Both the position numbers and the translations under genes were made by a program. Below the pieces are notes generated by a model that worked only from the letters and a program-made list of their open reading frames with translations, made no database searches and had not been told where the DNA came from. A stretch of DNA of 64,000 bases from Streptomyces sp. NBC_01463 (GTDB lineage Bacteria > Actinomycetota > Actinomycetes > Streptomycetales > Streptomycetaceae). This document shows, one piece after another, positions 1-64,000 of this stretch. Positions within the stretch are counted from its first letter, which is position 1. Each line of letters opens with the position of its first letter. The stretch covers positions 1,302,001 to 1,366,000 of the forward strand of contig CP109468.1 of assembly GCA_036227345.1 (NCBI GenBank), written 5' to 3'.

Positions 1-731
1 ACGGCCTCGCCGAGCGGTTTGCGGTCGCCCGCGAACCCGGTGACGAGTTCCTGGAGCGTGTCGACGAGGTCGTTGAAGCCGGCCTCCCGGTCGTTGACCG
101 TCTTCAGGACCGTGTTCAGGTTCTTGATCACCTCGCCGATCACCTTGTCCTTCGCGGCGACCGTGCCGGTCAGCGAGCCAACGTGCTGGAGGATGCTGTC
201 GACGGTGCCGCCCTCGCCCTGGAGCACCTGGACGATGGAGCCGGCCAGCTGGTTGACGTCCGGCGGGGAGAGGCCCTCGAAGAGCGGCTGGAAGCCGTTG
301 AAGAGCTGGGTGAGGTCGAGGGCCGGGGTGGTCCGGGACAGCGGGATGGTGGCGCCCGCGGCGAAGCTCTCGCCGACGGGTCCGGCGCCCTGGTCGAGGT
401 CGATGTAGCGCTGGCCGACCATGTTGAGGTACTTGATCGACGCGGTCACCGACGCCGGCAGCTTGCGGCCCTTCTGGACACTGAAGCCGACCTCGGCGAG
501 CCGCCGGTCGGCGACCTTGACGGAGTCGACCTGCCCGACCTTCACACCGGCGATCCGGACGCTGTCGCCGACGACGAGGCCGGTCGCGTCCGTGAACCTG
601 GCCCGGTACGAACGGGTGTCGCCGACACCGGTGTTGGCGATGGACAGACCCAGCACCGTGGTGGCGAGCACCGTCACCACGATGAAGACGATCGATTTCG
701 CGAGCGGTCCCGCGAGGGAGCGGCGCTTCAC
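1..731 (-). CDS. MCE family protein, second of operon (C-terminus outside window)
   Basis: Substrate-binding subunit of an Mce-type lipid importer, anchored in the membrane and reaching outward. The GTG start at 731 overlaps the stop of the preceding MCE gene (GTGA), so translation is probably coupled. The visible 243 residues begin with a basic stretch (KRRS) and one membrane segment at about residues 10-32, followed by an MlaD/MCE beta domain (TGLVVGDSVRIAGVKVGQV) and the start of the helical region. The C-terminus lies beyond base 1, and further mce genes are expected there, because actinobacterial operons usually carry about six MCE genes. The substrate cannot be read from the sequence; lipids or sterols are the family norm. 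Confidence 0.9.
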   Translation of the reverse strand, partial: MKRRSLAGPLAKSIVFIVVTVLATTVLGLSIANTGVGDTRSYRARFTDATGLVVGDSVRIAGVKVGQVDSVKVADRRLAEVGFSVQKGRKLPASVTASIKYLNMVGQRYIDLDQGAGPVGESFAAGATIPLSRTTPALDLTQLFNGFQPLFEGLSPPDVNQLAGSIVQVLQGEGGTVDSILQHVGSLTGTVAAKDKVIGEVIKNLNTVLKTVNDREAGFNDLVDTLQELVTGFAGDRKPLGEA

Positions 732-2053
732 TTGAGCTTCACCTCCACACCGCGGAAGGCCGGACCGATGAGCACGCTGCTCCACTCGGGCAGGGCCTGC
801 GGCCGGACCTTCAGTGAGGGAGCGACCAGTTCGTTCACGAGCCGGCTCTCCTGCGGGGAGTTGGGCAGACCGAGCGACGCGTCGGCGGCCGGGACCTCTT
901 CGGGGGCGTCCGTCTCCGGCTCGGCCGCGGTCCCGTTGTCCTTGGCGGTCCTGACGTCCGCGGTCGGGACCGTCCGGCCGACATAGGGGACGGAGTAGCA
1001 GTGCGGTCCGCCGGTCGCGTTGTAGACGGGCGTGTCCTTGCCCGCCACGTACTTCCCCTTGGAGGGAACGGCCTTGAGGGTGACGTGGAGCCCGGGCTCG
1101 TCGGTGCCCTTGCCGAGCGCCTTGTCCATGGCCGGGACGAACCCGGCCATGGTGCGGAGCGTGCAGGGGAATTCCGAGGAGTACGTGGCGAGGGTCTCCA
1201 GCGTCGGCCTGCCGGAGGCCGCGAGCCGGATGAGGTTGTCCTTGTTCTTCTCCAGGAACGCGGTGAGGTCCCGGGCGGACGCGGTGGTGGAGCCGTACAG
1301 GTCGGCGAGTTCGGCCTGCTGTTCGGCGACGGTGCCGCTGGTGGTGGTGAAGTCGGTGAGCGCGTCCAGGACGTCGGGGGCGGCGTCCCCGTACACCCGG
1401 CTCACCTTGACGAGTTCCTTGATGTCCGCGTTGAGCGTGGGGAGTTGCGGGTTGAACTTCTGGAGGTGCGCGTCGAGCGTGACGAGGGTGTCACCGAGCT
1501 TCTCGCCGCGGCCCTGGAGTGCCTGGGAGACCGCGTTGAGGGTGGCGGAGAGCTTCTCCGGCTTCACGGCGGTCAGCAGCGGCAGGACGTTGTCGAGGAC
1601 CTCTTCGAGTTCGAGGGCGTTGCTGGAGCGGTCCTGCGGGATGACGGCGCCCGCCCGCAACGCCCGCGGTGACGGTACGGGGGGCGGCACGAGGGCCACG
1701 AACCGTTCGCCGAACAACGTGGTGGGCAGCATCTGGGCGGTGACGTCGGCGGGGACGCGGTCGAGCTTGTCCGGGTCGATCGCCAGGGTGAGGCGGGCGC
1801 CCTCGCCGTCGGCCGCGATGCCGCGCACCTGGCCGATGACGACGCCGCGCAGCTTCACGTCGGCGTTGTCGTGCATCTCGTTGCCGACGCTCGACGTGCG
1901 TACGGTGACGGTCGCGTCATCCGTGAAGTCCTTCTCGTACACGGAGACCGACACCCAGATGAGTACGGCGGGTACGAGGAAGAAGGCGACCCCGGCGGTT
2001 CTGCGGCCGGCGGTCCGCGCGGCCCTGTTGCCCCTTGTGGTCCGCGATGACAT
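728..2053 (-). CDS. MCE family protein, first of operon
   Basis: 441-residue MCE protein of the same importer. An Arg-rich N-terminus precedes one membrane segment (about residues 20-38), then the MCE domain (ADVKLRGVVIGQVRGI) and a long helical region to about residue 290. The last 150 residues are acidic and low in complexity around 355-385, typical of the variable MCE tail. The start at 2053 overlaps the permease stop by one base (TGATG) and the stop overlaps the next gene by four, so the genes form one tightly packed transcript. Two Cys residues (FPCTLR and GPHCYS) may form a disulfide outside the cell; this is inference. Confidence 0.93.
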   Translation of the reverse strand: MSSRTTRGNRAARTAGRRTAGVAFFLVPAVLIWVSVSVYEKDFTDDATVTVRTSSVGNEMHDNADVKLRGVVIGQVRGIAADGEGARLTLAIDPDKLDRVPADVTAQMLPTTLFGERFVALVPPPVPSPRALRAGAVIPQDRSSNALELEEVLDNVLPLLTAVKPEKLSATLNAVSQALQGRGEKLGDTLVTLDAHLQKFNPQLPTLNADIKELVKVSRVYGDAAPDVLDALTDFTTTSGTVAEQQAELADLYGSTTASARDLTAFLEKNKDNLIRLAASGRPTLETLATYSSEFPCTLRTMAGFVPAMDKALGKGTDEPGLHVTLKAVPSKGKYVAGKDTPVYNATGGPHCYSVPYVGRTVPTADVRTAKDNGTAAEPETDAPEEVPAADASLGLPNSPQESRLVNELVAPSLKVRPQALPEWSSVLIGPAFRGVEVKLK

Positions 2054-2856
2054 CAGCCGGCCACCTTCACGGTCGTCGTGGCTCCCCAGATGGCGAGCGA
2101 GAGGAAGAAGTCGGTGACGCTGATCAGCACGATCGCGTTGCGCACCGAGCGGCCGACGGCCACGCCCACTCCGGCGGGTCCACCGGTGGCGTGGTAGCCG
2201 TAGTAGCAGTGCGCGAGGATCACCATCACGCTGAAGATCAGCACCTTGAGCACCGACAGCAGCACGTCCTGCGGGGAGAGGAAGAGGTTGAAGTAGTGGT
2301 CGTACGTGCCCGCGGACTGCCCGTTGAACAGGACGGTGACGTAGCGGGAGGCGACGTACGAGGAGAGCAGCCCGATCGCGTACAGCGGGATGATGGCGAC
2401 GACCCCGGCGATGATGCGCGTGGTGACGAGGTAGGGCATGGAGCGCACACCCATCGACTCCAGGCCGTCGATCTCCTCGTTGATCCGCATGGCACCGAGC
2501 TGCGCGGTGAAGCCGGCGCCGACGGTCGCGGAGAGAGCGAGGCCGGCGACCAGCGGGGCGATCTCACGGGTGTTGAAGTACGCGGAGATGAAGCCGGTGA
2601 AGGCGGCGGTGCCGATCTGGTTGAGGGCGGCATACCCCTGGAGTCCGACGACGGTGCCGGTGGCCAGGGTCATCGCGATCATCACGCCGATGGTGCCGCC
2701 GACGACCCCGAGACCGCCGCTGCCGAAGGCCACCTCGGCGAGCAGCCGCTGCACCTCCTTGAGGTAGCGGCGCAGCGTCCGGGGGATCCAGACCAGGGCC
2801 CGTACGTAGAAGGTGAGCTGGTCACCCGACCGGTCGAGCCAGCTGAGTATCGGCAT
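2053..2856 (-). CDS. MlaE/YrbE family ABC permease (B subunit)
   Basis: Integral membrane subunit of the Mce importer, 267 residues, the usual YrbE length. It has several hydrophobic helices and the family coupling-loop motif EEIDGLESMGVRSMPYLV near the middle, which contacts the ATPase. It starts three bases after the first permease stop and overlaps the MCE gene by one base. Paired YrbE permeases followed by MCE genes is the standard actinobacterial order. Family assignment is firm; transported compound unknown. Confidence 0.95.
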   Translation of the reverse strand: MPILSWLDRSGDQLTFYVRALVWIPRTLRRYLKEVQRLLAEVAFGSGGLGVVGGTIGVMIAMTLATGTVVGLQGYAALNQIGTAAFTGFISAYFNTREIAPLVAGLALSATVGAGFTAQLGAMRINEEIDGLESMGVRSMPYLVTTRIIAGVVAIIPLYAIGLLSSYVASRYVTVLFNGQSAGTYDHYFNLFLSPQDVLLSVLKVLIFSVMVILAHCYYGYHATGGPAGVGVAVGRSVRNAIVLISVTDFFLSLAIWGATTTVKVAG

Positions 2857-2859
2857 CGG

Positions 2860-3720
2860 TCAGCTCCCCTTCGCGGGGACGATCTGGAGGTAGATCGCCG
2901 TGAGGACCATGTTCACGAAGAACAGCAGCATGAAGGTGATGACGACGGACTGGTTGACCGCGTCGCCCACGCCCTTCGGTCCGCCGCGCGGGTTGAGTCC
3001 GCGGTAGGCGGCGACGATGCCGGCGATGAAGCCGAAGATCAGGGCCTTGATCTCGCTGACGTACAGGTCGGGCAGCTGGGCGAGGGCGGAGAAGCTGGAG
3101 AGATAGGCGCCCGGGGTGCCGTCCTGCATGATCACGTTGAAGAAGTAGCCGCCGAGGGTGCCGACGACGGAGACGAGGCCGTTGAGCAGGACGGCGACCA
3201 GCATGGTGGCGAGCACGCGCGGGACGACGAGGCGCTGCACGGGCGAGACGCCCATGACCTCCATCGCGTCGAGCTCCTCGCGGATCTTGCGCGATCCGAG
3301 GTCCGCGCAGATGGCCGAGCCCGCCGCGCCGGAGACCAGCAGAGCCACGATGATCGGGCTGGCCTGCTGGATGACGGCGAGGACGCTGGCGCCGCCGGTG
3401 AAGGACTGGGCGCCGAGCTGCTGGGTGAGCGAGCCGACCTGGAGGGCGATGACCGCGCCGAACGGGATGGAGACGAGGGCGGCGGGCAGGATCGTGACGC
3501 TGGCGACGAACCAGAACTGCTCGATGAACTCCCGCACCTGGAAAGGCCTTCGGAAGGTCTCCCGGCACACGGTCCCGGCGAGCGCGAACAGCCGGCCGGT
3601 CTCGCGCAGCGGGGCGAGGGCCTTGCTGGGGCGCGGGGCCTCGGGCGCCTTATTCGGAGCCGGGGCCGGGGGCCGGTCCTCCGGCGGCCCGGGGGGTATC
3701 ACCGGCATGGGGGCCGTCAT
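2860..3720 (-). CDS. MlaE/YrbE family ABC permease (A subunit)
   Basis: First permease of the Mce system, 286 residues. A Pro-rich cytosolic N-terminus of about 35 residues precedes the MlaE fold with its REELDAMEVMGVSPVQRLV coupling motif and helices rich in Ala, Val and Leu. The ATG at 3720 overlaps the ATPase stop (ATGA), so the two are translationally coupled. It would form a heterodimer with the permease encoded directly downstream. Confidence 0.95.
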   Translation of the reverse strand: MTAPMPVIPPGPPEDRPPAPAPNKAPEAPRPSKALAPLRETGRLFALAGTVCRETFRRPFQVREFIEQFWFVASVTILPAALVSIPFGAVIALQVGSLTQQLGAQSFTGGASVLAVIQQASPIIVALLVSGAAGSAICADLGSRKIREELDAMEVMGVSPVQRLVVPRVLATMLVAVLLNGLVSVVGTLGGYFFNVIMQDGTPGAYLSSFSALAQLPDLYVSEIKALIFGFIAGIVAAYRGLNPRGGPKGVGDAVNQSVVITFMLLFFVNMVLTAIYLQIVPAKGS

Positions 3721-4715
3721 GGGCGCCCACCGCCCGCGGCGGCCGGGCTGTAGCTGTTGAGGATGGCGGTACGGGCCGCCTCGGGAAGCTGGCCCATCAT
3801 CGACATGACCCGCTCCCGGCGGCGCAGGGCGCCCTGGCGCACCGGCAGGCCCGGCGAGGGCTCCAGCTGCGGGACGACGGTGCGCGGGGCGTTGGCCGAA
3901 CTGATGCCCTGGCCGTAGCCATTGAGCTCCTCGGCGGCGAGCGTGGCGGCGTCCTTCTCCTCGGACATGCCGATGGGGCCTTCGCAGCGCCCGGCGAGGA
4001 ACTGGTTGACCACGGGCAGATCGCTGGTCAGCAGCACCTCTCGCGGACCGAAGGTGACGAGGTTGCGGCAGAACAGCATCCCCATGTTGTCCGGGACCGT
4101 GGAGGCGATGTCGAGGTTGTGGGTGACGATGAGCATCGTCGCGTCGATCTGGGCGTTCAGGTCGACGAGCAGCTGCGAGATGAACGCGGTGCGGACCGGG
4201 TCGAGGCCGGAGTCGGGCTCGTCGCAGAGGATGATCTGCGGGTCCAGGACGAGCGCCCGGGCCAGGCCGGCCCGCTTGCGCATACCGCCGGAGATCTCGC
4301 CGGGCAGCTTGTCCTCGGCACCGAGCAGACCCACCACGTCGATCCGCTCCATCACGATGCGGCGGATCTCGGATTCCTTCTTGCGGGTGTGCTCCCGGAG
4401 CGGGAACGCGATGTTGTCGAAGAGCGACATCGACCCGAAGAGCGCACCGTCCTGGAACATGAGGCCGAAAAGCTTTCGGGCCTCCATGATGTCCCGCTCG
4501 GAACCGTTCACCATGTCGACGCCATCGACGAGGACGCGACCCCGTTCAGGCTTGAGCAGGCCGATGATGGACTTGAGGAAGACGGTCTTTCCGGTGCCGG
4601 AAGGACCGAGCATCACGCTCACTTCACCGGCGGGCAGGGTGAGGCTGACGTCCTGCCAGATGTTCTGCTTGCCGAAGGACTTCGTCAGGCCTTCCACGAC
4701 TACTTCGATTCCCAT
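3717..4715 (-). CDS. ABC transporter ATPase of Mce system (Mkl/MlaF type)
   Basis: 332-residue ATPase that powers the Mce importer from the cytosolic side. Walker A GPSGTGKT is at residues 37-44, the Q-loop at FQDG (87-90), the signature SGGMRKR at 142-148, Walker B ILCDEP at 162-167 and the switch His at 199. About 80 residues follow the ABC core, a tail longer than in MlaF and like Mkl of actinobacteria. It is the first gene of the operon. A 700-base upstream region holds two GTCAC-N3-GTGAC palindromes that may control it. Confidence 0.95.
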   Translation of the reverse strand: MGIEVVVEGLTKSFGKQNIWQDVSLTLPAGEVSVMLGPSGTGKTVFLKSIIGLLKPERGRVLVDGVDMVNGSERDIMEARKLFGLMFQDGALFGSMSLFDNIAFPLREHTRKKESEIRRIVMERIDVVGLLGAEDKLPGEISGGMRKRAGLARALVLDPQIILCDEPDSGLDPVRTAFISQLLVDLNAQIDATMLIVTHNLDIASTVPDNMGMLFCRNLVTFGPREVLLTSDLPVVNQFLAGRCEGPIGMSEEKDAATLAAEELNGYGQGISSANAPRTVVPQLEPSPGLPVRQGALRRRERVMSMMGQLPEAARTAILNSYSPAAAGGGRP

Positions 4716-4890
4716 CGGCCCTCCCTCGACGTCTCGGTGAACGATGTCATCTGTCAGCGCTCCGGCTCTGAGAAATCCAATGGCGGCTCGTCACACATGC
4801 ACCAGGAGGCGCACGTTATGTCCGCCGAAACCGCCAGGACAAGCCGTTGAGCAGCAGAGATCGGCGAACCATGTGCTCGATGTGGATCAC

Positions 4891-4907
4891 TTGTCACCGA
4901 GTGACAA
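4891..4907. promoter_or_regulatory. Palindromic operator candidate TTGTCAC-CGA-GTGACAA
   Basis: A perfect 7-bp inverted repeat with a 3-bp centre, about 175 bases before the first gene of the mce operon. The core GTCAC-N3-GTGAC recurs at 5218-5230. The symmetry suggests a dimeric repressor site; the regulator is unknown. Confidence 0.5.
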
Positions 4908-5217
4908 AACCGCTCGCAGGCTTTGTCGGAATCTGCGCAAGTTCTCCGGCGTGCGGATCGGGTTCCGAGTCCAGAGGGGCTGGAGCCGTGGGTCCCGACC
5001 GTGGGAGCGCCGGCCCAGGACAGAGGCTTCGGAGGCCGGCGCATTCCCGGTGCGGAATTCGGGCCGAGGGGGCTCGACCTGGACTCCGCAGGCGTCGAAC
5101 GAACAGCTGGGGACACGTTTCCGTGCCGCTCACCCGGGACGCTACGGGTCAGTAACCTTTCTTCGCAATAGCGGTTCCGGAACTTTCTGCACAGCACTTC
5201 CGGGAAAGGGAATTCTT

Positions 5218-5230
5218 GTCACCACGTGAC
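5218..5230. promoter_or_regulatory. Second GTCAC-N3-GTGAC palindrome
   Basis: Repeats the core of the 4891-4907 site in the same intergenic region, here as GTCAC-CAC-GTGAC. Two copies in a 700-base spacer are unlikely to be chance alone, but the core is short. Confidence 0.4.
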
Positions 5231-5314
5231 TGATCGGCGCGCGGAAACTATACGAATATGAGCCTCCCCGTCCGCACGCGGAACGGGCCCCGGTCTGCGG
5301 CGCGGCATGCCGAA

Positions 5315-5353
5315 GCCCGCCCCGACCAGGAGATTTCCCGGGTCGGGGCGGGC
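5315..5353 (-). terminator. Hairpin terminator after secreted-protein gene
   Basis: Perfect 13-bp stem GCCCGCCCCGACC / GGTCGGGGCGGGC with a 13-base loop, about 70 bases past the stop at 5424. There is no T-run, as is common in Streptomyces. It would separate the secreted-protein genes from the mce operon. Confidence 0.7.
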
Positions 5354-5423
5354 GGAGGCCGTTGCACCGAGGACGCGCACGGAATGACAAGGAGTGACGC
5401 GTCAGCCCTCAGTACGGCCGGTG

Positions 5424-6374
5424 CTACTTCGCCGCGGAGTGCCAGTACTGGGAGAGCACCTTCCCCGCGTTGGGCAGGACGAGGCCGGGTGCGGTGAGCG
5501 CGGCGCTGTACGTCGAGGCGTTGTTGAGCGTGAGGTGGTTGTCACCCGAGAGGGACGGCAGCCCCTCCTTGAGGTTCACCGCCCAGCTGAGGATTCCGCC
5601 CAGACCGCAGCCGGTGGCCTTCGGCGCGGCGAAGGTGGTGTCCGCCTGGGTGTTCCCCGTCAGGGCGAACCTCAGCATGGCGCCGCCGGTGGCGTTGCGT
5701 GTGCCGTCACCGTCGAAGCGCTGAATGGCGACGGCCGGCGCCGTGACGTTCTGCGGGCGCAGAACCACCGGGGAGCCGGTGCTGCCTATGTAGCAGTTGG
5801 AGCCGAGGAGCGAGTTCTCCAGGTGGATGCGGACCGGCAGCTTCACGATCGGCTGACCGACGCTCAGGCCGGCCGGAAGGTTGAACTCCGTGGGCGCACC
5901 GGCCGACTCCACCGTCGCCGTCACCCTGTTCAGGCTGACGCTGGTGATCTGTCCGCAGACCGCGCTGACGACGGGTATGTCACTGGGGCACATGAGCCCC
6001 AGCAGCCCGCCGGGAATCTCCGTCGGTGCGCTCACGAGCGCACCGCCCGCGGGCGGAATCACCTTGAAGGTCCCGGCCGCGGTGTCCTGGATGACACCGA
6101 ACTGCATGTCGTTGGCGCCCGTGGTGGCCTCCGTGGTGCCCAGCTTGAACTCACCGCCGGGCGAGTACGAGGAGACACAGGACGCGACGAGGTCCTGGCC
6201 GTCCGCCGCGAGCATGGCGGGATCGTCGACGGGACAGCGGGAGAAGGGCGCCCAGTCCCCGTTGAGGCTCGCGGCGGCGGCGGAGGCGGACAGCGGAGTC
6301 AGCGGGATCGCGACCACCGCAGCGGCGGCGGCGGCGATCAGTCCGTTACGCCATCTCTTCGGGACAGCTCTCAT
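5424..6374 (-). CDS. Secreted protein of unknown family
   Basis: 316 residues. A classic Sec signal peptide is visible: basic start (MRAVPKRWRNG), an Ala-rich hydrophobic core and a likely cut after SASA near residue 33. The mature part is Gly/Thr/Pro-rich with a handful of Cys residues, no membrane helix and no motif I recognise, consistent with an all-beta extracellular protein. The start at 6374 has GAGGGAG just upstream. It follows another secreted-protein gene by 67 bases and may share its transcript. Its position beside the mce operon suggests a cell-envelope or lipid-related role, but this is only context. Confidence 0.75.
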   Translation of the reverse strand: MRAVPKRWRNGLIAAAAAAVVAIPLTPLSASAAAASLNGDWAPFSRCPVDDPAMLAADGQDLVASCVSSYSPGGEFKLGTTEATTGANDMQFGVIQDTAAGTFKVIPPAGGALVSAPTEIPGGLLGLMCPSDIPVVSAVCGQITSVSLNRVTATVESAGAPTEFNLPAGLSVGQPIVKLPVRIHLENSLLGSNCYIGSTGSPVVLRPQNVTAPAVAIQRFDGDGTRNATGGAMLRFALTGNTQADTTFAAPKATGCGLGGILSWAVNLKEGLPSLSGDNHLTLNNASTYSAALTAPGLVLPNAGKVLSQYWHSAAK

Positions 6375-6441
6375 TACTCCCTCAATTCATGGTGGGCGGA
6401 TCAATGGGGTTGAACTCATGTCAGTTCGGGAAGCGGCGGGT

Positions 6442-7947
6442 TCAGCGCTGTGGCTTGGGGACCTGCACCGGCTGGCCCTCCGGCGTGCACACGTTCGGGT
6501 CGTGCTGCGCCGCCGCGCAGGGTGCTGCCTGGACCTGTTTCACGGCACCGGGGACTCCGGAGATGGACGCGGTGAAGAGGTCGTCCAGATCCTCGCCGAC
6601 ACCACACCCGGAGAAGGGCGGCAGGGTCACCTTGCCGACGAGGACACCGCCCGTGACCAGCGTGTATCCGGTCTGGACTCCGTCCTTCAGAACCATCTTC
6701 CCCTGCAGGGGAAGGGCGAACGGCTTGGACGTACGGCAGTTGGGCCCGACGTCCAGCGGGACACCGTTCACCTCGACGTCGTACAGGCGGAGCTGGAGCA
6801 TCAGGTCGATCGTCGTCGTGCCGACGCTGTTGCCGGGGCTGAGGATCGTCAGGTCGGAGTGGATGTTGGGCAACGGCTTTCCGTCGGGGCCGGCCTCCGG
6901 CGGGATCTGGGTCATCTCCATGGTCGCGGTCGTCGGCGTGAAGCCGAAAGTCAGGAACGTACCGCTGGCGGGGGGCAGCTGCGTCTTCCCCTGATAGTCC
7001 AGCAGCGCCGTCGAATCCTGGAGCACATGCAGATGCCCGTCCTGGAACTTGAGCACCGTCGCACCCTGATGGATCTGCGTGCAGGCGACCGGGAACAGGG
7101 TGGCGCTCTTGAGTTTGGCGACGTTCGCGTAACCGGTGGCATACGCGTTCAGGCTGAACTGGTCCTCCTCGTCACCCACGCAGCGGGGCGCGTCACCGTC
7201 CTGGCGTGACGCCTTCGGCGTGTTGCCCACCTCGGGCGTCGCACCGGCGCTCCGGGTACCGTCCGCGGTGGACGCCTTCCCTTCCTGGGACTCGGACGGC
7301 TCGGGCGAGGGCCCTTGCGGTTCCCCGCCGACCGGCACCGAGGCAAGGGTCAGGTCCTGGTCAGGCGCGGGAACACAGGTCAGTTGCACGGCCAGCGGCT
7401 CGACCGAGGCACTGTCCGGCTTCGGCGGAGTGAGCCGTGCGGTCAGCTTCGCCGCGGTGAAGGTGAGGTCACCCGAGGCTCCGGCGGTCACCGTGGGAAC
7501 GTCACCCGTGGAGGAGAACGTGAGATCCCCCGACTCCGGGACCGCCACCGGGTCCTCGACCGTCCCGGCCCAGGTGGCCACCGCGGACCGGTCGCCCTGG
7601 GCCACATTCACGCTCAGCTCTGTCTCCACCGTGTAGCCGGCCGCTCCGCCGTCCGACAGATCGGCCAGCGCCTCCCCGGACACGGTCAGTTCAGTGCTCA
7701 CGTCGGTGAGCTGGAGTGGCCGGTCGACCTTGCCCTTCTCCGGAACCGTCGCGGACACACGCACCGCGACCTGTTGGGACCCGGAAGGGAAGTCACAGCC
7801 GTACGTCAGCTCGGCCTGGACCTCGCGGTCACCGGCCGACGCCTGAGCGCCCGGAATCATTCCGGCCATGAGGACCGCGGCCAGGACTGCTCCGCCCCGT
7901 GCTGCCAGGTGCCCGCGGCTCCGCCCCGTTGCCCCGCGCGTCGTCAT
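6442..7947 (-). CDS. Secreted protein, possibly DUF6801-like
   Basis: 501 residues with a signal peptide (about residues 1-38, ending GAQASA). The first mature domain (about 40-210) begins AELTYGCDFPSGSQQVAVRV and resembles the beta-sandwich DUF6801 found in secreted actinobacterial proteins; that name is from memory. A Ser/Pro/Glu-rich linker (about 215-255) leads to a second domain of about 240 residues with several Cys. No membrane anchor or sorting signal is seen at the C-terminus. It lies between two other secreted-protein genes on the same strand. Function unknown. Confidence 0.72.
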   Translation of the reverse strand: MTTRGATGRSRGHLAARGGAVLAAVLMAGMIPGAQASAGDREVQAELTYGCDFPSGSQQVAVRVSATVPEKGKVDRPLQLTDVSTELTVSGEALADLSDGGAAGYTVETELSVNVAQGDRSAVATWAGTVEDPVAVPESGDLTFSSTGDVPTVTAGASGDLTFTAAKLTARLTPPKPDSASVEPLAVQLTCVPAPDQDLTLASVPVGGEPQGPSPEPSESQEGKASTADGTRSAGATPEVGNTPKASRQDGDAPRCVGDEEDQFSLNAYATGYANVAKLKSATLFPVACTQIHQGATVLKFQDGHLHVLQDSTALLDYQGKTQLPPASGTFLTFGFTPTTATMEMTQIPPEAGPDGKPLPNIHSDLTILSPGNSVGTTTIDLMLQLRLYDVEVNGVPLDVGPNCRTSKPFALPLQGKMVLKDGVQTGYTLVTGGVLVGKVTLPPFSGCGVGEDLDDLFTASISGVPGAVKQVQAAPCAAAQHDPNVCTPEGQPVQVPKPQR

Positions 7948-7974
7948 CCCTTGTGATTCCCTTCTGTCGGGGCC

Positions 7975-8011
7975 GCAGACCGCACGGCAGGAGTCCCGCC
8001 GTGCGGTCTGC
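7975..8011 (-). terminator. Hairpin between two secreted-protein genes
   Basis: Perfect 14-bp stem GCAGACCGCACGGC / GCCGTGCGGTCTGC with a 9-base loop, 27 bases past the stop at 8038. It likely ends or attenuates transcription of the first secreted-protein gene, so the next two could have their own promoter. Confidence 0.7.
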
Positions 8012-8037
8012 AGAGCTTTCGGTCACCCGGCGGTCCG

Positions 8038-8646
8038 TCAGGTTCCGATGATGCTCGTGATTCCGGTGACGGAGTAGTCACCGGTGAACGTCGGGTGGTC
8101 ACCGACGGCCACGATCCCGGCGCATCCCGCGGTAGCGGTCGAGACGGTCAGCTGGCGCGTGGAGTTGGAGACGGCCAGCTTCTTCGTGCTGTTGGTGAAC
8201 TTGGCGTTGACCTCACCGGTCACATTGAAGGTGCAGGTGAGGACGGTGAGCTTGGCCTTGATGTTCTTGATGTAGCCGGTCGTCACGCCGGAGGTGTAGT
8301 CCTGCGCGACGAGCTCCCAGGCCGGCGAGGTGGTGGCGACGGGCGTCACCGGTCCGAGTGCGCTGGTGCACGGGCTCGCGGTGGTCCCGAAGGTGGCCGA
8401 GGTGATGGTTCCGACCGTGGCGGGGTTGCCCGTGGCGCTGGCCGCGGAACCACCCGCGCCCGCTGTCGGACACGTCAGCGGGAGGCCGTTCACCGACAGG
8501 ACGGTGTTCGTCGACACGGCGGTGAATGCCCCGCCCGTGACGGTCCACGTGGTGGCGGGAAATGCCATCGCCTGGGTCGCGCTGAGTACGACGGCCGCAG
8601 AAGCAACGCCGGTTGCGACGGCGATCTTCTTGAGGGTATTACGCAC
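8038..8646 (-). CDS. Small secreted protein of unknown family
   Basis: 202 residues from a GTG at 8646, chosen because GGAGG sits 8 bases upstream; a longer frame to 8775 lacks such a site and would bury the signal peptide. The signal peptide is about residues 1-27 (RNTLKKIAVATG..., ending TQAMA). The mature protein is rich in Thr, Ser, Val and Gly, with four Cys that could form two disulfides and repeated beta-like segments. No catalytic motif is visible. It resembles a small exported beta-sandwich protein. First gene of the leftward group of three exported proteins. Confidence 0.75.
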   Translation of the reverse strand: MRNTLKKIAVATGVASAAVVLSATQAMAFPATTWTVTGGAFTAVSTNTVLSVNGLPLTCPTAGAGGSAASATGNPATVGTITSATFGTTASPCTSALGPVTPVATTSPAWELVAQDYTSGVTTGYIKNIKAKLTVLTCTFNVTGEVNAKFTNSTKKLAVSNSTRQLTVSTATAGCAGIVAVGDHPTFTGDYSVTGITSIIGT

Positions 8647-9412
8647 AGTTAGTTCCTCCGATTCGACAATGCGGGTGGCACTGCTTGCGGGGACGTGCTT
8701 CACGGCTGCCCAAGGGGCACGAAGCACGGCTATGAACCACTTCTCCGAGGGGAAGGCGTACGCTCGGCCACACACAATCTGTGACAGGCCGTGACGTTAC
8801 TTGCGGGAAACTTGGAGCACAATCCCGCCAGCCGAAATTGCTCTCAGCGAGTTCTTTTCTCGTACCCGGCTTACTAACCAGCGCAGTTGACTTGTCATTT
8901 GCTGCGCAAAATCACAGTCGGACTCCGGGGCACGGGCGGGGGCACGCCCGCGCCCCGGACATCGGTGCCGGCGCCGTCACCCCGTGGCAACACCGTTACG
9001 GGCCACTCGGCTGCCCGTAACGGCGAGGCGGAGAGCGCCCCCGCCAGGAAGGATCACCCGGAGCCCGCGCGAGCCCGGCCCCCTCCGCGGCCCGGGACAT
9101 CCTCAACCGGAATGCCCATGCGCGGCGCGCCCGCCGGAGCACGAGGACAACCGCCGATGCCCGTCTCCCCGCACTCCGGGTGAACGGCCGAAAATATTGT
9201 CCGGAAGTGAGTACTCCCGCCCTACCTGCACCGGAGCACCACAACACGGCCGAGATGTGTGGCCCCTGCACTTCGATCCCGCGCAAGTGGTGGGCATGGC
9301 CACTGACTTGGTCTATCTTCATCGCGAACTTGGTACGCACCTGTCGGTTCGTGGGAGCGCTTTCCCCCACTGCCTCACCCCCACCGGGCGCCGGAGAGCA
9401 AGGGGAAACGCC
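8647..9412. other. Divergent intergenic region with hairpin
   Basis: About 770 bases between the leftward secreted-protein gene and the rightward PucR gene. I see no credible gene here. The main structure is an 11-bp inverted repeat at 8993-9023. It must carry promoters for both directions. Confidence 0.6.
8993..9023. repeat. 11-bp inverted repeat CCGTTACGGGC...GCCCGTAACGG
   Basis: Perfect 11-bp arms separated by 9 bases, in the divergent spacer. It could be an operator, or a terminator for an unseen transcript. It is far (about 390 bases) from the PucR start. Confidence 0.5.
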
Positions 9413-10630
9413 ATGCCGAGAGTCATTTCGCCATTGGACACAGGGGACCCGCTGGGACCGCTTCCCCAGGAGTTCGCGGCCATCATGCGACCCGAACTGC
9501 CCAGCCTGATCAAGGAGATAGGCGTCGAGGTCACCCGGGCCTATCCGGAGTACGCCCGCCTGCTCAGCGGCCCGAACGGCCAGGCCATTCGGGTCGGCGT
9601 CGAGCAGAGCCTCGCCTCGTTCGTGGATCTGGTCGCCGAACCGTCCACGTCGACCTCGCTGCGCGACGACATGTGCCGCCGTTTCGGCCGGTTCGAGGCG
9701 TACGAGGGCCGCACCATGGAGACGCTCCAGGGCGCGTACCGGCTCGGCGCCCGGGTGGCGCTGAGGCGGGCGAAGAAGGTCGGCCGGAGTTACCACTTCT
9801 CCCCGACCCTGATGCTCAGTTTCGCCGACGCGCTCTTCGCCTACGTCGACGAGCTCGAAGCACTCTCGCGTGAGGGGTTCCTCGAAGTCCAGTCCCAGAG
9901 CGGCGAACAGACCGAGGCCATGCGCCGGCGTCTGCTGCATCTGATCCTGGCCGGACGCCCCGTGCCCCGTTCCGCCATCGCCGAACTGTGCGAGCAGACC
10001 GGGTGGACGCTCCCGGAGGAGGTCACCCTCGTCGCGGCGCGCGCCCCCGCGGGGCTCGACCGGGTCAGCGCCGACCGCGACATCCTGGTCGATCTCAGCG
10101 ACCCCCAGCCCCATTTACTCATCCCGGGCCCGCTCGACGCCGCACGAAGAACCATGCTCGACCAGGCGCTGCTCGGCACCCGCACGGCGATCGGGCTGAC
10201 CGTTCCCACCGCGCTGGCCGCGGACTCGATCCGCTGGGCCAGGAGGATCCTCGAACTCGTCGACGCCGGCGTCATCGACGACGCACCGGTCATCCTGTGC
10301 GCGGACCACCTCATCACCCTGTGGCTGCTCTCCGATCCGATCCTCCTGGACCAGCTCGCCCAACGGGAGCTCGCCCCCATCGCGGGCATCAGCGCGACCC
10401 GTCGGGAGCGGCTCGTCGAAACGCTGCGCATCTGGCTGGACACCCGGGGAACAGCCGCCCACATGGGCGAACTGCTGGACGTCCATCCCCAGACCGTCCG
10501 GTACCGCATGCGCAACCTGGAGTCCATCTTCGGTGAGCAACTGGTCGATCCCGAGAGCCGGTTCTCCACCGAGGCGGTGCTGCGGGCGCTTCAGCTGCGG
10601 GCCCGCACCCGGAGTTCCACCACCCAGTAG
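9413..10630 (+). CDS. PucR-family transcriptional regulator with TTA codon
   Basis: 405-residue DNA-binding regulator. The N-terminal 150 residues resemble an RsbRD-type helical domain (LPSLIKEIGVEVTRAYPEY). The C-terminal PucR helix-turn-helix is clear: GTAAHMGELLDVHPQTVRYR with RNLESIFGEQL after it. The start at 9413 has AAGGGG about 9 bases upstream; longer in-frame starts lie in non-coding-like sequence. Leu235 is encoded by TTA (10115-10117), the codon read only by the bldA tRNA in Streptomyces, so production may be tied to development. It lies between the secreted proteins and the SCP2/acyl-CoA dehydrogenase genes and may control either; targets are unknown. Confidence 0.9.
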   Translation: MPRVISPLDTGDPLGPLPQEFAAIMRPELPSLIKEIGVEVTRAYPEYARLLSGPNGQAIRVGVEQSLASFVDLVAEPSTSTSLRDDMCRRFGRFEAYEGRTMETLQGAYRLGARVALRRAKKVGRSYHFSPTLMLSFADALFAYVDELEALSREGFLEVQSQSGEQTEAMRRRLLHLILAGRPVPRSAIAELCEQTGWTLPEEVTLVAARAPAGLDRVSADRDILVDLSDPQPHLLIPGPLDAARRTMLDQALLGTRTAIGLTVPTALAADSIRWARRILELVDAGVIDDAPVILCADHLITLWLLSDPILLDQLAQRELAPIAGISATRRERLVETLRIWLDTRGTAAHMGELLDVHPQTVRYRMRNLESIFGEQLVDPESRFSTEAVLRALQLRARTRSSTTQ

Positions 10631-10680
10631 TCCACTCAGAACGCCTTCGGGCCGACTCACGGCCTTCACTGCGCGTCAAC

Positions 10681-10694
10681 TTACTTACGAGTAA
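10681..10694. promoter_or_regulatory. Operator candidate TTACT-TACG-AGTAA
   Basis: 14-bp palindrome, one of three copies of TTACT-N4-AGTAA in this region, 155 bases before the small unknown gene. The other two are at 11161 and 11177. Confidence 0.6.
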
Positions 10695-10848
10695 AGGGAA
10701 ATACCCGGTCACTCCCAAACGGTTGCCACACGGAGACGTTCTCAACGAGAAACCCGGAACTGCGTCCCGTACATATGGAGGAGTCGTCCGCCCACCCGGC
10801 GGACGCGGCGCCCGACCTCCTGGCCACCATTCGAGAGGGAACCCCCCC

Positions 10849-11112
10849 ATGACCGCCTCACATCTGCTCGTCCCCGTCCCCATCCCGGACAGCGTCGCCG
10901 CGCTGATCGGCTCCTGCATCCCGCCGCACATCCTGGAGGCGGAGTTCGACGCCGAGTGCGCCGCACGCGAGGTCCGCAGGTTCCGCGGCCCACGGCTCGG
11001 CATCGAGGACCAGGCCGACCGCGAACAGGCCCTCTCCGAGCTGGCCCGCGCCAACAAGGTGCTCTCCGCCCACCACCCCCGGCTGGCGGTGCGCCCCGGC
11101 AGCTCCTGGTGA
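10849..11112 (+). CDS. Small protein of unknown function
   Basis: 87 residues starting at an ATG preceded by GAGAGGGA. Soluble, rich in Ala, Arg and Glu, with a helical middle (ILEAEFDAECAAREVRRF) and two Cys. I recognise no family. Both flanks carry the TTACT-N4-AGTAA palindrome, so it may be co-regulated with the downstream SCP2 and acyl-CoA dehydrogenase genes. Strand-typical third-position GC supports it being real, but the start could be earlier. Confidence 0.55.
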   Translation: MTASHLLVPVPIPDSVAALIGSCIPPHILEAEFDAECAAREVRRFRGPRLGIEDQADREQALSELARANKVLSAHHPRLAVRPGSSW

Positions 11113-11160
11113 CCTCCGCACCCCGCCGCCACCTTGCGGAGGGACTCGACGGCGCTTACC

Positions 11161-11190
11161 TTACTCAAAAGTAAGTTTACTCCAGAGTAA
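11161..11190. promoter_or_regulatory. Double operator, two TTACT-N4-AGTAA sites
   Basis: Sites at 11161-11174 (TTACTCAAAAGTAA) and 11177-11190 (TTACTCCAGAGTAA) start 16 bases apart, just before the SCP2 gene start at 11200. The second site overlaps its ribosome-binding stretch. The spacing puts both on similar faces of the helix, as for cooperative TetR-type repressors; that family is a guess. Confidence 0.7.
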
Positions 11191-11199
11191 GGAACTGGC

Positions 11200-11673
11200 G
11201 TGGCCGACAACAGCAGCGGCAACCTCACCGACGAACTGACCTCCCTCGACTTCGCGGCCGTCTCCCCGACGGAGTTCGCGCGGATCGTGAAGGGCCTGTC
11301 CGCCAGGCAGCTCGGCGAGGTCATGCACGGCGAGCTGCGCACCCGGGTGCTCGGCGAGGTCTTCGGCCGGATGAGGCAGCAGTTCCGCCCGGAGGCGGCC
11401 GGACAGCTCAAGGCCCTGATCCGCTGGAAGATCACCGGTGACACCGACGAGGTGTACGAGACGGCCATCGCGGACGGCGCCTGCACCGTCAGCGCGGGCC
11501 GCTCCGACGCCGAACCGCGCACCACGCTGGTGATGGGCGACGCGGAGTTCCTGAAGCTGGTCTCCGGCAACGGCAATCCCGTGACGATGTTCATGATGCG
11601 CAAGCTGAAGGTGGCCGGCGACGTCGGTCTCGCCTCGGGCCTCACGCGCTACTTCGACATCCCGAAGGCCTGA
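11200..11673 (+). CDS. SCP2 sterol-binding domain protein
   Basis: 157 residues, a stand-alone SCP2-like lipid-carrier domain (VIKGL..., LIRWKITG, TCTVSAGR..., TLVMGDAEFLKLVSGNGNPVTMFM, LKVAGDVGLA). Such domains bind acyl-CoA or sterols and hand them to enzymes. GTG start at 11200 with AAGGA upstream, overlapping the operator pair. Four bases separate it from the acyl-CoA dehydrogenase gene, so they share a transcript and probably a substrate. Cytosolic. Confidence 0.88.
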   Translation: MADNSSGNLTDELTSLDFAAVSPTEFARIVKGLSARQLGEVMHGELRTRVLGEVFGRMRQQFRPEAAGQLKALIRWKITGDTDEVYETAIADGACTVSAGRSDAEPRTTLVMGDAEFLKLVSGNGNPVTMFMMRKLKVAGDVGLASGLTRYFDIPKA

Positions 11674-11677
11674 GCCG

Positions 11678-12892
11678 ATGAGCTACTTCTCCCTCGCCCT
11701 CACCGAGGAACAGCAGGACCTGCGCAACTGGGTGCACGGCTTCGCCGCCCAGGTGGTGCGCCCGGCGGCCGCCGAATGGGACGCCCGCGAGGAGACGCCC
11801 TGGCCCGTCATCCAGGAGGCGGCCCGGATCGGTCTGTACGGATTCGAGTCGCTGGCCGACATGTACGGCGACCCGTCGGGGCTCTCCCTCCAGATAGCCA
11901 ACGAGGAGCTGTTCTGGGGCGACGCCGGAATCGGCATGGCGCTCTTCGGCACCTCCCTCGCCGTCGCCGGGATCTTCGCCTCCGGGACACCGGACCAGCT
12001 CGCCGAGTGGGTTCCGCAGTGCTACGGCGACGAGGACGACCCGAAGGTGGCGGCGTTCTGCGTCTCCGAACCGCAGGCCGGCTCCGACGTCTCCGCGATG
12101 GCCACGAAGGCCCGCTACGACGAGGCCAGGGACGAGTGGGTGCTCTCCGGCCAGAAGGCGTGGATCACCAACGGCGGCATCGCCGAGATCCACGTGGTCG
12201 TCGCCTCGGTCGACCCGTCGCTCGGCGCGCGCGGGCAGGCCGCGTTCATCGTGCCGCCCGCGACGAAGGGCCTGGAGGCGAGCCGCACCATCAAGAAGCT
12301 GGGCCTGCGGGCCTCGCACACGGCGGACGTCTTCCTCGACGACGTACGCGTGCCCGGGCACTGTCTGCTCGGCGGCAAGGAGAAGCTGGACGCCCGGCTC
12401 GCCCGCGCCCGCGAGGGGTCCAACGCCAAGGGGCAGGCGGCGATGGCGACCTTCGAGGTCAGCCGCCCCACCGTTGGCGCCCAGGCGCTCGGCATCGCAC
12501 GCGCGGCGTACGAATACGCGTTGGAGTACGCCGGACAGCGCGAGGCGTTCGGCCGGCCCATCATCGAGAACCAGTCGATCGCGTTCGCGCTGGCCGACAT
12601 CCGTACCGAGATCGAGTCCGTACGGCTGCTCATCTGGCAGGCCGCGTGGATGGCCCGCAACGACCGGACCTTCGACGCGGGCCAGGGCTCGATGTCCAAG
12701 CTGCGCGCGGGCGAACTCGCGGTGTCCGCGACGGAGAAGGCCGTCCAGATCCTCGGCGGCGCCGGGTACAGCCGGGAACATCCGGTGGAGCGGATGTACC
12801 GCGACGCCAAGATCTACACGATCTTCGAGGGGACCAGCGAGATCCAGCGGCTGGTCATCGCCCGCGCGATCTCCGGACGCCACATCCGCTGA
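11678..12892 (+). CDS. Acyl-CoA dehydrogenase
   Basis: 404-residue FAD flavoenzyme that introduces an alpha-beta double bond into acyl-CoA thioesters. Typical motifs are present: AFCVSEPQAGSD in the middle domain, WITNGG, the C-terminal YAGQREAFGRPI and the end motif QILGGAGYSREHPVERMYRD with IFEGTSEIQ. The Glu of YTIFEGTSE is at the place of the catalytic base of many family members. It follows the SCP2 gene closely and ends six bases from the convergent P450 gene. Chain length or sterol specificity cannot be read from sequence. Confidence 0.95.
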   Translation: MSYFSLALTEEQQDLRNWVHGFAAQVVRPAAAEWDAREETPWPVIQEAARIGLYGFESLADMYGDPSGLSLQIANEELFWGDAGIGMALFGTSLAVAGIFASGTPDQLAEWVPQCYGDEDDPKVAAFCVSEPQAGSDVSAMATKARYDEARDEWVLSGQKAWITNGGIAEIHVVVASVDPSLGARGQAAFIVPPATKGLEASRTIKKLGLRASHTADVFLDDVRVPGHCLLGGKEKLDARLARAREGSNAKGQAAMATFEVSRPTVGAQALGIARAAYEYALEYAGQREAFGRPIIENQSIAFALADIRTEIESVRLLIWQAAWMARNDRTFDAGQGSMSKLRAGELAVSATEKAVQILGGAGYSREHPVERMYRDAKIYTIFEGTSEIQRLVIARAISGRHIR

Positions 12893-12898
12893 CGTGGG

Positions 12899-14155
12899 TC
12901 ATGCCCCGGCGACCGGGGTGAACCGCACCGGCAGCGACTGCGGTCCCCGGGTGAAGACGCCCTGCTCGGACGGCGTGAACCCGTCCGCGAGACGTACGTC
13001 GGGCATCGCGTCGAGCAGCATGTTCACCCCGGTCCGCACCTCCGCCCTGGCCAGCAGCGCGCCGACGCAGAAGTGCCGGCCCAGCGCGAACGCCAGATGG
13101 TCGGCGGCCGCGGAGAACGCCGTGGTGCTGGTCAGATCGGTGCGGAAGAGATCGAACCGGTCCGGGTCGCGGTACCGGGACGCGTCCCGGTTGGCGGAGC
13201 CGATCAGACAGGTGACGGTCGAGCCCGCGGGCACCCGGCCGCCGCCGAGCTCCACGTCGGTGGCCGCCTGACGCATGATCATGTGGACCGGCGGGGTGAG
13301 CCGCAGTGTCTCGGCGAACGCGAGGTCGATGAGATCGCGGTCCGCCCGCACGGCGGCGAGCTGCTCGGGGTGGGTGAGCAGGTTGGCGAAGATCGAGGCG
13401 ATGGCCTTGTCGGTCGTCTCGCCGCCGGCGGCGAGCAGCAGGCTGCAGAACGCCTTGATGTCCTCGTCGCTCATCCGGACGCCGTCGACCTCGGCGGTGC
13501 AGAGCGCGGAGAGTAGGTCGTCGCCCGGTGCCTTCCGCCGCTGCTGGATGATCGGGATCATGTACGCGGCGAATTCCTGCCGGGTCCGTTCACCGGCCGC
13601 CGCCACCTCCGGGTCGCCCGCGAGGTTGCCGAGGAAGGCGATGACGCTGGTGTACCAGCCGTGGAAGCGGTCGTGGTCCGCCTTGTCCAGGCCGAGCATG
13701 TCGGCGATGACGAGGACGGGGAAGCGGGTCGCGAACGCCTCGACGAGATCGGCCTCGCCGGTGTGCCGGAAGGTGTCGATGAGCTCGCGCGCGTTGCGTT
13801 CGATGACCGGGAGGAACTTCTCCTGGAGGTCCGCACCCCGGAAGGCCGGCGCGACCAGGGCCCGGCGCACGGCGTGCTCGCGCCCGCTGAGCTGGAGGAT
13901 GGTCTTGCCGTGGACCGGCTCGATCTGCCAGTCGTAGTTGTCGGTGGTGAACTCCCCGGCCTTGTCCTTGAAGACCCGCTCGACGTCCTCGTACCGGGAG
14001 ACGACGTAACTGTTCGTGGCCTCGTGCCGGATCAGCGGGTGGCTCTCGCGCATGATCCGGTAGGCCCCGTAGGGATCGGCCGCGAAGGCGGGCGAGAGAA
14101 TGTCCGGAACGGGCGGCGCTTGCGAGGCGAGTGACTCTTGTGGGGCAGATGTCAT
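12899..14155 (-). CDS. Cytochrome P450
   Basis: 418-residue soluble bacterial P450. Oxygen-binding I-helix LLAAGGETTD, EXXR as ETLR, and the haem loop FALGRHFCVG with the Cys ligand are all intact. The start at 14155 is preceded by AGGAG. It needs ferredoxin partners not found nearby. It converges on the SCP2/acyl-CoA dehydrogenase pair, so a lipid or sterol hydroxylation role is plausible, but the substrate is not known. Confidence 0.95.
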   Translation of the reverse strand: MTSAPQESLASQAPPVPDILSPAFAADPYGAYRIMRESHPLIRHEATNSYVVSRYEDVERVFKDKAGEFTTDNYDWQIEPVHGKTILQLSGREHAVRRALVAPAFRGADLQEKFLPVIERNARELIDTFRHTGEADLVEAFATRFPVLVIADMLGLDKADHDRFHGWYTSVIAFLGNLAGDPEVAAAGERTRQEFAAYMIPIIQQRRKAPGDDLLSALCTAEVDGVRMSDEDIKAFCSLLLAAGGETTDKAIASIFANLLTHPEQLAAVRADRDLIDLAFAETLRLTPPVHMIMRQAATDVELGGGRVPAGSTVTCLIGSANRDASRYRDPDRFDLFRTDLTSTTAFSAAADHLAFALGRHFCVGALLARAEVRTGVNMLLDAMPDVRLADGFTPSEQGVFTRGPQSLPVRFTPVAGA

Positions 14156-14233
14156 GACGCTCCTGGGTCGTTGACGGGCAACGCCGCCAAGGTTATTGAG
14201 TGACCGTCCGACCTGAAACCCCCTGGGGGAACC

Positions 14234-15061
14234 ATGCCCGCCGCCACGCGCCCGTCCGTTCTCTTCGTCACCGATCTCGCCTACGACGCCCGCGGACGCC
14301 GCTACTGCGACGAGGACATCCACCTGACGTCACGGCTGCGGGAGGACTTCGACATCGCTCTCTGTCACCCCCGCGACGCCGCCGCGCTGCTGGACCGTTT
14401 CGACGCGGTCGTCGTGCGCAACAGCGGTCCGGTGCTGCACTACCAGGAGGCGTACGACACCTTCCGCGCCCGGGCCCGGGAGCTGGGCACCCGGGTCTAC
14501 AACCCGCTGACCGGTCGCGGTGACATGGCGGGCAAGCAGTACCTGGTCGATCTGAGCCGGGCCGGTTATCCGGTGATCCCGACCGTGGACCGGGCGGCGG
14601 ACCTGGGGCTGCTGCCCGAGGCCGGGAGCTACGTCGTCAAGCCGAAGCTGGGTGCGGACTCGGCCGGTCTGCGGTTCGTGCCCACCCCGTCCCTGCCGCC
14701 CGGTGCGGACGGCACGCAACTGGTCCAGCCGCGGATCGACTTCCGCTACGAGGTGTCCTTCTACTTCGTCGACCACGACTTCCAGTACGCGCTGAACGCT
14801 CCGCACCCGGAGCGGCGGTGGGTGCTGGAGCCGTACGCGACGAGTGCGGCGGATCTGGCGTTCGCGCGCTCGTTCATCGACTGGAACACCCTCGACCACG
14901 GCATCCAGCGCGTCGACGCGTGCCGGACCGCCGAGGGCGAGCTGCTGCTCGTCGAGCTGGAGGACCTCAATCCGTACCTCTCGCTGGACCGGGTGGGTGA
15001 GCCGGTGCGGGAGGCGTTCGTGGCCCGGATGAAGGCGTCGCTCAGGGAACTACTGGGCTGA
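14234..15061 (+). CDS. ATP-grasp-like protein
   Basis: 275 residues. The layout matches ATP-grasp ligase-like proteins: an N-terminal Rossmann-like part (VLFVTDLAYDARG), a central AGKQYLVDLSRAGYPVIPT, a strand with paired Lys (YVVKPKLGADSAG) and a C-terminal metal-binding type motif LLLVELEDLNPYLSL. The start is preceded by GGGGGAACC. The substrate is unknown; such proteins join carboxylates to amines or make small peptides. It is divergent from the P450 gene with 78 bases between them. Confidence 0.65.
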   Translation: MPAATRPSVLFVTDLAYDARGRRYCDEDIHLTSRLREDFDIALCHPRDAAALLDRFDAVVVRNSGPVLHYQEAYDTFRARARELGTRVYNPLTGRGDMAGKQYLVDLSRAGYPVIPTVDRAADLGLLPEAGSYVVKPKLGADSAGLRFVPTPSLPPGADGTQLVQPRIDFRYEVSFYFVDHDFQYALNAPHPERRWVLEPYATSAADLAFARSFIDWNTLDHGIQRVDACRTAEGELLLVELEDLNPYLSLDRVGEPVREAFVARMKASLRELLG

Positions 15062-15116
15062 CACGTCCGGCGGCCCCCCGCATGCGGGTGACACGGGCCG
15101 GTGTGAGGGTGCAAAG

Positions 15117-17189
15117 GTGACCACTGCCAGCGAGACCGCCCCCGCCGCGCAGAGTGCCGCCGCGCCGCCCCTGCTCGATCCGCGCCGCCGCAACATCGTC
15201 TTCGCCACCATCGTGCTGGGCATTCTGCTGGCCGCCCTGGACCAGACGATCGTGGGGACCGCACTGCCGACGATCGTCTCCGACCTCGGGGGCGCGGCCC
15301 ATATGTCGTGGGTGGTGACCGCGTATCTCCTGGCGGAGACCGTGGCGACGGTGCTGGTCGGCAAGTTCGGCGACCTGTTCGGCCGGAAGATCGTCTTCCA
15401 GCTCTCGGCGATCATCTTCATCACGGGTTCGTTCCTCTGCGGTCTCGCGACCAACATGACGCTGCTGATCGTGTGGCGCGGTCTGCAGGGCATCGGCGCG
15501 GGCGGTCTGATGGTCACGTCGATGGCGCTGATCGCCGATGTGATCCCGCTGCGCGACCGCGGCAAGTACCAGGGCGCGATCGGCGCGGTCTTCGGCGTCT
15601 CGACCGTCATCGGGCCGCTGCTCGGCGGCCTGTTCACCGACCATCTGACCTGGCGCTGGGCGTTCTACGTCAATGTGCCGATCGCGATCGTGGTGGTCAT
15701 CGCGGCGGCCCGGACCATTCCGTCCGTGAAGGCGGCGGGACGTCCGGTGATCGACTACCTGGGCATCGCGATGGTCACGGTAGGGGCGAGCGCCCTGATC
15801 CTGGCGACGAGCTGGGGCGGCAACCAGTACGCCTGGGGCTCCTCGGTCATCATCGGCCTGTTCGTCCTCGGTCTGGCCGCACTGGCCGCCTTCTGCCTCG
15901 TCGAGTTCCGGGCGAAGGAGCCGATGCTGCCGATGCGGCTGTTCGGCAATCCGGTCTTCACGGTCTGCTCGATCCTCAGCTTCATCGTGGGCTTCGCGAT
16001 GCTCGGCGCGATGATCTTCCTTCCGACGTATCTGCAGTACGTGGACGGGGACTCGGCCACGCTCTCGGGTGTCCGGACGCTGCCGATGGTCGTCGGCCTG
16101 CTCGCCGCCTCGATCTTCAGCGGCAACGTGGTCAGCAAGACCGGCCGCTACCGCGTCTTCCCCATCGTGGGCTCGCTGGTCATGGCCGTCGGCCTGTTCC
16201 TGCTCTCCCGGATGGGTCCGGACAGCGGGGTGTGGCTGGAGTCGCTGTACATGCTGGTGCTCGGCCTCGGCATCGGGCTGTCCATGCAGGTGCTGACGAT
16301 CGCCGTGCAGAACACCGTCGACTACGCGGACCTGGGCACGGCGACCTCGGGCGTGACCTTCTTCCGCACGCTCGGCAGTTCCTTCGGCACCGCGGTCTTC
16401 GGCACGATCTACGCCAACGCGCTCGGCCCCAATCTCGAGGAAGGGGTGGCGCAGGCAGCGCGGGCGGGCGGTGATCCCGCGGTGCTGGTGAAGGCCTCGC
16501 AGAGCCCGGAGGGGCTGCACGCGCTGCCCGACGCGCAGTCGGCGCCGCTGGCCCAGGCGTATGCGGACACCCTGCACACGGTGTTCCTGTGGACGGTGCC
16601 GGTCGCGGTGCTCGGGTTCGTCGTGGCGCTGTTCCTGAAGCAGGTGAAGCTGCGGGACACGGTGCGGGCAGGCTCGACCGACATGGGCGAGGGCTTCGCC
16701 TCGCCGAGCGCCGGGGACTCGGCGAGGCTGCTGGAGTTCTCGGTGGCCAAGGTCCTGCGGCGGGTGGACCCGGACACGGCCCGGCGGATCGTGGCCTCGT
16801 CCGACACCCGGCTCGACATGGCGGGGGCCTGGGCGGTGATGCAGGTCGAGCTGTTCACCAGGATGGTCGGCCACGCGGGGCTCCGGCTCATCGCGACCCG
16901 GCACCGGATTCCGCCGGAGGTCCTGGTGCCCGTCTTCGACCGGATGATCGAGGAGGGCTATCTGACCGGCGACGGCCACCTCTTCACGCACACCGAGGCG
17001 GGCAGCCGGGAAGCGGCGACGATCACGGACGCGTGGGCGGCCTGGCTCAACGACCAGCTGGGCGAGGACGGGGGCCGCCCGGACGACGCCCGGCTGCGGT
17101 CCGCGGTCGATGTGATCGCCAAGCGGCTGCTGGCGGAGGACCTCGCGCACGAACTGGCCCCGGTGACCCCGGCCGGCGCACCGGTCTGA
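15117..17189 (+). CDS. DHA2-family MFS exporter with C-terminal extension
   Basis: 690-residue drug/proton antiporter of the 14-helix DHA2 type. Motif A is GKFGDLFGRK and motif C is GPLLGGLF, with DQTIVGTALPTI in the first helix. The membrane part ends near residue 520. The remaining 170 residues are cytosolic and helical, with DMAGAWAVMQVELFTRM and a winged-helix-like stretch IPPEVLVPVFDRMIEEGYLT, unlike standard DHA2 pumps of about 480-540 residues. GTG start after GAGGG. It could export an antibiotic or toxic compound. Confidence 0.92.
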   Translation: MTTASETAPAAQSAAAPPLLDPRRRNIVFATIVLGILLAALDQTIVGTALPTIVSDLGGAAHMSWVVTAYLLAETVATVLVGKFGDLFGRKIVFQLSAIIFITGSFLCGLATNMTLLIVWRGLQGIGAGGLMVTSMALIADVIPLRDRGKYQGAIGAVFGVSTVIGPLLGGLFTDHLTWRWAFYVNVPIAIVVVIAAARTIPSVKAAGRPVIDYLGIAMVTVGASALILATSWGGNQYAWGSSVIIGLFVLGLAALAAFCLVEFRAKEPMLPMRLFGNPVFTVCSILSFIVGFAMLGAMIFLPTYLQYVDGDSATLSGVRTLPMVVGLLAASIFSGNVVSKTGRYRVFPIVGSLVMAVGLFLLSRMGPDSGVWLESLYMLVLGLGIGLSMQVLTIAVQNTVDYADLGTATSGVTFFRTLGSSFGTAVFGTIYANALGPNLEEGVAQAARAGGDPAVLVKASQSPEGLHALPDAQSAPLAQAYADTLHTVFLWTVPVAVLGFVVALFLKQVKLRDTVRAGSTDMGEGFASPSAGDSARLLEFSVAKVLRRVDPDTARRIVASSDTRLDMAGAWAVMQVELFTRMVGHAGLRLIATRHRIPPEVLVPVFDRMIEEGYLTGDGHLFTHTEAGSREAATITDAWAAWLNDQLGEDGGRPDDARLRSAVDVIAKRLLAEDLAHELAPVTPAGAPV

Positions 17190-17229
17190 GGCCGCCCCGG
17201 CCCGGACCGGCCCCGTCACCCGCGGGGCG

Positions 17230-17670
17230 TCAGTCCGCGAAGACGGCCGACTCGTAGACCCAGGCGCCCTCGTGCCGGACGAAGCGGCTCTTCTCGTGGA
17301 GCGAGTCGCGGTGTCCGCCGGCCGTGTAGTGCGCCCGGAAGGTGACCGTGCCGGTGGTGTGGAAGGCGCTGCCCTCCGTGGTCTCCAGGATCTCCAGCCC
17401 CTGCCATTGCTGCCCCGGGTCGAGGTCGAGGACGGCCGGCCGGTGGTCCGGGTGCCAGGTCCGCAGCAGATAGGCGGCGTCCCCGACGACGAAGGCCGCG
17501 TACCGCGAACGCATCAGCGCCTCGCACGTCGGCGCCGGGGTCCCGGCATGGAACCGGCCGCAGCACGCGCCGTAGGCGGCGGACAGGCCGCACGGGCACG
17601 GCGAGGCGTCCGTGATCTGCGGGAGCGGAGCGGCGGCGGGCCGCCGGGGGCGGGAGGTGCGTCGGGACAT
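17230..17670 (-). CDS. YchJ-like protein with SEC-C-type Cys cluster
   Basis: 146 residues. The N-terminal zinc-type motif CPCG...ACCGRFH is typical of the YchJ/UPF0225 family, followed by the conserved MRSRYAAFVVGDAAYLLRTWHP and a cystatin-like fold. The start at 17670 was chosen because the frame upstream only translates the 13-bp tandem repeat. The role of the family is unknown. It converges with the exporter gene, leaving 40 bases. Confidence 0.88.
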   Translation of the reverse strand: MSRRTSRPRRPAAAPLPQITDASPCPCGLSAAYGACCGRFHAGTPAPTCEALMRSRYAAFVVGDAAYLLRTWHPDHRPAVLDLDPGQQWQGLEILETTEGSAFHTTGTVTFRAHYTAGGHRDSLHEKSRFVRHEGAWVYESAVFAD

Positions 17671-17717
17671 GGGTCCATTGTGTCCTGCGGCGGCACCCGC
17701 CCCTCCGACGGGCCGCC

Positions 17718-17795
17718 GGGCCGGGGTGCCGGGCCGGGGTGCCGGGCCGGGGTGCCGGGCCGGGGTGCCGGGCCGGGGTGCCGGGCCGGGGTGCC
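17718..17795. repeat. 13-bp tandem repeat, six perfect copies
   Basis: Six head-to-tail copies of GGGCCGGGGTGCC end two bases before the stop (17798) of the methyltransferase gene and lie between it and the YchJ-like gene. Perfect copies suggest recent slippage. The unit is not a multiple of three and is not translated in the proposed genes. Confidence 0.95.
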
Positions 17796-17797
17796 GG

Positions 17798-18604
17798 TCA
17801 GGCCTTGAGGGCCACGCCCGCGTACCCCGGGATCGGCTCGTCACCCGGGACGTCGATGACCTCGCCGAGCTCCGGGTGCCAGTCGGCGGAGAGCGAGACG
17901 CCCGGGCCGACGAGCTCCAGGCCGTGGAAGAAGGCGGAGAACTCGGCGTGGGTGCGGGGGCGCAGCGTCATCCCGCGGGCCTTGTACATGGCGGCGGCCT
18001 GGGCCGCGCCCTCCGGGTTGAAGTCGCCGGTGGTCTGCGAGAGGACGAGGTAGCTGCCGGGCGCGAGCTGGTCGACCAGGCGGTCCACGAGTTCGCCGGC
18101 GCCGTCCTCGTCACCGAGGAAGTGCAGCAGGGCCAGCAGCGACAGGGCGATCGGCCTGGAGAAGTCGAGGACCTTGCCGGCCGCTTCCAGGATGGCTTCG
18201 GGCCTGCGGGCGTCGGCCTGGATGTACTCGGTGGCGCCCTCCGGAGTCGAGCGCAGCAGGGCCGCCGCGTGGGCGAGGACGATCGGGTCGTTGTCGCAGT
18301 AGACGATGCGCGCGTCCGGTGCCGTCTGCTGGGCGATCTGGTGGAGGTTGGGCTCGGTCGGTATGCCGGTGCCGATGTCGAGGAACTGCCGGATGCCGTT
18401 CTCCGCGAGCCAGCGGGTGGCACGGTGCATGAACGCGCGGTTGACCCGCGCCATGTCGCGGCCCCGCGAGTCCAGCGCCATGAGCTGCTTGGCCATCTGC
18501 TCGTCGACCGGATAGTTGTCCTTGCCGCCGAGGAACCAGTCGTACATCCGCGCCGGATGCGGCTTGCTGGTGTCGATCTCGACGGGGGGCTCGTGCCCGG
18601 TCAT
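17798..18604 (-). CDS. SAM-dependent methyltransferase (DUF574 type)
   Basis: 268 residues, a DUF574/Methyltransf_19 protein abundant in Streptomyces. The N-terminus IDTSKPHPARMYDWFLGGKDNY is diagnostic, followed by the SAM loop FLDIGTGIPT and the acidic strand RIVYCDNDPIV. Start at 18604 with AAGGAG upstream. The acceptor molecule is unknown for the whole family. It lies downstream of the DUF397/XRE module, with 101 bases between. Confidence 0.93.
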   Translation of the reverse strand: MTGHEPPVEIDTSKPHPARMYDWFLGGKDNYPVDEQMAKQLMALDSRGRDMARVNRAFMHRATRWLAENGIRQFLDIGTGIPTEPNLHQIAQQTAPDARIVYCDNDPIVLAHAAALLRSTPEGATEYIQADARRPEAILEAAGKVLDFSRPIALSLLALLHFLGDEDGAGELVDRLVDQLAPGSYLVLSQTTGDFNPEGAAQAAAMYKARGMTLRPRTHAEFSAFFHGLELVGPGVSLSADWHPELGEVIDVPGDEPIPGYAGVALKA

Positions 18605-18705
18605 AGCGCGCTCCTTGGATCCGTTGGCGGACGAACAGGGGACGAAGGGGTGCGCGGCGACCGGGAACCGTCCACGCGGTGGGGTACAGGGTAGGTCAGG
18701 CAGGG

Positions 18706-18942
18706 TCAGGTCAGGAGGAAATCCGCCTGACCGGCCTTGGCACCCTGGATGAAAGCGGCGATCTCGCGGTGGGTGTAGATGAGGGCCGGACCGTCGGGGT
18801 CCGCGGACTGACGCATCGCGATTCTTCCGTCGGACAGCTTCATGGCCTCGACACAGTTGCCCCCGTTGCCACCGCTCCACGGCTTGTACCAGCCCTCGGA
18901 GCCGAGTTCGGCGGCCGGCATGCCGTTGTATATGGGTGTCAT
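18706..18942 (-). CDS. DUF397 domain protein
   Basis: 78 residues of the small DUF397 family (WYKPWSGGNGGNCVEAMKL... then AFIQGAKAGQADFLL), usually found next to XRE regulators with DUF5753 and thought to act with them as partner or antagonist. The ATG at 18942 overlaps the regulator stop by one base (TGATG) with AAGGAG upstream, giving coupled translation. Confidence 0.93.
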   Translation of the reverse strand: MTPIYNGMPAAELGSEGWYKPWSGGNGGNCVEAMKLSDGRIAMRQSADPDGPALIYTHREIAAFIQGAKAGQADFLLT

Positions 18943-19802
18943 CACAGCTCCTTGCGGAAGTCCCTGAGGAGTTCCTTCGTGCGTTGTGCAGTCGCGGCCT
19001 GGGCCGCCATGCGGTCCATGACCTCGAGGTAGGAGGCCACCTCGGGGCGCGCGTCGAAGTAGACGGCCCCGGTGAGGTACTCGCTGTAGACCATGTCGGG
19101 GAGTTCGGGGACGGCGAACCGGAAGAGCACGAACGGTCCGTAGGTGCCCGGGTGATGGCCGGTCGAGAACTCGGCGATCTGCAGGGTCACGTTCGGCAGC
19201 GCGGTGGCTTCCAGCAGCCGGTCGACCTGGGCGCGCATGGCGTCCGGGCTGCCCACCGGGCGGCGCAGCACCGTCTCGTCCATCACGACCCACAGCCGCG
19301 GGGCGTCCGGCCGGGTGAGCAGGGACTGCCGCTCCATCCGCAGCGCCACATGGCGCTCGATGTCCTCGGGCCTGGTCTGGCCGACCGCTCCGGTGCGCAT
19401 CACCGAGCGCGCGTAGTCCTCGGTCTGCAGCAGCCCGGGGACGAAGTGCGGCTCGTACATGCGCAGGAGGCTCGCCGCACCCTCCAGGCTGACGTACATG
19501 CTGAACCAGTCGGGCAGCACGTCGTGGAACCGCTGCCACCAGCCCGGCTTGTTGGCCTCCTCGGCGAGGTCGACGAAGGCGTCGGCCTCCTCCTCGCTGA
19601 TTCCGTAGGCCTTCAGCAGCAGTTGCACATAGGGGATCTTGAGAGAGACCTCTGCCGTCTCCATCCTGCGTATCGTCGCGGGTGCGACGCGCAGCACCTT
19701 GGCAGCCTGGTCCCGGCTCAGGCCGACGCGCTCCCGCAGATCCTGCAGGCGCTTGCCGAGAACGACCTGACCCACGGTCGGGGCGGACCGCGGTTCGCTC
19801 AC
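18942..19802 (-). CDS. XRE-family regulator with DUF5753 domain
   Basis: 286 residues. An N-terminal helix-turn-helix (LGKRLQDLRERVGLSRDQAAKVLRV..., residues about 13-70) is followed by the DUF5753 sensor-like domain (FVPGLLQTEDYARSVM; LWVVMDETVLRRPVG; LPNVTLQI). I chose the GTG at 19802 because GGGGAGG lies six bases before it; the ATG at 19817 has no such site. Such regulators act with DUF397 partners in Streptomyces development and antibiotic control. A 21-bp palindrome lies in its upstream spacer. Confidence 0.9.
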   Translation of the reverse strand: MSEPRSAPTVGQVVLGKRLQDLRERVGLSRDQAAKVLRVAPATIRRMETAEVSLKIPYVQLLLKAYGISEEEADAFVDLAEEANKPGWWQRFHDVLPDWFSMYVSLEGAASLLRMYEPHFVPGLLQTEDYARSVMRTGAVGQTRPEDIERHVALRMERQSLLTRPDAPRLWVVMDETVLRRPVGSPDAMRAQVDRLLEATALPNVTLQIAEFSTGHHPGTYGPFVLFRFAVPELPDMVYSEYLTGAVYFDARPEVASYLEVMDRMAAQAATAQRTKELLRDFRKEL

Positions 19803-19865
19803 TTCAGACCTCCCCATGCGCTGTTTGCGAGCAGTGTGCCATGCGCGTGCCGTCAAAGACACAGC

Positions 19866-19886
19866 CACTCTGAATTTTTCAGAGTG
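19866..19886. promoter_or_regulatory. 21-bp palindrome CACTCTGAA-TTT-TTCAGAGTG
   Basis: Perfect 9-bp arms in the 205-base spacer between the leftward XRE gene and the rightward HATPase gene. Its position 64 bases upstream of the XRE start suggests an autoregulatory operator. Confidence 0.65.
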
Positions 19887-20007
19887 CCCCTTGCCAAGTG
19901 TTCGCGACAGGGGGAGAGTTGGTGAGTGAACCAGTTCACTCGTCGTGCCCGCGCACTTCCAGGAAGATCGCGAAGCGTGACACAGCCCCCACTGTGAGGA
20001 TTCGGTC

Positions 20008-20466
20008 GTGGCACCTGGCAGTGCGCTCATCCCCCGGCTCATGGACCTCAGCCCCGGGACCGAAGCGCTCCGGTACTGCTTCGCGCTGCCCGCGCACCCC
20101 GAGTCGGTCGCCGGCGCCCGGCGGCTGACGCGGGCCCGGCTGGACGAGTGGCGGCTGGACGACGACGCCCACGAGGCCGCGGTCCTCATCGTGTCCGAAC
20201 TGTTCACCAACGCGGTGGTGCACACCGCGAGCGACCGCGTCGTGTGCGAGCTCCGCTGCCTCGATCACCGGCTGCGGATAGCCGTACAGGACCAAGGACA
20301 CCAGCCCGGCGGGCCGCAGTTGTGCGCCGGTGCCGACGACGAGCACGGACGCGGTCTGCTGCTCGTCGACGCGATGTGCAGCGCCTGGGGGTCCCGCGAC
20401 GCCGGGAACGGTTCGGGCCGCATCGTCTGGGCAGAACTGCCGCACGGCTCGGAGCACACATGCTGA
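20008..20466 (+). CDS. HATPase_c_2 ATP-binding regulator
   Basis: 152 residues of the RsbW-like anti-sigma/ATP-binding family: N-box VLIVSELFTNAVVHT, then LRIAVQDQG and GRGLLLVDAMCSAWG as the G1/G2 regions. It binds ATP and probably regulates a partner by phosphorylation or sequestration; no anti-sigma partner is adjacent. GTG start with GAGGA upstream. Divergent from the XRE-DUF5753 gene, a common pairing in Streptomyces. Confidence 0.92.
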   Translation: MAPGSALIPRLMDLSPGTEALRYCFALPAHPESVAGARRLTRARLDEWRLDDDAHEAAVLIVSELFTNAVVHTASDRVVCELRCLDHRLRIAVQDQGHQPGGPQLCAGADDEHGRGLLLVDAMCSAWGSRDAGNGSGRIVWAELPHGSEHTC

Positions 20467-20906
20467 AGAACGCCATGTCCCATCTGCTCGGAGCCCGGCG
20501 CTCCCGCGAGCCCGGCTGTCCCCCGGGCGGCGGCGGACGGGTGCAACTCGCGCTGCCGGCCGCCCTCTCGGCGAGCCTGGGCTGCGACGCGGTGGGGGTG
20601 CCCGCGCGGTACGGCTTCCGGCTGATGTCCCATCTGCCGCGGACGGGCTGCGTCTTCGCGGACGCCGACCTCTGGTGGTGGATCGTGCCCTCGGGCTCCG
20701 ACCTCGATCTGGACTGGCCCGCGCAGGCCGCGTACGTGCGAGGGGCGTACGTCCCCGCGGTGCGGCCCCGGCTGATCCACCAGCCCGACAGCGGCCGCAC
20801 GCCGTACACCCCGCCCATCCCGCTGTTCCTGATGGTCTGCCAGGTGACCGGGGTGACGCCGTCGTGGGCGGCCGCGGGCGGTCCGCGCGTCGTCTCCGCG
20901 CCCTGA
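20460..20906 (+). CDS. Unknown protein coupled to HATPase regulator
   Basis: 148 residues from an ATG at 20460 that overlaps the HATPase gene by seven bases, with GGAG nearby; an ATG at 20475 is possible. No family is recognised. It has a Trp-rich core (DLWWWIVPSG), VQLALPAALSASLGCDAVG, and a Pro/Thr-rich tail; it looks soluble. The overlap indicates joint translation with the ATP-binding protein. Confidence 0.65.
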   Translation: MLKNAMSHLLGARRSREPGCPPGGGGRVQLALPAALSASLGCDAVGVPARYGFRLMSHLPRTGCVFADADLWWWIVPSGSDLDLDWPAQAAYVRGAYVPAVRPRLIHQPDSGRTPYTPPIPLFLMVCQVTGVTPSWAAAGGPRVVSAP

Positions 20907-20919
20907 CCCGCCCCTCGCG

Positions 20920-22260
20920 CTAGTGGAGGTACGCCAGCTCCGGGTGGGCCTTCGTGTAGCCGTCCACCAGGCGGCGGGCCACCGACACGGAGTCGACCAG
21001 CGGGTGCAGGGCGAACGCCCGGACGGCGTCGGCGCGGGAGCCGCTCGCCGCCGCGTCGAGCACCGCGCGCTCGACGGCCTTCACCGCGGTGACCAGGCCG
21101 ACCGCGTGGTACGGAAGCGGCTCCACGGCGACCGGGCGGGCACCGTTCGCGTCGACCAGGCACGGGACCTCGATCACGGCCTCCGCGTCGAGCACCGAAA
21201 GGGTCGTGCGGTTGCGGACGTTGAGGATCAGGGACGTCTGCTCGTTGCGGGCGACCGCCCGCATGAGGGCGAGCGCGACCTGCTCGTAGCCGCCGGATTC
21301 CAGATCGCTCTCCTCGCGCTCCCCCGCCCCTGCGACCTCCCGGTTCTCCGACATGTACGTGGCCTCGCGCTCGGCGCGGGTGCGGTCCCAGGTGGCGAGC
21401 GCGGGCGTGGCGGGGTCCTTCATCCGGCCGTAGAAGCCCTCCTGCTGCTCCCGGAGGAAGGCGCCCCGGGTCTGGTCCGCCTCCTGGTAGGCGCGGACGG
21501 CCTCCCGGTTGAAGTAGTAGTAGTGCAGGTACTCGTTGGGGACCGAGCCCAGGGAGCGCAGCCAGTCGGTGCCGAAGAGCCGGCCCTCCTCGAACGAGCC
21601 GAGCAGCTCGGGGTCGGCCAGCAGGCGCGGGAGTTCGTCGCGGCCCTCCACGTACAGCCCGCGCACCCAGCCCAGGTGGTTGAGTCCGACGTAGTCGATC
21701 CGGGCCCGGCCGGGGTCCGCTCCGAGCACCCGGGCGATGCGCCGGCCGAGGCCGACCGGTGAGTCGCAGATGCCGATGACGCGGTCGCCGAGGTACCGGG
21801 ACATGGCCTCGGTGACCAGGCCGGCCGGGTTGGTGAAGTTGATGACCCAGGCGTGCGGGGCGAGCCGGGCGATGCGGCGGGCGAGGTCGACGGCCACCGG
21901 GACGGTGCGCAGCCCGTAGGCGATGCCGCCCGCGCCGACGGTCTCCTGGCCGAGCACCCCTTCGTCCAGCGCGACCCGTTCGTCGGCCGCCCGGCCGGCG
22001 AGGCCGCCGACCCGGATCGCGGAGAAGACGAAGTCGGCGCCGCGCAGTGCCTCGTCGAGTTCGGTGGTCGCGACGACGGTGGGTGCGTCGGGCACCGAAT
22101 CGGCCTGCTCGGTGAGGACCCGGGCGACGGCGGTGAGCCGGTCGGCGTCCGTGTCGTAGAGGGTGACGGCCGAGACCCGGCCCTCGGCGTGGTCGGCGAG
22201 CAGCGCCCCGTAGACGAGTGGAACCCGGAATCCGCCGCCGCCCAGAATTGTCAGCTTCAC
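20920..22260 (-). CDS. GH4 family 6-phospho-beta-glucosidase-like enzyme
   Basis: 446 residues. The NAD-binding N-terminus (VKLTILGGGGFRVPLVYGAL), GLNHLGWVRG, INFTNPAG and CDSP motifs mark glycoside hydrolase family 4, which cleaves by an NAD- and metal-dependent redox mechanism. The metal-site Cys of CDSP and the His of GLNHLGW are kept. GTG start at 22260. Its sugar may be a phosphorylated or free beta-glucoside; no PTS or sugar transporter is adjacent. It converges with the unknown gene at 20460-20906, leaving 13 bases. Confidence 0.92.
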   Translation of the reverse strand: MKLTILGGGGFRVPLVYGALLADHAEGRVSAVTLYDTDADRLTAVARVLTEQADSVPDAPTVVATTELDEALRGADFVFSAIRVGGLAGRAADERVALDEGVLGQETVGAGGIAYGLRTVPVAVDLARRIARLAPHAWVINFTNPAGLVTEAMSRYLGDRVIGICDSPVGLGRRIARVLGADPGRARIDYVGLNHLGWVRGLYVEGRDELPRLLADPELLGSFEEGRLFGTDWLRSLGSVPNEYLHYYYFNREAVRAYQEADQTRGAFLREQQEGFYGRMKDPATPALATWDRTRAEREATYMSENREVAGAGEREESDLESGGYEQVALALMRAVARNEQTSLILNVRNRTTLSVLDAEAVIEVPCLVDANGARPVAVEPLPYHAVGLVTAVKAVERAVLDAAASGSRADAVRAFALHPLVDSVSVARRLVDGYTKAHPELAYLH

Positions 22261-22381
22261 GCTTCCGCATGGTACGTGGGCAGGCCGGGCGGCGGGGCGA
22301 GCGACCGGCCGGTGGAACGGCCCGGTGGCGGGGACCCGCAGGTCCGCCTCCACCGGGCCGTCCGCCGTCGGTCGCGGCAGG

Positions 22382-23968
22382 TCAGTACCCGTTCCACCAG
22401 CGGGTGACGACCCGCCACAGCCGGGCCGGGGCCGCTGGCCTGCGCTGCTGCGGGATCATCCCGGCAGCGGAGCCCTCGCCCTGCGGGCCGGCCAGCGCGT
22501 CGACGGATCCGTCGGCGGTGGCGGTGGCGCCGGCCGGGGCCGTGCCCGCACGGGCCGGTTCGGTGGGCGCCGGGGCGGTGGCGCGTACCGGGGTCGGCGC
22601 CGTGTGCCGGACCGCGGACTGCACCTCCCAGTCCTGGCGGGCCGGGTTCGGCTTGCCCATGGACGGAGGTTCCCGGTCGTCCTGCGGGGAGCGCGGGGCG
22701 AACTCGGCGGGGAGCTGCACCAGATGGCGGCCCATGATGTTGCCGACCCACTGGAGTTCGCTCTCGGCCACGGCGAGTTCGAGGTCGGGCAGGCGCATCA
22801 GCAGGGCGTCGACGCCGACGTCGGCGATGGCGCGCCCGATGTCCTGGCCGGGGCACTCGTGGGGTCCGCCGCTGAACGCGAGGTGGGCGCGGTTGCCCTC
22901 CATGTTGGCGTTGAGGTCGGGCCGGACCACCGGGTCGGTGTTGGCCGGGGCGATCCCGACGATCATCGCGTCGCCCGCCTTGATGCGCTGCCCGCCCAGC
23001 TCGGTGTCCCCGACCGCCCAGCGGCCGAAGACCGCGGTGAACGGCGGCTCGTCCCACAGGGTCTGCTCGACCGCCTCGGGGACGGTCATGTGCCCGCCGC
23101 TGAGCCGGGCCCGGAAGCGCGGGTCGGTGAGCACCATGCGGAGCACGTTGGCGATCAGGTTGGCGGTCGACTCGTAGGAGGCGATCAGGATCAGCCGCAG
23201 GTGTTCGGCGACCTCCTGGTCGTTCATGTCGGCGGGGTGCTCGACGAGCCAGGTGGCGAAGTCGTCCGCGGGCTCGCGGCGGCGCCGTTCGACGAGACGG
23301 CTCAGCGCGGCCAGCACGTAGGCGTTGCTCTCGACGGCGGTCGCGGTGCCCCGGGTCATGTCGCGGGCGGCCTGCACCATCCGGTCGTTGTACTCCTCGG
23401 GCATGCCGAGGATCGCGCACATCACCATCATGGGCAGTCGCTCGGCGAAGTCGGCGACCAGGTCGGTGCGGCCCTCCCGGCAGAAGTCGTTGACGAGCCG
23501 GTTGCTGTAGCGGTTGACGTGGCGCCGCACGCCGCGGGTGTCGATCCGGCCCATGGAGTCGGTGACGGCGCCGCGCTGGCGCTCATGGGTGGCGCCGTCG
23601 GCGAAGACGCAGATCGGCTGCCAGGTGAAGATCGGGGCCAGCGGGTGGTCGGGGGCGACGCTGCCGTCCTGCAGGGCCCGCCAGCGGCGGGAGTCGCGGG
23701 AGAACTGCGAGGGCGTACGGGTCATGTGCAGGTTCTCGCTGTGCCCGAGGACCAGCCAGGCGGGCACGTCCCCGTGCAGCAGCACGGGCGCCACCGCGCC
23801 GTGTTCGGCGCGCAGTTTCTCGTACAGGCCGTGCGGGTCCTGTTCGGCCTCGGGGCCGTAGAACCGTCGCAGGCCGCCGGGGCCGATGCCGAGGCCGTGG
23901 GCCGGGCACTCGGGGGGCGGAACCGGCCCCGGGGCCTCGCCGGGCTCGTAGTGGAATGGGGTTGTCAC
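22382..23968 (-). CDS. cvnE: Conservon P450 (CYP157-like, CvnE) without EXXR Arg
   Basis: 528 residues. The haem loop FSGGPHECPG has the Cys ligand and the I-helix reads ASYESTAN. Where EXXR is expected the sequence is EQTLWDEPP, with Trp in place of Arg. CYP157 enzymes of Streptomyces conservons are known for loss of this motif, so the change is likely ancestral rather than damage. After about residue 410 there is an Ala/Pro/Thr-rich tail of about 110 residues, ending with basic and aromatic residues. It is the last gene of the cvn operon. Its substrate is unknown. Confidence 0.92.
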   Translation of the reverse strand: MTTPFHYEPGEAPGPVPPPECPAHGLGIGPGGLRRFYGPEAEQDPHGLYEKLRAEHGAVAPVLLHGDVPAWLVLGHSENLHMTRTPSQFSRDSRRWRALQDGSVAPDHPLAPIFTWQPICVFADGATHERQRGAVTDSMGRIDTRGVRRHVNRYSNRLVNDFCREGRTDLVADFAERLPMMVMCAILGMPEEYNDRMVQAARDMTRGTATAVESNAYVLAALSRLVERRRREPADDFATWLVEHPADMNDQEVAEHLRLILIASYESTANLIANVLRMVLTDPRFRARLSGGHMTVPEAVEQTLWDEPPFTAVFGRWAVGDTELGGQRIKAGDAMIVGIAPANTDPVVRPDLNANMEGNRAHLAFSGGPHECPGQDIGRAIADVGVDALLMRLPDLELAVAESELQWVGNIMGRHLVQLPAEFAPRSPQDDREPPSMGKPNPARQDWEVQSAVRHTAPTPVRATAPAPTEPARAGTAPAGATATADGSVDALAGPQGEGSAAGMIPQQRRPAAPARLWRVVTRWWNGY

Positions 23969-24061
23969 GATCGCTCCAGGGATCAGGCTGCCAAGGGCCG
24001 GACGAATGGGGGTACGCGTGGGGGCGCGCGGAACGGGTGCGGGCGACGCGGGCGGGCGACG

Positions 24062-24676
24062 TCAGCCGAGCGGGACGGCCAGACTGTGCAGATAGCGCAT
24101 GAGGGTCATCAGCACATCGCGGCTGGAGGCGCGCAGCCGGGCGTCGCAGTCGATCATCGGGACCTCGTCCGGGAGGTCCAGGGCGCTGCGCAGCGCCTCG
24201 ACGGGGTGTTTCGGCGCATCCGGGAAGGTGTTGACGGCGACGACGAACGGCACGCCGCGCTCCTCCAGCCGTCCGATGACGTCGAAGCTGACTTCGAGCC
24301 GGCGGGTGTCGATGAGGACGACCGCGCCGAGTGCGCCTTCGAACAGGCCGTTCCACAGGAACCAGAAGCGTTCCTGGCCCGGGGTGCCGAACAGGTAGAG
24401 GATCAGCTCCTCGCTGATGCTGATCCGGCCGAAGTCCATGGCGACGGTGGTGGCGGTCTTGCTCTCCACCCCGAAGTTGTCGTCCACGCCGACGCCGGCC
24501 TGCGTCATGGTCTCTTCGGTGGTCAGCGGCCGGATCTCGCTGACCGAGCCGACCATGGTCGTCTTTCCGACCCCGAACCCGCCGACGATCACGACCTTCA
24601 CCGCGGCGGTGGCCGTGGTGGGAAGGACGTCCTCGCTCCGGGGGCCCGTGATCGTGTCAGAGTTTCTGAAGTCCAT
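24062..24676 (-). CDS. cvnD: Conservon GTPase CvnD
   Basis: 204 residues of the CvnD small GTPase family. P-loop GGFGVGKTTMVGSVS, switch region with ETMTQAGVGVD, DFGRISI and the FGTPGQERF motif (DxxG-like), then VAVNTFP. It is thought to be the signalling output of the conservon complex on the inner membrane. It overlaps cvnC by 20 bases. The P450 gene begins 93 bases downstream. Confidence 0.95.
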   Translation of the reverse strand: MDFRNSDTITGPRSEDVLPTTATAAVKVVIVGGFGVGKTTMVGSVSEIRPLTTEETMTQAGVGVDDNFGVESKTATTVAMDFGRISISEELILYLFGTPGQERFWFLWNGLFEGALGAVVLIDTRRLEVSFDVIGRLEERGVPFVVAVNTFPDAPKHPVEALRSALDLPDEVPMIDCDARLRASSRDVLMTLMRYLHSLAVPLG

Positions 24677-25028
24677 GCATCACCGCTTCGAGGAGGGACC
24701 TGTCCGGGAGGGTTGCGCGGACGATCGGTGCGCGCGATTCGATCAGTTCGGTCGCGAGGAGTTCGGTGAGGAGCGAGGTCACCACGCTGAAGGGCAGGCT
24801 GAGGTAGGCGGAGATCTCGGCGACGGACAACGGTGCCTGGCAGAGCCGCAGGATCACGGCCTGCTCGGGCTGGACCGTCGGTGACGGATCCGACTTCGAG
24901 ACCACCATCGTGACCAGGTCGAGCGCTGCCCGCTCGCTGCCGTCGGGATCGCCGGTGATGACGTACAGCCGCTCCGGATCGCTCAGTGCCGGGTCGGCCT
25001 TGCGGCGTTCTCGCCGGGAAGAACTCAT
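24657..25028 (-). CDS. cvnC: Conservon protein CvnC (DUF742)
   Basis: 123-residue DUF742 protein with a winged-helix-like fold: LYVITGDPDGSERAALDLVTMV, ILRLCQAPLSVAEISAYLSLP and the C-terminal LLEAVMHGLQKL. It is thought to bridge the sensor and GTPase. The ATG overlaps the cvnB stop (ATGA), giving coupled translation. Confidence 0.94.
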   Translation of the reverse strand: MSSSRRERRKADPALSDPERLYVITGDPDGSERAALDLVTMVVSKSDPSPTVQPEQAVILRLCQAPLSVAEISAYLSLPFSVVTSLLTELLATELIESRAPIVRATLPDRSLLEAVMHGLQKL

Positions 25029-25432
25029 CCGGCCTGCCCGTCATGTCGGGGCGGGCTCGTGAGATGGGCGCCGATGCGCACGACCATGTCGCGCATCCGT
25101 GAACCGACGAGTCCCGCGTCCACCGTCTCGCCGGCGAGCACCGCGAGATAGGCGCCGGCACCCGCGGCCATCAGGTAGAAGAAGCCGCCGGTGACCTCGA
25201 TGACGACGAGCCGCATCCTGCCGTCGCTGTACGGGATCTCGGAGGCGACGGCGGCGGCCAGGCTCTGCAGTCCGGCACAGGCCGCCGCGAGCCGGTCGGC
25301 GACGTCGGGGTCGCCGCCGTGCCGGGCGATGCGCAGGCCGTCCGCGGAGAGGACCACGATCTGGTGGATGTCGGGGACGTCGTCGGCGAGCTCTTTGAGC
25401 ATCCAGTCCATGTTGCCCCGTTGCTGGATCAC
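25025..25432 (-). CDS. cvnB: Conservon roadblock/LC7 protein CvnB
   Basis: 135-residue roadblock fold protein (LADDVPDIHQIVVLSADGLRIAR, then MRLVVIEVTGGFFYLMAAGAGA). Such proteins act as GTPase-activating partners for CvnD-like GTPases. I place the start at the GTG of 25432, which overlaps the cvnA stop (GTGA) and has AAGGGAG seven bases upstream; a longer frame starts at 25453. Confidence 0.93.
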   Translation of the reverse strand: MIQQRGNMDWMLKELADDVPDIHQIVVLSADGLRIARHGGDPDVADRLAAACAGLQSLAAAVASEIPYSDGRMRLVVIEVTGGFFYLMAAGAGAYLAVLAGETVDAGLVGSRMRDMVVRIGAHLTSPPRHDGQAG

Positions 25433-27033
25433 TTCAGGTCTCCCTTGTCCCACGCATCGTCAGAGTCTTCGTCCGCCCTGGGGTCCTGGGGCACGCCGTT
25501 GGCGGCCTTGGTGAACGCCTCCAGCCAGATCCCGGGAGGCGGTTCCTTGCCGTTGTCGTGTCCGTTGCCGTGGCCGTTGGTCCGGCCCGCGCCGGTGTCG
25601 GTGGACTGCGCGGGGAGGTTGTGCGAACCGAGGGGTGCACGGCCGCGGCTGCGGCGCTGCGGGAGTCCGCCCGCGGTCCACTCGGTGACCACGGGGACGT
25701 CGTCCTCCATGGCGACGGCCGGGGTGACGGGGCGGGGTTCGGGCGATACGGGTCCGCTGACCGGACGGGAGGTGACGGTGCGCGGCTTGCGGTGGGTGCT
25801 GCGGGCCGGGACGACGTGCTTCATGTCCGCGAGGTCGATGTCGCTGGTGGGCCGCGACGTGGCGCCGATGCCGTGGGCGATACCGGGAGCGGGCCCGGTG
25901 GTGATCATGGCGCGGGGCACGATGAGCACGGCGCGGACGCCGCCGTACGCGGACTGCCGCAGCGAGACCTGGAGGTCGTACATCCGCGACAGCCGGCCGA
26001 CGACCGCCATGCCGAGGCGCGGGGACTCGCCGAGGTCGTTCATGCTGGACCCGGCCTGGGCCCTGGCCAGCATGTTCTCGGCCCGTGCGCGGGCCTCCTC
26101 GCTGAGGCTGACGCCGCCGTCCTCGATCTCGATGGCGATGCCGGTCTGCACCTCGACCGCGGTGACGTGCACCCGGGTCTGCGGCGGTGAGTACCGGGTG
26201 GCGTTGTCGAGGAGTTCGGCGCAGGCGTGGATGAGGGGTTCGACCGCGGTGCCGATGATGGCGACCTTGGCGATCGAGTGCAGATCGACGCGCGGGTACT
26301 CCAGGATGCGCGACATGGCACCGCGCAGCACGCTGAACAGCGGTACGGGCTTGGGCCACTGACGGCTGGGGCGGGCGCCGCCGAGGACCGCGATGGAGTC
26401 GGCGAGGCGGCCGATCAGCGCGGTGCCGTGGTCGATGCGGAGGAGGTCGTCGAAGACGTCGGGGTTGCGCCCGTGGTGCTCCTCCATCTCGCGCAGTTCA
26501 CTGGCCTGGCGGTGGACGATCGCCTGGACGCGGCGGGCGACGTTGACGAAGGCGCGCTGCGCGGAGTCACGCGTCGCCTCCTCGTTGTCGATGATGTCCA
26601 GCACCGTGTAGACGAGGGCGCGCTGGGCGTCGGGGAGATGGCGGTAGACCTCGTCGGCGTCCACGACGTCCCGGAGCACCTCGTCGGGCGAATTGCCCAC
26701 GCGCAGCCGGTGGATGGCGGCCGGCAGCAGCTCCTTGCTGATGCGCACGGTCTCTTCGTCGTGACTGGCGATGCGCCGTTCCAGCGCGGTGATGCGCTGC
26801 TCGTAATTGGCGCGCTGCCGGCGGGCCGCGCGGCCGCGGCGGGCGAGTTGGGCGGAGAGTGCGGCGATCACGACGGTGGCGACGACGCCGCACCAGACGA
26901 CTGGTATCCGCGCGGCCTCGGCGACCAGTGCCACGGCGGCCGCGGTCGCTCCGGCCGTCACGACGACGGGCAGCAACACGGCGCGGGCAACAGGTGTTTC
27001 CCGGTCGGTCGGCGGTGATTCAACACGAACCAT
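25429..27033 (-). CDS. cvnA: Conservon sensor kinase-like protein CvnA
   Basis: 534 residues. Two closely spaced hydrophobic segments (about residues 15-60) place it in the membrane. A coiled-coil stretch rich in Arg and Glu (ANYEQRITALERRIASHDEE) leads to a histidine-kinase-like ATPase domain with ACAELLDNATRYSPP and IEIEDGGVSLSE. The C-terminal 150 residues are Pro/Gly/Asn-rich and probably disordered. It begins the operon; its signal is unknown. The order A-B-C-D-P450 matches known cvn operons. Confidence 0.93.
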   Translation of the reverse strand: MVRVESPPTDRETPVARAVLLPVVVTAGATAAAVALVAEAARIPVVWCGVVATVVIAALSAQLARRGRAARRQRANYEQRITALERRIASHDEETVRISKELLPAAIHRLRVGNSPDEVLRDVVDADEVYRHLPDAQRALVYTVLDIIDNEEATRDSAQRAFVNVARRVQAIVHRQASELREMEEHHGRNPDVFDDLLRIDHGTALIGRLADSIAVLGGARPSRQWPKPVPLFSVLRGAMSRILEYPRVDLHSIAKVAIIGTAVEPLIHACAELLDNATRYSPPQTRVHVTAVEVQTGIAIEIEDGGVSLSEEARARAENMLARAQAGSSMNDLGESPRLGMAVVGRLSRMYDLQVSLRQSAYGGVRAVLIVPRAMITTGPAPGIAHGIGATSRPTSDIDLADMKHVVPARSTHRKPRTVTSRPVSGPVSPEPRPVTPAVAMEDDVPVVTEWTAGGLPQRRSRGRAPLGSHNLPAQSTDTGAGRTNGHGNGHDNGKEPPPGIWLEAFTKAANGVPQDPRADEDSDDAWDKGDLK

Positions 27034-27485
27034 CTAAAACCTCTGGCGGTTGATTCGGGGGGAGTATTCAGGAGATACGGCACTTGCAGGGCAGTGAGGA
27101 ACAAGTGCTCGAATTCATCTCAACTCGACTTCACTGCGCGTGAGCTTAGTCAGATCGAAACAGTGCTTCGGCACATTCACCCAACCCCCTGCGCGAGCAC
27201 TCGGGCGGTAATACACTCACGAGTTTTTGCACGCACCGCCAACGCGCGTAAGCGGGGAGTGACGACGGGGCCGGATGCGGATGAATCACCCGGCGGCATC
27301 CCGCACAGCGGGACGCGGGGTACGGTCGGCACTCAAGTCTCCGCGGAATCAGACCCTTTGCCGCTGCCGCTCGTCCCGCACGGAAGGACAAGCGCACATG
27401 CGATCGAAGCGGATCGAAAGGAGCAGATTCATGACCACCGCAAGGGTGCAGGGCAATCCGGGGCACGAAGGGGAACAGACTTCTC
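27034..27485. other. Divergent spacer between cvnA and IclR gene
   Basis: About 450 bases with lower GC than the flanking genes, probably holding promoters for both directions. A 43-codon frame begins at 27431 with a good ribosome site (AGGAG) but overlaps the IclR gene in another frame. Confidence 0.5.
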
Positions 27486-28265
27486 ATGGGGCCGGCGCGG
27501 GACTACACCATCGAATCGCTCGACACCGGCCTCCGGCTGATGCGGCTGTTCCTCACCCATGACGCGCTGACCGTCTCCGAGGCGGCCGCGCTGCTCGACA
27601 TCGGCCGCTCCACCGCCCACCGGGTCCTCAGCACCCTGGAGGGGCGCGGTTTCGCGGTCCGGGACGCGTCGGGGCGGGGCTACTGCGCCGGTCCCGAACT
27701 GGTGCGGCTGGGCCGCCCCGCCGGCTTCGGCACCGCTGTGCGGGAGCGGGTCGGCGCGGTGCTGGACGACGCCGTACGGCGGACCGGCGAGACCGTGCAG
27801 AGCGTGGCGCTGATCGGCGACCGGGTCCTCGTCACGGACGGCCGGGAGTCCGCGCACGCGGTACGGGTGGTGCTGGAGCGGGGCCGCAGCCGGCCCGCGC
27901 ACGCCACGGCGGGCGGCAAGCTGCTGCTGTCCTGGATGACCACCGAGCAGATCCGTGCGCTGTATCCGCGGGAGCGGCTGGAGGAGGTCACTCCCCGTAC
28001 GCACGACTCCCGTTCGGCGCTTCTCGCGGAACTGGCGGAGATCCGTGACCGGGGCTGCGCGTTCGGCCGCGGCGAGTCGGTGCCGGGCGTGTACACGGTC
28101 GCCGTGCCGCTGACCGGTTCCACCTGGCGCGACCGGCTGGCGCTGACGGCGTGCGCGCCGGCCGACCGCGGCGACGACACCGCGCTGTCGCGCCGCGCGG
28201 GGGAACTCCGGCAGTCGGCCGCGCGGCCGGACCCGGCCGGGCAGCGGCCCGCGGACCGGTCCTGA
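27486..28265 (+). CDS. IclR-family transcriptional regulator
   Basis: 259 residues. N-terminal winged helix-turn-helix (SLDTGLRLMRLFLTHDALTVSEAAALLDIGRSTAHRVLSTLEGRGF) and C-terminal effector domain (AHATAGGKLLLSW..., RGCAFGRGESVPGVYTVAVPL). The start at 27486 has AAGGGG only about 12 bases upstream, while a stronger site precedes a different frame at 27431; see the finding. Targets not evident; nearest gene is the MarR/FUSC pair on the other strand. Confidence 0.9.
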   Translation: MGPARDYTIESLDTGLRLMRLFLTHDALTVSEAAALLDIGRSTAHRVLSTLEGRGFAVRDASGRGYCAGPELVRLGRPAGFGTAVRERVGAVLDDAVRRTGETVQSVALIGDRVLVTDGRESAHAVRVVLERGRSRPAHATAGGKLLLSWMTTEQIRALYPRERLEEVTPRTHDSRSALLAELAEIRDRGCAFGRGESVPGVYTVAVPLTGSTWRDRLALTACAPADRGDDTALSRRAGELRQSAARPDPAGQRPADRS

Positions 28266-28295
28266 CGGACGGGCGACGGGCCGGCGGCGCGGCGG

Positions 28296-28802
28296 TCAGT
28301 GGCGGGCGCCGCCGATCCGGCCCTCCAGCTGGACCAGCAGTTCGCTGAGCTGGGCGCTGAGCCGCTCGCGGGACTCCGCGTCGAGGCCGGAGAGCACCGC
28401 GCGTTCGTACGCCAGCTGGCGGGGCAGCAGTCCGTCGACCAGGGCCCGGCCCTCGTCGGTGAGACGGACGAGTGCGACCCTGCGGTCCCGGGCGTCACCG
28501 CGCCGGCCGATGAGACCGCGCTCCTGGAGGACCCGCAGCCGCTTGGTGACGGCGGCTCCGGAGGAGAACGTCTCCCTGGCCAGTTCGCCCGGGGTGAGTT
28601 CACGGTCGGTCCGGCGCACGGCACCCAGCAGGTCGAACTCGGGGCGGGTCAGCCCGGCGGCCCGCAGCGGTGCGTCCTCGGCCTGCTGGAGCAGGGCGGA
28701 GCAGCGGTTGATCCGGCCGATGAGTTCCATCGGCCCGGTGTCGAGTTCCGGATTGACGGCCTGCCACTGCCGTACCACCGAGGCGACGATGTCGTCGGTC
28801 AC
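28296..28802 (-). CDS. MarR-family transcriptional regulator
   Basis: 168 residues: helical N-terminus, winged helix (LTPGELARETFSSGAAVTKRLRVLQERGLIGRR) and wing (DARDRRVALVRLTDEG), a clear MarR protein. GTG start at 28802 overlaps the FUSC gene stop (GTGA) with GGAG upstream, so it is co-translated with the transporter it probably controls. A palindrome at 30493-30517 near the operon start is a candidate target. Confidence 0.93.
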   Translation of the reverse strand: MTDDIVASVVRQWQAVNPELDTGPMELIGRINRCSALLQQAEDAPLRAAGLTRPEFDLLGAVRRTDRELTPGELARETFSSGAAVTKRLRVLQERGLIGRRGDARDRRVALVRLTDEGRALVDGLLPRQLAYERAVLSGLDAESRERLSAQLSELLVQLEGRIGGARH

Positions 28803-30490
28803 ACCGCTCCGTTCTCCTGGGCCGGGGCGATCGTCCCCCGCCGTGTCGCTGTCGCCGCGAGCGTACGGTGTCCGGCCTGCTCGGCGGCGAGTACCGCCTC
28901 CTGGGGCAGGTCGCGCTGCCACCACTCACCGGCGGCGGTGTCGTCCGCCTCGCGCAGTTCGACCAGGGCCCCGGTGAGCCCGCGGCGGGCCGCGTCCAGG
29001 GCTGCGGGGGTGACGGCGGGGGCCGCGAGGGTCCGTACGGCGTGGGCGCGGGCCTGTTCGGCGGCGGCGAGGGCCTGTTCGACGCGGCCGCCCGCGCGGC
29101 GGTTGGTGACGAGCACCGCGGCGAGGAAGCCGACGGCGGCGCCGATGACGGTGTCCAGGGCCCTGTCCCCGATGAGTTCGCCGGCCGGGTGGCTGCCCGC
29201 GTACTCCAGGACGAGCAGGGCCATCGGCGTGACGGCCACGGAGCCGAGCCAGTAGTTGCGGGTGATCAGCGCCTCGGCCGCGAAGCCGAAGAAGAGGCAG
29301 AAGCCGATCAGGACCAGCGGGTCCGTCCGGGTGAGCGGGAGCACCGCGGCGAAGACCAGGACACCGATGAGGTTGCCGACGGTGCGCTGGAGCGTGCGGT
29401 TCCAGGACAGGGTGACGTTGGCCTGGTAGAGCGAGGCGGCGGTCACGATCGCCCAGTAGGGGCGGCCGACGCCGGCGGCCGAGCAGATGTATCCGGCCAG
29501 GGCGCAGCCGATGAGGGTGCGGGCCGCGATCGGCAGCAGCGGGGAGCCGGGGGCGAGCCGGTGGAGCAGGGCGCGCACGGCTCCGCCGCGGGCGGTGCGT
29601 TCGGCCTCGACGCCGAAGAGTTCGGCGGCGGTTCCGGGGGCGGGCGGCGGGGTGGGCACGGGGCCGCGGGCGCGGGTCCGCCGGGCCCAGTCGGAGAGCC
29701 GCGCCGCGTCGGCGGCGCCCTCGGCCGCGGTGCGCGGAGCGTCGGCGAGCGCGGCTTCGGCGTGGACGACGAGGCGTTCCAGCGCCGTGCGGACCGGGGT
29801 GGGGCGGCCGGCGGCGATGAGGGTCTGCCAGGCCCCGTGGACGGCGGTGACCGCGGCGTGACGGGTGCGGTGGCCGGGGTCGGCGGCGTAGCCGGCCGCG
29901 GCGTTCAACGCGCGGGCGGTCGCGCGGCGCTCGGGCCCCTCCCGGCGGACCAGGGCCGGGGCGACGGTCACGAGCCAGGACACCGCGCCCGCGCCGAGGG
30001 TCAGGGCGAGGTGGCCCGGCACCTGGTGGAGCTCCTGCGGGGAGAACAGGGCGGCGGAGCTGACGAAGGTGAAGATCACCGGTCCCGGCGGCCCGATGCG
30101 GGTGGCGTCGCAGAGCAGCTTCTGTCCGGCGGCCAGGAGCGCGCCGGCCGCGATCAGCACGGCGGTGGAGCCGGTCAGCGAGGCCGTGAGCAGGGAGACG
30201 GCGAGGCCGGCGAGCATGCCGAGCACGACGCCGGCGACGGCCCTGGCGCGGCGGGCGTACGGCAGGTTGTGGCCGTACAGGGCACAGAGCGATCCGGCCA
30301 TCGTGTACATCACGAGGTCGAGGCGGTCCAGGGAGTAGAGCACCAGGTTGGGGATCGCCGTGGACACGACCACGCTGGTCGCCGGCTTGAACCACATGTC
30401 CGAGGGCCGGGCCAGGCGCAGCGGGGCGGCCAGCGGGATTCTGCGGACGGAGGGCTGCCGGGTCCGAACAGTTGTATCGCTCACCCACAT
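28799..30490 (-). CDS. FUSC-family membrane transporter
   Basis: 563 residues with two blocks of membrane helices (about residues 35-165 and 315-455) separated by a helical cytosolic domain, as in YccS/FUSC aromatic-acid efflux proteins. GVGRPYWAIVTAASLYQANV and TLQRTVGNLIGVL are family hallmarks. The ATG at 30490 lies three bases from the MarR-type palindrome, without a clear ribosome site, so the transcript may be leaderless. It probably exports a toxic aromatic or antibiotic and is induced through the coupled MarR. Confidence 0.9.
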   Translation of the reverse strand: MWVSDTTVRTRQPSVRRIPLAAPLRLARPSDMWFKPATSVVVSTAIPNLVLYSLDRLDLVMYTMAGSLCALYGHNLPYARRARAVAGVVLGMLAGLAVSLLTASLTGSTAVLIAAGALLAAGQKLLCDATRIGPPGPVIFTFVSSAALFSPQELHQVPGHLALTLGAGAVSWLVTVAPALVRREGPERRATARALNAAAGYAADPGHRTRHAAVTAVHGAWQTLIAAGRPTPVRTALERLVVHAEAALADAPRTAAEGAADAARLSDWARRTRARGPVPTPPPAPGTAAELFGVEAERTARGGAVRALLHRLAPGSPLLPIAARTLIGCALAGYICSAAGVGRPYWAIVTAASLYQANVTLSWNRTLQRTVGNLIGVLVFAAVLPLTRTDPLVLIGFCLFFGFAAEALITRNYWLGSVAVTPMALLVLEYAGSHPAGELIGDRALDTVIGAAVGFLAAVLVTNRRAGGRVEQALAAAEQARAHAVRTLAAPAVTPAALDAARRGLTGALVELREADDTAAGEWWQRDLPQEAVLAAEQAGHRTLAATATRRGTIAPAQENGAV

Positions 30491-30492
30491 AC

Positions 30493-30517
30493 TTTAACAG
30501 GTATTACACCTGTAAAA
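30493..30517. promoter_or_regulatory. MarR-type operator ACAGGT-N5-ACCTGT with A/T flanks
   Basis: Arms ACAGGT (30497-30502) and ACCTGT (30508-30513), extended by TTT and AAA outside one mismatch. It touches the start of the leftward FUSC-MarR operon and lies 124 bases before the rightward VOC gene, so it may serve both. Confidence 0.7.
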
Positions 30518-30640
30518 GACTTCGTGTCGTGCCGCTCCCCGATGGCTCTCCCGGGTCCGCGGTCATAGCGTTCAGCTGTGCCAGGAGGCCGCGACAGAAC
30601 GTGCCCCTCACCCGTCCACCCCCGCATCGAGGAGTCCCGA

Positions 30641-31405
30641 ATGAAGCTCACCGCACCGGTGCCCGGCGGTCCCTGCTGGATCGAGCTGAGCACGTCCGAC
30701 GTACCGGCGGCCAAGTCCTTCTACACGGCCCTCTTCGGCTGGCGGTGCGAGACCGATCCGCGCGAGGAGGCGGGCGGTTACACCATGGCGCGGCTGGGGG
30801 ACGCCCGGGTCGCGGCGCTCAGCCCCGTCTACCAGCCCGGACAGCCGCCCGCCTGGACGGTCTCGTTCGCCGCCGAGGACACGGACGCCGTGGCCGAGAA
30901 GGCGAAGGCGGCGGGCGGGACCCTGCTGGTCGGTCCGATGGACGTCTTCGAGGAGGGCAGGTTCGCCGTCCTGGCGGACCCGTCCGGTGCGGTGTTCTCG
31001 CTGTGGCAGGGGCGCGCCTTCGCCGGCGCCGACCTGTTCAACGAGCCCGGCGCCCTGGGCTGGACCGAGCTCGCCACCCGAGACCGCGATACGGCGCTCA
31101 CCTTCTACGACGACGTCTTCGGGTGGTCGGTCACGCCGTCGGACACGTACCCGCAGTGGGGTGTCGACGGGGCGGACTTCGGCGGCCTGCTGGCGATGGA
31201 GGGGAACATCCCGCCCGAGGTGCCGCCGCACTGGCTGCCGTACATCGCCGTCTCCGACGTCGACGCGACGGCGGCTACCGCCCAGAGCGGCGGCGGTGAT
31301 CTGCTGATGCCTCCGACGGACATCGCGCACGGCCGCAGGATCGCCGTGGTCCGCGATCCGCAGGGCGCCGCGTTCGGTATCCACCGGGCAGGTGACGAGG
31401 GGTAG
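30641..31405 (+). CDS. VOC-family protein, two glyoxalase-like domains
   Basis: 254 residues formed by a duplicated beta-alpha-beta3 unit: GGPCWIELSTSDVPAAKSFY with ALFGWRCE, then ALGWTELATRDRDTALTFYDDVFGW. Similar two-domain proteins occur widely in actinobacteria as the 27-kDa CFP30B type, function unknown. No complete metal triad is obvious. Start at 30641 after GAGGAG. May be co-regulated with the divergent exporter. Confidence 0.9.
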   Translation: MKLTAPVPGGPCWIELSTSDVPAAKSFYTALFGWRCETDPREEAGGYTMARLGDARVAALSPVYQPGQPPAWTVSFAAEDTDAVAEKAKAAGGTLLVGPMDVFEEGRFAVLADPSGAVFSLWQGRAFAGADLFNEPGALGWTELATRDRDTALTFYDDVFGWSVTPSDTYPQWGVDGADFGGLLAMEGNIPPEVPPHWLPYIAVSDVDATAATAQSGGGDLLMPPTDIAHGRRIAVVRDPQGAAFGIHRAGDEG

Positions 31406-31448
31406 GACCCGCCTCGATAGCCTTCCGGCACGAGGCGGGGAGGCAGCG

Positions 31449-32414
31449 GTGGGCGAGCAGGACAGGGACGACCGGGGCACCGAATGGGGCCGCACCCGCA
31501 CCTGGGTGGAGAACGGGCTGCCCGAGGGCGCCACGATCGTCGGCGCGGAGCGGCTGCGCGGGGGCTGGACCTCGCAGATGCGGCGGCTGAGCGTGACCGG
31601 CGGCGGGGCGCCCGGGCAGCTGGTGCTGCGCTCCTTCGTCAAGCCGTTCTTCGTCCGGCACGCCCCGGGCCTGCTCACGCGCGAGGCCGACGTGCTGGCA
31701 CTGCTCGGCGGTACGGACGTGCCCGCGGCGGCCCTGCACGCGGTGGACGCGACGGCGGAGCACTGCGACCATCCGTCGCTGCTGATGTCCCTGCTGCCGG
31801 GAGGCGTCCGGCTGTCCGACGCGGGCGCGGAACGCCGGGCCGGGCTGCTGGCCGCTCAGCTGGTGCGTATCCACGGCGTCGACGTCACCGCGGAGAACCG
31901 TCCCCGCACGTACGAGGCGTGGACCGCCGCCGACCGGGTGCGCGTCCCGGAGACCACCACGAGGCCCGGGCTGTGGCGGCGGGCCGTCGACGTCATCCGC
32001 CGCGACGCACCGGCCTACCGGCCCCGCTTCCTCCACCGGGACTTCCATCCGGGCAACGTGCTGTTCGACGGCGAGGGCGAATCCGTGCGCGTCACGGGCG
32101 TCGTCGACTGGGTGGAGACCTCCTGGGGGCCGGCGGACCTGGACGTGGCCCACTGCTCCACGGCCCTGGCCCTGCTGCACGGACCCCGGTCCGGCATGGC
32201 CTTCGCCGACGCCTATCTCGCGGCGGGCGGCGCGCTCGCCCGGGACCCGGGCGACCACCTCTACTGGCGCCTGCTGGACGCGCTCGCCTTCGCCCCCGAC
32301 GCGGAGAAGGTGGCCGGCCCCTGGCGCGAACTGGGACGGGAGGACCTGACGCCCGGACTGCTGACCGGGCGGCTGGAGGAGTACCTGCGGGAGCTGTTCG
32401 TCCGGTACGGCTGA
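31449..32414 (+). CDS. Aminoglycoside phosphotransferase-family protein
   Basis: 321 residues. The APH catalytic loop FLHRDFHPGNVLF and the metal motif GVVDWVETSWG are present, so a kinase fold acting on a small molecule is likely. GTG start with GAGG upstream. Closest use may be self-resistance or sugar/choline phosphorylation; substrate unknown. It converges with the XRE-cupin gene. Confidence 0.9.
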   Translation: MGEQDRDDRGTEWGRTRTWVENGLPEGATIVGAERLRGGWTSQMRRLSVTGGGAPGQLVLRSFVKPFFVRHAPGLLTREADVLALLGGTDVPAAALHAVDATAEHCDHPSLLMSLLPGGVRLSDAGAERRAGLLAAQLVRIHGVDVTAENRPRTYEAWTAADRVRVPETTTRPGLWRRAVDVIRRDAPAYRPRFLHRDFHPGNVLFDGEGESVRVTGVVDWVETSWGPADLDVAHCSTALALLHGPRSGMAFADAYLAAGGALARDPGDHLYWRLLDALAFAPDAEKVAGPWRELGREDLTPGLLTGRLEEYLRELFVRYG

Positions 32415-32450
32415 GCCGTCACGGCTGGGCACAGGCGCGCGGGCCGCCCG

Positions 32451-33032
32451 TCAGCCGGTCTGCTCGTCCGTCACCTGGACGTGGTCCCCGATGCCGACGA
32501 CGAGGACCCGGGTGCCCGCTTCGATCGGGCGCCAGCGGTGCACCAGGCCGCCCGCGCAGTAGAGCGTGTCGCCCCGCTCCAGACGGTAGAAGCTGCCGTC
32601 CGCCTCGACCTCCGCCGAGCCGTCGGCGACGTACAGGATCTCGTCGTTGCGGTGCCGGAACTCGCGGCCCCAGTCGTGGTCCCCGGTGAACTCCAGCGCG
32701 TGCAGCCGCTGATGGCCGCGGACCAGCGGACGCATCCGGCCGTCACCGTCGCCCTCCGCACCCGTCTCCCGGACGGAGGCGGAGCTGCCGCGCACCACGT
32801 CGACGGGGCGGGGCGCCTCGGCCGTGGACAGCAGCTGGACCGCGGTCGTGTCGAGCGCGTCGGCGATGCGCTGGAGCGATCCCATGCTCGGCCGGGAGCG
32901 GCCGTTCTCGATCTGGCTGAGGAAGGGGACGGAGAGCCCGGCCCGTCGCGCGACCTCCGCGAGGGTCAGTTCAAGTGCGCGGCGCCGTCGGCGGATTCCC
33001 GGCCCGACCAGCGGTGTGTCCGCCTCGCTCAT
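32451..33032 (-). CDS. XRE-family regulator with cupin domain
   Basis: 193 residues: helix-turn-helix (IRRRRRALELTLAEVARRAGLSVPFLSQIENGRSRPS) followed by a cupin sensor (GDHDWGREFRHRNDEILYV, ERGDTLYCAGGLVHRW), as in PuuR-like regulators that bind small metabolites. Start at 33032 with GGAG eight bases upstream. Divergent from the arylsulfotransferase gene; the GTTAAC repeat between them is the likely operator. Confidence 0.93.
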   Translation of the reverse strand: MSEADTPLVGPGIRRRRRALELTLAEVARRAGLSVPFLSQIENGRSRPSMGSLQRIADALDTTAVQLLSTAEAPRPVDVVRGSSASVRETGAEGDGDGRMRPLVRGHQRLHALEFTGDHDWGREFRHRNDEILYVADGSAEVEADGSFYRLERGDTLYCAGGLVHRWRPIEAGTRVLVVGIGDHVQVTDEQTG

Positions 33033-33097
33033 CTCATCCACTCCGTGTCCCGCGTGCCGCACACCACAGCCGGCGGGGCAGGGAGCAGCCTACCGGG

Positions 33098-33137
33098 CCG
33101 GTTAACCTTTTAAGTCCCACCTAATAAAGTTAACCGG
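33098..33137. promoter_or_regulatory. Operator with inverted CCGGTTAAC repeats
   Basis: 9-bp arms CCGGTTAAC (33098-33106) and GTTAACCGG (33129-33137), 22 bases apart; each contains a GTTAAC palindrome, spaced 28 bases. The region is AT-rich for this genome and lies just before the arylsulfotransferase start (33150). Confidence 0.65.
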
Positions 33138-33149
33138 GAGGACCGATCC

Positions 33150-34274
33150 ATGCCCCTCGTGGACCAGAACCAGCGACGGCGCCGCGGCACCGGGCTCATA
33201 GCCCTGGACGAGGACGCCAGCTACGGCGGGTACACCCTGTTCGCCCCGCTGACCGGCGGCGGCGAGGTGTATCTCATCGACATGCGCGGTGAGGTGGTCC
33301 ACCGGTGGGACCTCCCGTACCGCCCCGGCCGGCACGCCCGGATCCTGCCCAACGGCAACCTCGCCTACAGCGGAGTCCTGCCGGACGAGCCGGCGCTCTT
33401 CCCGATGTGGCACAAGTACCGCGGCGGGATCATGCAGGAGATCACCCCCGACGGCACGGTGGTGCGCGAGCACCGCGACCGTTTCCAGCACCACGACGCG
33501 TACCACTACGGCGACGGCCGGCTGCTCTACGCCGCGCTGGAGCCGCTGACCGGCGAGGCCGCGGCCGCCGTCCGGGGCGGGGTGCCCGGCTCGGAGCCCG
33601 GCGGGACGGTCTGGGCGGACACCATCGTCGAGGTGGACGCCGAGGGGAACACGGTCTGGGAGTGGAAGGTCTCCGAGCACCTCGACCGCGAGGCCTTCCC
33701 GCTGCACCCCGACTACTCGCGCGAGCACTACCCGCTGATCAACAGCGTGCTGCCGACCAGCGACGGCAACATCCTGGCGAGCTTCCGTTCCGTCTCCGCC
33801 GTCGTCGTCATCAGCCGGGAGACCGGCGAGATCATCTGGCGCAGCGAGCCCGGTGCCGTATCGCAGCAGCACTGCCCGACCGAGCTGGAGAACGGCAACT
33901 TCCTGGTCTTCGACAACGGCGTCTTCCGGCCGCACTGGGACGTGCCGTTCAGCCGGGTCATCGAGATCGAACGGTCGAGTGGCACCATTGTCTGGGAGTA
34001 CCACGACCCGGCACGCGAGTCGTTCTTCGCCCCGTTCATGGGCAGCGCCCAGCGCCTGCCGAACGGGAACACGCTCGTGACGGACTCCCCGGCGGGGCGC
34101 CTCTTCGAGGTGACCGCCGAGGGCTATCTCTGCTGGGAGTACGTCGTGCCGTTCTTCGGCGGCTACCAGGAAGAAGAAGTGCGCAAGCTGTTCCCGTCCG
34201 AGCCCAACGCCGTGTTCCGCTCCTACCGCTACTCGGACCGGGAGCTCCCCTGGCTCGACGTCCCGAAGGGCTGA
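33150..34274 (+). CDS. Arylsulfotransferase-like protein
   Basis: 374 residues with repeated beta-propeller strands (GEVVHRWDLPYRPGRHARILPNGNLAYSG, GNTVWEWKVSEHLDREAFPLHPDYSREHYPLINSV, TELENGNFLVFDNG, AQRLPNGNTLVTDS), typical of arylsulfotransferase ASST/Arylsulfotran_2. His residues in such strands carry the sulfate in characterised enzymes; which one is used here cannot be told. No signal peptide. GGGAGG upstream of the start. The NCS2 permease gene follows by eight bases. Confidence 0.85.
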   Translation: MPLVDQNQRRRRGTGLIALDEDASYGGYTLFAPLTGGGEVYLIDMRGEVVHRWDLPYRPGRHARILPNGNLAYSGVLPDEPALFPMWHKYRGGIMQEITPDGTVVREHRDRFQHHDAYHYGDGRLLYAALEPLTGEAAAAVRGGVPGSEPGGTVWADTIVEVDAEGNTVWEWKVSEHLDREAFPLHPDYSREHYPLINSVLPTSDGNILASFRSVSAVVVISRETGEIIWRSEPGAVSQQHCPTELENGNFLVFDNGVFRPHWDVPFSRVIEIERSSGTIVWEYHDPARESFFAPFMGSAQRLPNGNTLVTDSPAGRLFEVTAEGYLCWEYVVPFFGGYQEEEVRKLFPSEPNAVFRSYRYSDRELPWLDVPKG

Positions 34275-34282
34275 GCCGGACC

Positions 34283-35632
34283 ATGGCCTCCCCCGTCCCC
34301 GACACGACCGTCCCCGGCACGGCCGCCCCCGCCGCTCCGGCCCCGTCCGTCGCACCGGTCGACGAGCGGCTTCCGCTCCCCCGGCTGGTCCCGCTCGCGT
34401 TCCAGCACCTGCTGGCCGGGGTGGCGGCCCCCGTCTCCTCGGTCATCCTGATCGGCACCACGCTGTCGCTGTCGGCGTCGCAGACGGCGTCGCTGCTGAG
34501 CGCCACCCTCGTGCTCTGCGGCATCGGCGCGCTGCTCCAGTCGCTGGGAGTGAAGGCGCTGCGCATCGGCGCCCGGCTGCCGTTCCTGATGCTGCCGGGC
34601 GGCGCCGCGGTGGCGATCTTCCTCCAGGTCGCCAAGGAGCACGGGCCGGCCACCGCCTCCGGTTCGGTGCTCATCGCGGCGGTCTTCCTGATCGCCGTAC
34701 TGCCCCTGTACGGGCGGCTGGTGCGGTTCTTCCCGCCGCTGGTCATGGGCACCACGGTGGTCCTGATCGGGATCAACATGATCAAGATCACCGCGCCGAT
34801 GATCGCCTCGGGACCGGGGCTCGGCTTCGCCACACTCGGCATCACCGCCCTGTTCTTCCTGTTCATGCGCGGTGTCTGGCGGCAGATGTCGGTGCTCTTC
34901 GGCCTCGCGGGCGGCACGCTCGTGGCGGCGGTGAGCGGTACGGCGTTCCACATGGCGCACGGCAGCACCTTCGCGCTGCCCGACCCGTTCCCGTACGGCA
35001 CACCGCACTTCGATCTGCTGGCCGCCGTGCCGCTGCTGGTCTTCGCGCTCGCCTCGCTGGCGGAGGCGACCGGCCAGACCGTGCTCAACAGCGAGGCGGT
35101 GGGACGTACTCCGGACGCGGCCCGTGACGTGCCGCGGATCTCCCGCGCGGACGCCGTGACCTCGCTGGGCGCGGGCGTCTTCGGTACGTCGCTGATGGTG
35201 ACCAGCGCCGAGAACATCGGCATCGTCCAGCTCACCCGGGTGCGGAGCCGGTTCGTCACGGCGGGCGCGGGCGTGCTGCTGATCCTGTGCGGCCTGATCA
35301 CGCCGCTCACCCGGCTGCTCGCCGCCATCCCGGAGCCGGTGGTCGGGGCCGCGGGGCTGATCATCTACGCGGTGATCGCCACGATGGGGTTCGGCATGCT
35401 CAGCCGCGAGAACCTCAGCCACGGCACGAACGGCATCGTGGTCGCCCTGGCCCTGTGCGTCGGCCTGCTGCCGGTCTTCGCGCCCGAGATGTACGCGGGG
35501 CTTCCGGTGTGGGCGCGGACCGTCTTCGGCAGCGGTGTGGCCGCCGGGGCACTGGCCGCGGTGATCCTCGCGGCGGTGTTCTCCCGGCTGGGTCCGCCCG
35601 ACACCGGGCCGCCCGGCCGCACACCGGAGTGA
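34283..35632 (+). CDS. NCS2-family uracil/xanthine-type permease
   Basis: 449 residues with about 12 to 14 hydrophobic helices. Family marks: FQHLLAGVAAPVSS in helix 1, AEATGQTV and SLGAGVFGTSLMVTSAENIGIVQLTRVRSR at the substrate site. The start is eight bases after the arylsulfotransferase stop, without a strong ribosome site, so coupling is likely. Nucleobases are the usual cargo; the pairing with a sulfotransferase is unusual. Confidence 0.93.
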   Translation: MASPVPDTTVPGTAAPAAPAPSVAPVDERLPLPRLVPLAFQHLLAGVAAPVSSVILIGTTLSLSASQTASLLSATLVLCGIGALLQSLGVKALRIGARLPFLMLPGGAAVAIFLQVAKEHGPATASGSVLIAAVFLIAVLPLYGRLVRFFPPLVMGTTVVLIGINMIKITAPMIASGPGLGFATLGITALFFLFMRGVWRQMSVLFGLAGGTLVAAVSGTAFHMAHGSTFALPDPFPYGTPHFDLLAAVPLLVFALASLAEATGQTVLNSEAVGRTPDAARDVPRISRADAVTSLGAGVFGTSLMVTSAENIGIVQLTRVRSRFVTAGAGVLLILCGLITPLTRLLAAIPEPVVGAAGLIIYAVIATMGFGMLSRENLSHGTNGIVVALALCVGLLPVFAPEMYAGLPVWARTVFGSGVAAGALAAVILAAVFSRLGPPDTGPPGRTPE

Positions 35633-35638
35633 ACACAT

Positions 35639-35676
35639 GAGGACGCCCGCACCCTTCGGGGGGTGCGGGCGTCCTC
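35639..35676. terminator. Bidirectional hairpin terminator
   Basis: Perfect 16-bp stem GAGGACGCCCGCACCC with loop TTCGGG, between the rightward permease and the leftward DUF2510 gene. Confidence 0.88.
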
Positions 35677-35694
35677 GCGTACGCGGGTGCCGGC

Positions 35695-36588
35695 TCAGCC
35701 GAGGCCGCGGGCGTCCTGCTTGAGGGCCGTGTCCACGGTCAGCGCCGTCGCCACCACGAGGCTCAGCAGCGGCTCGGGCAGCTGGTAGTGGATCTGCAGC
35801 ACGTAGTTGTCCGCCGTGGTGAAGAGCGTCTTCGCGAGGCCTTCCCAGGTCTTGGTGATCCGGGCTATCTCGGCGTCGTTGTGGTCGACGATCGCGAAGT
35901 TCCAGGCGCGCCAGTTCTCGGCCTTGATCGCGCCGATCTGCTGACCGTCGACCATGATCGCGAAGTTGATCTTGCCGATGGCGTTCTGCTGGACGATCTC
36001 GCCGACCGGCTGTCCGTCCGCGCGCTGCACGATGACCTTGGACTTGATGAACTTCGCCGGCCGGGTCAGCAGCAGCTGCGGCTGGCCGTAGGCGTCGCGG
36101 ATCTCGAGCCGGTGGGTCAGGTACTGGTCGATGCTGGTCAGGAAGCGCAGCACCTTGCGGAGCGCGCTCTGGCCCACCTGCACGACCGAACCGATGGTGT
36201 TGCCGTTCTGATCGAAGACGCTGTACTCGTTCGTCACCTCGATCAGCTTGGCCTTCTGGTTCACGACCAGGACCTGCTGGTTGAAGAGCGAGGCGCCGCC
36301 CGGGACGCCGCCCTGCTGCTGCGGCATGCCCTGCTGCGGCACCGCGGCGGGCTGCTGCTGGGCAGGCGCCTGCTGCTGGTACTGCTGCTGGGCCGCCTGC
36401 GGCTGGTGCTGCTGCTGCGGAACCTGGGCCGGCTGGGCCGGGGCCTGCGCGGGAGCCTGCGCCTGCTGCTGTCCGCCCGCCGGGTTGGTGTGCTCGGTCC
36501 ACTGGGAACCGTCCCAGTAGCGCAGCAGCTGGGGGGCGCCGTGCGGATCCGGATACCAGCCCGCAGATACGTTCGAGTGCGTTGTCAC
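35695..36588 (-). CDS. DUF2510-scramblase-like protein
   Basis: 297 residues. An N-terminal DUF2510 motif (SAGWYPDPHGAPQLLRYWDG) is followed by a Gln/Ala/Pro-rich linker (about residues 39-97) and a beta-rich phospholipid-scramblase/LURP-one-like domain (LFNQQVLVVNQKAKLIEVTNEYSV onward) ending with a weak hydrophobic segment. This combination is common in Streptomyces, role unknown. No signal peptide. Confidence 0.9.
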   Translation of the reverse strand: MTTHSNVSAGWYPDPHGAPQLLRYWDGSQWTEHTNPAGGQQQAQAPAQAPAQPAQVPQQQHQPQAAQQQYQQQAPAQQQPAAVPQQGMPQQQGGVPGGASLFNQQVLVVNQKAKLIEVTNEYSVFDQNGNTIGSVVQVGQSALRKVLRFLTSIDQYLTHRLEIRDAYGQPQLLLTRPAKFIKSKVIVQRADGQPVGEIVQQNAIGKINFAIMVDGQQIGAIKAENWRAWNFAIVDHNDAEIARITKTWEGLAKTLFTTADNYVLQIHYQLPEPLLSLVVATALTVDTALKQDARGLG

Positions 36589-36710
36589 CGGGGCACACTA
36601 TCCCGGCGCGCCCGCGGCGGAACCCTTTCCCCCGGGATCCACAGCTTCACCGCCGGCGTTCCTGCCGGTCCGGCACTCATTGAAAGTTCACAGACCAGTA
36701 CGATGCCGGG

Positions 36711-37139
36711 GTGAACTGGCTGAGCGAGCACCCCGACCGGCGGCGGAGCATCCGCGTGCCGGTGGTGCTCGGCTGGGTGTTCGTCCTCGTCGCCATGGTG
36801 GTGTGCTGCCCGCTGACGTCCGGCCGGCCGGCCTCCGCGCACCACGCGGCGGCCGCCGCCGCGACGGCTCCCCGGATCACCCCCGCCGCCCCGGCGTCCG
36901 CGGTACGGGCCGTGGTGGCCGTCGCCCCCGACGACCGCGGGTCGGGGAGTTCCTGCCACGGCGCCTCGGAGCACTCGGCCCCGGTCCTGCTGCCCGGACA
37001 GCCCGCCCCCGCCTCGCCGCCCTCGGCCGCCGCGACGCTGCCCGCGGCCCCGCTCACCGGCGGAGCCGTCATCCGCGGCCCGTCCAACGACACCGTGGCC
37101 GACGTCGACCATCTCCTCCTCCAGGTTCAACGGATCTAG
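36711..37139 (+). CDS. Membrane-anchored small protein of unknown function
   Basis: 142 residues: one N-terminal hydrophobic helix (VPVVLGWVFVLVAMVVCC, about 17-34), then an Ala/Pro-rich tail with SGSSCHGASEH. GTG start with no strong ribosome site. Directly upstream of the DUF3105 and DUF305 genes, so it may belong to the same exported metal/redox group, but no family is recognised. It could be a lipoprotein if the VCC is a lipobox. Confidence 0.6.
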   Translation: MNWLSEHPDRRRSIRVPVVLGWVFVLVAMVVCCPLTSGRPASAHHAAAAAATAPRITPAAPASAVRAVVAVAPDDRGSGSSCHGASEHSAPVLLPGQPAPASPPSAAATLPAAPLTGGAVIRGPSNDTVADVDHLLLQVQRI

Positions 37140-37219
37140 CAGCCGCGCACGTCCCGGACCACCCGGGACGCTCCCGCATGCCCGCAACCCGTCCGTTCCA
37201 CCGAAACCGAGGACCCGTC

Positions 37220-37870
37220 ATGGCTTCCGCCAAGAAGCAGAACACCCCTGCCAACGCCCGCCGCGCCAAGCTGGAGGAGGCCCGCCGCCAGGAGCGGGCC
37301 CGCGAGCGCCGCAGCCGCGTCATCACGATCGGCGCGGCCGTGCTCGTCGTCGCGGGTCTCGTCGCCGGCGGCGGCTATCTGATGAACGCGGCCGACGAGC
37401 AGGACAAGGCCGAGACGGCCGCCAAGGCCTCGCCCGTCGAGGGCGAGAAGAGCTGGGACAAGCTCACGCAGAACCACGTCGAGAAGAAGGTCGACTACCC
37501 GATGAACCCGCCGGTCGGCGGCGACCACAACCCGGTGTGGATGAACTGCGACGCCGACGTCTACAGCAAGGAGATACCGAAGGAGAACGCCGTCCACTCG
37601 CTGGAGCACGGCGCCGTCTGGGTCACGTACACGAGCAAGGCGAGCGCGGCCGACGTGAAGAAGCTCCAGGACAAGGTCTCGGCCACCCCGTACTCCCTGA
37701 TGAGCCCGCTGGAGGACCAGGGCTCCCCGCTGATGCTCAGCGCCTGGGGCAAGCAGCTGGCCGTCAAGAGCGCGTCCGACGCCCGCGTCGCGCAGTTCTT
37801 CACGAAGTACGTCCAGGGTCCGCAGACGCCGGAGCCGGGTGCCGCCTGCTCGGGCGGGATCGCCAAGTGA
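37220..37870 (+). CDS. DUF3105 membrane protein
   Basis: 216 residues: a charged Ala/Arg-rich cytosolic N-terminus, one membrane segment (about 36-56) and an extracellular DUF3105 domain (YPMNPPVGGDHNPVWMNCDADVYSKEI, HSLEHGAVWVTY). The His and Cys of DHN, NCDAD and LEHG suggest metal binding. Start at 37220 with GAGGA upstream. The stop overlaps the DUF305 start (GTGA). Confidence 0.92.
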   Translation: MASAKKQNTPANARRAKLEEARRQERARERRSRVITIGAAVLVVAGLVAGGGYLMNAADEQDKAETAAKASPVEGEKSWDKLTQNHVEKKVDYPMNPPVGGDHNPVWMNCDADVYSKEIPKENAVHSLEHGAVWVTYTSKASAADVKKLQDKVSATPYSLMSPLEDQGSPLMLSAWGKQLAVKSASDARVAQFFTKYVQGPQTPEPGAACSGGIAK

Positions 37871-38559
37871 GCCAGGCAAGCCAGGCGGCTCAGGGCGGTC
37901 GGGCGACGCCCTCGGCCCGTACGTCGCGGCCGATGGTGCTGGCCGGCGGCGCGGTCCTGCTGGTGGCGGCCGGCCTGGTCGTGCTGATGCTGGCGCGGCC
38001 CTCGTCCTCCTCCCCCTCGGACACCGGCGCCGCGTCGTCCACGTCCGCCCCCGCCGAGACCTCGGCCGATGTCGGGTTCGCGCGCGACATGGCCGTCCAC
38101 CATCAGCAGGCGGTCGAGATGGCGTTCGTCGTCCGGGACCGCACCGCGGACGTGGCGGTGCGCCGGCTGGCGTACGACATCATCAACACCCAGGCCAACC
38201 AGCGCGGCATGATGCTGGGCTGGCTGGAGACCTGGGGCCGGTCGAAGAGCTCCCCCGGTCCGCCCATGGCCTGGATGGGGCACGCCTTCACCTCGCGCGG
38301 TGACGGGGCGCTGATGCCCGGCATGGCGACCGACGCGGAGCTCGACGCGCTGCGTGCGGCGAAGGGCCGGGACGCCGAGGTGCGGTTCCTGAGACTGATG
38401 ACCGCGCACCACCGGGCCGGGGCGGAGATGGCGCAGGCGGCCGCCGACGCGGCGGGCACCGAGGAGATCCGGAATCTGGCCTCGGGCATGGTGCTGGGCC
38501 AGCGGTCGGAGATCGCGCTCATGGCGGACATGCTCAAGGAGCGCGGCGCCACCGACTGA
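37867..38559 (+). CDS. DUF305 membrane-anchored protein
   Basis: 230 residues with one membrane segment (about 26-46) and two DUF305 repeats marked by AVHHQQAVEMAFV and TAHHRAGAEMAQ, a ferritin-like helical fold with paired His and Met. Family members are linked to copper or redox at the cell surface, but this is unproved. The GTG start overlaps the DUF3105 stop. Confidence 0.92.
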   Translation: MSQASQAAQGGRATPSARTSRPMVLAGGAVLLVAAGLVVLMLARPSSSSPSDTGAASSTSAPAETSADVGFARDMAVHHQQAVEMAFVVRDRTADVAVRRLAYDIINTQANQRGMMLGWLETWGRSKSSPGPPMAWMGHAFTSRGDGALMPGMATDAELDALRAAKGRDAEVRFLRLMTAHHRAGAEMAQAAADAAGTEEIRNLASGMVLGQRSEIALMADMLKERGATD

Positions 38560-38566
38560 GCGGTGG

Positions 38567-38601
38567 CCGGGGCCGGGCCGCATCCGAGGACCCGGCCCCG
38601 G
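38567..38601 (+). terminator. Hairpin terminator after DUF305 gene
   Basis: 11-bp stem CCGGGGCCGGG / CCCGGCCCCGG with a 13-base loop, just past the stop at 38559. Confidence 0.6.
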
Positions 38602-38656
38602 TCCTGCCGCATCGGGACCGTACGCGCGTACGGAATCGCATAGGCTCGGGACCGAT

Positions 38657-39901
38657 ATGAAGAGCAACCTCACGCCGCTGGGGCCCAAGGCCGACAAGGA
38701 CACCGTCCGGCGCAGCAACCTCAGCCTCGTGCTGCGGGCCGTCCGTGACGAGGGCGAGGGCGAGGCGACCCGGGCCGGGGTCGCCGCGCGGGTGGGACTG
38801 ACCCGGGCCGCCGTGTCCTCGCTCGTCGAGCAGCTGATCGACAGCGGGTTCCTCACCGAGTCCGGCAAGACGTTCAGCGGGCAGGCGGGCCGGCCGGGGA
38901 CCGCGCTGAAGACGGCCCGCACCGGTCCGGCGGGCCTCGGTGTCGAGGTCAACATCGACTACGTCTCGGTGTGCGTCGTCGACCTGGCCGGAACCGGCCG
39001 CGTCCGGCTCACCGAGCACCTCGACAACCGGGGCGCGCCGCCCGCCGAGGTACTGGCCAGGGCGGCCAGGATCGCCGCGCGCACCCTGGAGTCGGCGCGC
39101 GAGCAGGAGCTGTTCCCGGTCGGGGTGGCCCTGGCCCTGCCCGGTCTGGTCTCCGGCGGCTCGGTGCGGCAGGCGCCGAACCTGGGCTGGAACCAGGTGC
39201 CGGCCGAGGAGCTGTTCGCCGCCGCACTGGCCGCCGAGCGCCCGGGCCACGGGGCGCTGACGGTGAGTTCGGAGAACGAGGCGAATCTGGCGGCGCTGGC
39301 CGAGCTCTGGTTCGGCGGTCTTGGCCGGATCCGGACCTTCCTCTATCTGACCGGTGAGATCGGTGTCGGCGGTGCCCTGGTGATCAACGGGGAACTGCTG
39401 CGCGGCGCGCACGGTTTCGCCGGGGAGATCGGGCACGTGGTGGTGGACTCCGAGGGGCCGCAGTGCCGGTGCGGGTCGCGCGGCTGCCTGGAGCAGTACG
39501 CGGGACAGGCGGCGCTGCTGCGGTCGGCGGGGATCGAGGAGAGCGGCAGCGGGACCGGGGTCGAGGAACTGGAGCGGCGCACCCGGGCCGGGGACGAGCG
39601 GGCGGTGGCCGCGGTCGCCGACGCGGGGCGGATGCTGGGGCGGGTGCTGTCGGGGGCGGTGAACCTGCTGGACCCGGACGCGGTGGTGCTCGGCGGGATC
39701 TACCGGAATCTGATGCCGTGGCTGGCGCCGCCCGCCGACGAGGAGCTGACGGACCGGGTGGTGTCGGGGCTGTGGACCCCGGGCGGCGGCCGGCTGCGGG
39801 CCTCGTCCGTCGCCGGCGACGCGGCACGGGGTGCGGCGGCGCTGGTGATGACGGATGTGCTGGCCGACCCGGTGGCGTACGCGGGGCGGACACCGGCCTG
39901 A
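38657..39901 (+). CDS. ROK-family regulator, probably for xylose genes
   Basis: 414 residues: N-terminal winged helix (AGVAARVGLTRAAVSSLVEQLIDSGFLTESG), then a ROK fold with LTGEIGVGGALVINGELLRGAHGFAGEIGH and the zinc motif CRCGSRGCLEQ. ROK regulators of this size repress sugar genes and are released by the sugar. It converges with xylA; xylA and xylB share the divergent spacer to its right, where palindromes lie. Assignment to xylose is by context. Confidence 0.9.
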   Translation: MKSNLTPLGPKADKDTVRRSNLSLVLRAVRDEGEGEATRAGVAARVGLTRAAVSSLVEQLIDSGFLTESGKTFSGQAGRPGTALKTARTGPAGLGVEVNIDYVSVCVVDLAGTGRVRLTEHLDNRGAPPAEVLARAARIAARTLESAREQELFPVGVALALPGLVSGGSVRQAPNLGWNQVPAEELFAAALAAERPGHGALTVSSENEANLAALAELWFGGLGRIRTFLYLTGEIGVGGALVINGELLRGAHGFAGEIGHVVVDSEGPQCRCGSRGCLEQYAGQAALLRSAGIEESGSGTGVEELERRTRAGDERAVAAVADAGRMLGRVLSGAVNLLDPDAVVLGGIYRNLMPWLAPPADEELTDRVVSGLWTPGGGRLRASSVAGDAARGAAALVMTDVLADPVAYAGRTPA

Positions 39902-39937
39902 GCGGACGGCCCCGGCGGACCCGGGGCGTGAACGACG

Positions 39938-39972
39938 GAGGGGGACGGACGCACGGTGCGTCCGTCCCCCTC
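39938..39972. terminator. Bidirectional hairpin between ROK gene and xylA
   Basis: 17-bp perfect stem GAGGGGGACGGACGCAC around a single base, so the real loop will open to about five. Serves the convergent ROK and xylA genes. Confidence 0.88.
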
Positions 39973-40001
39973 GTGTCACCGCCGCGGTGCGGCCGGCGGC
40001 G

Positions 40002-41171
40002 TCAGCGGACGCCGAGCAGGTGGTCCATCGCCAGCTGGTCCAGGGCCTCGAACGCCATGCCGCGCTCGGCCGCCGCGGTCACGTCGAAGTCCTCGTAGGC
40101 CGAGCGGTCGGCGAGCAGGCCCGCCACGCCGTCCTCGGCGGTGCGCTGCGCCAGCTCGTCGAGCCGGGACGCGCGCAGCGCCTCCTGCACCGCCGGGTCG
40201 GCGCGGAATGCGGCGGCGCGCTCCTTGAGGATCAGGTAGTTGCGCATGCAGCCCGCGGCCGAGGCCCAGACGCCGTCGTAGTCCTCGGTCCGCGGCGGCT
40301 TGAAGTCGAAGTGGCGCGGGCCCTCGTAGCCGGCCGTCTCCAGCAGGTCGACGAGCCAGAAGGCCTGGCGCAGGTCGCCGGCGCCGAAGCGGAGGTCCTG
40401 GTCGTACTTGATGCCGGACTGGCCGTTGAGGTCGATGTGGAAGAGCTTGCCCGCCCAGATGGCCTGTGCGATGCCGTGCGGGAAGTTCAGCCCGGCCATC
40501 TGCTCGTGGCCCGTCTCCGGGTTGACGCCCACCATCTCCGGGCGCTCCAGGCGCTCGATGAAGGCGAGGGCGTGGCCGATGGTGGGGAGCAGGATGTCGC
40601 CGCGCGGCTCGTTCGGCTTGGGCTCGATGGCGAACCGGAGATCGTAGCCCTGTTCGGTGACGTAGTCGCCCAGCAGGTCGAAGGCCTCCTTCATGCGGTC
40701 GAGCGCGACGCGGATGTCCTTGGCCGCGCCCGACTCGGAGCCCTCGCGGCCGCCCCAGGCCACGTAGGTGGTGGCGCCGAGCTCGACGGCGAGGTCGATG
40801 TTGCGGATGACCTTGCGCAGCGCGTAACGGCGGACGTCGCGGTCGTTGGAGGTGAAGGCGCCGTCCTTGAAGACGGGGTGGGTGAAGAGGTTCGTCGTGG
40901 CCATCGGGACCACGAGCCCGGCCGCGTCCAGCGACTGGCGGAACCGCTTCACGATGCCCTCGCGCTCGGCGTCCGTGGAGCCGAACGGGATCAGGTCGTC
41001 GTCGTGGAAGGTCACGCCGTACGCCCCCAGCTCCGCGAGGCGCTGGACGGAGTCGACCGGGTCGATCGCCGCCCGGGTCGCGTCACCGAACGGGTCCCGG
41101 CCCTGCCAGCCCACGGTCCACAGGCCGAAGGTGAACTTGTCCTGCGGGGTGGGCGTGAAGCGTTCCGTCAT
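40002..41171 (-). CDS. xylA: Xylose isomerase
   Basis: 389 residues, the length of Streptomyces xylose (glucose) isomerases. It converts D-xylose to D-xylulose using divalent metal. Conserved pieces include [19 protein letters not shown], the active His in [12 protein letters not shown] (His56), [11 protein letters not shown] with the metal Glu, [10 protein letters not shown] and [10 protein letters not shown]. Start at 41171. Divergent from xylB across a 222-base spacer. Confidence 0.97.
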
Positions 41172-41239
41172 GGTCCAGCCGCCTTCGGTGCCATGGGTCC
41201 GCAGCCGGTCGAGCGGCCGAACCACGATTTGTTCACTGT

Positions 41240-41253
41240 CATGACTAATCATG
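41240..41253. promoter_or_regulatory. Palindrome CATGA-CTAA-TCATG upstream of xylA
   Basis: 14-bp inverted repeat 69 bases before xylA, in the shared promoter region. Candidate ROK operator. Confidence 0.5.
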
Positions 41254-41342
41254 CACGGACCACCCTCGCGACGTAACCCCCCGTCCCGGGAAATCCGGAG
41301 CGGGCCCGGTCCAGCCCTGTTCGGGGCGTGCGCGATCGCGTA

Positions 41343-41365
41343 ATTTGTTTTTCGTACGATCAAAT
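41343..41365. promoter_or_regulatory. AT-rich inverted repeat ATTTG-N13-CAAAT upstream of xylB
   Basis: AT-rich arms 13 bases apart around CGTACG, 29 bases before xylB. Candidate operator or promoter element in the xylA-xylB spacer. Confidence 0.4.
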
Positions 41366-41393
41366 CCCCGTCAACCAGAGAATGAGGTCAGCC

Positions 41394-42884
41394 ATGCCGA
41401 CGCACTCGGTCGTCATCGGTGTGGACAGCTCCACCCAGTCCACCAAGGCGGCGTTCGTCGACACCGCAACCGGCCGGCTGCTCGCCGTCGGCCGGGCCCC
41501 GCACGTCGTCACCGGCGAGGGCGGGGCCCGTGAGAGCGATCCGGAGGTGTGGTGGCAGGCGCTGCGCGACGCGGTGGCCGCAGGGCTGAAGGAATCCGGC
41601 GCCGCCGCTTCCGACGTCATCGGGATCGCCGTGGCCGGGCAGCAGCACGGACTGGTCGTCCTCGACGGCGCGGGCCGCCCACTGCGCCCGGCCCTCCTGT
41701 GGAACGACACCCGTTCCGCGCCGCAGGCCGCCGCGCTGACCGAGGCACTGGGCGGGGCCGACGCCTGGACCGCGCGCACCGGTTCGGTGCCCGTGGCCTC
41801 GATGACCGCGTCGAAGTGGCAGTGGCTGCGGGAGAACGAGCCGGAGACCGCCGCCGCGGCCGCCGCGATCCGGCTCCCCCACGACTTCCTCACCGAGCGC
41901 CTCTCCGGCAGGGCCGTCACCGACCCCGGCGACGCGTCCGGCACCTGCTGGTACTCCACCGCGACCGGCGCCTACGACCCCGAGCTGCTGGCCCTGCTCG
42001 CCATCGACCCGGCGATGCTTCCGGAAGTGGCGTCGAGCGGTGCCGCCCGCGTCGGTTCACTCACCGCGCAGGCGGCAGGGGAACTCGGGCTGGCCGCGGG
42101 CATCGCGGTCGCGGCCGGCACCGGCGACAACATGAGCGCCGCCGTCGGCCTCGGGCTCGGCGGCGCCGGCCTCCTCGACCACCCCGTCCTCAGCCTGGGC
42201 ACATCGGGCACGGTCTTCACCGCCTCCCGGGCCCGCCCCGCCTCGCCCGCACTCGCCGGGTTCGCGGCGGCGGACGGTACATACCTGCCGCTGGGCTGCA
42301 CCCTCAACTGCACGCTCGCCGTGGACAAGGTGGCCGCCCTGCTCGGCCTGGACCGCGATGACGCGGCCCCCGGCGGCGAAGCCGTACTCCTCCCCTACCT
42401 GGACGGCGAACGCACCCCCGACCTGCCCACCGCCGCCGGACTCCTCACCGGCCTGCGCCACGACACCACCCCGCAGCAGCTCCTCGGCGCCGCCTACGAG
42501 GGGGCCGTCGTCACCGTGCTCCGCGCGCTCGACGAACTGCTGCGGGCCTGTGGGCTGGACCCCGACGACCCCGAGGTGGCGGCCCGCCCGCTGCGGCTGA
42601 TCGGCGGCGGCGCCCAGGGGAGGGTGTGGGTGGAGACCGTGCGCCGCCTCTCCGGACGGCCGGTGACGGTGCCCGCGAGCGGCGAACTGGTCGCACTCGG
42701 CGCGGCCGCGCTCGCCGCCGCGGCGGCCACGGGCGCGGATCCGGTCGCGATCGCCACCGGCTGGGACACCGGCGATGACGTCCGCCTGGCGGCGGTGGAA
42801 CGGGATCTGACGACCTGGGACCGGGTCGGTTCCGTACTGGAGCGGGCGGCCGGCCCCCTGCTGGGAGCGGCCCGGTCGAGCTGA
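41394..42884 (+). CDS. xylB: Xylulokinase
   Basis: 496-residue FGGY kinase that phosphorylates xylulose. Phosphate loop VDSSTQSTKAAFVD, GIAVAGQQHGLV, catalytic Asp region AVAAGTGDNMSAAVG and SLGTSGTVF, then LIGGGAQGRVW near the C-terminus. Start at 41394 with GAGGT upstream. Completes the xylose route with xylA and would feed the pentose phosphate pathway. Confidence 0.96.
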   Translation: MPTHSVVIGVDSSTQSTKAAFVDTATGRLLAVGRAPHVVTGEGGARESDPEVWWQALRDAVAAGLKESGAAASDVIGIAVAGQQHGLVVLDGAGRPLRPALLWNDTRSAPQAAALTEALGGADAWTARTGSVPVASMTASKWQWLRENEPETAAAAAAIRLPHDFLTERLSGRAVTDPGDASGTCWYSTATGAYDPELLALLAIDPAMLPEVASSGAARVGSLTAQAAGELGLAAGIAVAAGTGDNMSAAVGLGLGGAGLLDHPVLSLGTSGTVFTASRARPASPALAGFAAADGTYLPLGCTLNCTLAVDKVAALLGLDRDDAAPGGEAVLLPYLDGERTPDLPTAAGLLTGLRHDTTPQQLLGAAYEGAVVTVLRALDELLRACGLDPDDPEVAARPLRLIGGGAQGRVWVETVRRLSGRPVTVPASGELVALGAAALAAAAATGADPVAIATGWDTGDDVRLAAVERDLTTWDRVGSVLERAAGPLLGAARSS

Positions 42885-42902
42885 CCGGCAGTCATGTCCC
42901 GT

Positions 42903-42927
42903 CGCACGCCGCGCACAAGCGCGTGCG
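42903..42927 (+). terminator. Weak hairpin after xylB
   Basis: 7-bp stem CGCACGC / GCGTGCG with an 11-base loop, 19 bases beyond the xylB stop. Confidence 0.35.
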
Positions 42928-42945
42928 GCGGTCACCAGCCGTTTT

Positions 42946-42974
42946 GGATAGCGAACTGATGTTCACTACTATCC
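42946..42974. promoter_or_regulatory. Nested palindrome before VWA gene
   Basis: GGATAG...CTATCC outer arms (42946-42951, 42969-42974) enclose GAAC-TGAT-GTTC (42953-42964). It ends four bases before the ATG at 42979, so it may be an operator or mRNA hairpin controlling translation. Confidence 0.55.
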
Positions 42975-42978
42975 GGCG

Positions 42979-44253
42979 ATGATCATAAGAAGAAGGCTGA
43001 CGGTCGGGGTGGGCATCCTGCTCGCCACCCTGACCGCCGGGCTCGGCGCGGCGCTCCCCGCCGCGGCCGATGAACCCCCCGCCAAAGCCTCCCCCAAGGT
43101 CGAGCTGGTGCTCGACGTCAGTGGCTCCATGCGGACCCGCGACATCGACGGCCAGTCCCGGATGACCGCGGCCAAGCAGGCGTTCAACGAGGTCCTGGAC
43201 GCGGTGCCCGAGCAGGTGCAGCTCGGCATCCGCACCCTCGGCGCCGACTACCCGGGCGACGACCGGAAGGTCGGCTGCAAGGACACCAGGCAGCTGTACC
43301 CGGTCGGCCCGCTGGACCGCACCGAGGCCAAGACCGCGGTCGCCACCCTCGCCCCCACCGGCTGGACCCCGATCGGCCCGGCCCTGCTGGGCGCCGCCGA
43401 CGATCTGGAGGGCGGCGACTCCACCCGCCGGATCGTGCTGATCAGCGACGGCGAGGACACCTGCGGTCCGCTCGACCCGTGCGAGGTCGCCCGGGACATC
43501 GCGGCCCGCGGCATCCACCTGGTCATCGACACCCTCGGCCTGGTGCCGAACGCGAAGATCCGTCAGCAGCTCACCTGCATCGCGGAGGCCACCGGCGGCA
43601 CCTACACCGCCGTCCAGCACACCGACGAACTCTCGGGCCGTGTCAAGCAGTTGGTGGACCGCGCGGCCGAGCCCGTCGTCACCCCGGTCGCGACGAAGGG
43701 TGCGGACAGCTGCACCGGCGCCCCGCAGCTGCAGCCCGGTCTCTACACCGACCGGTCGAAGTTCGGCGAGCACCGCTGGTACCGGGTCGACGTGCTGCCC
43801 GGCCAGGAACTGCGCGCCTCCGTCAGCGTGTTCGCCGACCGGGCCGTCAACAACGACTACGGCACACTGCTGCGCGCGGTGACCGTGCACGGCCGGGAGA
43901 TCGTCCGGGGTTCGGAGTCCGGCACCGGACGCACCGACGCGATCTCGTCCGGGCTGCGCTATCCGAAGCCCGAACAGGACACGGACGGCGACGAGAAGCC
44001 GGCCGCCGAGACCGTCTGCCTCCAGGTCTCCCACTCCTTCTCCGCGCCCGCCTCGGTGAAGACCGCTCCCGGCATGCCGGTCGAGCTGACCGTCGACCTG
44101 GTGGACGGCCCCGACGAGGCGGCCGACGCCGCCGCGTTCGGCCTCGGCCACGGCTGGTGGCTGCTGGGCGTGCTCGTCCTGACCGGACTGATCGCGGGTC
44201 TGCTGACCGGCTGGATCTCGCGCTGGCGCGTCGCCGTCTGGAGGACCAGCTGA
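42979..44253 (+). CDS. Exported VWA-domain membrane protein
   Basis: 424 residues: signal peptide (about 1-30), a von Willebrand A domain with the MIDAS motif DVSGSM and a Cys pair (DTCGPLDPC), a beta-rich second domain, and a C-terminal membrane helix (WWLLGVLVLTGLIAGLLTGWIS) with an Arg-rich end. It would sit on the outer face and bind ligands through metal. It overlaps the next gene by one base. No ligand is known. Confidence 0.9.
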   Translation: MIIRRRLTVGVGILLATLTAGLGAALPAAADEPPAKASPKVELVLDVSGSMRTRDIDGQSRMTAAKQAFNEVLDAVPEQVQLGIRTLGADYPGDDRKVGCKDTRQLYPVGPLDRTEAKTAVATLAPTGWTPIGPALLGAADDLEGGDSTRRIVLISDGEDTCGPLDPCEVARDIAARGIHLVIDTLGLVPNAKIRQQLTCIAEATGGTYTAVQHTDELSGRVKQLVDRAAEPVVTPVATKGADSCTGAPQLQPGLYTDRSKFGEHRWYRVDVLPGQELRASVSVFADRAVNNDYGTLLRAVTVHGREIVRGSESGTGRTDAISSGLRYPKPEQDTDGDEKPAAETVCLQVSHSFSAPASVKTAPGMPVELTVDLVDGPDEAADAAAFGLGHGWWLLGVLVLTGLIAGLLTGWISRWRVAVWRTS

Positions 44254-45083
44254 TGTTCCGTACGAGACGCGTGCTCGCGGGCACGCTGCTGACCGGTTTC
44301 GCACTGCTGACCGGGGCGGGTGCCGCCGTCGCCGACGACCCGTCGCCGAGCCCGGACCCGAGCGCCTCCGCCGAGGGCTCCGGCCCCACGGAGGCGGGCA
44401 CCACCTTCCGTACCGCCACGGCGCTCCAACAGGGCCAGACCGCCACCGCGGGCGCCTCCACCGGCGACTACCTGTACTGGGTCTTCCCGGCCGACGCCGG
44501 TCAGCGGGCCACGGTCAGGGCGAAGGTCACCCTGCCCGAGTCCGCCACCCGGCACGGCGCCTCGACCTGGCAGGTCGACGTGTACGACGGACTGCGCCGC
44601 CGTCAGGCCTGCATGTACGGGAAGCAGACCGGCAAGGTCGCGGCCGACGCCGGCGCGGTCGAGCTGACCTGCGTCCTGCGGACAGTCCGGGCCTGGTCCG
44701 AACCGTGGGCCGACGACCCGCTGCCCGGCAGCTACTACGTCCGCCTCACGGTCGTGGACCTGCCGTCGGCGGATCTCGGACTGCCGGTGAGCACCGAGGT
44801 CGCGGTCACGTCGGCCGACAAGGGAGGTGCCTCGGACGTCGACGGCACCCTCTCCCAGCCGCTGGTTCCCGGAGTGTCCTCGGCCGAGCCGGCCTCGGCC
44901 GACGCGTCGGCCGCTCCGGTCGCGCTCGGCACCGAGCCCGAGGACGGCTGGTCCTCCGGCTGGTGGACCGACCGCTGGCTGTGGACCGTCGGCGGCGGCG
45001 TGCTGGGCGCGCTCGCGGCCGTCTTCGGCTACTCCCTGACGCGTGGCCGCGGCCGCCCGTCCCGGGTCCCGTCCGGCGTCTGA
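44253..45083 (+). CDS. Exported membrane-anchored protein, partner of VWA protein
   Basis: 276 residues: signal peptide (about 1-27), Pro/Ser-rich linker, a pre-peptidase-like beta domain (GDYLYWVFPADAGQRATVRAKVTLPE) with two Cys, and a C-terminal membrane helix (LWTVGGGVLGALAAVFGYSL) with an Arg tail. It starts at a TGATG overlap with GAGGA upstream, so it is made in step with the VWA protein; the two probably form a surface complex. Family not recognised. Confidence 0.82.
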   Translation: MFRTRRVLAGTLLTGFALLTGAGAAVADDPSPSPDPSASAEGSGPTEAGTTFRTATALQQGQTATAGASTGDYLYWVFPADAGQRATVRAKVTLPESATRHGASTWQVDVYDGLRRRQACMYGKQTGKVAADAGAVELTCVLRTVRAWSEPWADDPLPGSYYVRLTVVDLPSADLGLPVSTEVAVTSADKGGASDVDGTLSQPLVPGVSSAEPASADASAAPVALGTEPEDGWSSGWWTDRWLWTVGGGVLGALAAVFGYSLTRGRGRPSRVPSGV

Positions 45084-45092
45084 CGGCACGAA

Positions 45093-45130
45093 ACCGTCGG
45101 GCGGGCCGGGCGACCGGCCCGCCCGGCGGT
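45093..45130 (+). terminator. Strong hairpin after VWA operon
   Basis: 12-bp perfect core CGGGCGGGCCGG / CCGGCCCGCCCG, extended to 17 bp with one G-T pair, loop GCGA, just past the stop at 45083. Confidence 0.85.
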
Positions 45131-45232
45131 GCGGGCGCTCGGCCGGACGGTCCTGAGTGGCAGCCTCCCGGCACCTCGAAGATCATGGCCCCGTCAGGAT
45201 CGCCTCGCTCCTCGCTACGGGAGGCCCACCCC

Positions 45233-46813
45233 GTGTGGCAGTTCTTCGCGGACAATCCCTGGGTGGCCGTGTTCGCCGTCATCACCGTCGGCGCCCTGCT
45301 CGGAATGGTCCGGTTCGGCCCGGTGAAACTCGGTGCGGCCGGTGTCCTGTTCGTCGGCCTGCTGGTCGGCGCGCTCGACAAGGACATCGCGCCCGCCGTG
45401 CCCACCGGTGTTTCGGCCCTGGGCCTGGCGCTGTACGTGTACACCGTGGGCCTGGAGTCGGGGCCCGCGTTCTTCCGCGAACTGCGCAGCCAGCTGCCGG
45501 TGATGGCCGGTGCGGTGGTGGCGCTCGCGCTCACCGCGGTCGTGGTCGGGTACGTGGGCCACAGCGCGTTCGGCATCAGCGGACCGTTCCTGGCCGGCGG
45601 GTACGCCGGGATCGGGACGACGACACCCGGTCTGGCCGCCGCGCAGGAGGCCTCCGCCGATCCGACGCAGCCCGCCGTGGGGTACGCGATCGGCTATCCG
45701 CTCGCCGTCGTCATCACCATCCTGTTCATCTCCGCGATCGCGGCCCGCCGCCACTGGGCGGCACGCCGGGACCCCGGCTCCGGACTGCCGCCCGTGCTCG
45801 TCACCCGTACGGTCCAGGTGGACCACGACACGGAGTGGAACGCGGTACCGGGCGTCGCGGACCACCGGGTGCTGGCCAGCGAGTACCGCCCCGAGGGCGG
45901 CGACGTCCAGGTGGCGCACGGCCTGGACCGGCTGCGCCCCGGTGACCTCATCGTTCTGGTGGGCGGCGAGGACGACGTACGCGTCGCGACCGAGCGGCTG
46001 GGCTCGACCGCGCCGGTCCACCTCCTCGACAACCGCCGCACGGTCGACTACCGCCGGGTCCTGCTCACCAACCCCGAGCTCGCCGGCCACACCGTCGCCG
46101 AACTCGGTCTCGGCCCCCGGTACGGGGCCGCCGTCAGCCGGGTCCGCCGCGGCGACGTCGACATGCTCGCCCACGACGACCTGGTGCTCCAACTGGACGA
46201 CCGGGTGCGTGTGGTGATGCCGCGCGAACGGATCACCGAGGTCTCCACGTATCTCGGCGACACGGAGACGAAGGTCAGCGAGGTGAGCGCGGTGAGCCTG
46301 GGGCTCGGACTCACGCTCGGCTTCCTGATCGCCATCCCCTCGGTCACCTTCGGCTCCACCACCCTGGCGCTCGGCACGGGCGCCGGACCGCTGGTGATGG
46401 GCATGGTCCTGGGCTGGCGACGGCGCACCGGCCCGCTGGTGTGGACCCTGCCGACCCGGGCCAACCTCACTCTGCGCCAGATCGGTCTGCTGCTCTTCCT
46501 CGCGGTCGTCGGCCTCACCTCCGGCTACTCCTTCCGCCAGAACGCGTTCTCGCTGTTCGGTCTGAAGCTGGTGGCCGTGCTGGTGATCGGCGCGGTGGTC
46601 AGCTACACGCTGATGGTGCTGGTCGCGAAGGCGCTCGGGCAGAGCAGGGAGCGGACGATGGGCCTGCTGTCGGGGTACGTCGGCAACCCCGCGATCACCG
46701 CGTACGCCAACAGCCGGGTCACGGACAGCCGCGTCAACAACGGCTACTCGACGCTGTTCGCGCTCGCCATCCTCGTGAAGATCGTCTGCATTCAGCTGAT
46801 CGTCGGACTCTGA
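45233..46813 (+). CDS. AspT/YidE-type antiporter with RCK_C domain
   Basis: 526 residues: two blocks of membrane helices flank cytosolic RCK_C-like regulatory domains (VAHGLDRLRPGDLIVLVGGEDDV; LDDRVRVVMPRE). FLAGGYAGIGTTTPGLAAAQEA and GLLSGYVGNPAITAYANSRV are the paired motifs of the aspartate:alanine exchanger family. I use the GTG at 45233 because GGGAGG lies upstream; the ATG at 45185 is possible. Substrate unknown. Confidence 0.88.
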   Translation: MWQFFADNPWVAVFAVITVGALLGMVRFGPVKLGAAGVLFVGLLVGALDKDIAPAVPTGVSALGLALYVYTVGLESGPAFFRELRSQLPVMAGAVVALALTAVVVGYVGHSAFGISGPFLAGGYAGIGTTTPGLAAAQEASADPTQPAVGYAIGYPLAVVITILFISAIAARRHWAARRDPGSGLPPVLVTRTVQVDHDTEWNAVPGVADHRVLASEYRPEGGDVQVAHGLDRLRPGDLIVLVGGEDDVRVATERLGSTAPVHLLDNRRTVDYRRVLLTNPELAGHTVAELGLGPRYGAAVSRVRRGDVDMLAHDDLVLQLDDRVRVVMPRERITEVSTYLGDTETKVSEVSAVSLGLGLTLGFLIAIPSVTFGSTTLALGTGAGPLVMGMVLGWRRRTGPLVWTLPTRANLTLRQIGLLLFLAVVGLTSGYSFRQNAFSLFGLKLVAVLVIGAVVSYTLMVLVAKALGQSRERTMGLLSGYVGNPAITAYANSRVTDSRVNNGYSTLFALAILVKIVCIQLIVGL

Positions 46814-47550
46814 ACCCCGCGCACGCTCAGCTGGCTGCCCAGCTCCCGGAAGCCCAGGGCCCCGGCCACCCGGCGCGACGCGGCCGGCCTCGCGCGCCAC
46901 TGCGGCAGCCGCCCGGCGGCGAGGGCGTGCGCGGTCGCTGCGGAGGCCACCCGGCGGGCCAGACCGCGGCCCCGCGCATGAGGGGCGGTCAGGACGCACA
47001 GGTGCGCCGTGCCGTGCGGCCAGTCCCGGTATCCCGCGGCCGCGACGACCGTGTCCCCGTCCCGTACGGCGAACGCCGGGGAGGTGATCTCGTCCAGCCC
47101 GCACTCCCCCGCGTCCTCCTCGCTCACCGAGGCGAGCAGCCGCACGAGGTCTCCGTGGCCCGGGGGCAGGCGGTCGGTCGCGCCGGCTCCCGGTGGCGAC
47201 GGGCGGAAGGCGTCGCCGGACAGGTAGGCGAGGGTGGCGGGGCCGAGCACCTCGGCGACCGGCAGGACCCCGGCCACCGCACCGGGGTCGGTGAGCGAGG
47301 GCGTCGCGACACCCGTCAGGGCCCGGCGGACCGTGTGCGCCACGCCGTCGGAGGGCGCGGTGACGACGGCCGCGTCCCCCAGCAGCACGGTGCCCACCCA
47401 GCCCGGCGGGGCCAGGGCCGACGCGGGCGCCGTGACCACCGTCGGACCGCCGCGGGACGCGAACGAGACCGGCACTCCGGCCAGTGACTCCCACAGGAGA
47501 CGGGCCCGTGCCATGAGGGGGTCGGTGCCTGTGCCGCGGTCGGTGTCCAT
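46792..47550 (-). CDS. GNAT-family acetyltransferase
   Basis: 252 residues. The C-terminal GNAT core has AAAGYRDWPHGTAHLCVLTAPHARGRGLARRVASAATAHAL with the acetyl-CoA loop near RGRGLA. Upstream is an extra N-terminal domain of about 120 residues. It overlaps the convergent antiporter gene by 22 bases at their 3' ends. Confidence 0.85.
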   Translation of the reverse strand: MDTDRGTGTDPLMARARLLWESLAGVPVSFASRGGPTVVTAPASALAPPGWVGTVLLGDAAVVTAPSDGVAHTVRRALTGVATPSLTDPGAVAGVLPVAEVLGPATLAYLSGDAFRPSPPGAGATDRLPPGHGDLVRLLASVSEEDAGECGLDEITSPAFAVRDGDTVVAAAGYRDWPHGTAHLCVLTAPHARGRGLARRVASAATAHALAAGRLPQWRARPAASRRVAGALGFRELGSQLSVRGVQSPTIS

Positions 47551-47608
47551 GGCCGGATCCTGCCATCGGGCGACGGTGAACTCCTCCTGGTTTTCCGGGT
47601 CTCTGCTC

Positions 47609-48793
47609 TCAGACGCCGTCAGCGGCGAAAGGCCCGTCGCCGCTGAAGACCTGGCCGGCGAAGCGCTCGCCCATGCGGCGGTGGGTCGCCGCGTCCGGGT
47701 GGAGCGCGTCCGGCAGGGGCAGTTCCGCGACGTCCTGCTCGCCGTAGAGACCGCGGCCGTCGAGGTAGTACAGGTGCGGGTCGTCGGCGGCGCGCTGCCG
47801 CACCACCCGGTCCAGTTCCTCCCGGATGACCTGGAGCGTCAGCTTCCCGGCCGCGCGCTCCGCCGGGTCGCCCATGGCACGGAAGCTGAGCTTTCCCTCG
47901 GCGAGGCCGGAGAAGTCGGGCGCGCTGGGGCCCGGGGTGTCCTCGTGGATGGGGCACAGGATCGGCGAGACGACCAGGAGCGGGGTGTCGGGGTGGCCCT
48001 CGCGCAGGGTGTCGAGGAATCCGTGCACGGCCGGGGTGAAGGCGCGCAGCCGCATCAGGTCGCTGTTGACGACGTTGATGCCGATCTTGACGCTGATCAG
48101 GTCCGCGGGGGTGTCACGCATCGCGCGGGCGGTGAACGGGTCGAGCAGCGCGCCGCCGCCCAGGCCCAGGTTGATCAGCTCCACTCCGCCGAGGGAGGCG
48201 GCGAGGGCGGGCCAGGTGGTGGTGGCGCTCGCCGCGTTCGAACCGTGGCTGATCGAGCTGCCGTGGTGCAGCCAGGTCCGGCGCCCCCGGTCCGGGGCGG
48301 GCTCGACCGGGGCGTCGGTGCGCAGCGCGACGAGTTCGGTGCCCTCGTTGTACGGCAGCCAGAGCTCGACGTCCTTGTCCTCATCGCCCAGACCGTCGAA
48401 CCGGACGGTGCCCACCGGGCCGGGCCGGAAGTCGACGGAGCCGGTGGTCATGTCGACCGTGAGGACGTGGCCTCCGCTCGCGTCGGCCTGGGCGGCGAGA
48501 CGTCCGTCGACGACGAGGTCGTAGACACCGTCGGGGCGGGACGGTGCGCCGGTGTACTCCGTCTTGGTCCGCAGCGCGTCCAGCTCGATGACACCGGCCC
48601 GGGTGCGGAACACCAGCCGTACGCCGGAGGGCTGGGCCTCCGTCATGGCCACCTGGCCGTCGGGGTACTGGGCGCGGGCACGGGCGGGCAGCCGGTGCGG
48701 GCGCAGGCCGTGCTCGGTCCGCTCCAGGTCGAGGGCGCCGCGCAGGAGGCCGGCGGTGAGGGGTGTGGTGATCAGTTCGGTTCCGGTGTCCAT
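47609..48793 (-). CDS. SGNH/GDSL hydrolase
   Basis: 394 residues: N-terminal beta domain of about 180 residues and a C-terminal SGNH esterase with the nucleophile Ser in LHHGSSISHGSN, an Asn in GIN, and the Asp-His pair in LPDALHPDAATH. No signal peptide is seen, so it acts inside the cell. Downstream of the TetR gene, probably in one transcript. Substrate may be an acetylated sugar or other ester. Confidence 0.9.
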   Translation of the reverse strand: MDTGTELITTPLTAGLLRGALDLERTEHGLRPHRLPARARAQYPDGQVAMTEAQPSGVRLVFRTRAGVIELDALRTKTEYTGAPSRPDGVYDLVVDGRLAAQADASGGHVLTVDMTTGSVDFRPGPVGTVRFDGLGDEDKDVELWLPYNEGTELVALRTDAPVEPAPDRGRRTWLHHGSSISHGSNAASATTTWPALAASLGGVELINLGLGGGALLDPFTARAMRDTPADLISVKIGINVVNSDLMRLRAFTPAVHGFLDTLREGHPDTPLLVVSPILCPIHEDTPGPSAPDFSGLAEGKLSFRAMGDPAERAAGKLTLQVIREELDRVVRQRAADDPHLYYLDGRGLYGEQDVAELPLPDALHPDAATHRRMGERFAGQVFSGDGPFAADGV

Positions 48794-48857
48794 GTGTCTC
48801 TGCCTGTTGCTCGGTGGGGGTGAGGTCGCGGCGGTGGCGCCGGGGCGGTACGGGAGG

Positions 48858-49427
48858 TCAGGGGGCCGGCCAGTTGCGCAGCAGGGCGTCGAGGGCGTCC
48901 ACGACGCGCGTCCAGGACTCCTGCGAGTCGGGGGCGCTGTGGCTGAACCCGCCCTGCAGTTCCAGGCTGACGTAGCCGTGGAAGACGCTGCCCAGCAGCC
49001 GGACCGCGTGCGTCTGGTCCGGTTCGGTCAGGTCGTAGCCGCGCAGGATCGCGCGCGTCATCTGCGCGTGTCGGACCCCGGCGCTGGCGACGGCCGTCTC
49101 CGGGTCGAGCCTGAACTGTGCCGCGGCATAGCGGCCGGGGTATTCCCGGGCGTAGTCGCGGTAGACGTTCGCGAAGGCGCTCAGGGCGTCCTTGCCGGCC
49201 CGGCCGGCCAGTGCGGCGGCACCCCGGTCGGCGAGCTCCTCCAGCGCGAGCAGCGCGATCCTCGTCCTCAGGTCGTGGGAGTTCCTCAGGTGCGAGTAGA
49301 GGCTGGCGACCTTGACGTCGAACCTGCGGGCGAGCGCCGACACGGTCACCTGCTCGAAGCCGACCTCGTCGGCCAGCTCCGCACCGGCCTGCGCCAGGCG
49401 GTCCGGGGTCAGTCCTGCACGCACCAT
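48858..49427 (-). CDS. TetR-family regulator
   Basis: 189 residues: helix-turn-helix (VTVSALARRFDVKVASLYSHLRNSHDL) and a WHG-type C-terminal domain. The ATG at 49427 is preferred because GAGGAG precedes it; a longer form from 49460 is possible. A 27-bp palindrome lies 35 bases upstream and is the likely operator for this gene and the divergent P450. Confidence 0.92.
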   Translation of the reverse strand: MVRAGLTPDRLAQAGAELADEVGFEQVTVSALARRFDVKVASLYSHLRNSHDLRTRIALLALEELADRGAAALAGRAGKDALSAFANVYRDYAREYPGRYAAAQFRLDPETAVASAGVRHAQMTRAILRGYDLTEPDQTHAVRLLGSVFHGYVSLELQGGFSHSAPDSQESWTRVVDALDALLRNWPAP

Positions 49428-49461
49428 CGGCTTCTCCTCGTTCTCGGCATCACCCATCATG

Positions 49462-49488
49462 CATTTGCCTAATACCTTTAGGCAAATG
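49462..49488. promoter_or_regulatory. 27-bp TetR operator CATTTGCCTAA-N5-TTAGGCAAATG
   Basis: Perfect 11-bp arms, AT-rich for this genome, between the divergent TetR and P450 genes. This is a strong operator candidate. Confidence 0.85.
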
Positions 49489-49655
49489 GGATCGACATTT
49501 AGGGGCGCCGACGGGCCGGATCCGCCTTGCCGATCACGCCTCGGGGCGGCGGCGCCATCCGCGACATGTCCGGGCTACTCTCGACAACTCACGTACTCCA
49601 CAAGGCCGGTGACGCGCGACCCAGCCCGGCCGGACATTCAGAGCGGAGACCTTTC

Positions 49656-51023
49656 ATGTCCACGGAGACCGGCCCGGCCGTCGATGCCGGACCGCGCGGC
49701 CACAGGATCGTCCCGGGCCCCAAGGGGCTGCCCTTCCTCGGGAACATGCCGCAGTTCGGCAAGAACCCCCTCGCGTTCTTCGAGCGGCTGCGCGGCCACG
49801 GAGACCTGGTCCAGTGGCGTTTCGGCCCCAACTCATGCGTGTTCATAGCCGATCCGGAGTGCATAGGCGAACTGCTCACCGAGACGGAACGCACCTTCGA
49901 CCAGCCCGCGCTCGGCATCGCCTTCCGTACCGTGATGGGCAACGGAGTAGTGGTCGCGCGCGGGGCCGACTGGCGGCGCAAGCGCTCGCTCGTGCAGCCG
50001 TCGGTGCGCCCCAAGCAGGTCCGGTCGTACGCGGCGACCATGGCGGGCAGCACGGTGGAGCTCGCGGACACCTGGTCGGGCGGCCGGCGCATCGACATCA
50101 AGCGGGAGATGGCGGCGCTGACACAGAAGATCGCCGTCCGCACCATCTTCGGCGTCGACACCCCCGCCGACGCCGAGGCGATGGGCCGGGCGATGGATGT
50201 GGCGCAGGCGGAGATCGGCAAGGAGTTCGCGGGGATCGGCGCACTGCTGCCGGACTGGGTCCCGACCCCGGGCCGGGCCAGGATCAAGAAGGCCGCCGCG
50301 GTCATCGACGCCGAGGTGGGCCGGGTGGTCGCCCGGCACCGCGAGGGCACGGACGACCGCCCCGACCTGCTGAGCCGGCTCCTCACCGCCGTCGACGAGA
50401 CCGGGGCGAAGCTCGACGACCGGGAGATCCGCGACGAGACCGTCACCCTCTACATCGGCGGCCACGAGACGACGAGTTCGACGCTGGTGTGGGCCTGGTA
50501 CCTCCTGTCCCGCAACCCCGGGGCGCGGGCGGCGCTCTCCGAGGAGCTGGACCGGGTGCTCGGCGACCGCGAGCCGGGCTTCGACGACTACGCACAGCTC
50601 CCGTACACCCAGGCGGTGGTCAAGGAGACGCTGCGGCTCTACCCGACGATCTGGCTGGTCACCGGGGTCGCGAAGGAGGGCGCCCGGATCGGCGGGCTGC
50701 CGATCCCGGAGGGCACCAGGGTGTGGAGCAGCCAGTGGGCCACCCACCGGGACGAGCGGTGGTTCCCGGAGCCGGAGGAGTTCCGCCCCGAGCGCTGGGA
50801 CCCGGAGACGGGCGACGAGATCGCGGAGTACGCCTGGTTCCCGTTCGGCGGCGGCCCGCGGGTCTGCCTGGGCACCCGGTTCGCGATGGTCGAGGCGGTG
50901 CTGATCCTGGCGGTGCTCGCGCGGCGCTTCGACCTGGACGTCGATCCGGGCACGGTCAACCCGGTGCCGACCCTGACGCTCCAGCCCGACCGCGAGGTGA
51001 TGGCCACGGTCCGGGCGCGCTAG
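49656..51023 (+). CDS. Cytochrome P450 (class IV/CYP102-like sequence)
   Basis: 455 residues. I-helix IGGHETTSS, EXXR as ETLR, RPERW, and the haem loop FPFGGGPRVCLG with Cys are intact. Overall it resembles the eukaryote-like bacterial P450s that act on fatty acids or polyketides, but no reductase is fused. GGAG before the start. Divergent from the TetR gene that likely controls it. Confidence 0.93.
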   Translation: MSTETGPAVDAGPRGHRIVPGPKGLPFLGNMPQFGKNPLAFFERLRGHGDLVQWRFGPNSCVFIADPECIGELLTETERTFDQPALGIAFRTVMGNGVVVARGADWRRKRSLVQPSVRPKQVRSYAATMAGSTVELADTWSGGRRIDIKREMAALTQKIAVRTIFGVDTPADAEAMGRAMDVAQAEIGKEFAGIGALLPDWVPTPGRARIKKAAAVIDAEVGRVVARHREGTDDRPDLLSRLLTAVDETGAKLDDREIRDETVTLYIGGHETTSSTLVWAWYLLSRNPGARAALSEELDRVLGDREPGFDDYAQLPYTQAVVKETLRLYPTIWLVTGVAKEGARIGGLPIPEGTRVWSSQWATHRDERWFPEPEEFRPERWDPETGDEIAEYAWFPFGGGPRVCLGTRFAMVEAVLILAVLARRFDLDVDPGTVNPVPTLTLQPDREVMATVRAR

Positions 51024-51203
51024 GGCCGGGCGGCGGCCGAGCAGGCGGGCACCGGGCGACACAGATGCTGAACCGATATGTCCGATCTATCGCCATGAAC
51101 CGGGCATACCGTTCAGAATGTGCGTGTCGGCCGTAGCGGCCACCGTGGCCCCCGGGCCACGACCACACGCTGTCGATCCATGCCGATCCAGGGGAGACAC
51201 ATC

Positions 51204-51740
51204 ATGCGTCCGAGTTCCGCTCTCACCGCCGCCCTCACCGCGGCGGCCGCCCTGGCCCTGACCGCCACCGGGGCGTCGGCCACGGCCGGCGCGGCCACCC
51301 ACGGGCCGTCGGGCCGCCCGGCCCACTGCCAGGAGAAGGCCCTCAGGATCTCCGCATCGCCCGGCGGGCAGCACAACGTGGCGCGCATCGCCGTCACCAA
51401 CCGGGGCGGCCGCACCTGCGTCGTGGACCGCATCCCGACGATCACGTTCCGGGGTCTCGACGGCTCGGCCCAGCCGGTCCCGCCCGCCACCAGCGGCTCG
51501 TACGTGCTCTCGCCGGGCGAGCGCGGGTACGCCGCCGTCCGCACGGCGGAGCGGGGCACCCGTCACGGACACGTCGTCCGCAGCCTGTCGGTGGCGGCGG
51601 ACCCCGCGCACTACGGGGTCACGTTCGGCGCGGCCGCCGTGGGCATGGACCGGGGCATCCGGGTGTGGGAGCCGGTGACCACGCTGTGGCACACCTCGCG
51701 GGGCGCGGCGGACCGGGCCCTGGCCCGCGCGACGCACTGA
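51204..51740 (+). CDS. Secreted DUF4232 protein
   Basis: 178 residues: signal peptide (about 1-30) and a DUF4232 beta domain with two Cys (PAHCQEKAL, GRTCVVDRIP). GGGGAG precedes the start. The family is common in Streptomyces and has unknown function. Confidence 0.88.
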   Translation: MRPSSALTAALTAAAALALTATGASATAGAATHGPSGRPAHCQEKALRISASPGGQHNVARIAVTNRGGRTCVVDRIPTITFRGLDGSAQPVPPATSGSYVLSPGERGYAAVRTAERGTRHGHVVRSLSVAADPAHYGVTFGAAAVGMDRGIRVWEPVTTLWHTSRGAADRALARATH

Positions 51741-51749
51741 CCCCGCGGA

Positions 51750-51789
51750 GGCGGGGACCCGGAGCCGCCAGCGGCCGTGGGTCCCCGCC
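51750..51789. terminator. Bidirectional hairpin terminator
   Basis: 11-bp stem GGCGGGGACCC / GGGTCCCCGCC with an inner GCCGC-GCGGC stem, between convergent DUF4232 and GH31 genes. Confidence 0.8.
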
Positions 51790-51800
51790 AGGGCGACGCG

Positions 51801-54065
51801 CTAAAGCGTCACCGTGCCCGTTCCCTCCCCCGTGGCTCCCGTCGTCTCCGCGACCACGCGGTACGGGCGGTCCGTGCCCTCGGCGGTGACGGTCAGGCTC
51901 TCCCCGTCCCGGACGATCCGGAACACGGCGGCGGTCTCGCCCGTCAGGTCCGGCACCACGACCGGCCGGCTGTCGTCGCCGGCGCCGAAGACGCGCAGCG
52001 TGAGCCCGTCCAGCCAGTCGCTGTCGGGGCGCTGGTCGTCCGCGCCCCAGGGGAGCACCGCGCCGGGGCGCACCAGGACCGGCAGGCTGTCGAAGCCGTG
52101 GGTCTCGTGGCGCCACACCGGCCCGGTGACCGTCTCGCCGGTCAGCAGGACCGTCCAGGTGCCCTCGGGGACGTAGTACTCGACCTGTCCGTCCTCCGTG
52201 AAGACGGGCGCGACCAGAAGGTCGGGGCCGAGCATGTACTGGCGGTCCAGCATCCGGGTCGTCGGGTCCCCGGGGAACTCCAGCAGCATGGGGCGCATCA
52301 TCGGGATGCCGGTGCGGTGGGCGGTGGCCGCCGCCCCGTACAGGTACGGCATCAGCCGGTGCTTGAGCAGGGTGAACTTCCGGGCGACGTCCACCGCCTC
52401 CTCGCCGAACGCCCACGGCACCCGGTAGGACACGTTGCCGTGCAGCCGGCTGTGCGAGGACATCAGGCCGAAGGCGAGCCAGCGCTTGAAGACGGCCGGG
52501 TCGGGGGTGCCCTCGAAGCCGCCGATGTCATGGCTCCAGAAGCCGAAGCCGGACAGCGAGAGGGAGAGCCCGCCGCGCAGTGACTCGGCCATCGCGGTGA
52601 AGGAGGCGAAGCAGTCGCCGCCCCAGTGCACCGGGTACTGCTGGCCGCCCGCCGTCGCCGAGCGGGCGAAGAGGACCGCCTCGCCGTGGCCGCGCTCCTT
52701 CTCCAGGAGTTCGAAGACCGTGCGGTTGTAGATCTGTGCGTAGTAGTTGTGCATCCGCTCCGGGTCGGAGCCGTCGTGCCAGACGACGTCCGTGGGGATG
52801 CGCTCGCCGAAGTCCGTCTTGAAGCAGTCGACGCCCTGGTCGAGCAGGACCCGCAGTTTGCTGTTGTACCACTCGCACGCGGCGGGGTTGGTGAAGTCGA
52901 CCAGGGCCATGCCCGGCTGCCAGAGGTCCCACTGCCAGATGTCGCCATTGGGCCGGCGCACCAGGTGGCCCAGTTCGGCGCCCTCGGCGAAGAGCGCGGA
53001 CTTCTGGGCGATGTACGGGTTGATCCACATGCTGATCCGCAGGCCGCGTTCCTTGAGCCGGGCCAGCATGCCCTCCGGATCGGGGAAGACCTCGGGGTCC
53101 CACAGGAAGTCCGACCACTGGTACTCCCGCATCCAGAAGCAGTCGAAGTGGAAGACGGACAGCGGGATGTCGCGTTCGGCCATCCCGTCGACGAAGGAGG
53201 TGACGGTCTCCTCGTCGTACGAGGTGCAGAAGGACGTGGTGAGCCACAGTCCGAACGACCAGGCCGGCGGCAGGGCGGGGCGGCCGGTCAGTGCGGTGTA
53301 GCGGGCCAGCACCTCCTTGGGCGTCGGCCCGGCGACGATGTAGTACTCCAGCGACTGGTCCTCGACGCTGAACTGCACCTGGCCGACCGACTCCGAGCCG
53401 ATCTCGAAGGAGACCTTGCCGGGATGGTTGACGAAGACGCCGTAGCCGCGCGAGGAGAGGTAGAACGGGATGTTCTTGTAGGCCAGTTCACTGCTGGTGC
53501 CGCCGTCGGCCTGCCAGATGTCGACGGTCTGGCCGTTCTTGACGTACGGCGTGAAGCGCTCGCCGAGTCCGTAGACGTTCTCGCCCACGTCCAGGGCGAG
53601 TTGGGCGACCATGTGGTGGCTGCCGTCCGGTGTGGTGGCGAAGGCGGTGCCCTTGGCGTCGACGCCGGTCAGCCGGTGGCCCTCGGCGTCGAGGAAGCTC
53701 AGGCCCCAGGGTCCGTCGCCGTCCATGCGCAGGGTCAGCGGGCCGCTGGTGAGTTCGGTGACCGCCCCGTCCCGCCGGGTGCGGGCCCCGGCGGCCGCCG
53801 GGTCGAGGCCGGGCAGCGCGAAGTCCGGTCCGCGGTGGACCCGTCCGGCGTGATGGGTGGCCCGCACGCCGATGACGCCCTCGGCCGGGGAGAAGCAGTC
53901 GACCGTGATGAGCGGGGTGTTGAGGGTGTCGCCGCGCTCGGCGACACGCTTGACCGCCGCGTGGGCGGTGAACCGGTCGTCGCCGACGCGCAGATCGCGG
54001 ATCTCGGTCGCGTAGGAGGCGCGTACGCCCTCACGCATGAGCCAGAAGCCGTCGGTGAACTTCAT
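51801..54065 (-). CDS. yicI: GH31 alpha-xylosidase
   Basis: 754 residues, similar in length to E. coli YicI. The nucleophile Asp is in KTDFGE (Asp418) and the acid/base Asp in HWGGD (Asp484), each two residues from the YicI positions. Other GH31 marks are WSFGLWLTTSF and FHFDCFWM (YicI-like xylosyl site). No signal peptide, so it works in the cytoplasm on imported xylosyl oligosaccharides. AAGGAG before the start. It follows the GH3 gene and is co-transcribed with it. Confidence 0.94.
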   Translation of the reverse strand: MKFTDGFWLMREGVRASYATEIRDLRVGDDRFTAHAAVKRVAERGDTLNTPLITVDCFSPAEGVIGVRATHHAGRVHRGPDFALPGLDPAAAGARTRRDGAVTELTSGPLTLRMDGDGPWGLSFLDAEGHRLTGVDAKGTAFATTPDGSHHMVAQLALDVGENVYGLGERFTPYVKNGQTVDIWQADGGTSSELAYKNIPFYLSSRGYGVFVNHPGKVSFEIGSESVGQVQFSVEDQSLEYYIVAGPTPKEVLARYTALTGRPALPPAWSFGLWLTTSFCTSYDEETVTSFVDGMAERDIPLSVFHFDCFWMREYQWSDFLWDPEVFPDPEGMLARLKERGLRISMWINPYIAQKSALFAEGAELGHLVRRPNGDIWQWDLWQPGMALVDFTNPAACEWYNSKLRVLLDQGVDCFKTDFGERIPTDVVWHDGSDPERMHNYYAQIYNRTVFELLEKERGHGEAVLFARSATAGGQQYPVHWGGDCFASFTAMAESLRGGLSLSLSGFGFWSHDIGGFEGTPDPAVFKRWLAFGLMSSHSRLHGNVSYRVPWAFGEEAVDVARKFTLLKHRLMPYLYGAAATAHRTGIPMMRPMLLEFPGDPTTRMLDRQYMLGPDLLVAPVFTEDGQVEYYVPEGTWTVLLTGETVTGPVWRHETHGFDSLPVLVRPGAVLPWGADDQRPDSDWLDGLTLRVFGAGDDSRPVVVPDLTGETAAVFRIVRDGESLTVTAEGTDRPYRVVAETTGATGEGTGTVTL

Positions 54066-54126
54066 GCGGACTCCTTGCCGGGGGCAGCCGGCGGGACGGG
54101 AACAGGGGTGCGTGGAGCGGCCGGGT

Positions 54127-57021
54127 TCACTCGTCGTCCCCGGTGAAGCCGATCCGGGCGAGGCGGACCGTGCCGCGCAGCGTGACGCGCAGATCGCCGG
54201 TGCCACGGGCGCTCAGCGCGGCCGGCACGGTGCGGTGGTCGTACGGTCCGGACGTGGCGGCGACGGGGACGGTGACCGTGGTCCCGCCGACGGTGACCAG
54301 GACCTCCCCCTCCCCCGCGGCGGACACCTCGATCCCCCGCACTCCGGCAGCGAAGTCGCAGCGGCGGTAGAGGAGTTCGTTGCTCTCCGCGACGGCGGTG
54401 ACGGCGTCGCCGTCCGTCCTCGTCCGGTCGGTGATCTCGGTGCCCAGCTGCTCGTCGTAGTCGGCCGCGTCCAGACCGCGGGCCAGGACCGGCCGCGGTC
54501 CGGAGGGTTCGCCGTCGACGGTGACGACGGCGACGGTCCTGATGTCGGTGCTGGAGGCGCCCGCCTGGATCTCGTACGCGCCGGGCTCGACCGTCCAGCG
54601 GCCGTGCGCGACGTCCCAGTGACCGAGCTCGGTGACCGGGACGGTGAAGTCCACGCGCTCGGCGGCGCCGGGTGCCAGGTGCAGCCGGCGGTGGCCGGCC
54701 AGCTGGCGCAGCGGCCGGACGACGGACGGGGCCACCGCCCGTACGTACAGCTGGGCGACCTCGTCGGCGGCGACGGTGCCGGTGTTGGTGACGGTGAGCG
54801 AGACGCTCAGCCGGTCGCCCTCGCGGTCGGCGGTCAGGGAGCTGTAGGTGAACTCGCTGTAGGAGAGGCCGTGGCCGAACGGGTAGAGCGGGGTGCCCTC
54901 GTAGTAGAGGTACGTCTGCCGGGAGCCGATGATGTCGTAGTCCAGCAGGCCGGGCAGCTCCGCGTCGGAGGTGTACCAGGTCTGCGGCAGCCGGCCGGCC
55001 GGGGAGACGTCGCCCGCCAGGACGCGGGCGAGCGCGGTTCCGGCGGACTGGCCGCCGTGCGCGGTCCACAGCAGGGCGGGGAGCGTGGCCGCCGCGTCGG
55101 TGAGGGCGTACGGGTAGGCGGAGGTGACCGCGAGCACGGTGCGCGGGTTGGCGGCGTGGGCGGCGCGCCAGAGGCGTTCCTGCTGGGCCGGGAGGTCGAG
55201 GGTGGTGCGGTCCTCGGTCTCGCGGCCGTTGATGTGCGGGTCGTTGCCGGCGACCACGATCACCGTGTCGGCGGCGGCCGCGGCGCGGGAGACGGCGTCC
55301 TCGCCCCGCTGGGTCACCTCCAGCTCGAAGACCGTCCCGGCAGCCGGAACCGAGCCGGAGGCTCCTTCGCCGGGGCCGGAAACTTCTTCGCCCGGCGCGG
55401 CAACCTTTACGCCGTCGGCGGCGACAGAGACATACCTACCCGTTCCCACGTGCAGAAGGCGGTGCCCGCCCGCATGCCCCTCCGCCGCCTCCAGACGGAA
55501 CGTCTCCTGGACGATCCAGCCGCCCGGCTCGTCCGCGGAGGCGCGTACGTACCCGTCCTCGGCGACCGAGAGATAGCGGCCGGCCGGTTCCCGCAGGGTG
55601 ATCACGCCGTCGCCCCAGTCGACGAGCGCCAGCTCGGACGGGGTGTCGCCGCAGGTCAGCGGGGGCAGGTCGGTACGGCCCGCGAGCAGCGCCGGGTCGA
55701 GGGCGCCTTCCGCGCCGCGCACCGGTTCCGCGCCCGCCGCCGCCTCGGGAATCCGCAGCCAGCCGTCCGCGCACCTCAGCCGGACCAGGTCGGTGCCCTC
55801 CTCGAAGACGACGTGCTCCGCGCCGAAGCGTTCCCGGAGGCCGTCCAGCGGGGTGGAGCGGTGGATCAGCGTGCCGCTGTACCAGTCGAGTTTGCAGGCG
55901 TCCGCGAGGAGTCCGACGACGGCGACGGTCTCGCCTGCTGCGGGGTCGAGCGGCAGCAGGCCCTCGTTCCTGAGCAGTACGACGGCCTGCTCGGCGGCCT
56001 CCAGGGCGAGCGCCCGGTGCTCCTCGGTGTCGAAGTCGGCGGTGTCCGCGTACGGGTCGAGCTCCGGGTCGAACTCGCCGAGCGAGAAGCGCAGTTCGAG
56101 CAGCCGGCGGACGGCGGTGTCGATGTCGTGCTCGTCGAGGAGTCCGCGTTCCAGGGCGCCCTTGACGCGGCCGGTCATGACGGACGAGTCCTGGCCGTGG
56201 TCGGTGAAGCTGTCGACACCCGCGCGCAGCGAGGCGGCCGTGGCCTCCTCGTGGGTGTCGAAGTAGTGCTCGGAGTCGACGAGGTTGGACGGCGCCCCGG
56301 CGTCCGAGCAGACCACGAGGGACCGGTCGGTCCAGGCGCGCAGCTGCTGGGACAGGAGCGGCGAGAGGTGGTTGGGCCGCCCGTTGACCAGGTTGTACGC
56401 CGGCATGACCCCGGCCACCGCGCCCGCCCGCACGGCGTCGCGGAAGGCCTTGAGGTCGTACTCGTGCAGGACCCGCGGGCGGACGGAGGACGAGGCGGTG
56501 TCGCGGTCGGTCTCGTTGTTGTGGGCGAGCCAGTGCTTGAGGACGGGGGCGGTCCGCCAGTAGAGCGGATGGTCGCCGCGCAGTCCCCGGGTGTACGCGA
56601 CCGCGATGGCGGAGGTCAGTCCGGCGTCCTCCGAGTACCCCTCCTCGCCGCGCCCCCACAGCGGGTGGCGCAGCAGATTCACGGTAGGGGCCCAGACGTT
56701 GAGGCCGACGCGGTCGTCCTGGGCGCGCTTGGCGCGGACCTCGTTGCCGACCGCCTCGCCGACGCGGCGCACCAGTTCGCCGTTCCAGGTGGCGCCCAGC
56801 CCGACGGCCTGCGGGAACATCGTCGCCGGCCCCATCCAGGCGACGCCGTGCAGGGCCTCCTGCCCGGTCCGGAAGGCGCCGAGCCCGAGCCGGCCGACCG
56901 CGGGTGCGAACTGGTGCAGCATCGCGATGCGCTCGTCGAGCGTGAGCCGCTGAAGCAGATCGTCGACGCGCTTGGCGAAGGGCAGCTGCGGGTCGCGGAA
57001 GGGCTGCGGTTGTTCCGTCAC
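54127..57021 (-). CDS. GH3 beta-glucosidase with inserted beta domain
   Basis: 964 residues. N-terminal TIM-barrel (about 1-345) with nucleophile Asp240 in VVCSDAG. A C-terminal GH3 domain is interrupted by about 150 residues (about 415-570) resembling a fascin-like beta-trefoil (GRYLSVAEDGYVRASADE; GTGRYVSVAADG). A fibronectin-III type domain (about 735-830) and a final beta-sandwich (about 845-964) follow. GTG start with AAGGGG. No signal peptide. It would remove beta-linked glucose or xylose from imported oligosaccharides. Confidence 0.92.
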   Translation of the reverse strand: MTEQPQPFRDPQLPFAKRVDDLLQRLTLDERIAMLHQFAPAVGRLGLGAFRTGQEALHGVAWMGPATMFPQAVGLGATWNGELVRRVGEAVGNEVRAKRAQDDRVGLNVWAPTVNLLRHPLWGRGEEGYSEDAGLTSAIAVAYTRGLRGDHPLYWRTAPVLKHWLAHNNETDRDTASSSVRPRVLHEYDLKAFRDAVRAGAVAGVMPAYNLVNGRPNHLSPLLSQQLRAWTDRSLVVCSDAGAPSNLVDSEHYFDTHEEATAASLRAGVDSFTDHGQDSSVMTGRVKGALERGLLDEHDIDTAVRRLLELRFSLGEFDPELDPYADTADFDTEEHRALALEAAEQAVVLLRNEGLLPLDPAAGETVAVVGLLADACKLDWYSGTLIHRSTPLDGLRERFGAEHVVFEEGTDLVRLRCADGWLRIPEAAAGAEPVRGAEGALDPALLAGRTDLPPLTCGDTPSELALVDWGDGVITLREPAGRYLSVAEDGYVRASADEPGGWIVQETFRLEAAEGHAGGHRLLHVGTGRYVSVAADGVKVAAPGEEVSGPGEGASGSVPAAGTVFELEVTQRGEDAVSRAAAAADTVIVVAGNDPHINGRETEDRTTLDLPAQQERLWRAAHAANPRTVLAVTSAYPYALTDAAATLPALLWTAHGGQSAGTALARVLAGDVSPAGRLPQTWYTSDAELPGLLDYDIIGSRQTYLYYEGTPLYPFGHGLSYSEFTYSSLTADREGDRLSVSLTVTNTGTVAADEVAQLYVRAVAPSVVRPLRQLAGHRRLHLAPGAAERVDFTVPVTELGHWDVAHGRWTVEPGAYEIQAGASSTDIRTVAVVTVDGEPSGPRPVLARGLDAADYDEQLGTEITDRTRTDGDAVTAVAESNELLYRRCDFAAGVRGIEVSAAGEGEVLVTVGGTTVTVPVAATSGPYDHRTVPAALSARGTGDLRVTLRGTVRLARIGFTGDDE

Positions 57022-57101
57022 GTGCGGGTCCCCTTGGAGAGGTGGGAGGTTTTCCGGTGCCAGTGCCTCGTGCGAGCGGCCGAGGAGCCTCGGAAGATCT
57101 T

Positions 57102-57115
57102 TCGAAGCGCTTCGA
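57102..57115. promoter_or_regulatory. LacI-type operator TCGAAGCGCTTCGA (site 1)
   Basis: 14-bp perfect palindrome about 80 bases before the GH3 gene. Extended context on the minus strand, CATCGAAGCGCTTCGAAAGA, nearly equals site 2. Confidence 0.85.
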
Positions 57116-57272
57116 TGCTCTGTGGCCAACCCCGCACGTGTCAAGGCCTCGCACCTGACCTCCGTACGCCGCACGCCCCCATTGCGCCGGGAAACGGTTC
57201 GGAAACAGGTCGGAGGAATCTCGAAACGGACTCTTGTGCGGCAAGGGACCTTCACTTAACCTCGCTGCAACA

Positions 57273-57286
57273 TCGAAGCGCTTCGA
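57273..57286. promoter_or_regulatory. LacI-type operator TCGAAGCGCTTCGA (site 2)
   Basis: Second copy, on the plus strand as CATCGAAGCGCTTCGACAGA, about 190 bases before the transporter gene. GTTTCGATGG follows as a half-site. CGAA...TTCG with a CG centre is typical of LacI-family sugar repressors. Confidence 0.85.
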
Positions 57287-57477
57287 CAGAGTTTCGATGG
57301 GGCGCCCGGCGCCCGTGATTTCCCGGGACGGCGACAGGTTCTGCCGCCCGGCTGTTGAACCGCTTCACCTGGGGCCGGTCACACCGGCCCAGCCAGCAAC
57401 GCCCCACCTCAGACACAGGAACCGAACGGCGGTCGCCCGCCACGTGTCGTCCTGGTGCGCCTCGAAGGGTTGACGCA

Positions 57478-59151
57478 ATGACGCCGAATTCCTCCCCCTC
57501 CTCCACGGCTCCGAGCCGGAGAAGCTTCCTCGCCACGGGCGCGGTCGCCGCCGTCGCCGTGGCCGGCGGGGTACCGCTGCTCGCCGCGTGCGGCGGCTCC
57601 GGCTCCGGTTCCGGGAGCAAGGAGGGCGCGACAACGGGCAAGGCCCTCAAGAAGGTTGTGCCGTCCTACGCCCCGCTGAACCTGGTCCAGCCCGATGTCG
57701 CGAGCGTCAACGGTTCGAGCCCCGGCTTCACCAAGCTGCCCGACCCGCTGGTCGTCTCGGTGAAGTCGGTCCCCGGCAAGGGCTCGAAGTTCCGGGTCAT
57801 GACGCCGCTGTGGGGAACGGTCCCGAAGAAGAACAACCCGTACTACACGGCCGTGAACAAGGCCGTCGGCGCCACGCTCGACTTCGACCCGCAGGACGGC
57901 AACACCTACCAGGACAAGATCGGCGCGGTCCTCGCCGGTTCCGACATCCCGGACGTCATGACCATCCCGGGCTGGAACATGGTGGGCCAGATCCGCAACG
58001 CGATCAGCGCCAAGTTCGCGGACCTGTCCCCCTTCCTGGCGGGCGACGCCGTCAAGAAGTACCCGAACCTGGCGAACATCCCGACGGGCGCCTGGCAGTA
58101 CTCCGTCTTCGGCGGCAAGCTGCGCGGCCTGCCCATGCCGACGCCGGTCATCGGCAACGCGATCTTCTACCGCAAGGACCTGATCGGCTCCGGCCCCGTG
58201 CCGGCCAGCGCGGACGACCTGCTGGCCTTCGGCAAGGAGTACACCGCTCCCAAGAAGAAGGTGTGGGCCTTCGACGACCTCTGGACCTGCATCCAGAAGA
58301 TCTACGGCCTGCTGCCCGACGCGCCGCACTACTGGCAGCTGGAGAACGGCAAGCTGGTCCACAAGATCGAGACGAAGGAGTACCGCGAGGCACTCGCCTT
58401 CGCCCGCAAGCTCCACGACGGCGGGTACGTCCACCCGGACGCCGAGGCCAACAAGGACGCCGACGCCAAGATCCGCTTCACCAGCGGCCACGTGGTCATG
58501 TACAACGACGGCACCGGCGGCTGGAAGGGCATGGTCACCGAACAGGCCACCGCCAACCCGAAGTTCGACATGCAGGCACTGGACTTCTTCAACCAGGACG
58601 GCGGCAAGCCGGTCCTGTGGCAGGACGACCCTGCCGGCATCTTCACCTTCCTCAGCAAGAAGCTCTCCAAGGCGCAGATCGAGGAGTTCCTCGCGATCGC
58701 CGACTACGCGGCGGCGCCGTACGGCACCGAGGAGTTCATGCTCACCAACTACGGCGTGAAGGGCACCCACTACACGCTGAAGGACGGTGCGCCGACCTTC
58801 ACCCCGCAGGGTGTCCAGGAGGCGCAGCCCTCCACCTTCCTCTTCCTCGCCTCGCCCCCGACCTCCATCGCCTACCCGGACCAGCCGCAGCTGGCCAAGG
58901 ACTACGCGGGCTGGATGGCGCGCCAGGCCCCGAACATCAAGAAGCCGCTCTTCTTCGGCATGCAGGTCGTCGAACCTCAGCGGTACGCCTCCCTGTACAC
59001 CCCCTTCGACGACCTCCAGAAGGACATCCGCCGGGGGCGCAAGAAGGTCAGCGACATCGACGAGGCCGTCAATACCTGGAAGAAGAGCGGCGGCGACAAG
59101 CTGCGCGACTGGTACCAGGACATCCTCGACAAGAACGGCTCCGGCAACTGA
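57478..59151 (+). CDS. Oligosaccharide-binding lipoprotein of ABC importer
   Basis: 557 residues. A twin-arginine type export signal (SRRSFLATG) with lipobox LLAAC (Cys38) places it on the outer membrane face. The rest is a large periplasmic-type sugar-binding fold of family 1 (WGTVPKKNNPYY, DIPDVMTIPGWNM). First gene of the rightward operon, with GAAGGG upstream. A hairpin follows it, which may favour its expression over the permeases. Confidence 0.93.
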   Translation: MTPNSSPSSTAPSRRSFLATGAVAAVAVAGGVPLLAACGGSGSGSGSKEGATTGKALKKVVPSYAPLNLVQPDVASVNGSSPGFTKLPDPLVVSVKSVPGKGSKFRVMTPLWGTVPKKNNPYYTAVNKAVGATLDFDPQDGNTYQDKIGAVLAGSDIPDVMTIPGWNMVGQIRNAISAKFADLSPFLAGDAVKKYPNLANIPTGAWQYSVFGGKLRGLPMPTPVIGNAIFYRKDLIGSGPVPASADDLLAFGKEYTAPKKKVWAFDDLWTCIQKIYGLLPDAPHYWQLENGKLVHKIETKEYREALAFARKLHDGGYVHPDAEANKDADAKIRFTSGHVVMYNDGTGGWKGMVTEQATANPKFDMQALDFFNQDGGKPVLWQDDPAGIFTFLSKKLSKAQIEEFLAIADYAAAPYGTEEFMLTNYGVKGTHYTLKDGAPTFTPQGVQEAQPSTFLFLASPPTSIAYPDQPQLAKDYAGWMARQAPNIKKPLFFGMQVVEPQRYASLYTPFDDLQKDIRRGRKKVSDIDEAVNTWKKSGGDKLRDWYQDILDKNGSGN

Positions 59152-59191
59152 CGCGTACCAGGCACAGCAGCCGTACGCAGGACAGCACGAG

Positions 59192-59220
59192 GGCCGCCGG
59201 GCGCACGACCCCCGGCGGCC
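59192..59220 (+). promoter_or_regulatory. Hairpin between binding protein and permease genes
   Basis: 10-bp stem GGCCGCCGGG / CCCGGCGGCC with a 9-base loop. In sugar ABC operons such hairpins often stabilise the binding-protein mRNA or reduce read-through. Confidence 0.55.
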
Positions 59221-59251
59221 AGGGCGGAGAGCACGACATGGGGAGCACACG

Positions 59252-60379
59252 GTGAAGCCACGGGCCACGGTCGCGACCGACCCGGACCGCACCGCCGACG
59301 GGGCCGACGCCCCGGCCGGCGGCGGCGGTGACGGAGACGGAAAAAGCGGCAGGGAAGACAGCGTCGGAAGGGCGGGCGGGGCGCGGACGACCCGCAGCCG
59401 CCGTACCCGTTCGCCGAGGAGCGGACCGGCGAGGGCCGGGACCGGATCCGGACCGCAGGCGGGCGGCATCACCTGGCGGCAACGGCTGCGGCGCGACCGC
59501 ACCCTGGTGCTGATGACCCTGCCGGCCATCGCCCTGCTGCTGATCTTCAACTACATCCCGCTGCTCGGGAACATCGTGGCCTTCCAGGACTACGACGTGT
59601 ACGACCTGGGCATCACCGGCAGTCCCTTCGTCGGCTTCGACAACTTCACCCGGATCTTCGAGGACTACCGCTTCTGGGAAGTCCTCATCAACACCCTGGT
59701 CATCTTCGTCACCCAGCTCGTCCTGTTCTTCCCCATCCCGATCGCCATCGCACTGCTGGTCAACACGATCATGAGCGCACGGGTGCGGGCCTGGGTCCAG
59801 GCGGTCGTCTATCTGCCGCACTTCTTCTCCTGGGTGCTCGTCGTCACCGTCTTCCAGCAGATGTTCGGCGGCGCCGGGCTGGTCGCCCAGTGGCTGCGCG
59901 AGCACGGCCACGAAGGCTTCGACCTGATGACCAACCCAGGGTTCTTCAAGTTCCTGGTCTCCGCCCAGGCGGTCTGGAAGGACGCGGGCTGGGGTGTGAT
60001 CGTCTTCCTCGCCGCGCTCGCCGCCGTCAACACCGATCTGTACGAGGCCGCGGCCGTGGACGGCGCCGGCCGGTGGCGCCGCATGTGGCACGTCACGCTG
60101 CCCGCGCTGCGTCCGGTCATCGCGCTCCTGCTCGTCCTGCGGGTCGGCAGCGCGCTCAACCTCGACTTCGAGCAGATCCTGCTCCAGCGCGACCAGGTCG
60201 GCGCCGGAGCGTCCGAGATCCTCGACACCTACATCTGGTGGACGGGCATCAAGACCGGCGACTTCGGCTACGCGGCCGCCGCCGGCATCTTCAAGGGGCT
60301 GTTCAGCGTCGCCATGGTGCTGGGTGCCAACAAGGTCGCCCACATGCTGGGCGAGCAGGGGGTGTACTCCAAGAAATGA
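59252..60379 (+). CDS. Sugar ABC permease 1
   Basis: 375 residues: a disordered Arg/Gly-rich cytosolic N-terminus of about 70 residues, then six membrane helices and the EAA-type coupling loop YEAAAVDGAGRWRRMWHVTLP. LplB/MalF-like. GTG start with GGGAG upstream; the start is uncertain within the low-complexity N-terminus. No ATPase gene is nearby, so a shared MsiK-type ATPase probably drives it. Confidence 0.92.
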   Translation: MKPRATVATDPDRTADGADAPAGGGGDGDGKSGREDSVGRAGGARTTRSRRTRSPRSGPARAGTGSGPQAGGITWRQRLRRDRTLVLMTLPAIALLLIFNYIPLLGNIVAFQDYDVYDLGITGSPFVGFDNFTRIFEDYRFWEVLINTLVIFVTQLVLFFPIPIAIALLVNTIMSARVRAWVQAVVYLPHFFSWVLVVTVFQQMFGGAGLVAQWLREHGHEGFDLMTNPGFFKFLVSAQAVWKDAGWGVIVFLAALAAVNTDLYEAAAVDGAGRWRRMWHVTLPALRPVIALLLVLRVGSALNLDFEQILLQRDQVGAGASEILDTYIWWTGIKTGDFGYAAAAGIFKGLFSVAMVLGANKVAHMLGEQGVYSKK

Positions 60380-61347
60380 CAACTCTCCTGGAACTCGAGA
60401 AGGACCCGGCCGGACCCGCGCCGCGCGCGGAGACCCCGCTCCAGCGTGCCCTCCGGACGGAGCCGCGTCCGGTGTGGGAGGAGGAGCCCACCAAGGCGGG
60501 CCTCGCCTTCAAGGGCTTCGGCCTCGTCGCGATCTGCGCGGTCGTGATCGTCCCGATCTGGGTGGTGCTCGTCACCAGCCTCTCCGACACCAAGGCCATC
60601 AACGACGCGGGCGGACTGGTCGTCTGGCCCAGGAGCATCACCTTCGTCGCGTACAAGGAGCTCCTCAGCGGGGGTGCGGTGACGCGTGCGGCGGCCGTGA
60701 GCGTGGGCCTCACCGTCGTCGGCACCGCGGTCAGCATGGTGGTCTCGATCCTGTGCGCGTACGGGCTGAGCCGCCGCGACTCTTACGCCCACCGGCCGCT
60801 GCTGATGACGCTGATGGCGACGATGTTCTTCGGCGCCGGCCTCATCCCGACCTATCTGCTGGTCACCGGCATCGGGCTGAGCGACAGCTACTGGTCGATG
60901 ATCCTGCCCAGCGCGATCAGCGTCTTCAACGTGCTGGTCCTGCGCGGCTTCTTCATGGACACCGCGCCCGAACTCATCGACGCGGCCCGCATCGACGGGG
61001 CCGGCGAGTGGCGGATCCTGCTCCAGATCATCATGCCGCTGTCGCGTGCGGTGATCGCCGTGATCTCGCTTTTCTACGCGGTGGGTTACTGGAGCCAGTG
61101 GTTCAACGCGATGCTCTACATCCAGGACAGCGAGAAGTACCCGCTGCAGATGATCCTGCGTCAGCTGGTCCTCCAGCACCAGGTGCCGCCGGGTGCCATG
61201 GGCGCGGCGGTCAGCAACGGGTCGATCAACAGCCTGGCCGTGCAGATGGCCGTCATGATCCTCGCCCTGATCCCGGTCGCGATCCTGTCGCCGTTCGTCC
61301 AGAAGCACTTCCAGAAGGGCATGCTCACCGGCGCCGTGAAGGGCTGA
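60376..61347 (+). CDS. Sugar ABC permease 2
   Basis: 323 residues with six membrane helices and the coupling loop LIDAARIDGAGEWRILLQIIMP, MalG/YtcP-like. Start overlaps the first permease stop (ATGA), so the pair is made together. Confidence 0.94.
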   Translation: MTTLLELEKDPAGPAPRAETPLQRALRTEPRPVWEEEPTKAGLAFKGFGLVAICAVVIVPIWVVLVTSLSDTKAINDAGGLVVWPRSITFVAYKELLSGGAVTRAAAVSVGLTVVGTAVSMVVSILCAYGLSRRDSYAHRPLLMTLMATMFFGAGLIPTYLLVTGIGLSDSYWSMILPSAISVFNVLVLRGFFMDTAPELIDAARIDGAGEWRILLQIIMPLSRAVIAVISLFYAVGYWSQWFNAMLYIQDSEKYPLQMILRQLVLQHQVPPGAMGAAVSNGSINSLAVQMAVMILALIPVAILSPFVQKHFQKGMLTGAVKG

Positions 61348-61410
61348 TCCGCCCCGCGGCCCCGGCCCCCCCCCTGTCTCCCCTCCCCCCGTCCGGAAGG
61401 TGTTCTCGCC

Positions 61411-63660
61411 ATGCGCGATTCCAGCGCGCCCACGCCCCGTCGCAGAACCGTGCTCGCGGGGGCGGCCGTCGCCGCGGCCGCGGCCGCCCTGCCGGCCGCC
61501 GGCCCCGCCTCGGCCTCGGCGGGGCACCACCACGCGGACGGCGGCGCCGAACCGCACCGCTGGCGGACCGCGGCGATCGGCGGGACGGGTTTCGTCACCG
61601 GGCTGCTGTTCCACCCCTCCGTGAAGGGACTGGCGTACGCCCGCACCGACATCGGCGGCGCCTACCGCTGGGACGGGGCGAAGGCCCGGTGGACCGCGCT
61701 CACCGACCACCTCGGCTGGGACGACTGGAACCTCCTCGGCATCGAGGCGCTCGCCGTCGACCCGGCGCACCCGGACCGTCTCTACCTGGCCTGCGGTACG
61801 TACGCCCAGGACTGGGCCGGCCCCGGCGCGGTGCTCCGCTCCGAGGACCGGGGCGCGACCTGGCGGCGGAGCGACCTGACGGTGCGGCTGGGCGCCAACG
61901 AGGACGGGCGCGGGGCCGGCGAGCGGCTGCTCGTCGATCCGCGGGACAGCGACACGCTGTGGCTCGGCACCCGGCACGACGGGCTGCTGCGCTCCGCCGA
62001 CCGGGGTGCGACCTGGGCGCCCGTCGACTTCCCGGCCACCGCGTCCGCGAACGGGCAGGGCGTGATGTTCCTCGCCGCCGCGGGCCGGGTGGTCTACGCG
62101 GGCTGGGGCGACGGGGGCGCCGCGCTGCACCGTACGGACGGTTCAGGCGGCTGGGAGGCCGTGCCCGGGCAGCCGTCCGGGAGCGCGGCGGTGAAGGTGC
62201 CGGTCCGGGCGGCGTACGACGCCCGCGACCGGGCGCTGTACGTCACTTACGCGGACGCCCCGGGCCCCAACGGCCAGTCCGACGGTTCGGTGCACCGGCT
62301 CGACACCGTGACGGACACCTGGCGCGAGGTCACCCCGGTGGCTCCGGACGCGGCGGCCGGTGACGGCTTCGGCTACGGCGGTGTCGCCGTCGACGCGCGC
62401 CGGGCCGGGACGCTCGTCGTCACGACGAACAACCGCTGGTCGCGGATCGACACGGTGTTCCGCTCCACCGACGCCGGCGCCACCTGGGCGTCGCTCAAGG
62501 ACACCGCGGTCCTCGATGTCGCGGAGACCCCCTATCTGCGCTGGGGCGGGGATTCGGCGAAGTTCGGCTGGTGGATCCAGACCGTGGCCGTCGACCCGTT
62601 CGACTCGCGCCACATCGTCTTCGGGACGGGCGCGACGGTCTTCGGGACGCGGGACCTGGTCCACTGGGCCCCGGAGATCCGGGGTCTCGAGGAGTCGTCC
62701 GTACGGTTCCTGATCGCCCCGCCGGGCAAGGGCGCCCGGCTGCTGAGCGGCCTGGGCGACATCGGGGTGATGTACCACGACTCGCTGACCGCGTCCCCGT
62801 CGCGGGGCATGGCGTCGAACCCGGTCTTCGGCACGGCCACGGGTCTCGCGCTCGCCGCGCTGAAACCCTCGTACGTCGTACGGACGGGCTGGCCGTCGGG
62901 CTCCACGGCGGCCGGGGCGTCCTCGGACGACGGCGGCAGGACCTGGCGGCCGTTCGCGGCCCAGCCGGAGATCGCCGCGTCGGCCCCCGGGCCGGTCGCG
63001 GTCTCGGCGGACGGTTCGGTGCTGCTCTGGTCGTTCGTCCACTGGGACGGCACCAAGTACCCGGCCCACCGGTCCACGGACGGCGGAGCGACCTGGACCG
63101 AGGTCGCCACCTTCCCGAAGGGCGCCGCCCCGGTCGCCGATCCGCTCGACCCGCGGCGCTTCTACGTCTACGACACCGACACCGGCGCGGTCTTCCACTC
63201 CGCCGACGCCGGTGCGACCTTCGCCCGCGGCGCGTCCGGACTCCCCTCCGGGGACGTGCAGTTCAAGGTGGCGGCGGCGCCCGGCCGCAGCGGTGACCTG
63301 TGGCTCTCCGCGAAGGACAACGGACTGTTCCGCTCGACGGACGGCGGGCTCACGTTCACGGCGGTGGCCGGCTGCCAGGCCTCGCACGCGCTGGGATTCG
63401 GCAGGGCGGCGCCGGTGAAGGGGCGAAAGCGGGCCGGTGCCGGCTATCCGGCGGTCTTCCAGACGGGACGGGTCTCCGCGACGCACGACGGCGTGGCCGT
63501 GCTGCGTTCGGACGATGCGGGCGCCACCTGGGTCCGGATCAACGACGACTCCCACCAGTGGGGGTGGACCGGTGAGGTGATCACCGGCGACCCCCGCGTC
63601 CACGGCCGTGTCCACCTGGGCACCAACGGCCGCGGCATCCAGTACGCAGAACCCGAATAG
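61411..63660 (+). CDS. Secreted GH74 xyloglucanase
   Basis: 749 residues. A twin-arginine-like signal (RRRTVLAG, about 1-37) is followed by two seven-bladed beta-propellers with Asp-box repeats (SADRGATW, STDAGATW, STDGGATW, SDDAGATW). The likely catalytic Asp residues are Asp80 (RTDIGGAYRW) and Asp450 (GLGDIGVM). No carbohydrate-binding module follows, unlike many GH74 proteins. It would cut the xyloglucan backbone outside the cell. It lies 63 bases after the permease gene. Confidence 0.93.
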   Translation: MRDSSAPTPRRRTVLAGAAVAAAAAALPAAGPASASAGHHHADGGAEPHRWRTAAIGGTGFVTGLLFHPSVKGLAYARTDIGGAYRWDGAKARWTALTDHLGWDDWNLLGIEALAVDPAHPDRLYLACGTYAQDWAGPGAVLRSEDRGATWRRSDLTVRLGANEDGRGAGERLLVDPRDSDTLWLGTRHDGLLRSADRGATWAPVDFPATASANGQGVMFLAAAGRVVYAGWGDGGAALHRTDGSGGWEAVPGQPSGSAAVKVPVRAAYDARDRALYVTYADAPGPNGQSDGSVHRLDTVTDTWREVTPVAPDAAAGDGFGYGGVAVDARRAGTLVVTTNNRWSRIDTVFRSTDAGATWASLKDTAVLDVAETPYLRWGGDSAKFGWWIQTVAVDPFDSRHIVFGTGATVFGTRDLVHWAPEIRGLEESSVRFLIAPPGKGARLLSGLGDIGVMYHDSLTASPSRGMASNPVFGTATGLALAALKPSYVVRTGWPSGSTAAGASSDDGGRTWRPFAAQPEIAASAPGPVAVSADGSVLLWSFVHWDGTKYPAHRSTDGGATWTEVATFPKGAAPVADPLDPRRFYVYDTDTGAVFHSADAGATFARGASGLPSGDVQFKVAAAPGRSGDLWLSAKDNGLFRSTDGGLTFTAVAGCQASHALGFGRAAPVKGRKRAGAGYPAVFQTGRVSATHDGVAVLRSDDAGATWVRINDDSHQWGWTGEVITGDPRVHGRVHLGTNGRGIQYAEPE

Positions 63661-63682
63661 GCACGAAGGAACGAGAGACGCC

Positions 63683-64000
63683 ATGCCGTCCCTGCGCGAC
63701 GCGGCCCGTGGCCGCATCCTCTTCGGAGGCGACTACAACCCCGAGCAGTGGCCCGAGGAGGTGTGGGAGGACGATGCCCGGCTGATGAAGGAGGCCGGGG
63801 TCAACTCCGTCACCCTCGGCGTCTTCTCCTGGGCCAAGATCGAACCGCGCCCGGGAGCGAGGGAGTTCGGCTGGCTGGACCGGCTGATGGACCTGATGCA
63901 CGCGAACGGCATCGGCGTGGTGCTCGCCACCCCCACCGCGTCCCCGCCGCCCTGGATGGGGGCGCGGCACCCGGAGACGCTGCCGCGCGCGGAGGACGGC
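63683..64000 (+). CDS. GH42 beta-galactosidase (cut by right edge)
   Basis: The first 106 residues show the GH42 N-terminus: ILFGGDYNPEQWPEEVWEDDARLMKEAGVN and FSWAKIEPRPGAREFGWLDRLMD, then GVVLATPTASPPPWM. No signal peptide. It would remove galactose from xyloglucan side chains. AAGGA is upstream, 22 bases after GH74. The catalytic Glu residues are outside the window. Confidence 0.9.
   Translation, partial: MPSLRDAARGRILFGGDYNPEQWPEEVWEDDARLMKEAGVNSVTLGVFSWAKIEPRPGAREFGWLDRLMDLMHANGIGVVLATPTASPPPWMGARHPETLPRAEDG

Follow-up and report, generated by a model that had tools for sequence, protein, structure and literature searches.

The window, meaning the whole stretch of 64,000 nucleotides from Streptomyces sp. 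NBC_01463 that was analysed, holds a set of carbohydrate-use genes at its right end. Genes for GH31 and GH3 enzymes on the minus strand diverge from genes for a binding lipoprotein, two CUT1 permeases, a secreted GH74 enzyme and a GH42 enzyme on the plus strand. Both operons share a control gap of 456 bp between the GH3 and binding-protein genes. The importer operon runs 5.7 kb past the right edge of the window, a span that contains the rest of GH42, a translationally coupled GH95 gene, a secreted GH12 gene and then a convergent LacI-family gene. The features are as follows (window numbering throughout).

51801..54065, minus strand: GH31 alpha-xylosidase, YicI type; 754 aa, no signal peptide; Pfam GH31 barrel 2.7e-95
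54127..57021, minus strand: GH3 exo-enzyme; 964 aa, no signal peptide; Pfam GH3/GH3_C (1.6e-47)/Fn3-like/CBM_6
57102..57115, no strand: putative LacI-type operator, GH3 side, TCGAAGCGCTTCGA; invariant in 80/80 aligned gaps
57138..57145, minus strand: conserved CTTGACAC, -35-like, putative GH3-GH31 promoter; mean conservation 0.99
57234..57262, plus strand: -35-like TTGTGC and -10-like TAACCT with a 17-bp spacer, conserved runs, putative promoter ahead of the importer operon
57273..57286, no strand: putative LacI-type operator, importer side, TCGAAGCGCTTCGA; invariant in 80/80 aligned gaps
57478..59151, plus strand: solute-binding lipoprotein; 557 aa; by inspection, a twin-arginine signal and a lipobox at Cys38; Pfam SBP_bac_8 6.3e-12
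59252..60379, plus strand: CUT1 permease 1; BPD_transp_1 3e-15; best NCBIfam UgpA, below cut-off
60376..61347, plus strand: CUT1 permease 2, 4-base overlap with permease 1; BPD_transp_1 1.6e-6; best NCBIfam UgpE, below cut-off
61411..63660, plus strand: predicted GH74 xyloglucanase; secreted, RR-type signal, no CBM found
63683..65659, plus strand: predicted GH42 beta-galactosidase; no signal peptide; first 318 bases inside the window
65656-67908, plus strand: GH95, beyond the window; Pfam 2.3e-58
67951-68664, plus strand: GH12, secreted, beyond the window; Pfam 4.3e-19
68683-68704, no strand: inverted repeat between the GH12 and LacI genes
69736-68729, minus strand: LacI gene, beyond the window; Pfam 8.8e-17
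69824-69837, no strand: one-mismatch site upstream of the LacI gene (genome motif scan)
69913-69926, no strand: perfect TCGAAGCGCTTCGA site upstream of the LacI gene (genome motif scan)

The original prediction named the genes from GH31 to GH42 and their divergence around a common control region, and both points are borne out by Pfam matches, by solved structures for GH74 and by the 456-bp gap. It also advised looking to the right for fucosidase and LacI genes; GH95, a fucosidase family, and a LacI-family gene are both found there. For GH31, GH3, the binding protein and the permeases, inner gene starts were picked by eye on ribosome-site-like sequence and homologue lengths, and the longer starts of the open-reading-frame list were dropped on the same grounds. 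All called genes from 51801 to 69736 are assigned; they include no ATPase gene, no two-component system beside the importer (the regulator there is the LacI) and no SusC/SusD pair, the importer genes being of the BPD_transp_1 and SBP_bac_8 families. A UgpC-type ATPase gene is present elsewhere in the genome.

The GH31 protein scores 1219.7 bits against the NCBIfam alpha-xylosidase equivalog PRK10658 (cut-off 606). Its 950-bit alignment with YicI places D418 on YicI D416 in KTDFGER, and HWGGDC is common to both, so the YicI-type Asp positions, which we take to be catalytic in GH31, had been called correctly. The GH74 chain matches solved relatives over its whole length, GH74 xyloglucanases among them (best E 8e-136), and these matches overrule the sortilin/BNR identity that is all Pfam shows for this reading frame. 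At D80 it lines up with the RADIGG Asp of 2cn2, presumably the catalytic Asp of the RxDIGG motif. The GH42 match (1.1e-88) lies on the C-terminal 512 aa. Six solved relatives are found for GH95, whose target may be fucose or L-galactose. The N-termini of GH42, GH31 and GH3 lack a signal peptide by inspection, which points to the cytoplasm; of the two enzymes once listed as secreted, GH74 keeps that description and GH42 loses it. The binding protein has no sequence relative in the PDB at E 1e-3, and the Anaerocellum bescii xyloglucan binder 9PMY is not among the matches listed in the structure comparisons, which has no bearing either way.

The palindrome TCGAAGCGCTTCGA occurs in four perfect copies in the 9.07-Mb genome, against about 0.02 expected from base composition and none for a reversed-palindrome control. 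Two copies lie between the GH3 and binding-protein genes, a third lies upstream of LacI and the fourth in the xylA|xylB-GH31 gap. With one mismatch allowed the genome holds 8 sites, barely above the 6 of the reversed control; therefore one-mismatch sites were rejected as evidence on their own and only perfect sites were used. The importer-side operator starts 10 bp past the -10-like TAACCT. Position suggests the pairing of the LacI protein with these operators.

Across the genus the operators are strongly conserved. Two perfect gap sites are present in 30/30 fetched loci and in 80/80 named loci (the best 80 of 310). When 80 gap sequences are aligned, all 28 site columns are identical and the remaining 428 columns average 0.57, with 34 of these 428 likewise reaching at least 0.99. 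Summed over 150 genus genomes, 349 sites compare with 22 reversed-control sites. At least two sites are found in all 73 genomes with the binding protein (500 bits or more) versus 5 of the 77 without it (Fisher p 2e-37, relatedness uncorrected). A perfect site also lies upstream of LacI in each of the four named loci that contain that region. Gene content is looser: GH42 is found in 75 and GH95 in 64 of the 80 named loci, in 21/74 no GH74 was found in the interval from permease 2 to GH42, and GH31 adjoins GH3 in only 28/72. The gene set is therefore not fixed. Outside the genus, two homologues (G346, G398) have neither operator nor GH3 within 1.5 kb on each side. In other genomes, 20 extra-site regions were drawn from among the sites listed, and five of them are inside or beside unassigned reading frames.

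Where GH31 is encoded away from the locus, its operon usually has the same TCGAAGCGCTTCGA site. Among 30 remote GH31 loci, 8 have a perfect site and 1 a one-mismatch site at most 1.5 kb upstream. In 20 of the other 21, all but L206, which were followed further upstream, the site (18 perfect, 2 one-mismatch) stands ahead of a binding protein-permease operon leading into GH31; a second permease was confirmed in the one such operon tested of the 20 regions. Two genomes (G144, G148) have no binding protein, yet keep a GH31 operon with the site. The operator in the xylA|xylB gap is seen in just 2/30 xylA loci fetched and was rejected as a general feature of the regulon.

The locus is very probably a xyloglucan-oligosaccharide utilisation divergon with a dedicated, predicted LacI-family repressor. 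This reading draws on gene families, gene order, signal peptides, operators, operator conservation and genomic co-occurrence; we infer the substrate, the direction of regulation, the effector and the order of trimming. Outside the cell, secreted GH74 and GH12 would cut xyloglucan. Import of the oligosaccharides would run through the Tat-exported lipoprotein and the pair of CUT1 permeases, with energy from an ATPase whose gene lies elsewhere, and trimming would take place in the cytoplasm, where GH95 would remove fucose (or L-galactose), GH42 galactose, GH31 xylose and GH3 backbone units. Gene content favours the earlier proposal that whole oligosaccharides may be imported and trimmed inside the cell. 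When substrate is lacking, LacI dimers would sit near the start of both divergent promoters, on one operator each, and also occupy the site upstream of their own gene; an imported oligosaccharide or product would release them. The operator between xylA and xylB-GH31 in this genome could tie xylose use to the same switch.

For GH3, searches with cut pieces indicate, beside its Pfam domains, a Fascin-like insert (E 3e-4, under its cut-off) and a C-terminal CBM6-like module (E 1.6e-8). The predicted structure is poor (pLDDT 66.3, poor barrel) and was therefore left out of the fold search and the active-site modelling. Whether the enzyme is the backbone beta-glucosidase, like Glu3A of Ruminiclostridium cellulolyticum, is evenly balanced. 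GH3 adjoins the operator in 80/80 named loci (these loci were fetched by GH3), and an analogous backbone step is reported as demonstrated in R. cellulolyticum in passages of PMC4780118. According to the portions consulted of PMC6987092, beta-glucosidases have Asp at the subsite -1 motif, where Asp, unlike Glu, gives space for the glucose CH2OH, and two Glu-type Rhodothermus GH3 enzymes are dual beta-xylosidase/beta-1,4-glucosidases. Here the motif is GQEALHG; its Glu55, a residue characteristic of beta-xylosidases at this subsite and not Asp, is invariant in 59/59 sequences, which argues against a beta-glucosidase. Glu55 shares its column with the Glu in FEECLHG of EmGH1 and the one in HEECLTG of a beta-xylosidase; the Asp/Glu contrast draws on PMC6987092 and these two Glu-type rows because the Asp of TDGPHG in 8va7 is not placed in the Glu55 column of the PDB alignments. 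The best NCBIfam match is also a beta-xylosidase model, at 449 bits far below its cut-off of 1250. The GH3 gene had been predicted to remove glucose; the gene is there, and glucose removal is not secured. Since the subsite has Glu instead of Asp, a different enzyme may carry out the glucosidase step. A joint reading, tentative and on balance doubtful, would make GH3 a cytoplasmic enzyme other than a beta-glucosidase, one that releases isoprimeverose, as an intact xylosylated unit, or beta-xylose from the oligosaccharides of xyloglucan. Isoprimeverose would then be split by the YicI-type GH31, and the remote binding protein-permease-GH31 operon with the same operator in other Streptomyces would be a second importer, for isoprimeverose. 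If true, one LacI switch would control both importers, which would take the same substrate in two sizes.

Two further readings concern substrate and regulator. The locus could serve beta-glucans or mixed hemicellulose more broadly, with GH74 and GH12 as general endo-glucanases, an importer of cello- or gluco-oligosaccharides, and GH31, GH42 and GH95 as chance neighbours with other substrates. It is general knowledge that neither GH12 nor GH3 is a family specific to xyloglucan, and two of the extra-site regions from other genomes contain GH36-like and GH43/GH51 genes. However, GH31 matches the alpha-xylosidase equivalog and the operator precedes its gene when it lies outside the locus, GH42 and GH95 recur in most named loci, and one of the extra sites stands in front of a GH5-CBM_X2-CBM46 gene. 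The CebR/CelR cellobiose-type box TGGGAGCGCTCCCA is absent from the control gap and is found once at a different LacI locus (L044:5136). This broader reading is very improbable. Alternatively, the operator may be read by another regulator, for example BxlR (the regulator for xylobiose) or a ROK protein for xylose, with the adjacent LacI incidental. The loose form of the BxlR motif CGAANxTTCG, as given in part of PMC12772271, accommodates TCGAAGCGCTTCGA; a ROK-like gene lies in the window at 38657-39901, with scores below cut-offs; and some genomes have a further LacI gene behind a site of this kind, of which one was compared and is 49% identical to this LacI. Against this, the perfect site upstream of the adjacent LacI is present here and in the four named loci that contain the region, site number tracks the xyloglucan binding protein across genomes, and the xylA site is rare. 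Another regulator is accordingly judged improbable, and the dedicated LacI-family repressor is the preferred reading.

Xyloglucan is a main plant-wall hemicellulose, and Streptomyces are major soil decomposers. In the parts consulted of PMC11475409, 4/6 tested Streptomyces strains grow on tamarind xyloglucan, with no locus named; in those of PMC9203511, a section dealing with Cellvibrio and Streptomyces names a xyloglucanase and an alpha-xylosidase among the tomato-rhizosphere genes whose variants are linked to loci of the plant. With defined operons and a 14-bp operator that follows them in 73/150 sampled genus genomes, the regulon would be countable in any Streptomyces genome. A regulator of such a defined operon set would also be directly testable through the operator.

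The Bacteroidetes XyGUL, the subject of a 2014 paper by Larsbrink that PMC10766802 cites, is reportedly a discrete locus with an endo-xyloglucanase, GH31 and GH3, as in Streptomyces, and is said to differ in SusC/SusD outer-membrane import and periplasmic trimming, versus an ABC importer and cytoplasmic trimming here. The view that such sets are well known in Gram-negative bacteria and less described with an ABC importer is half right: ABC-importer systems have been described in R. cellulolyticum (PMC4780118, in part) and A. bescii (PMC12710961, in part), and the Streptomyces version with a LacI operator was not found among the open-access papers searched, nor were the letters of TCGAAGCGCTTCGA in a literature search. 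The R. cellulolyticum locus (Gal42A, Xyl31A, Glu3A, SBP2458 and two TMDs) shares a family-1 binding protein with two permeases, cytoplasmic GH42, GH31 and GH3, an external GH74 and, in the portions consulted, no ATPase named with the importer (PMC4780118). Its cluster contains a two-component system, whereas the Streptomyces locus has a LacI gene and palindromic operators; XygS/XygR is reported as a positive regulator there (title cited in PMC10766802). Its xyloglucanases are cellulosomal, unlike GH74 and GH12 within the Streptomyces operon, and a figure legend (Fig. 12) places fucosidase genes in some clusters (passages of PMC4780118). A. bescii Athe_2052-2057 likewise combines a CUT1 importer, GH31 at the locus, a common ATPase elsewhere and extracellular GH74. 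In this thermophile, by contrast, GH42 and GH74 are elsewhere in the genome, a putative fucosidase is 'not far', and no LacI operator is described in the relevant passages (PMC12710961). The CebR regulon of Streptomyces, from sections of PMC4898821, also has a LacI-family repressor, a 14-bp GCGC-centred palindrome and carbohydrate-active enzymes; its box is TGGGAGCGCTCCCA versus TCGAAGCGCTTCGA here, where the targets include side-chain-removing enzymes. The Streptomyces system combines a CUT1 binding lipoprotein and its permease pair with GH42, GH31 and GH3 enzymes in the cytoplasm and an extracellular xyloglucanase (GH74). It is best read as probably a new version of the Gram-positive type described in Ruminiclostridium and Anaerocellum rather than a type of its own.

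The xyloglucan-use locus is real, conserved and well delimited. It lies in a genome of 9.07 Mb in two contigs (the window is C1:1302001-1366000), and the best named matches of its GH3 and binding protein are from Streptomyces. Genes were placed from start sites and from Pfam, NCBIfam and PDB sequence matches:

57021-54127, minus strand: GH3, first of the minus-strand pair
54065-51801, minus strand: GH31, second of the pair, after GH3
plus strand, in this order: binding lipoprotein, permease 1, permease 2, GH74, GH42, GH95, GH12

Intergenic gaps in the plus-strand series, from the binding lipoprotein through GH12, measure 100, -4, 63, 22, -4 and 42 bases, with a four-base overlap of GH42 and GH95. 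A perfect inverted repeat closes the series, where a convergent LacI gene is found. Most of GH42, together with GH95, GH12, the repeat and LacI, lies beyond base 64000 and was read from L007, the stretch of the same genome that covers this side. To the right, LacI is adjoined by a GH43 gene and by a fusion of pectate lyase (PL1) and pectinesterase (CE8) (L007 6049-9268); both are excluded from the locus.

Several neighbours are recorded for themselves. Further along L007 (9790-13678; window numbering 73790-77678), a 911-aa ORF fuses a terpene synthase domain with a cytochrome P450 and is followed by a polyprenyl synthetase; such a fused terpene gene is unusual. Left of the locus (44705-51740) stand an Asp-Al exchanger-like permease, a GDSL hydrolase, a TetR regulator, a P450 and a DUF4232 protein, and 728-4715 holds Mce-type lipid transport genes (MlaD/Mce4, two MlaE permeases and an ATPase).

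The predicted LacI-type operator is a 14-bp palindrome, present twice in the 456-bp gap between the GH3 and binding-protein genes:

57102: TCGAAGCGCTTCGA, perfect, in the gap
57273: TCGAAGCGCTTCGA, perfect, in the gap
69824: copy with one mismatch, upstream of LacI
69913: TCGAAGCGCTTCGA, perfect, upstream of LacI
C1:2095025: TCGAAGCGCTTCGA, perfect, in a xylA/xylB-GH31 gap

The whole genome holds four perfect copies, against 0.02 expected from base composition. With one mismatch allowed there are 8 sites versus 6 for the reversed palindrome, so one-mismatch copies alone mean little. Ahead of the importer operon, TTGTGC (-35-like) is followed after 17 bases by TAACCT, and the operator begins 10 bases further on; on the GH3 side, the conserved CTTGACAC stands ahead of the other copy. 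Such placement relative to promoter-like elements would be usual for a repressor.

Conservation of the operator is strict. In an alignment of 80 gaps (the window and 79 named loci with a binding-protein match), all 28 operator columns are identical, while the other 428 average 0.57; 34 of these also reach at least 0.99, partly within the promoter-like stretches. Two operators occupy the gap in 80/80 named loci (the top 80 of 310, hence biased towards close relatives) and in all 30 genus loci retrieved, despite binding proteins only 47-57% identical in most of the latter. Across a fixed set of 150 genomes of the genus, source genome included, sites number 349 versus 22 for the reversed control. 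The binding protein (at least 500 bits) occurs in 73 of the 150, and at least two sites are found in 73/73 of these versus 5/77 of the others, counts that ignore relatedness. In a phylum-wide sample of 296 genomes, nine carry the binding protein at E 1e-50 (seven of the same genus, two of other families); in those two, the operator was not found within 1.5 kb on either side of the binding protein.

The survey of extra sites covered 20 regions in 10 genomes. A binding protein-permease operon running into GH31 follows six of them, and GH31 itself follows two. Four lie ahead of a LacI-family gene outside the locus, recognised in one case by Pfam and in the other three by resemblance to that gene; the one compared with the window's LacI shares 49% identity. 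One site each stands ahead of a GH5-CBM_X2-CBM46 gene, ahead of a GH36-like gene and near GH43 and GH51 genes; five are inside or beside unassigned ORFs. Among 30 GH31 loci of the remote type, eight perfect sites and one with one mismatch lie within 1.5 kb upstream; for 20 of the remaining 21, inspected over 4.4-6 kb of upstream sequence, a site (18 perfect, two with one mismatch) stands ahead of the binding-protein operon. Alpha-xylosidase therefore keeps the operator when encoded outside the locus. In the one remote operon examined, a second permease follows.

The xylA/xylB operator, seen in 2/30 xylA loci, is a local addition. The stretch with this fourth perfect copy (L042 3154-13055; G000:C1:2091153-2101054) encodes a second xylA/xylB pair, with xylB followed by the second GH31; it also has a GH1 and an additional CUT1 importer. 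The window's own xylA (minus) and xylB (plus), with a ROK-like regulator, lie 9-13 kb left of the locus (38657-42884), and the genome-wide search found no perfect operator between them.

Gene content varies between loci. Among the best 80 of 310 named loci, many of them truncated at a locus or contig end, GH42 is present in 75, GH95 in 64, GH74 in 53, GH31 in 32, GH12 in 23 and LacI in 16. GH74 stands between permease 2 and GH42 in 53/74, and GH31 adjoins GH3 in 28/72. Where LacI is in range (n=16), GH95 occurs in 15 and GH12 in 12. One binding-protein homologue (L037, from another genome; G037:C17:95620-97290) has a single TGA inside its open frame, which could point to a damaged gene copy or to an error in the sequence.

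GH31 is, by its sequence, of the YicI type: it scores 1219.7 bits against the NCBIfam alpha-xylosidase equivalog (cut-off 606), D418 aligns with YicI D416, and the CF pair is retained. GH74 matches solved xyloglucanases over its full length in PDB sequence comparison and retains the Asp of RTDIGG. By inspection of N-termini, GH74 and GH12 carry signal peptides and the binding protein a twin-arginine lipoprotein signal; none was seen on GH3, GH31, GH42 or GH95. Streptomyces use a shared ATPase, MsiK. The locus has no ATPase gene, and a UgpC-type ATPase elsewhere in the genome (C1:4155.1-4156.3 kb) is thus as expected; MsiK is also named in PMC12772271. The genome's second GH74-like-repeat protein (L008 7975-10905) resembles the window GH74 in DNA and ends in a CBM2, with no perfect operator nearby in the genome-wide search. 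GH42 and GH53 genes together at L009 9385-13148 are likely a galactan locus.

GH3 could act on glucose or xylose. Inspection shows its catalytic pair (CSDAGA, NGRETEDR) to be in place, and the Glu of its subsite -1 motif, GQEALHG, is invariant in 59/59 aligned homologues and aligns with the Glu of EmGH1 and of a beta-xylosidase. According to work on Rhodothermus, having Glu rather than Asp at subsite -1 may decide xylose versus glucose preference (PMC6987092). GH3 further contains a Fascin-like insert (E 3e-4, under the curated cut-off) and ends in a CBM6-like module; CBM6 is likewise present in the isoprimeverose-producing GH3 of the actinomycete Oerskovia (PMC6325624). The GH3 structure model is too poor in quality to inform on the reaction.

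In its gene set the locus matches a system demonstrated in R. cellulolyticum (PMC4780118) and one modelled for A. bescii (PMC12710961). Computed LacI sites by actinobacterial importers have a precedent for cellobiose (PMC3377646, PMC4898821); no report of a Streptomyces xyloglucan LacI regulon or of this palindrome was found in the open papers. The regulator differs: the Streptomyces locus has LacI and palindromes, whereas R. cellulolyticum has a two-component system (PMC4780118). The locus is of an ordinary kind and, as far as the open literature searched shows, its novelty is the proposed switch.
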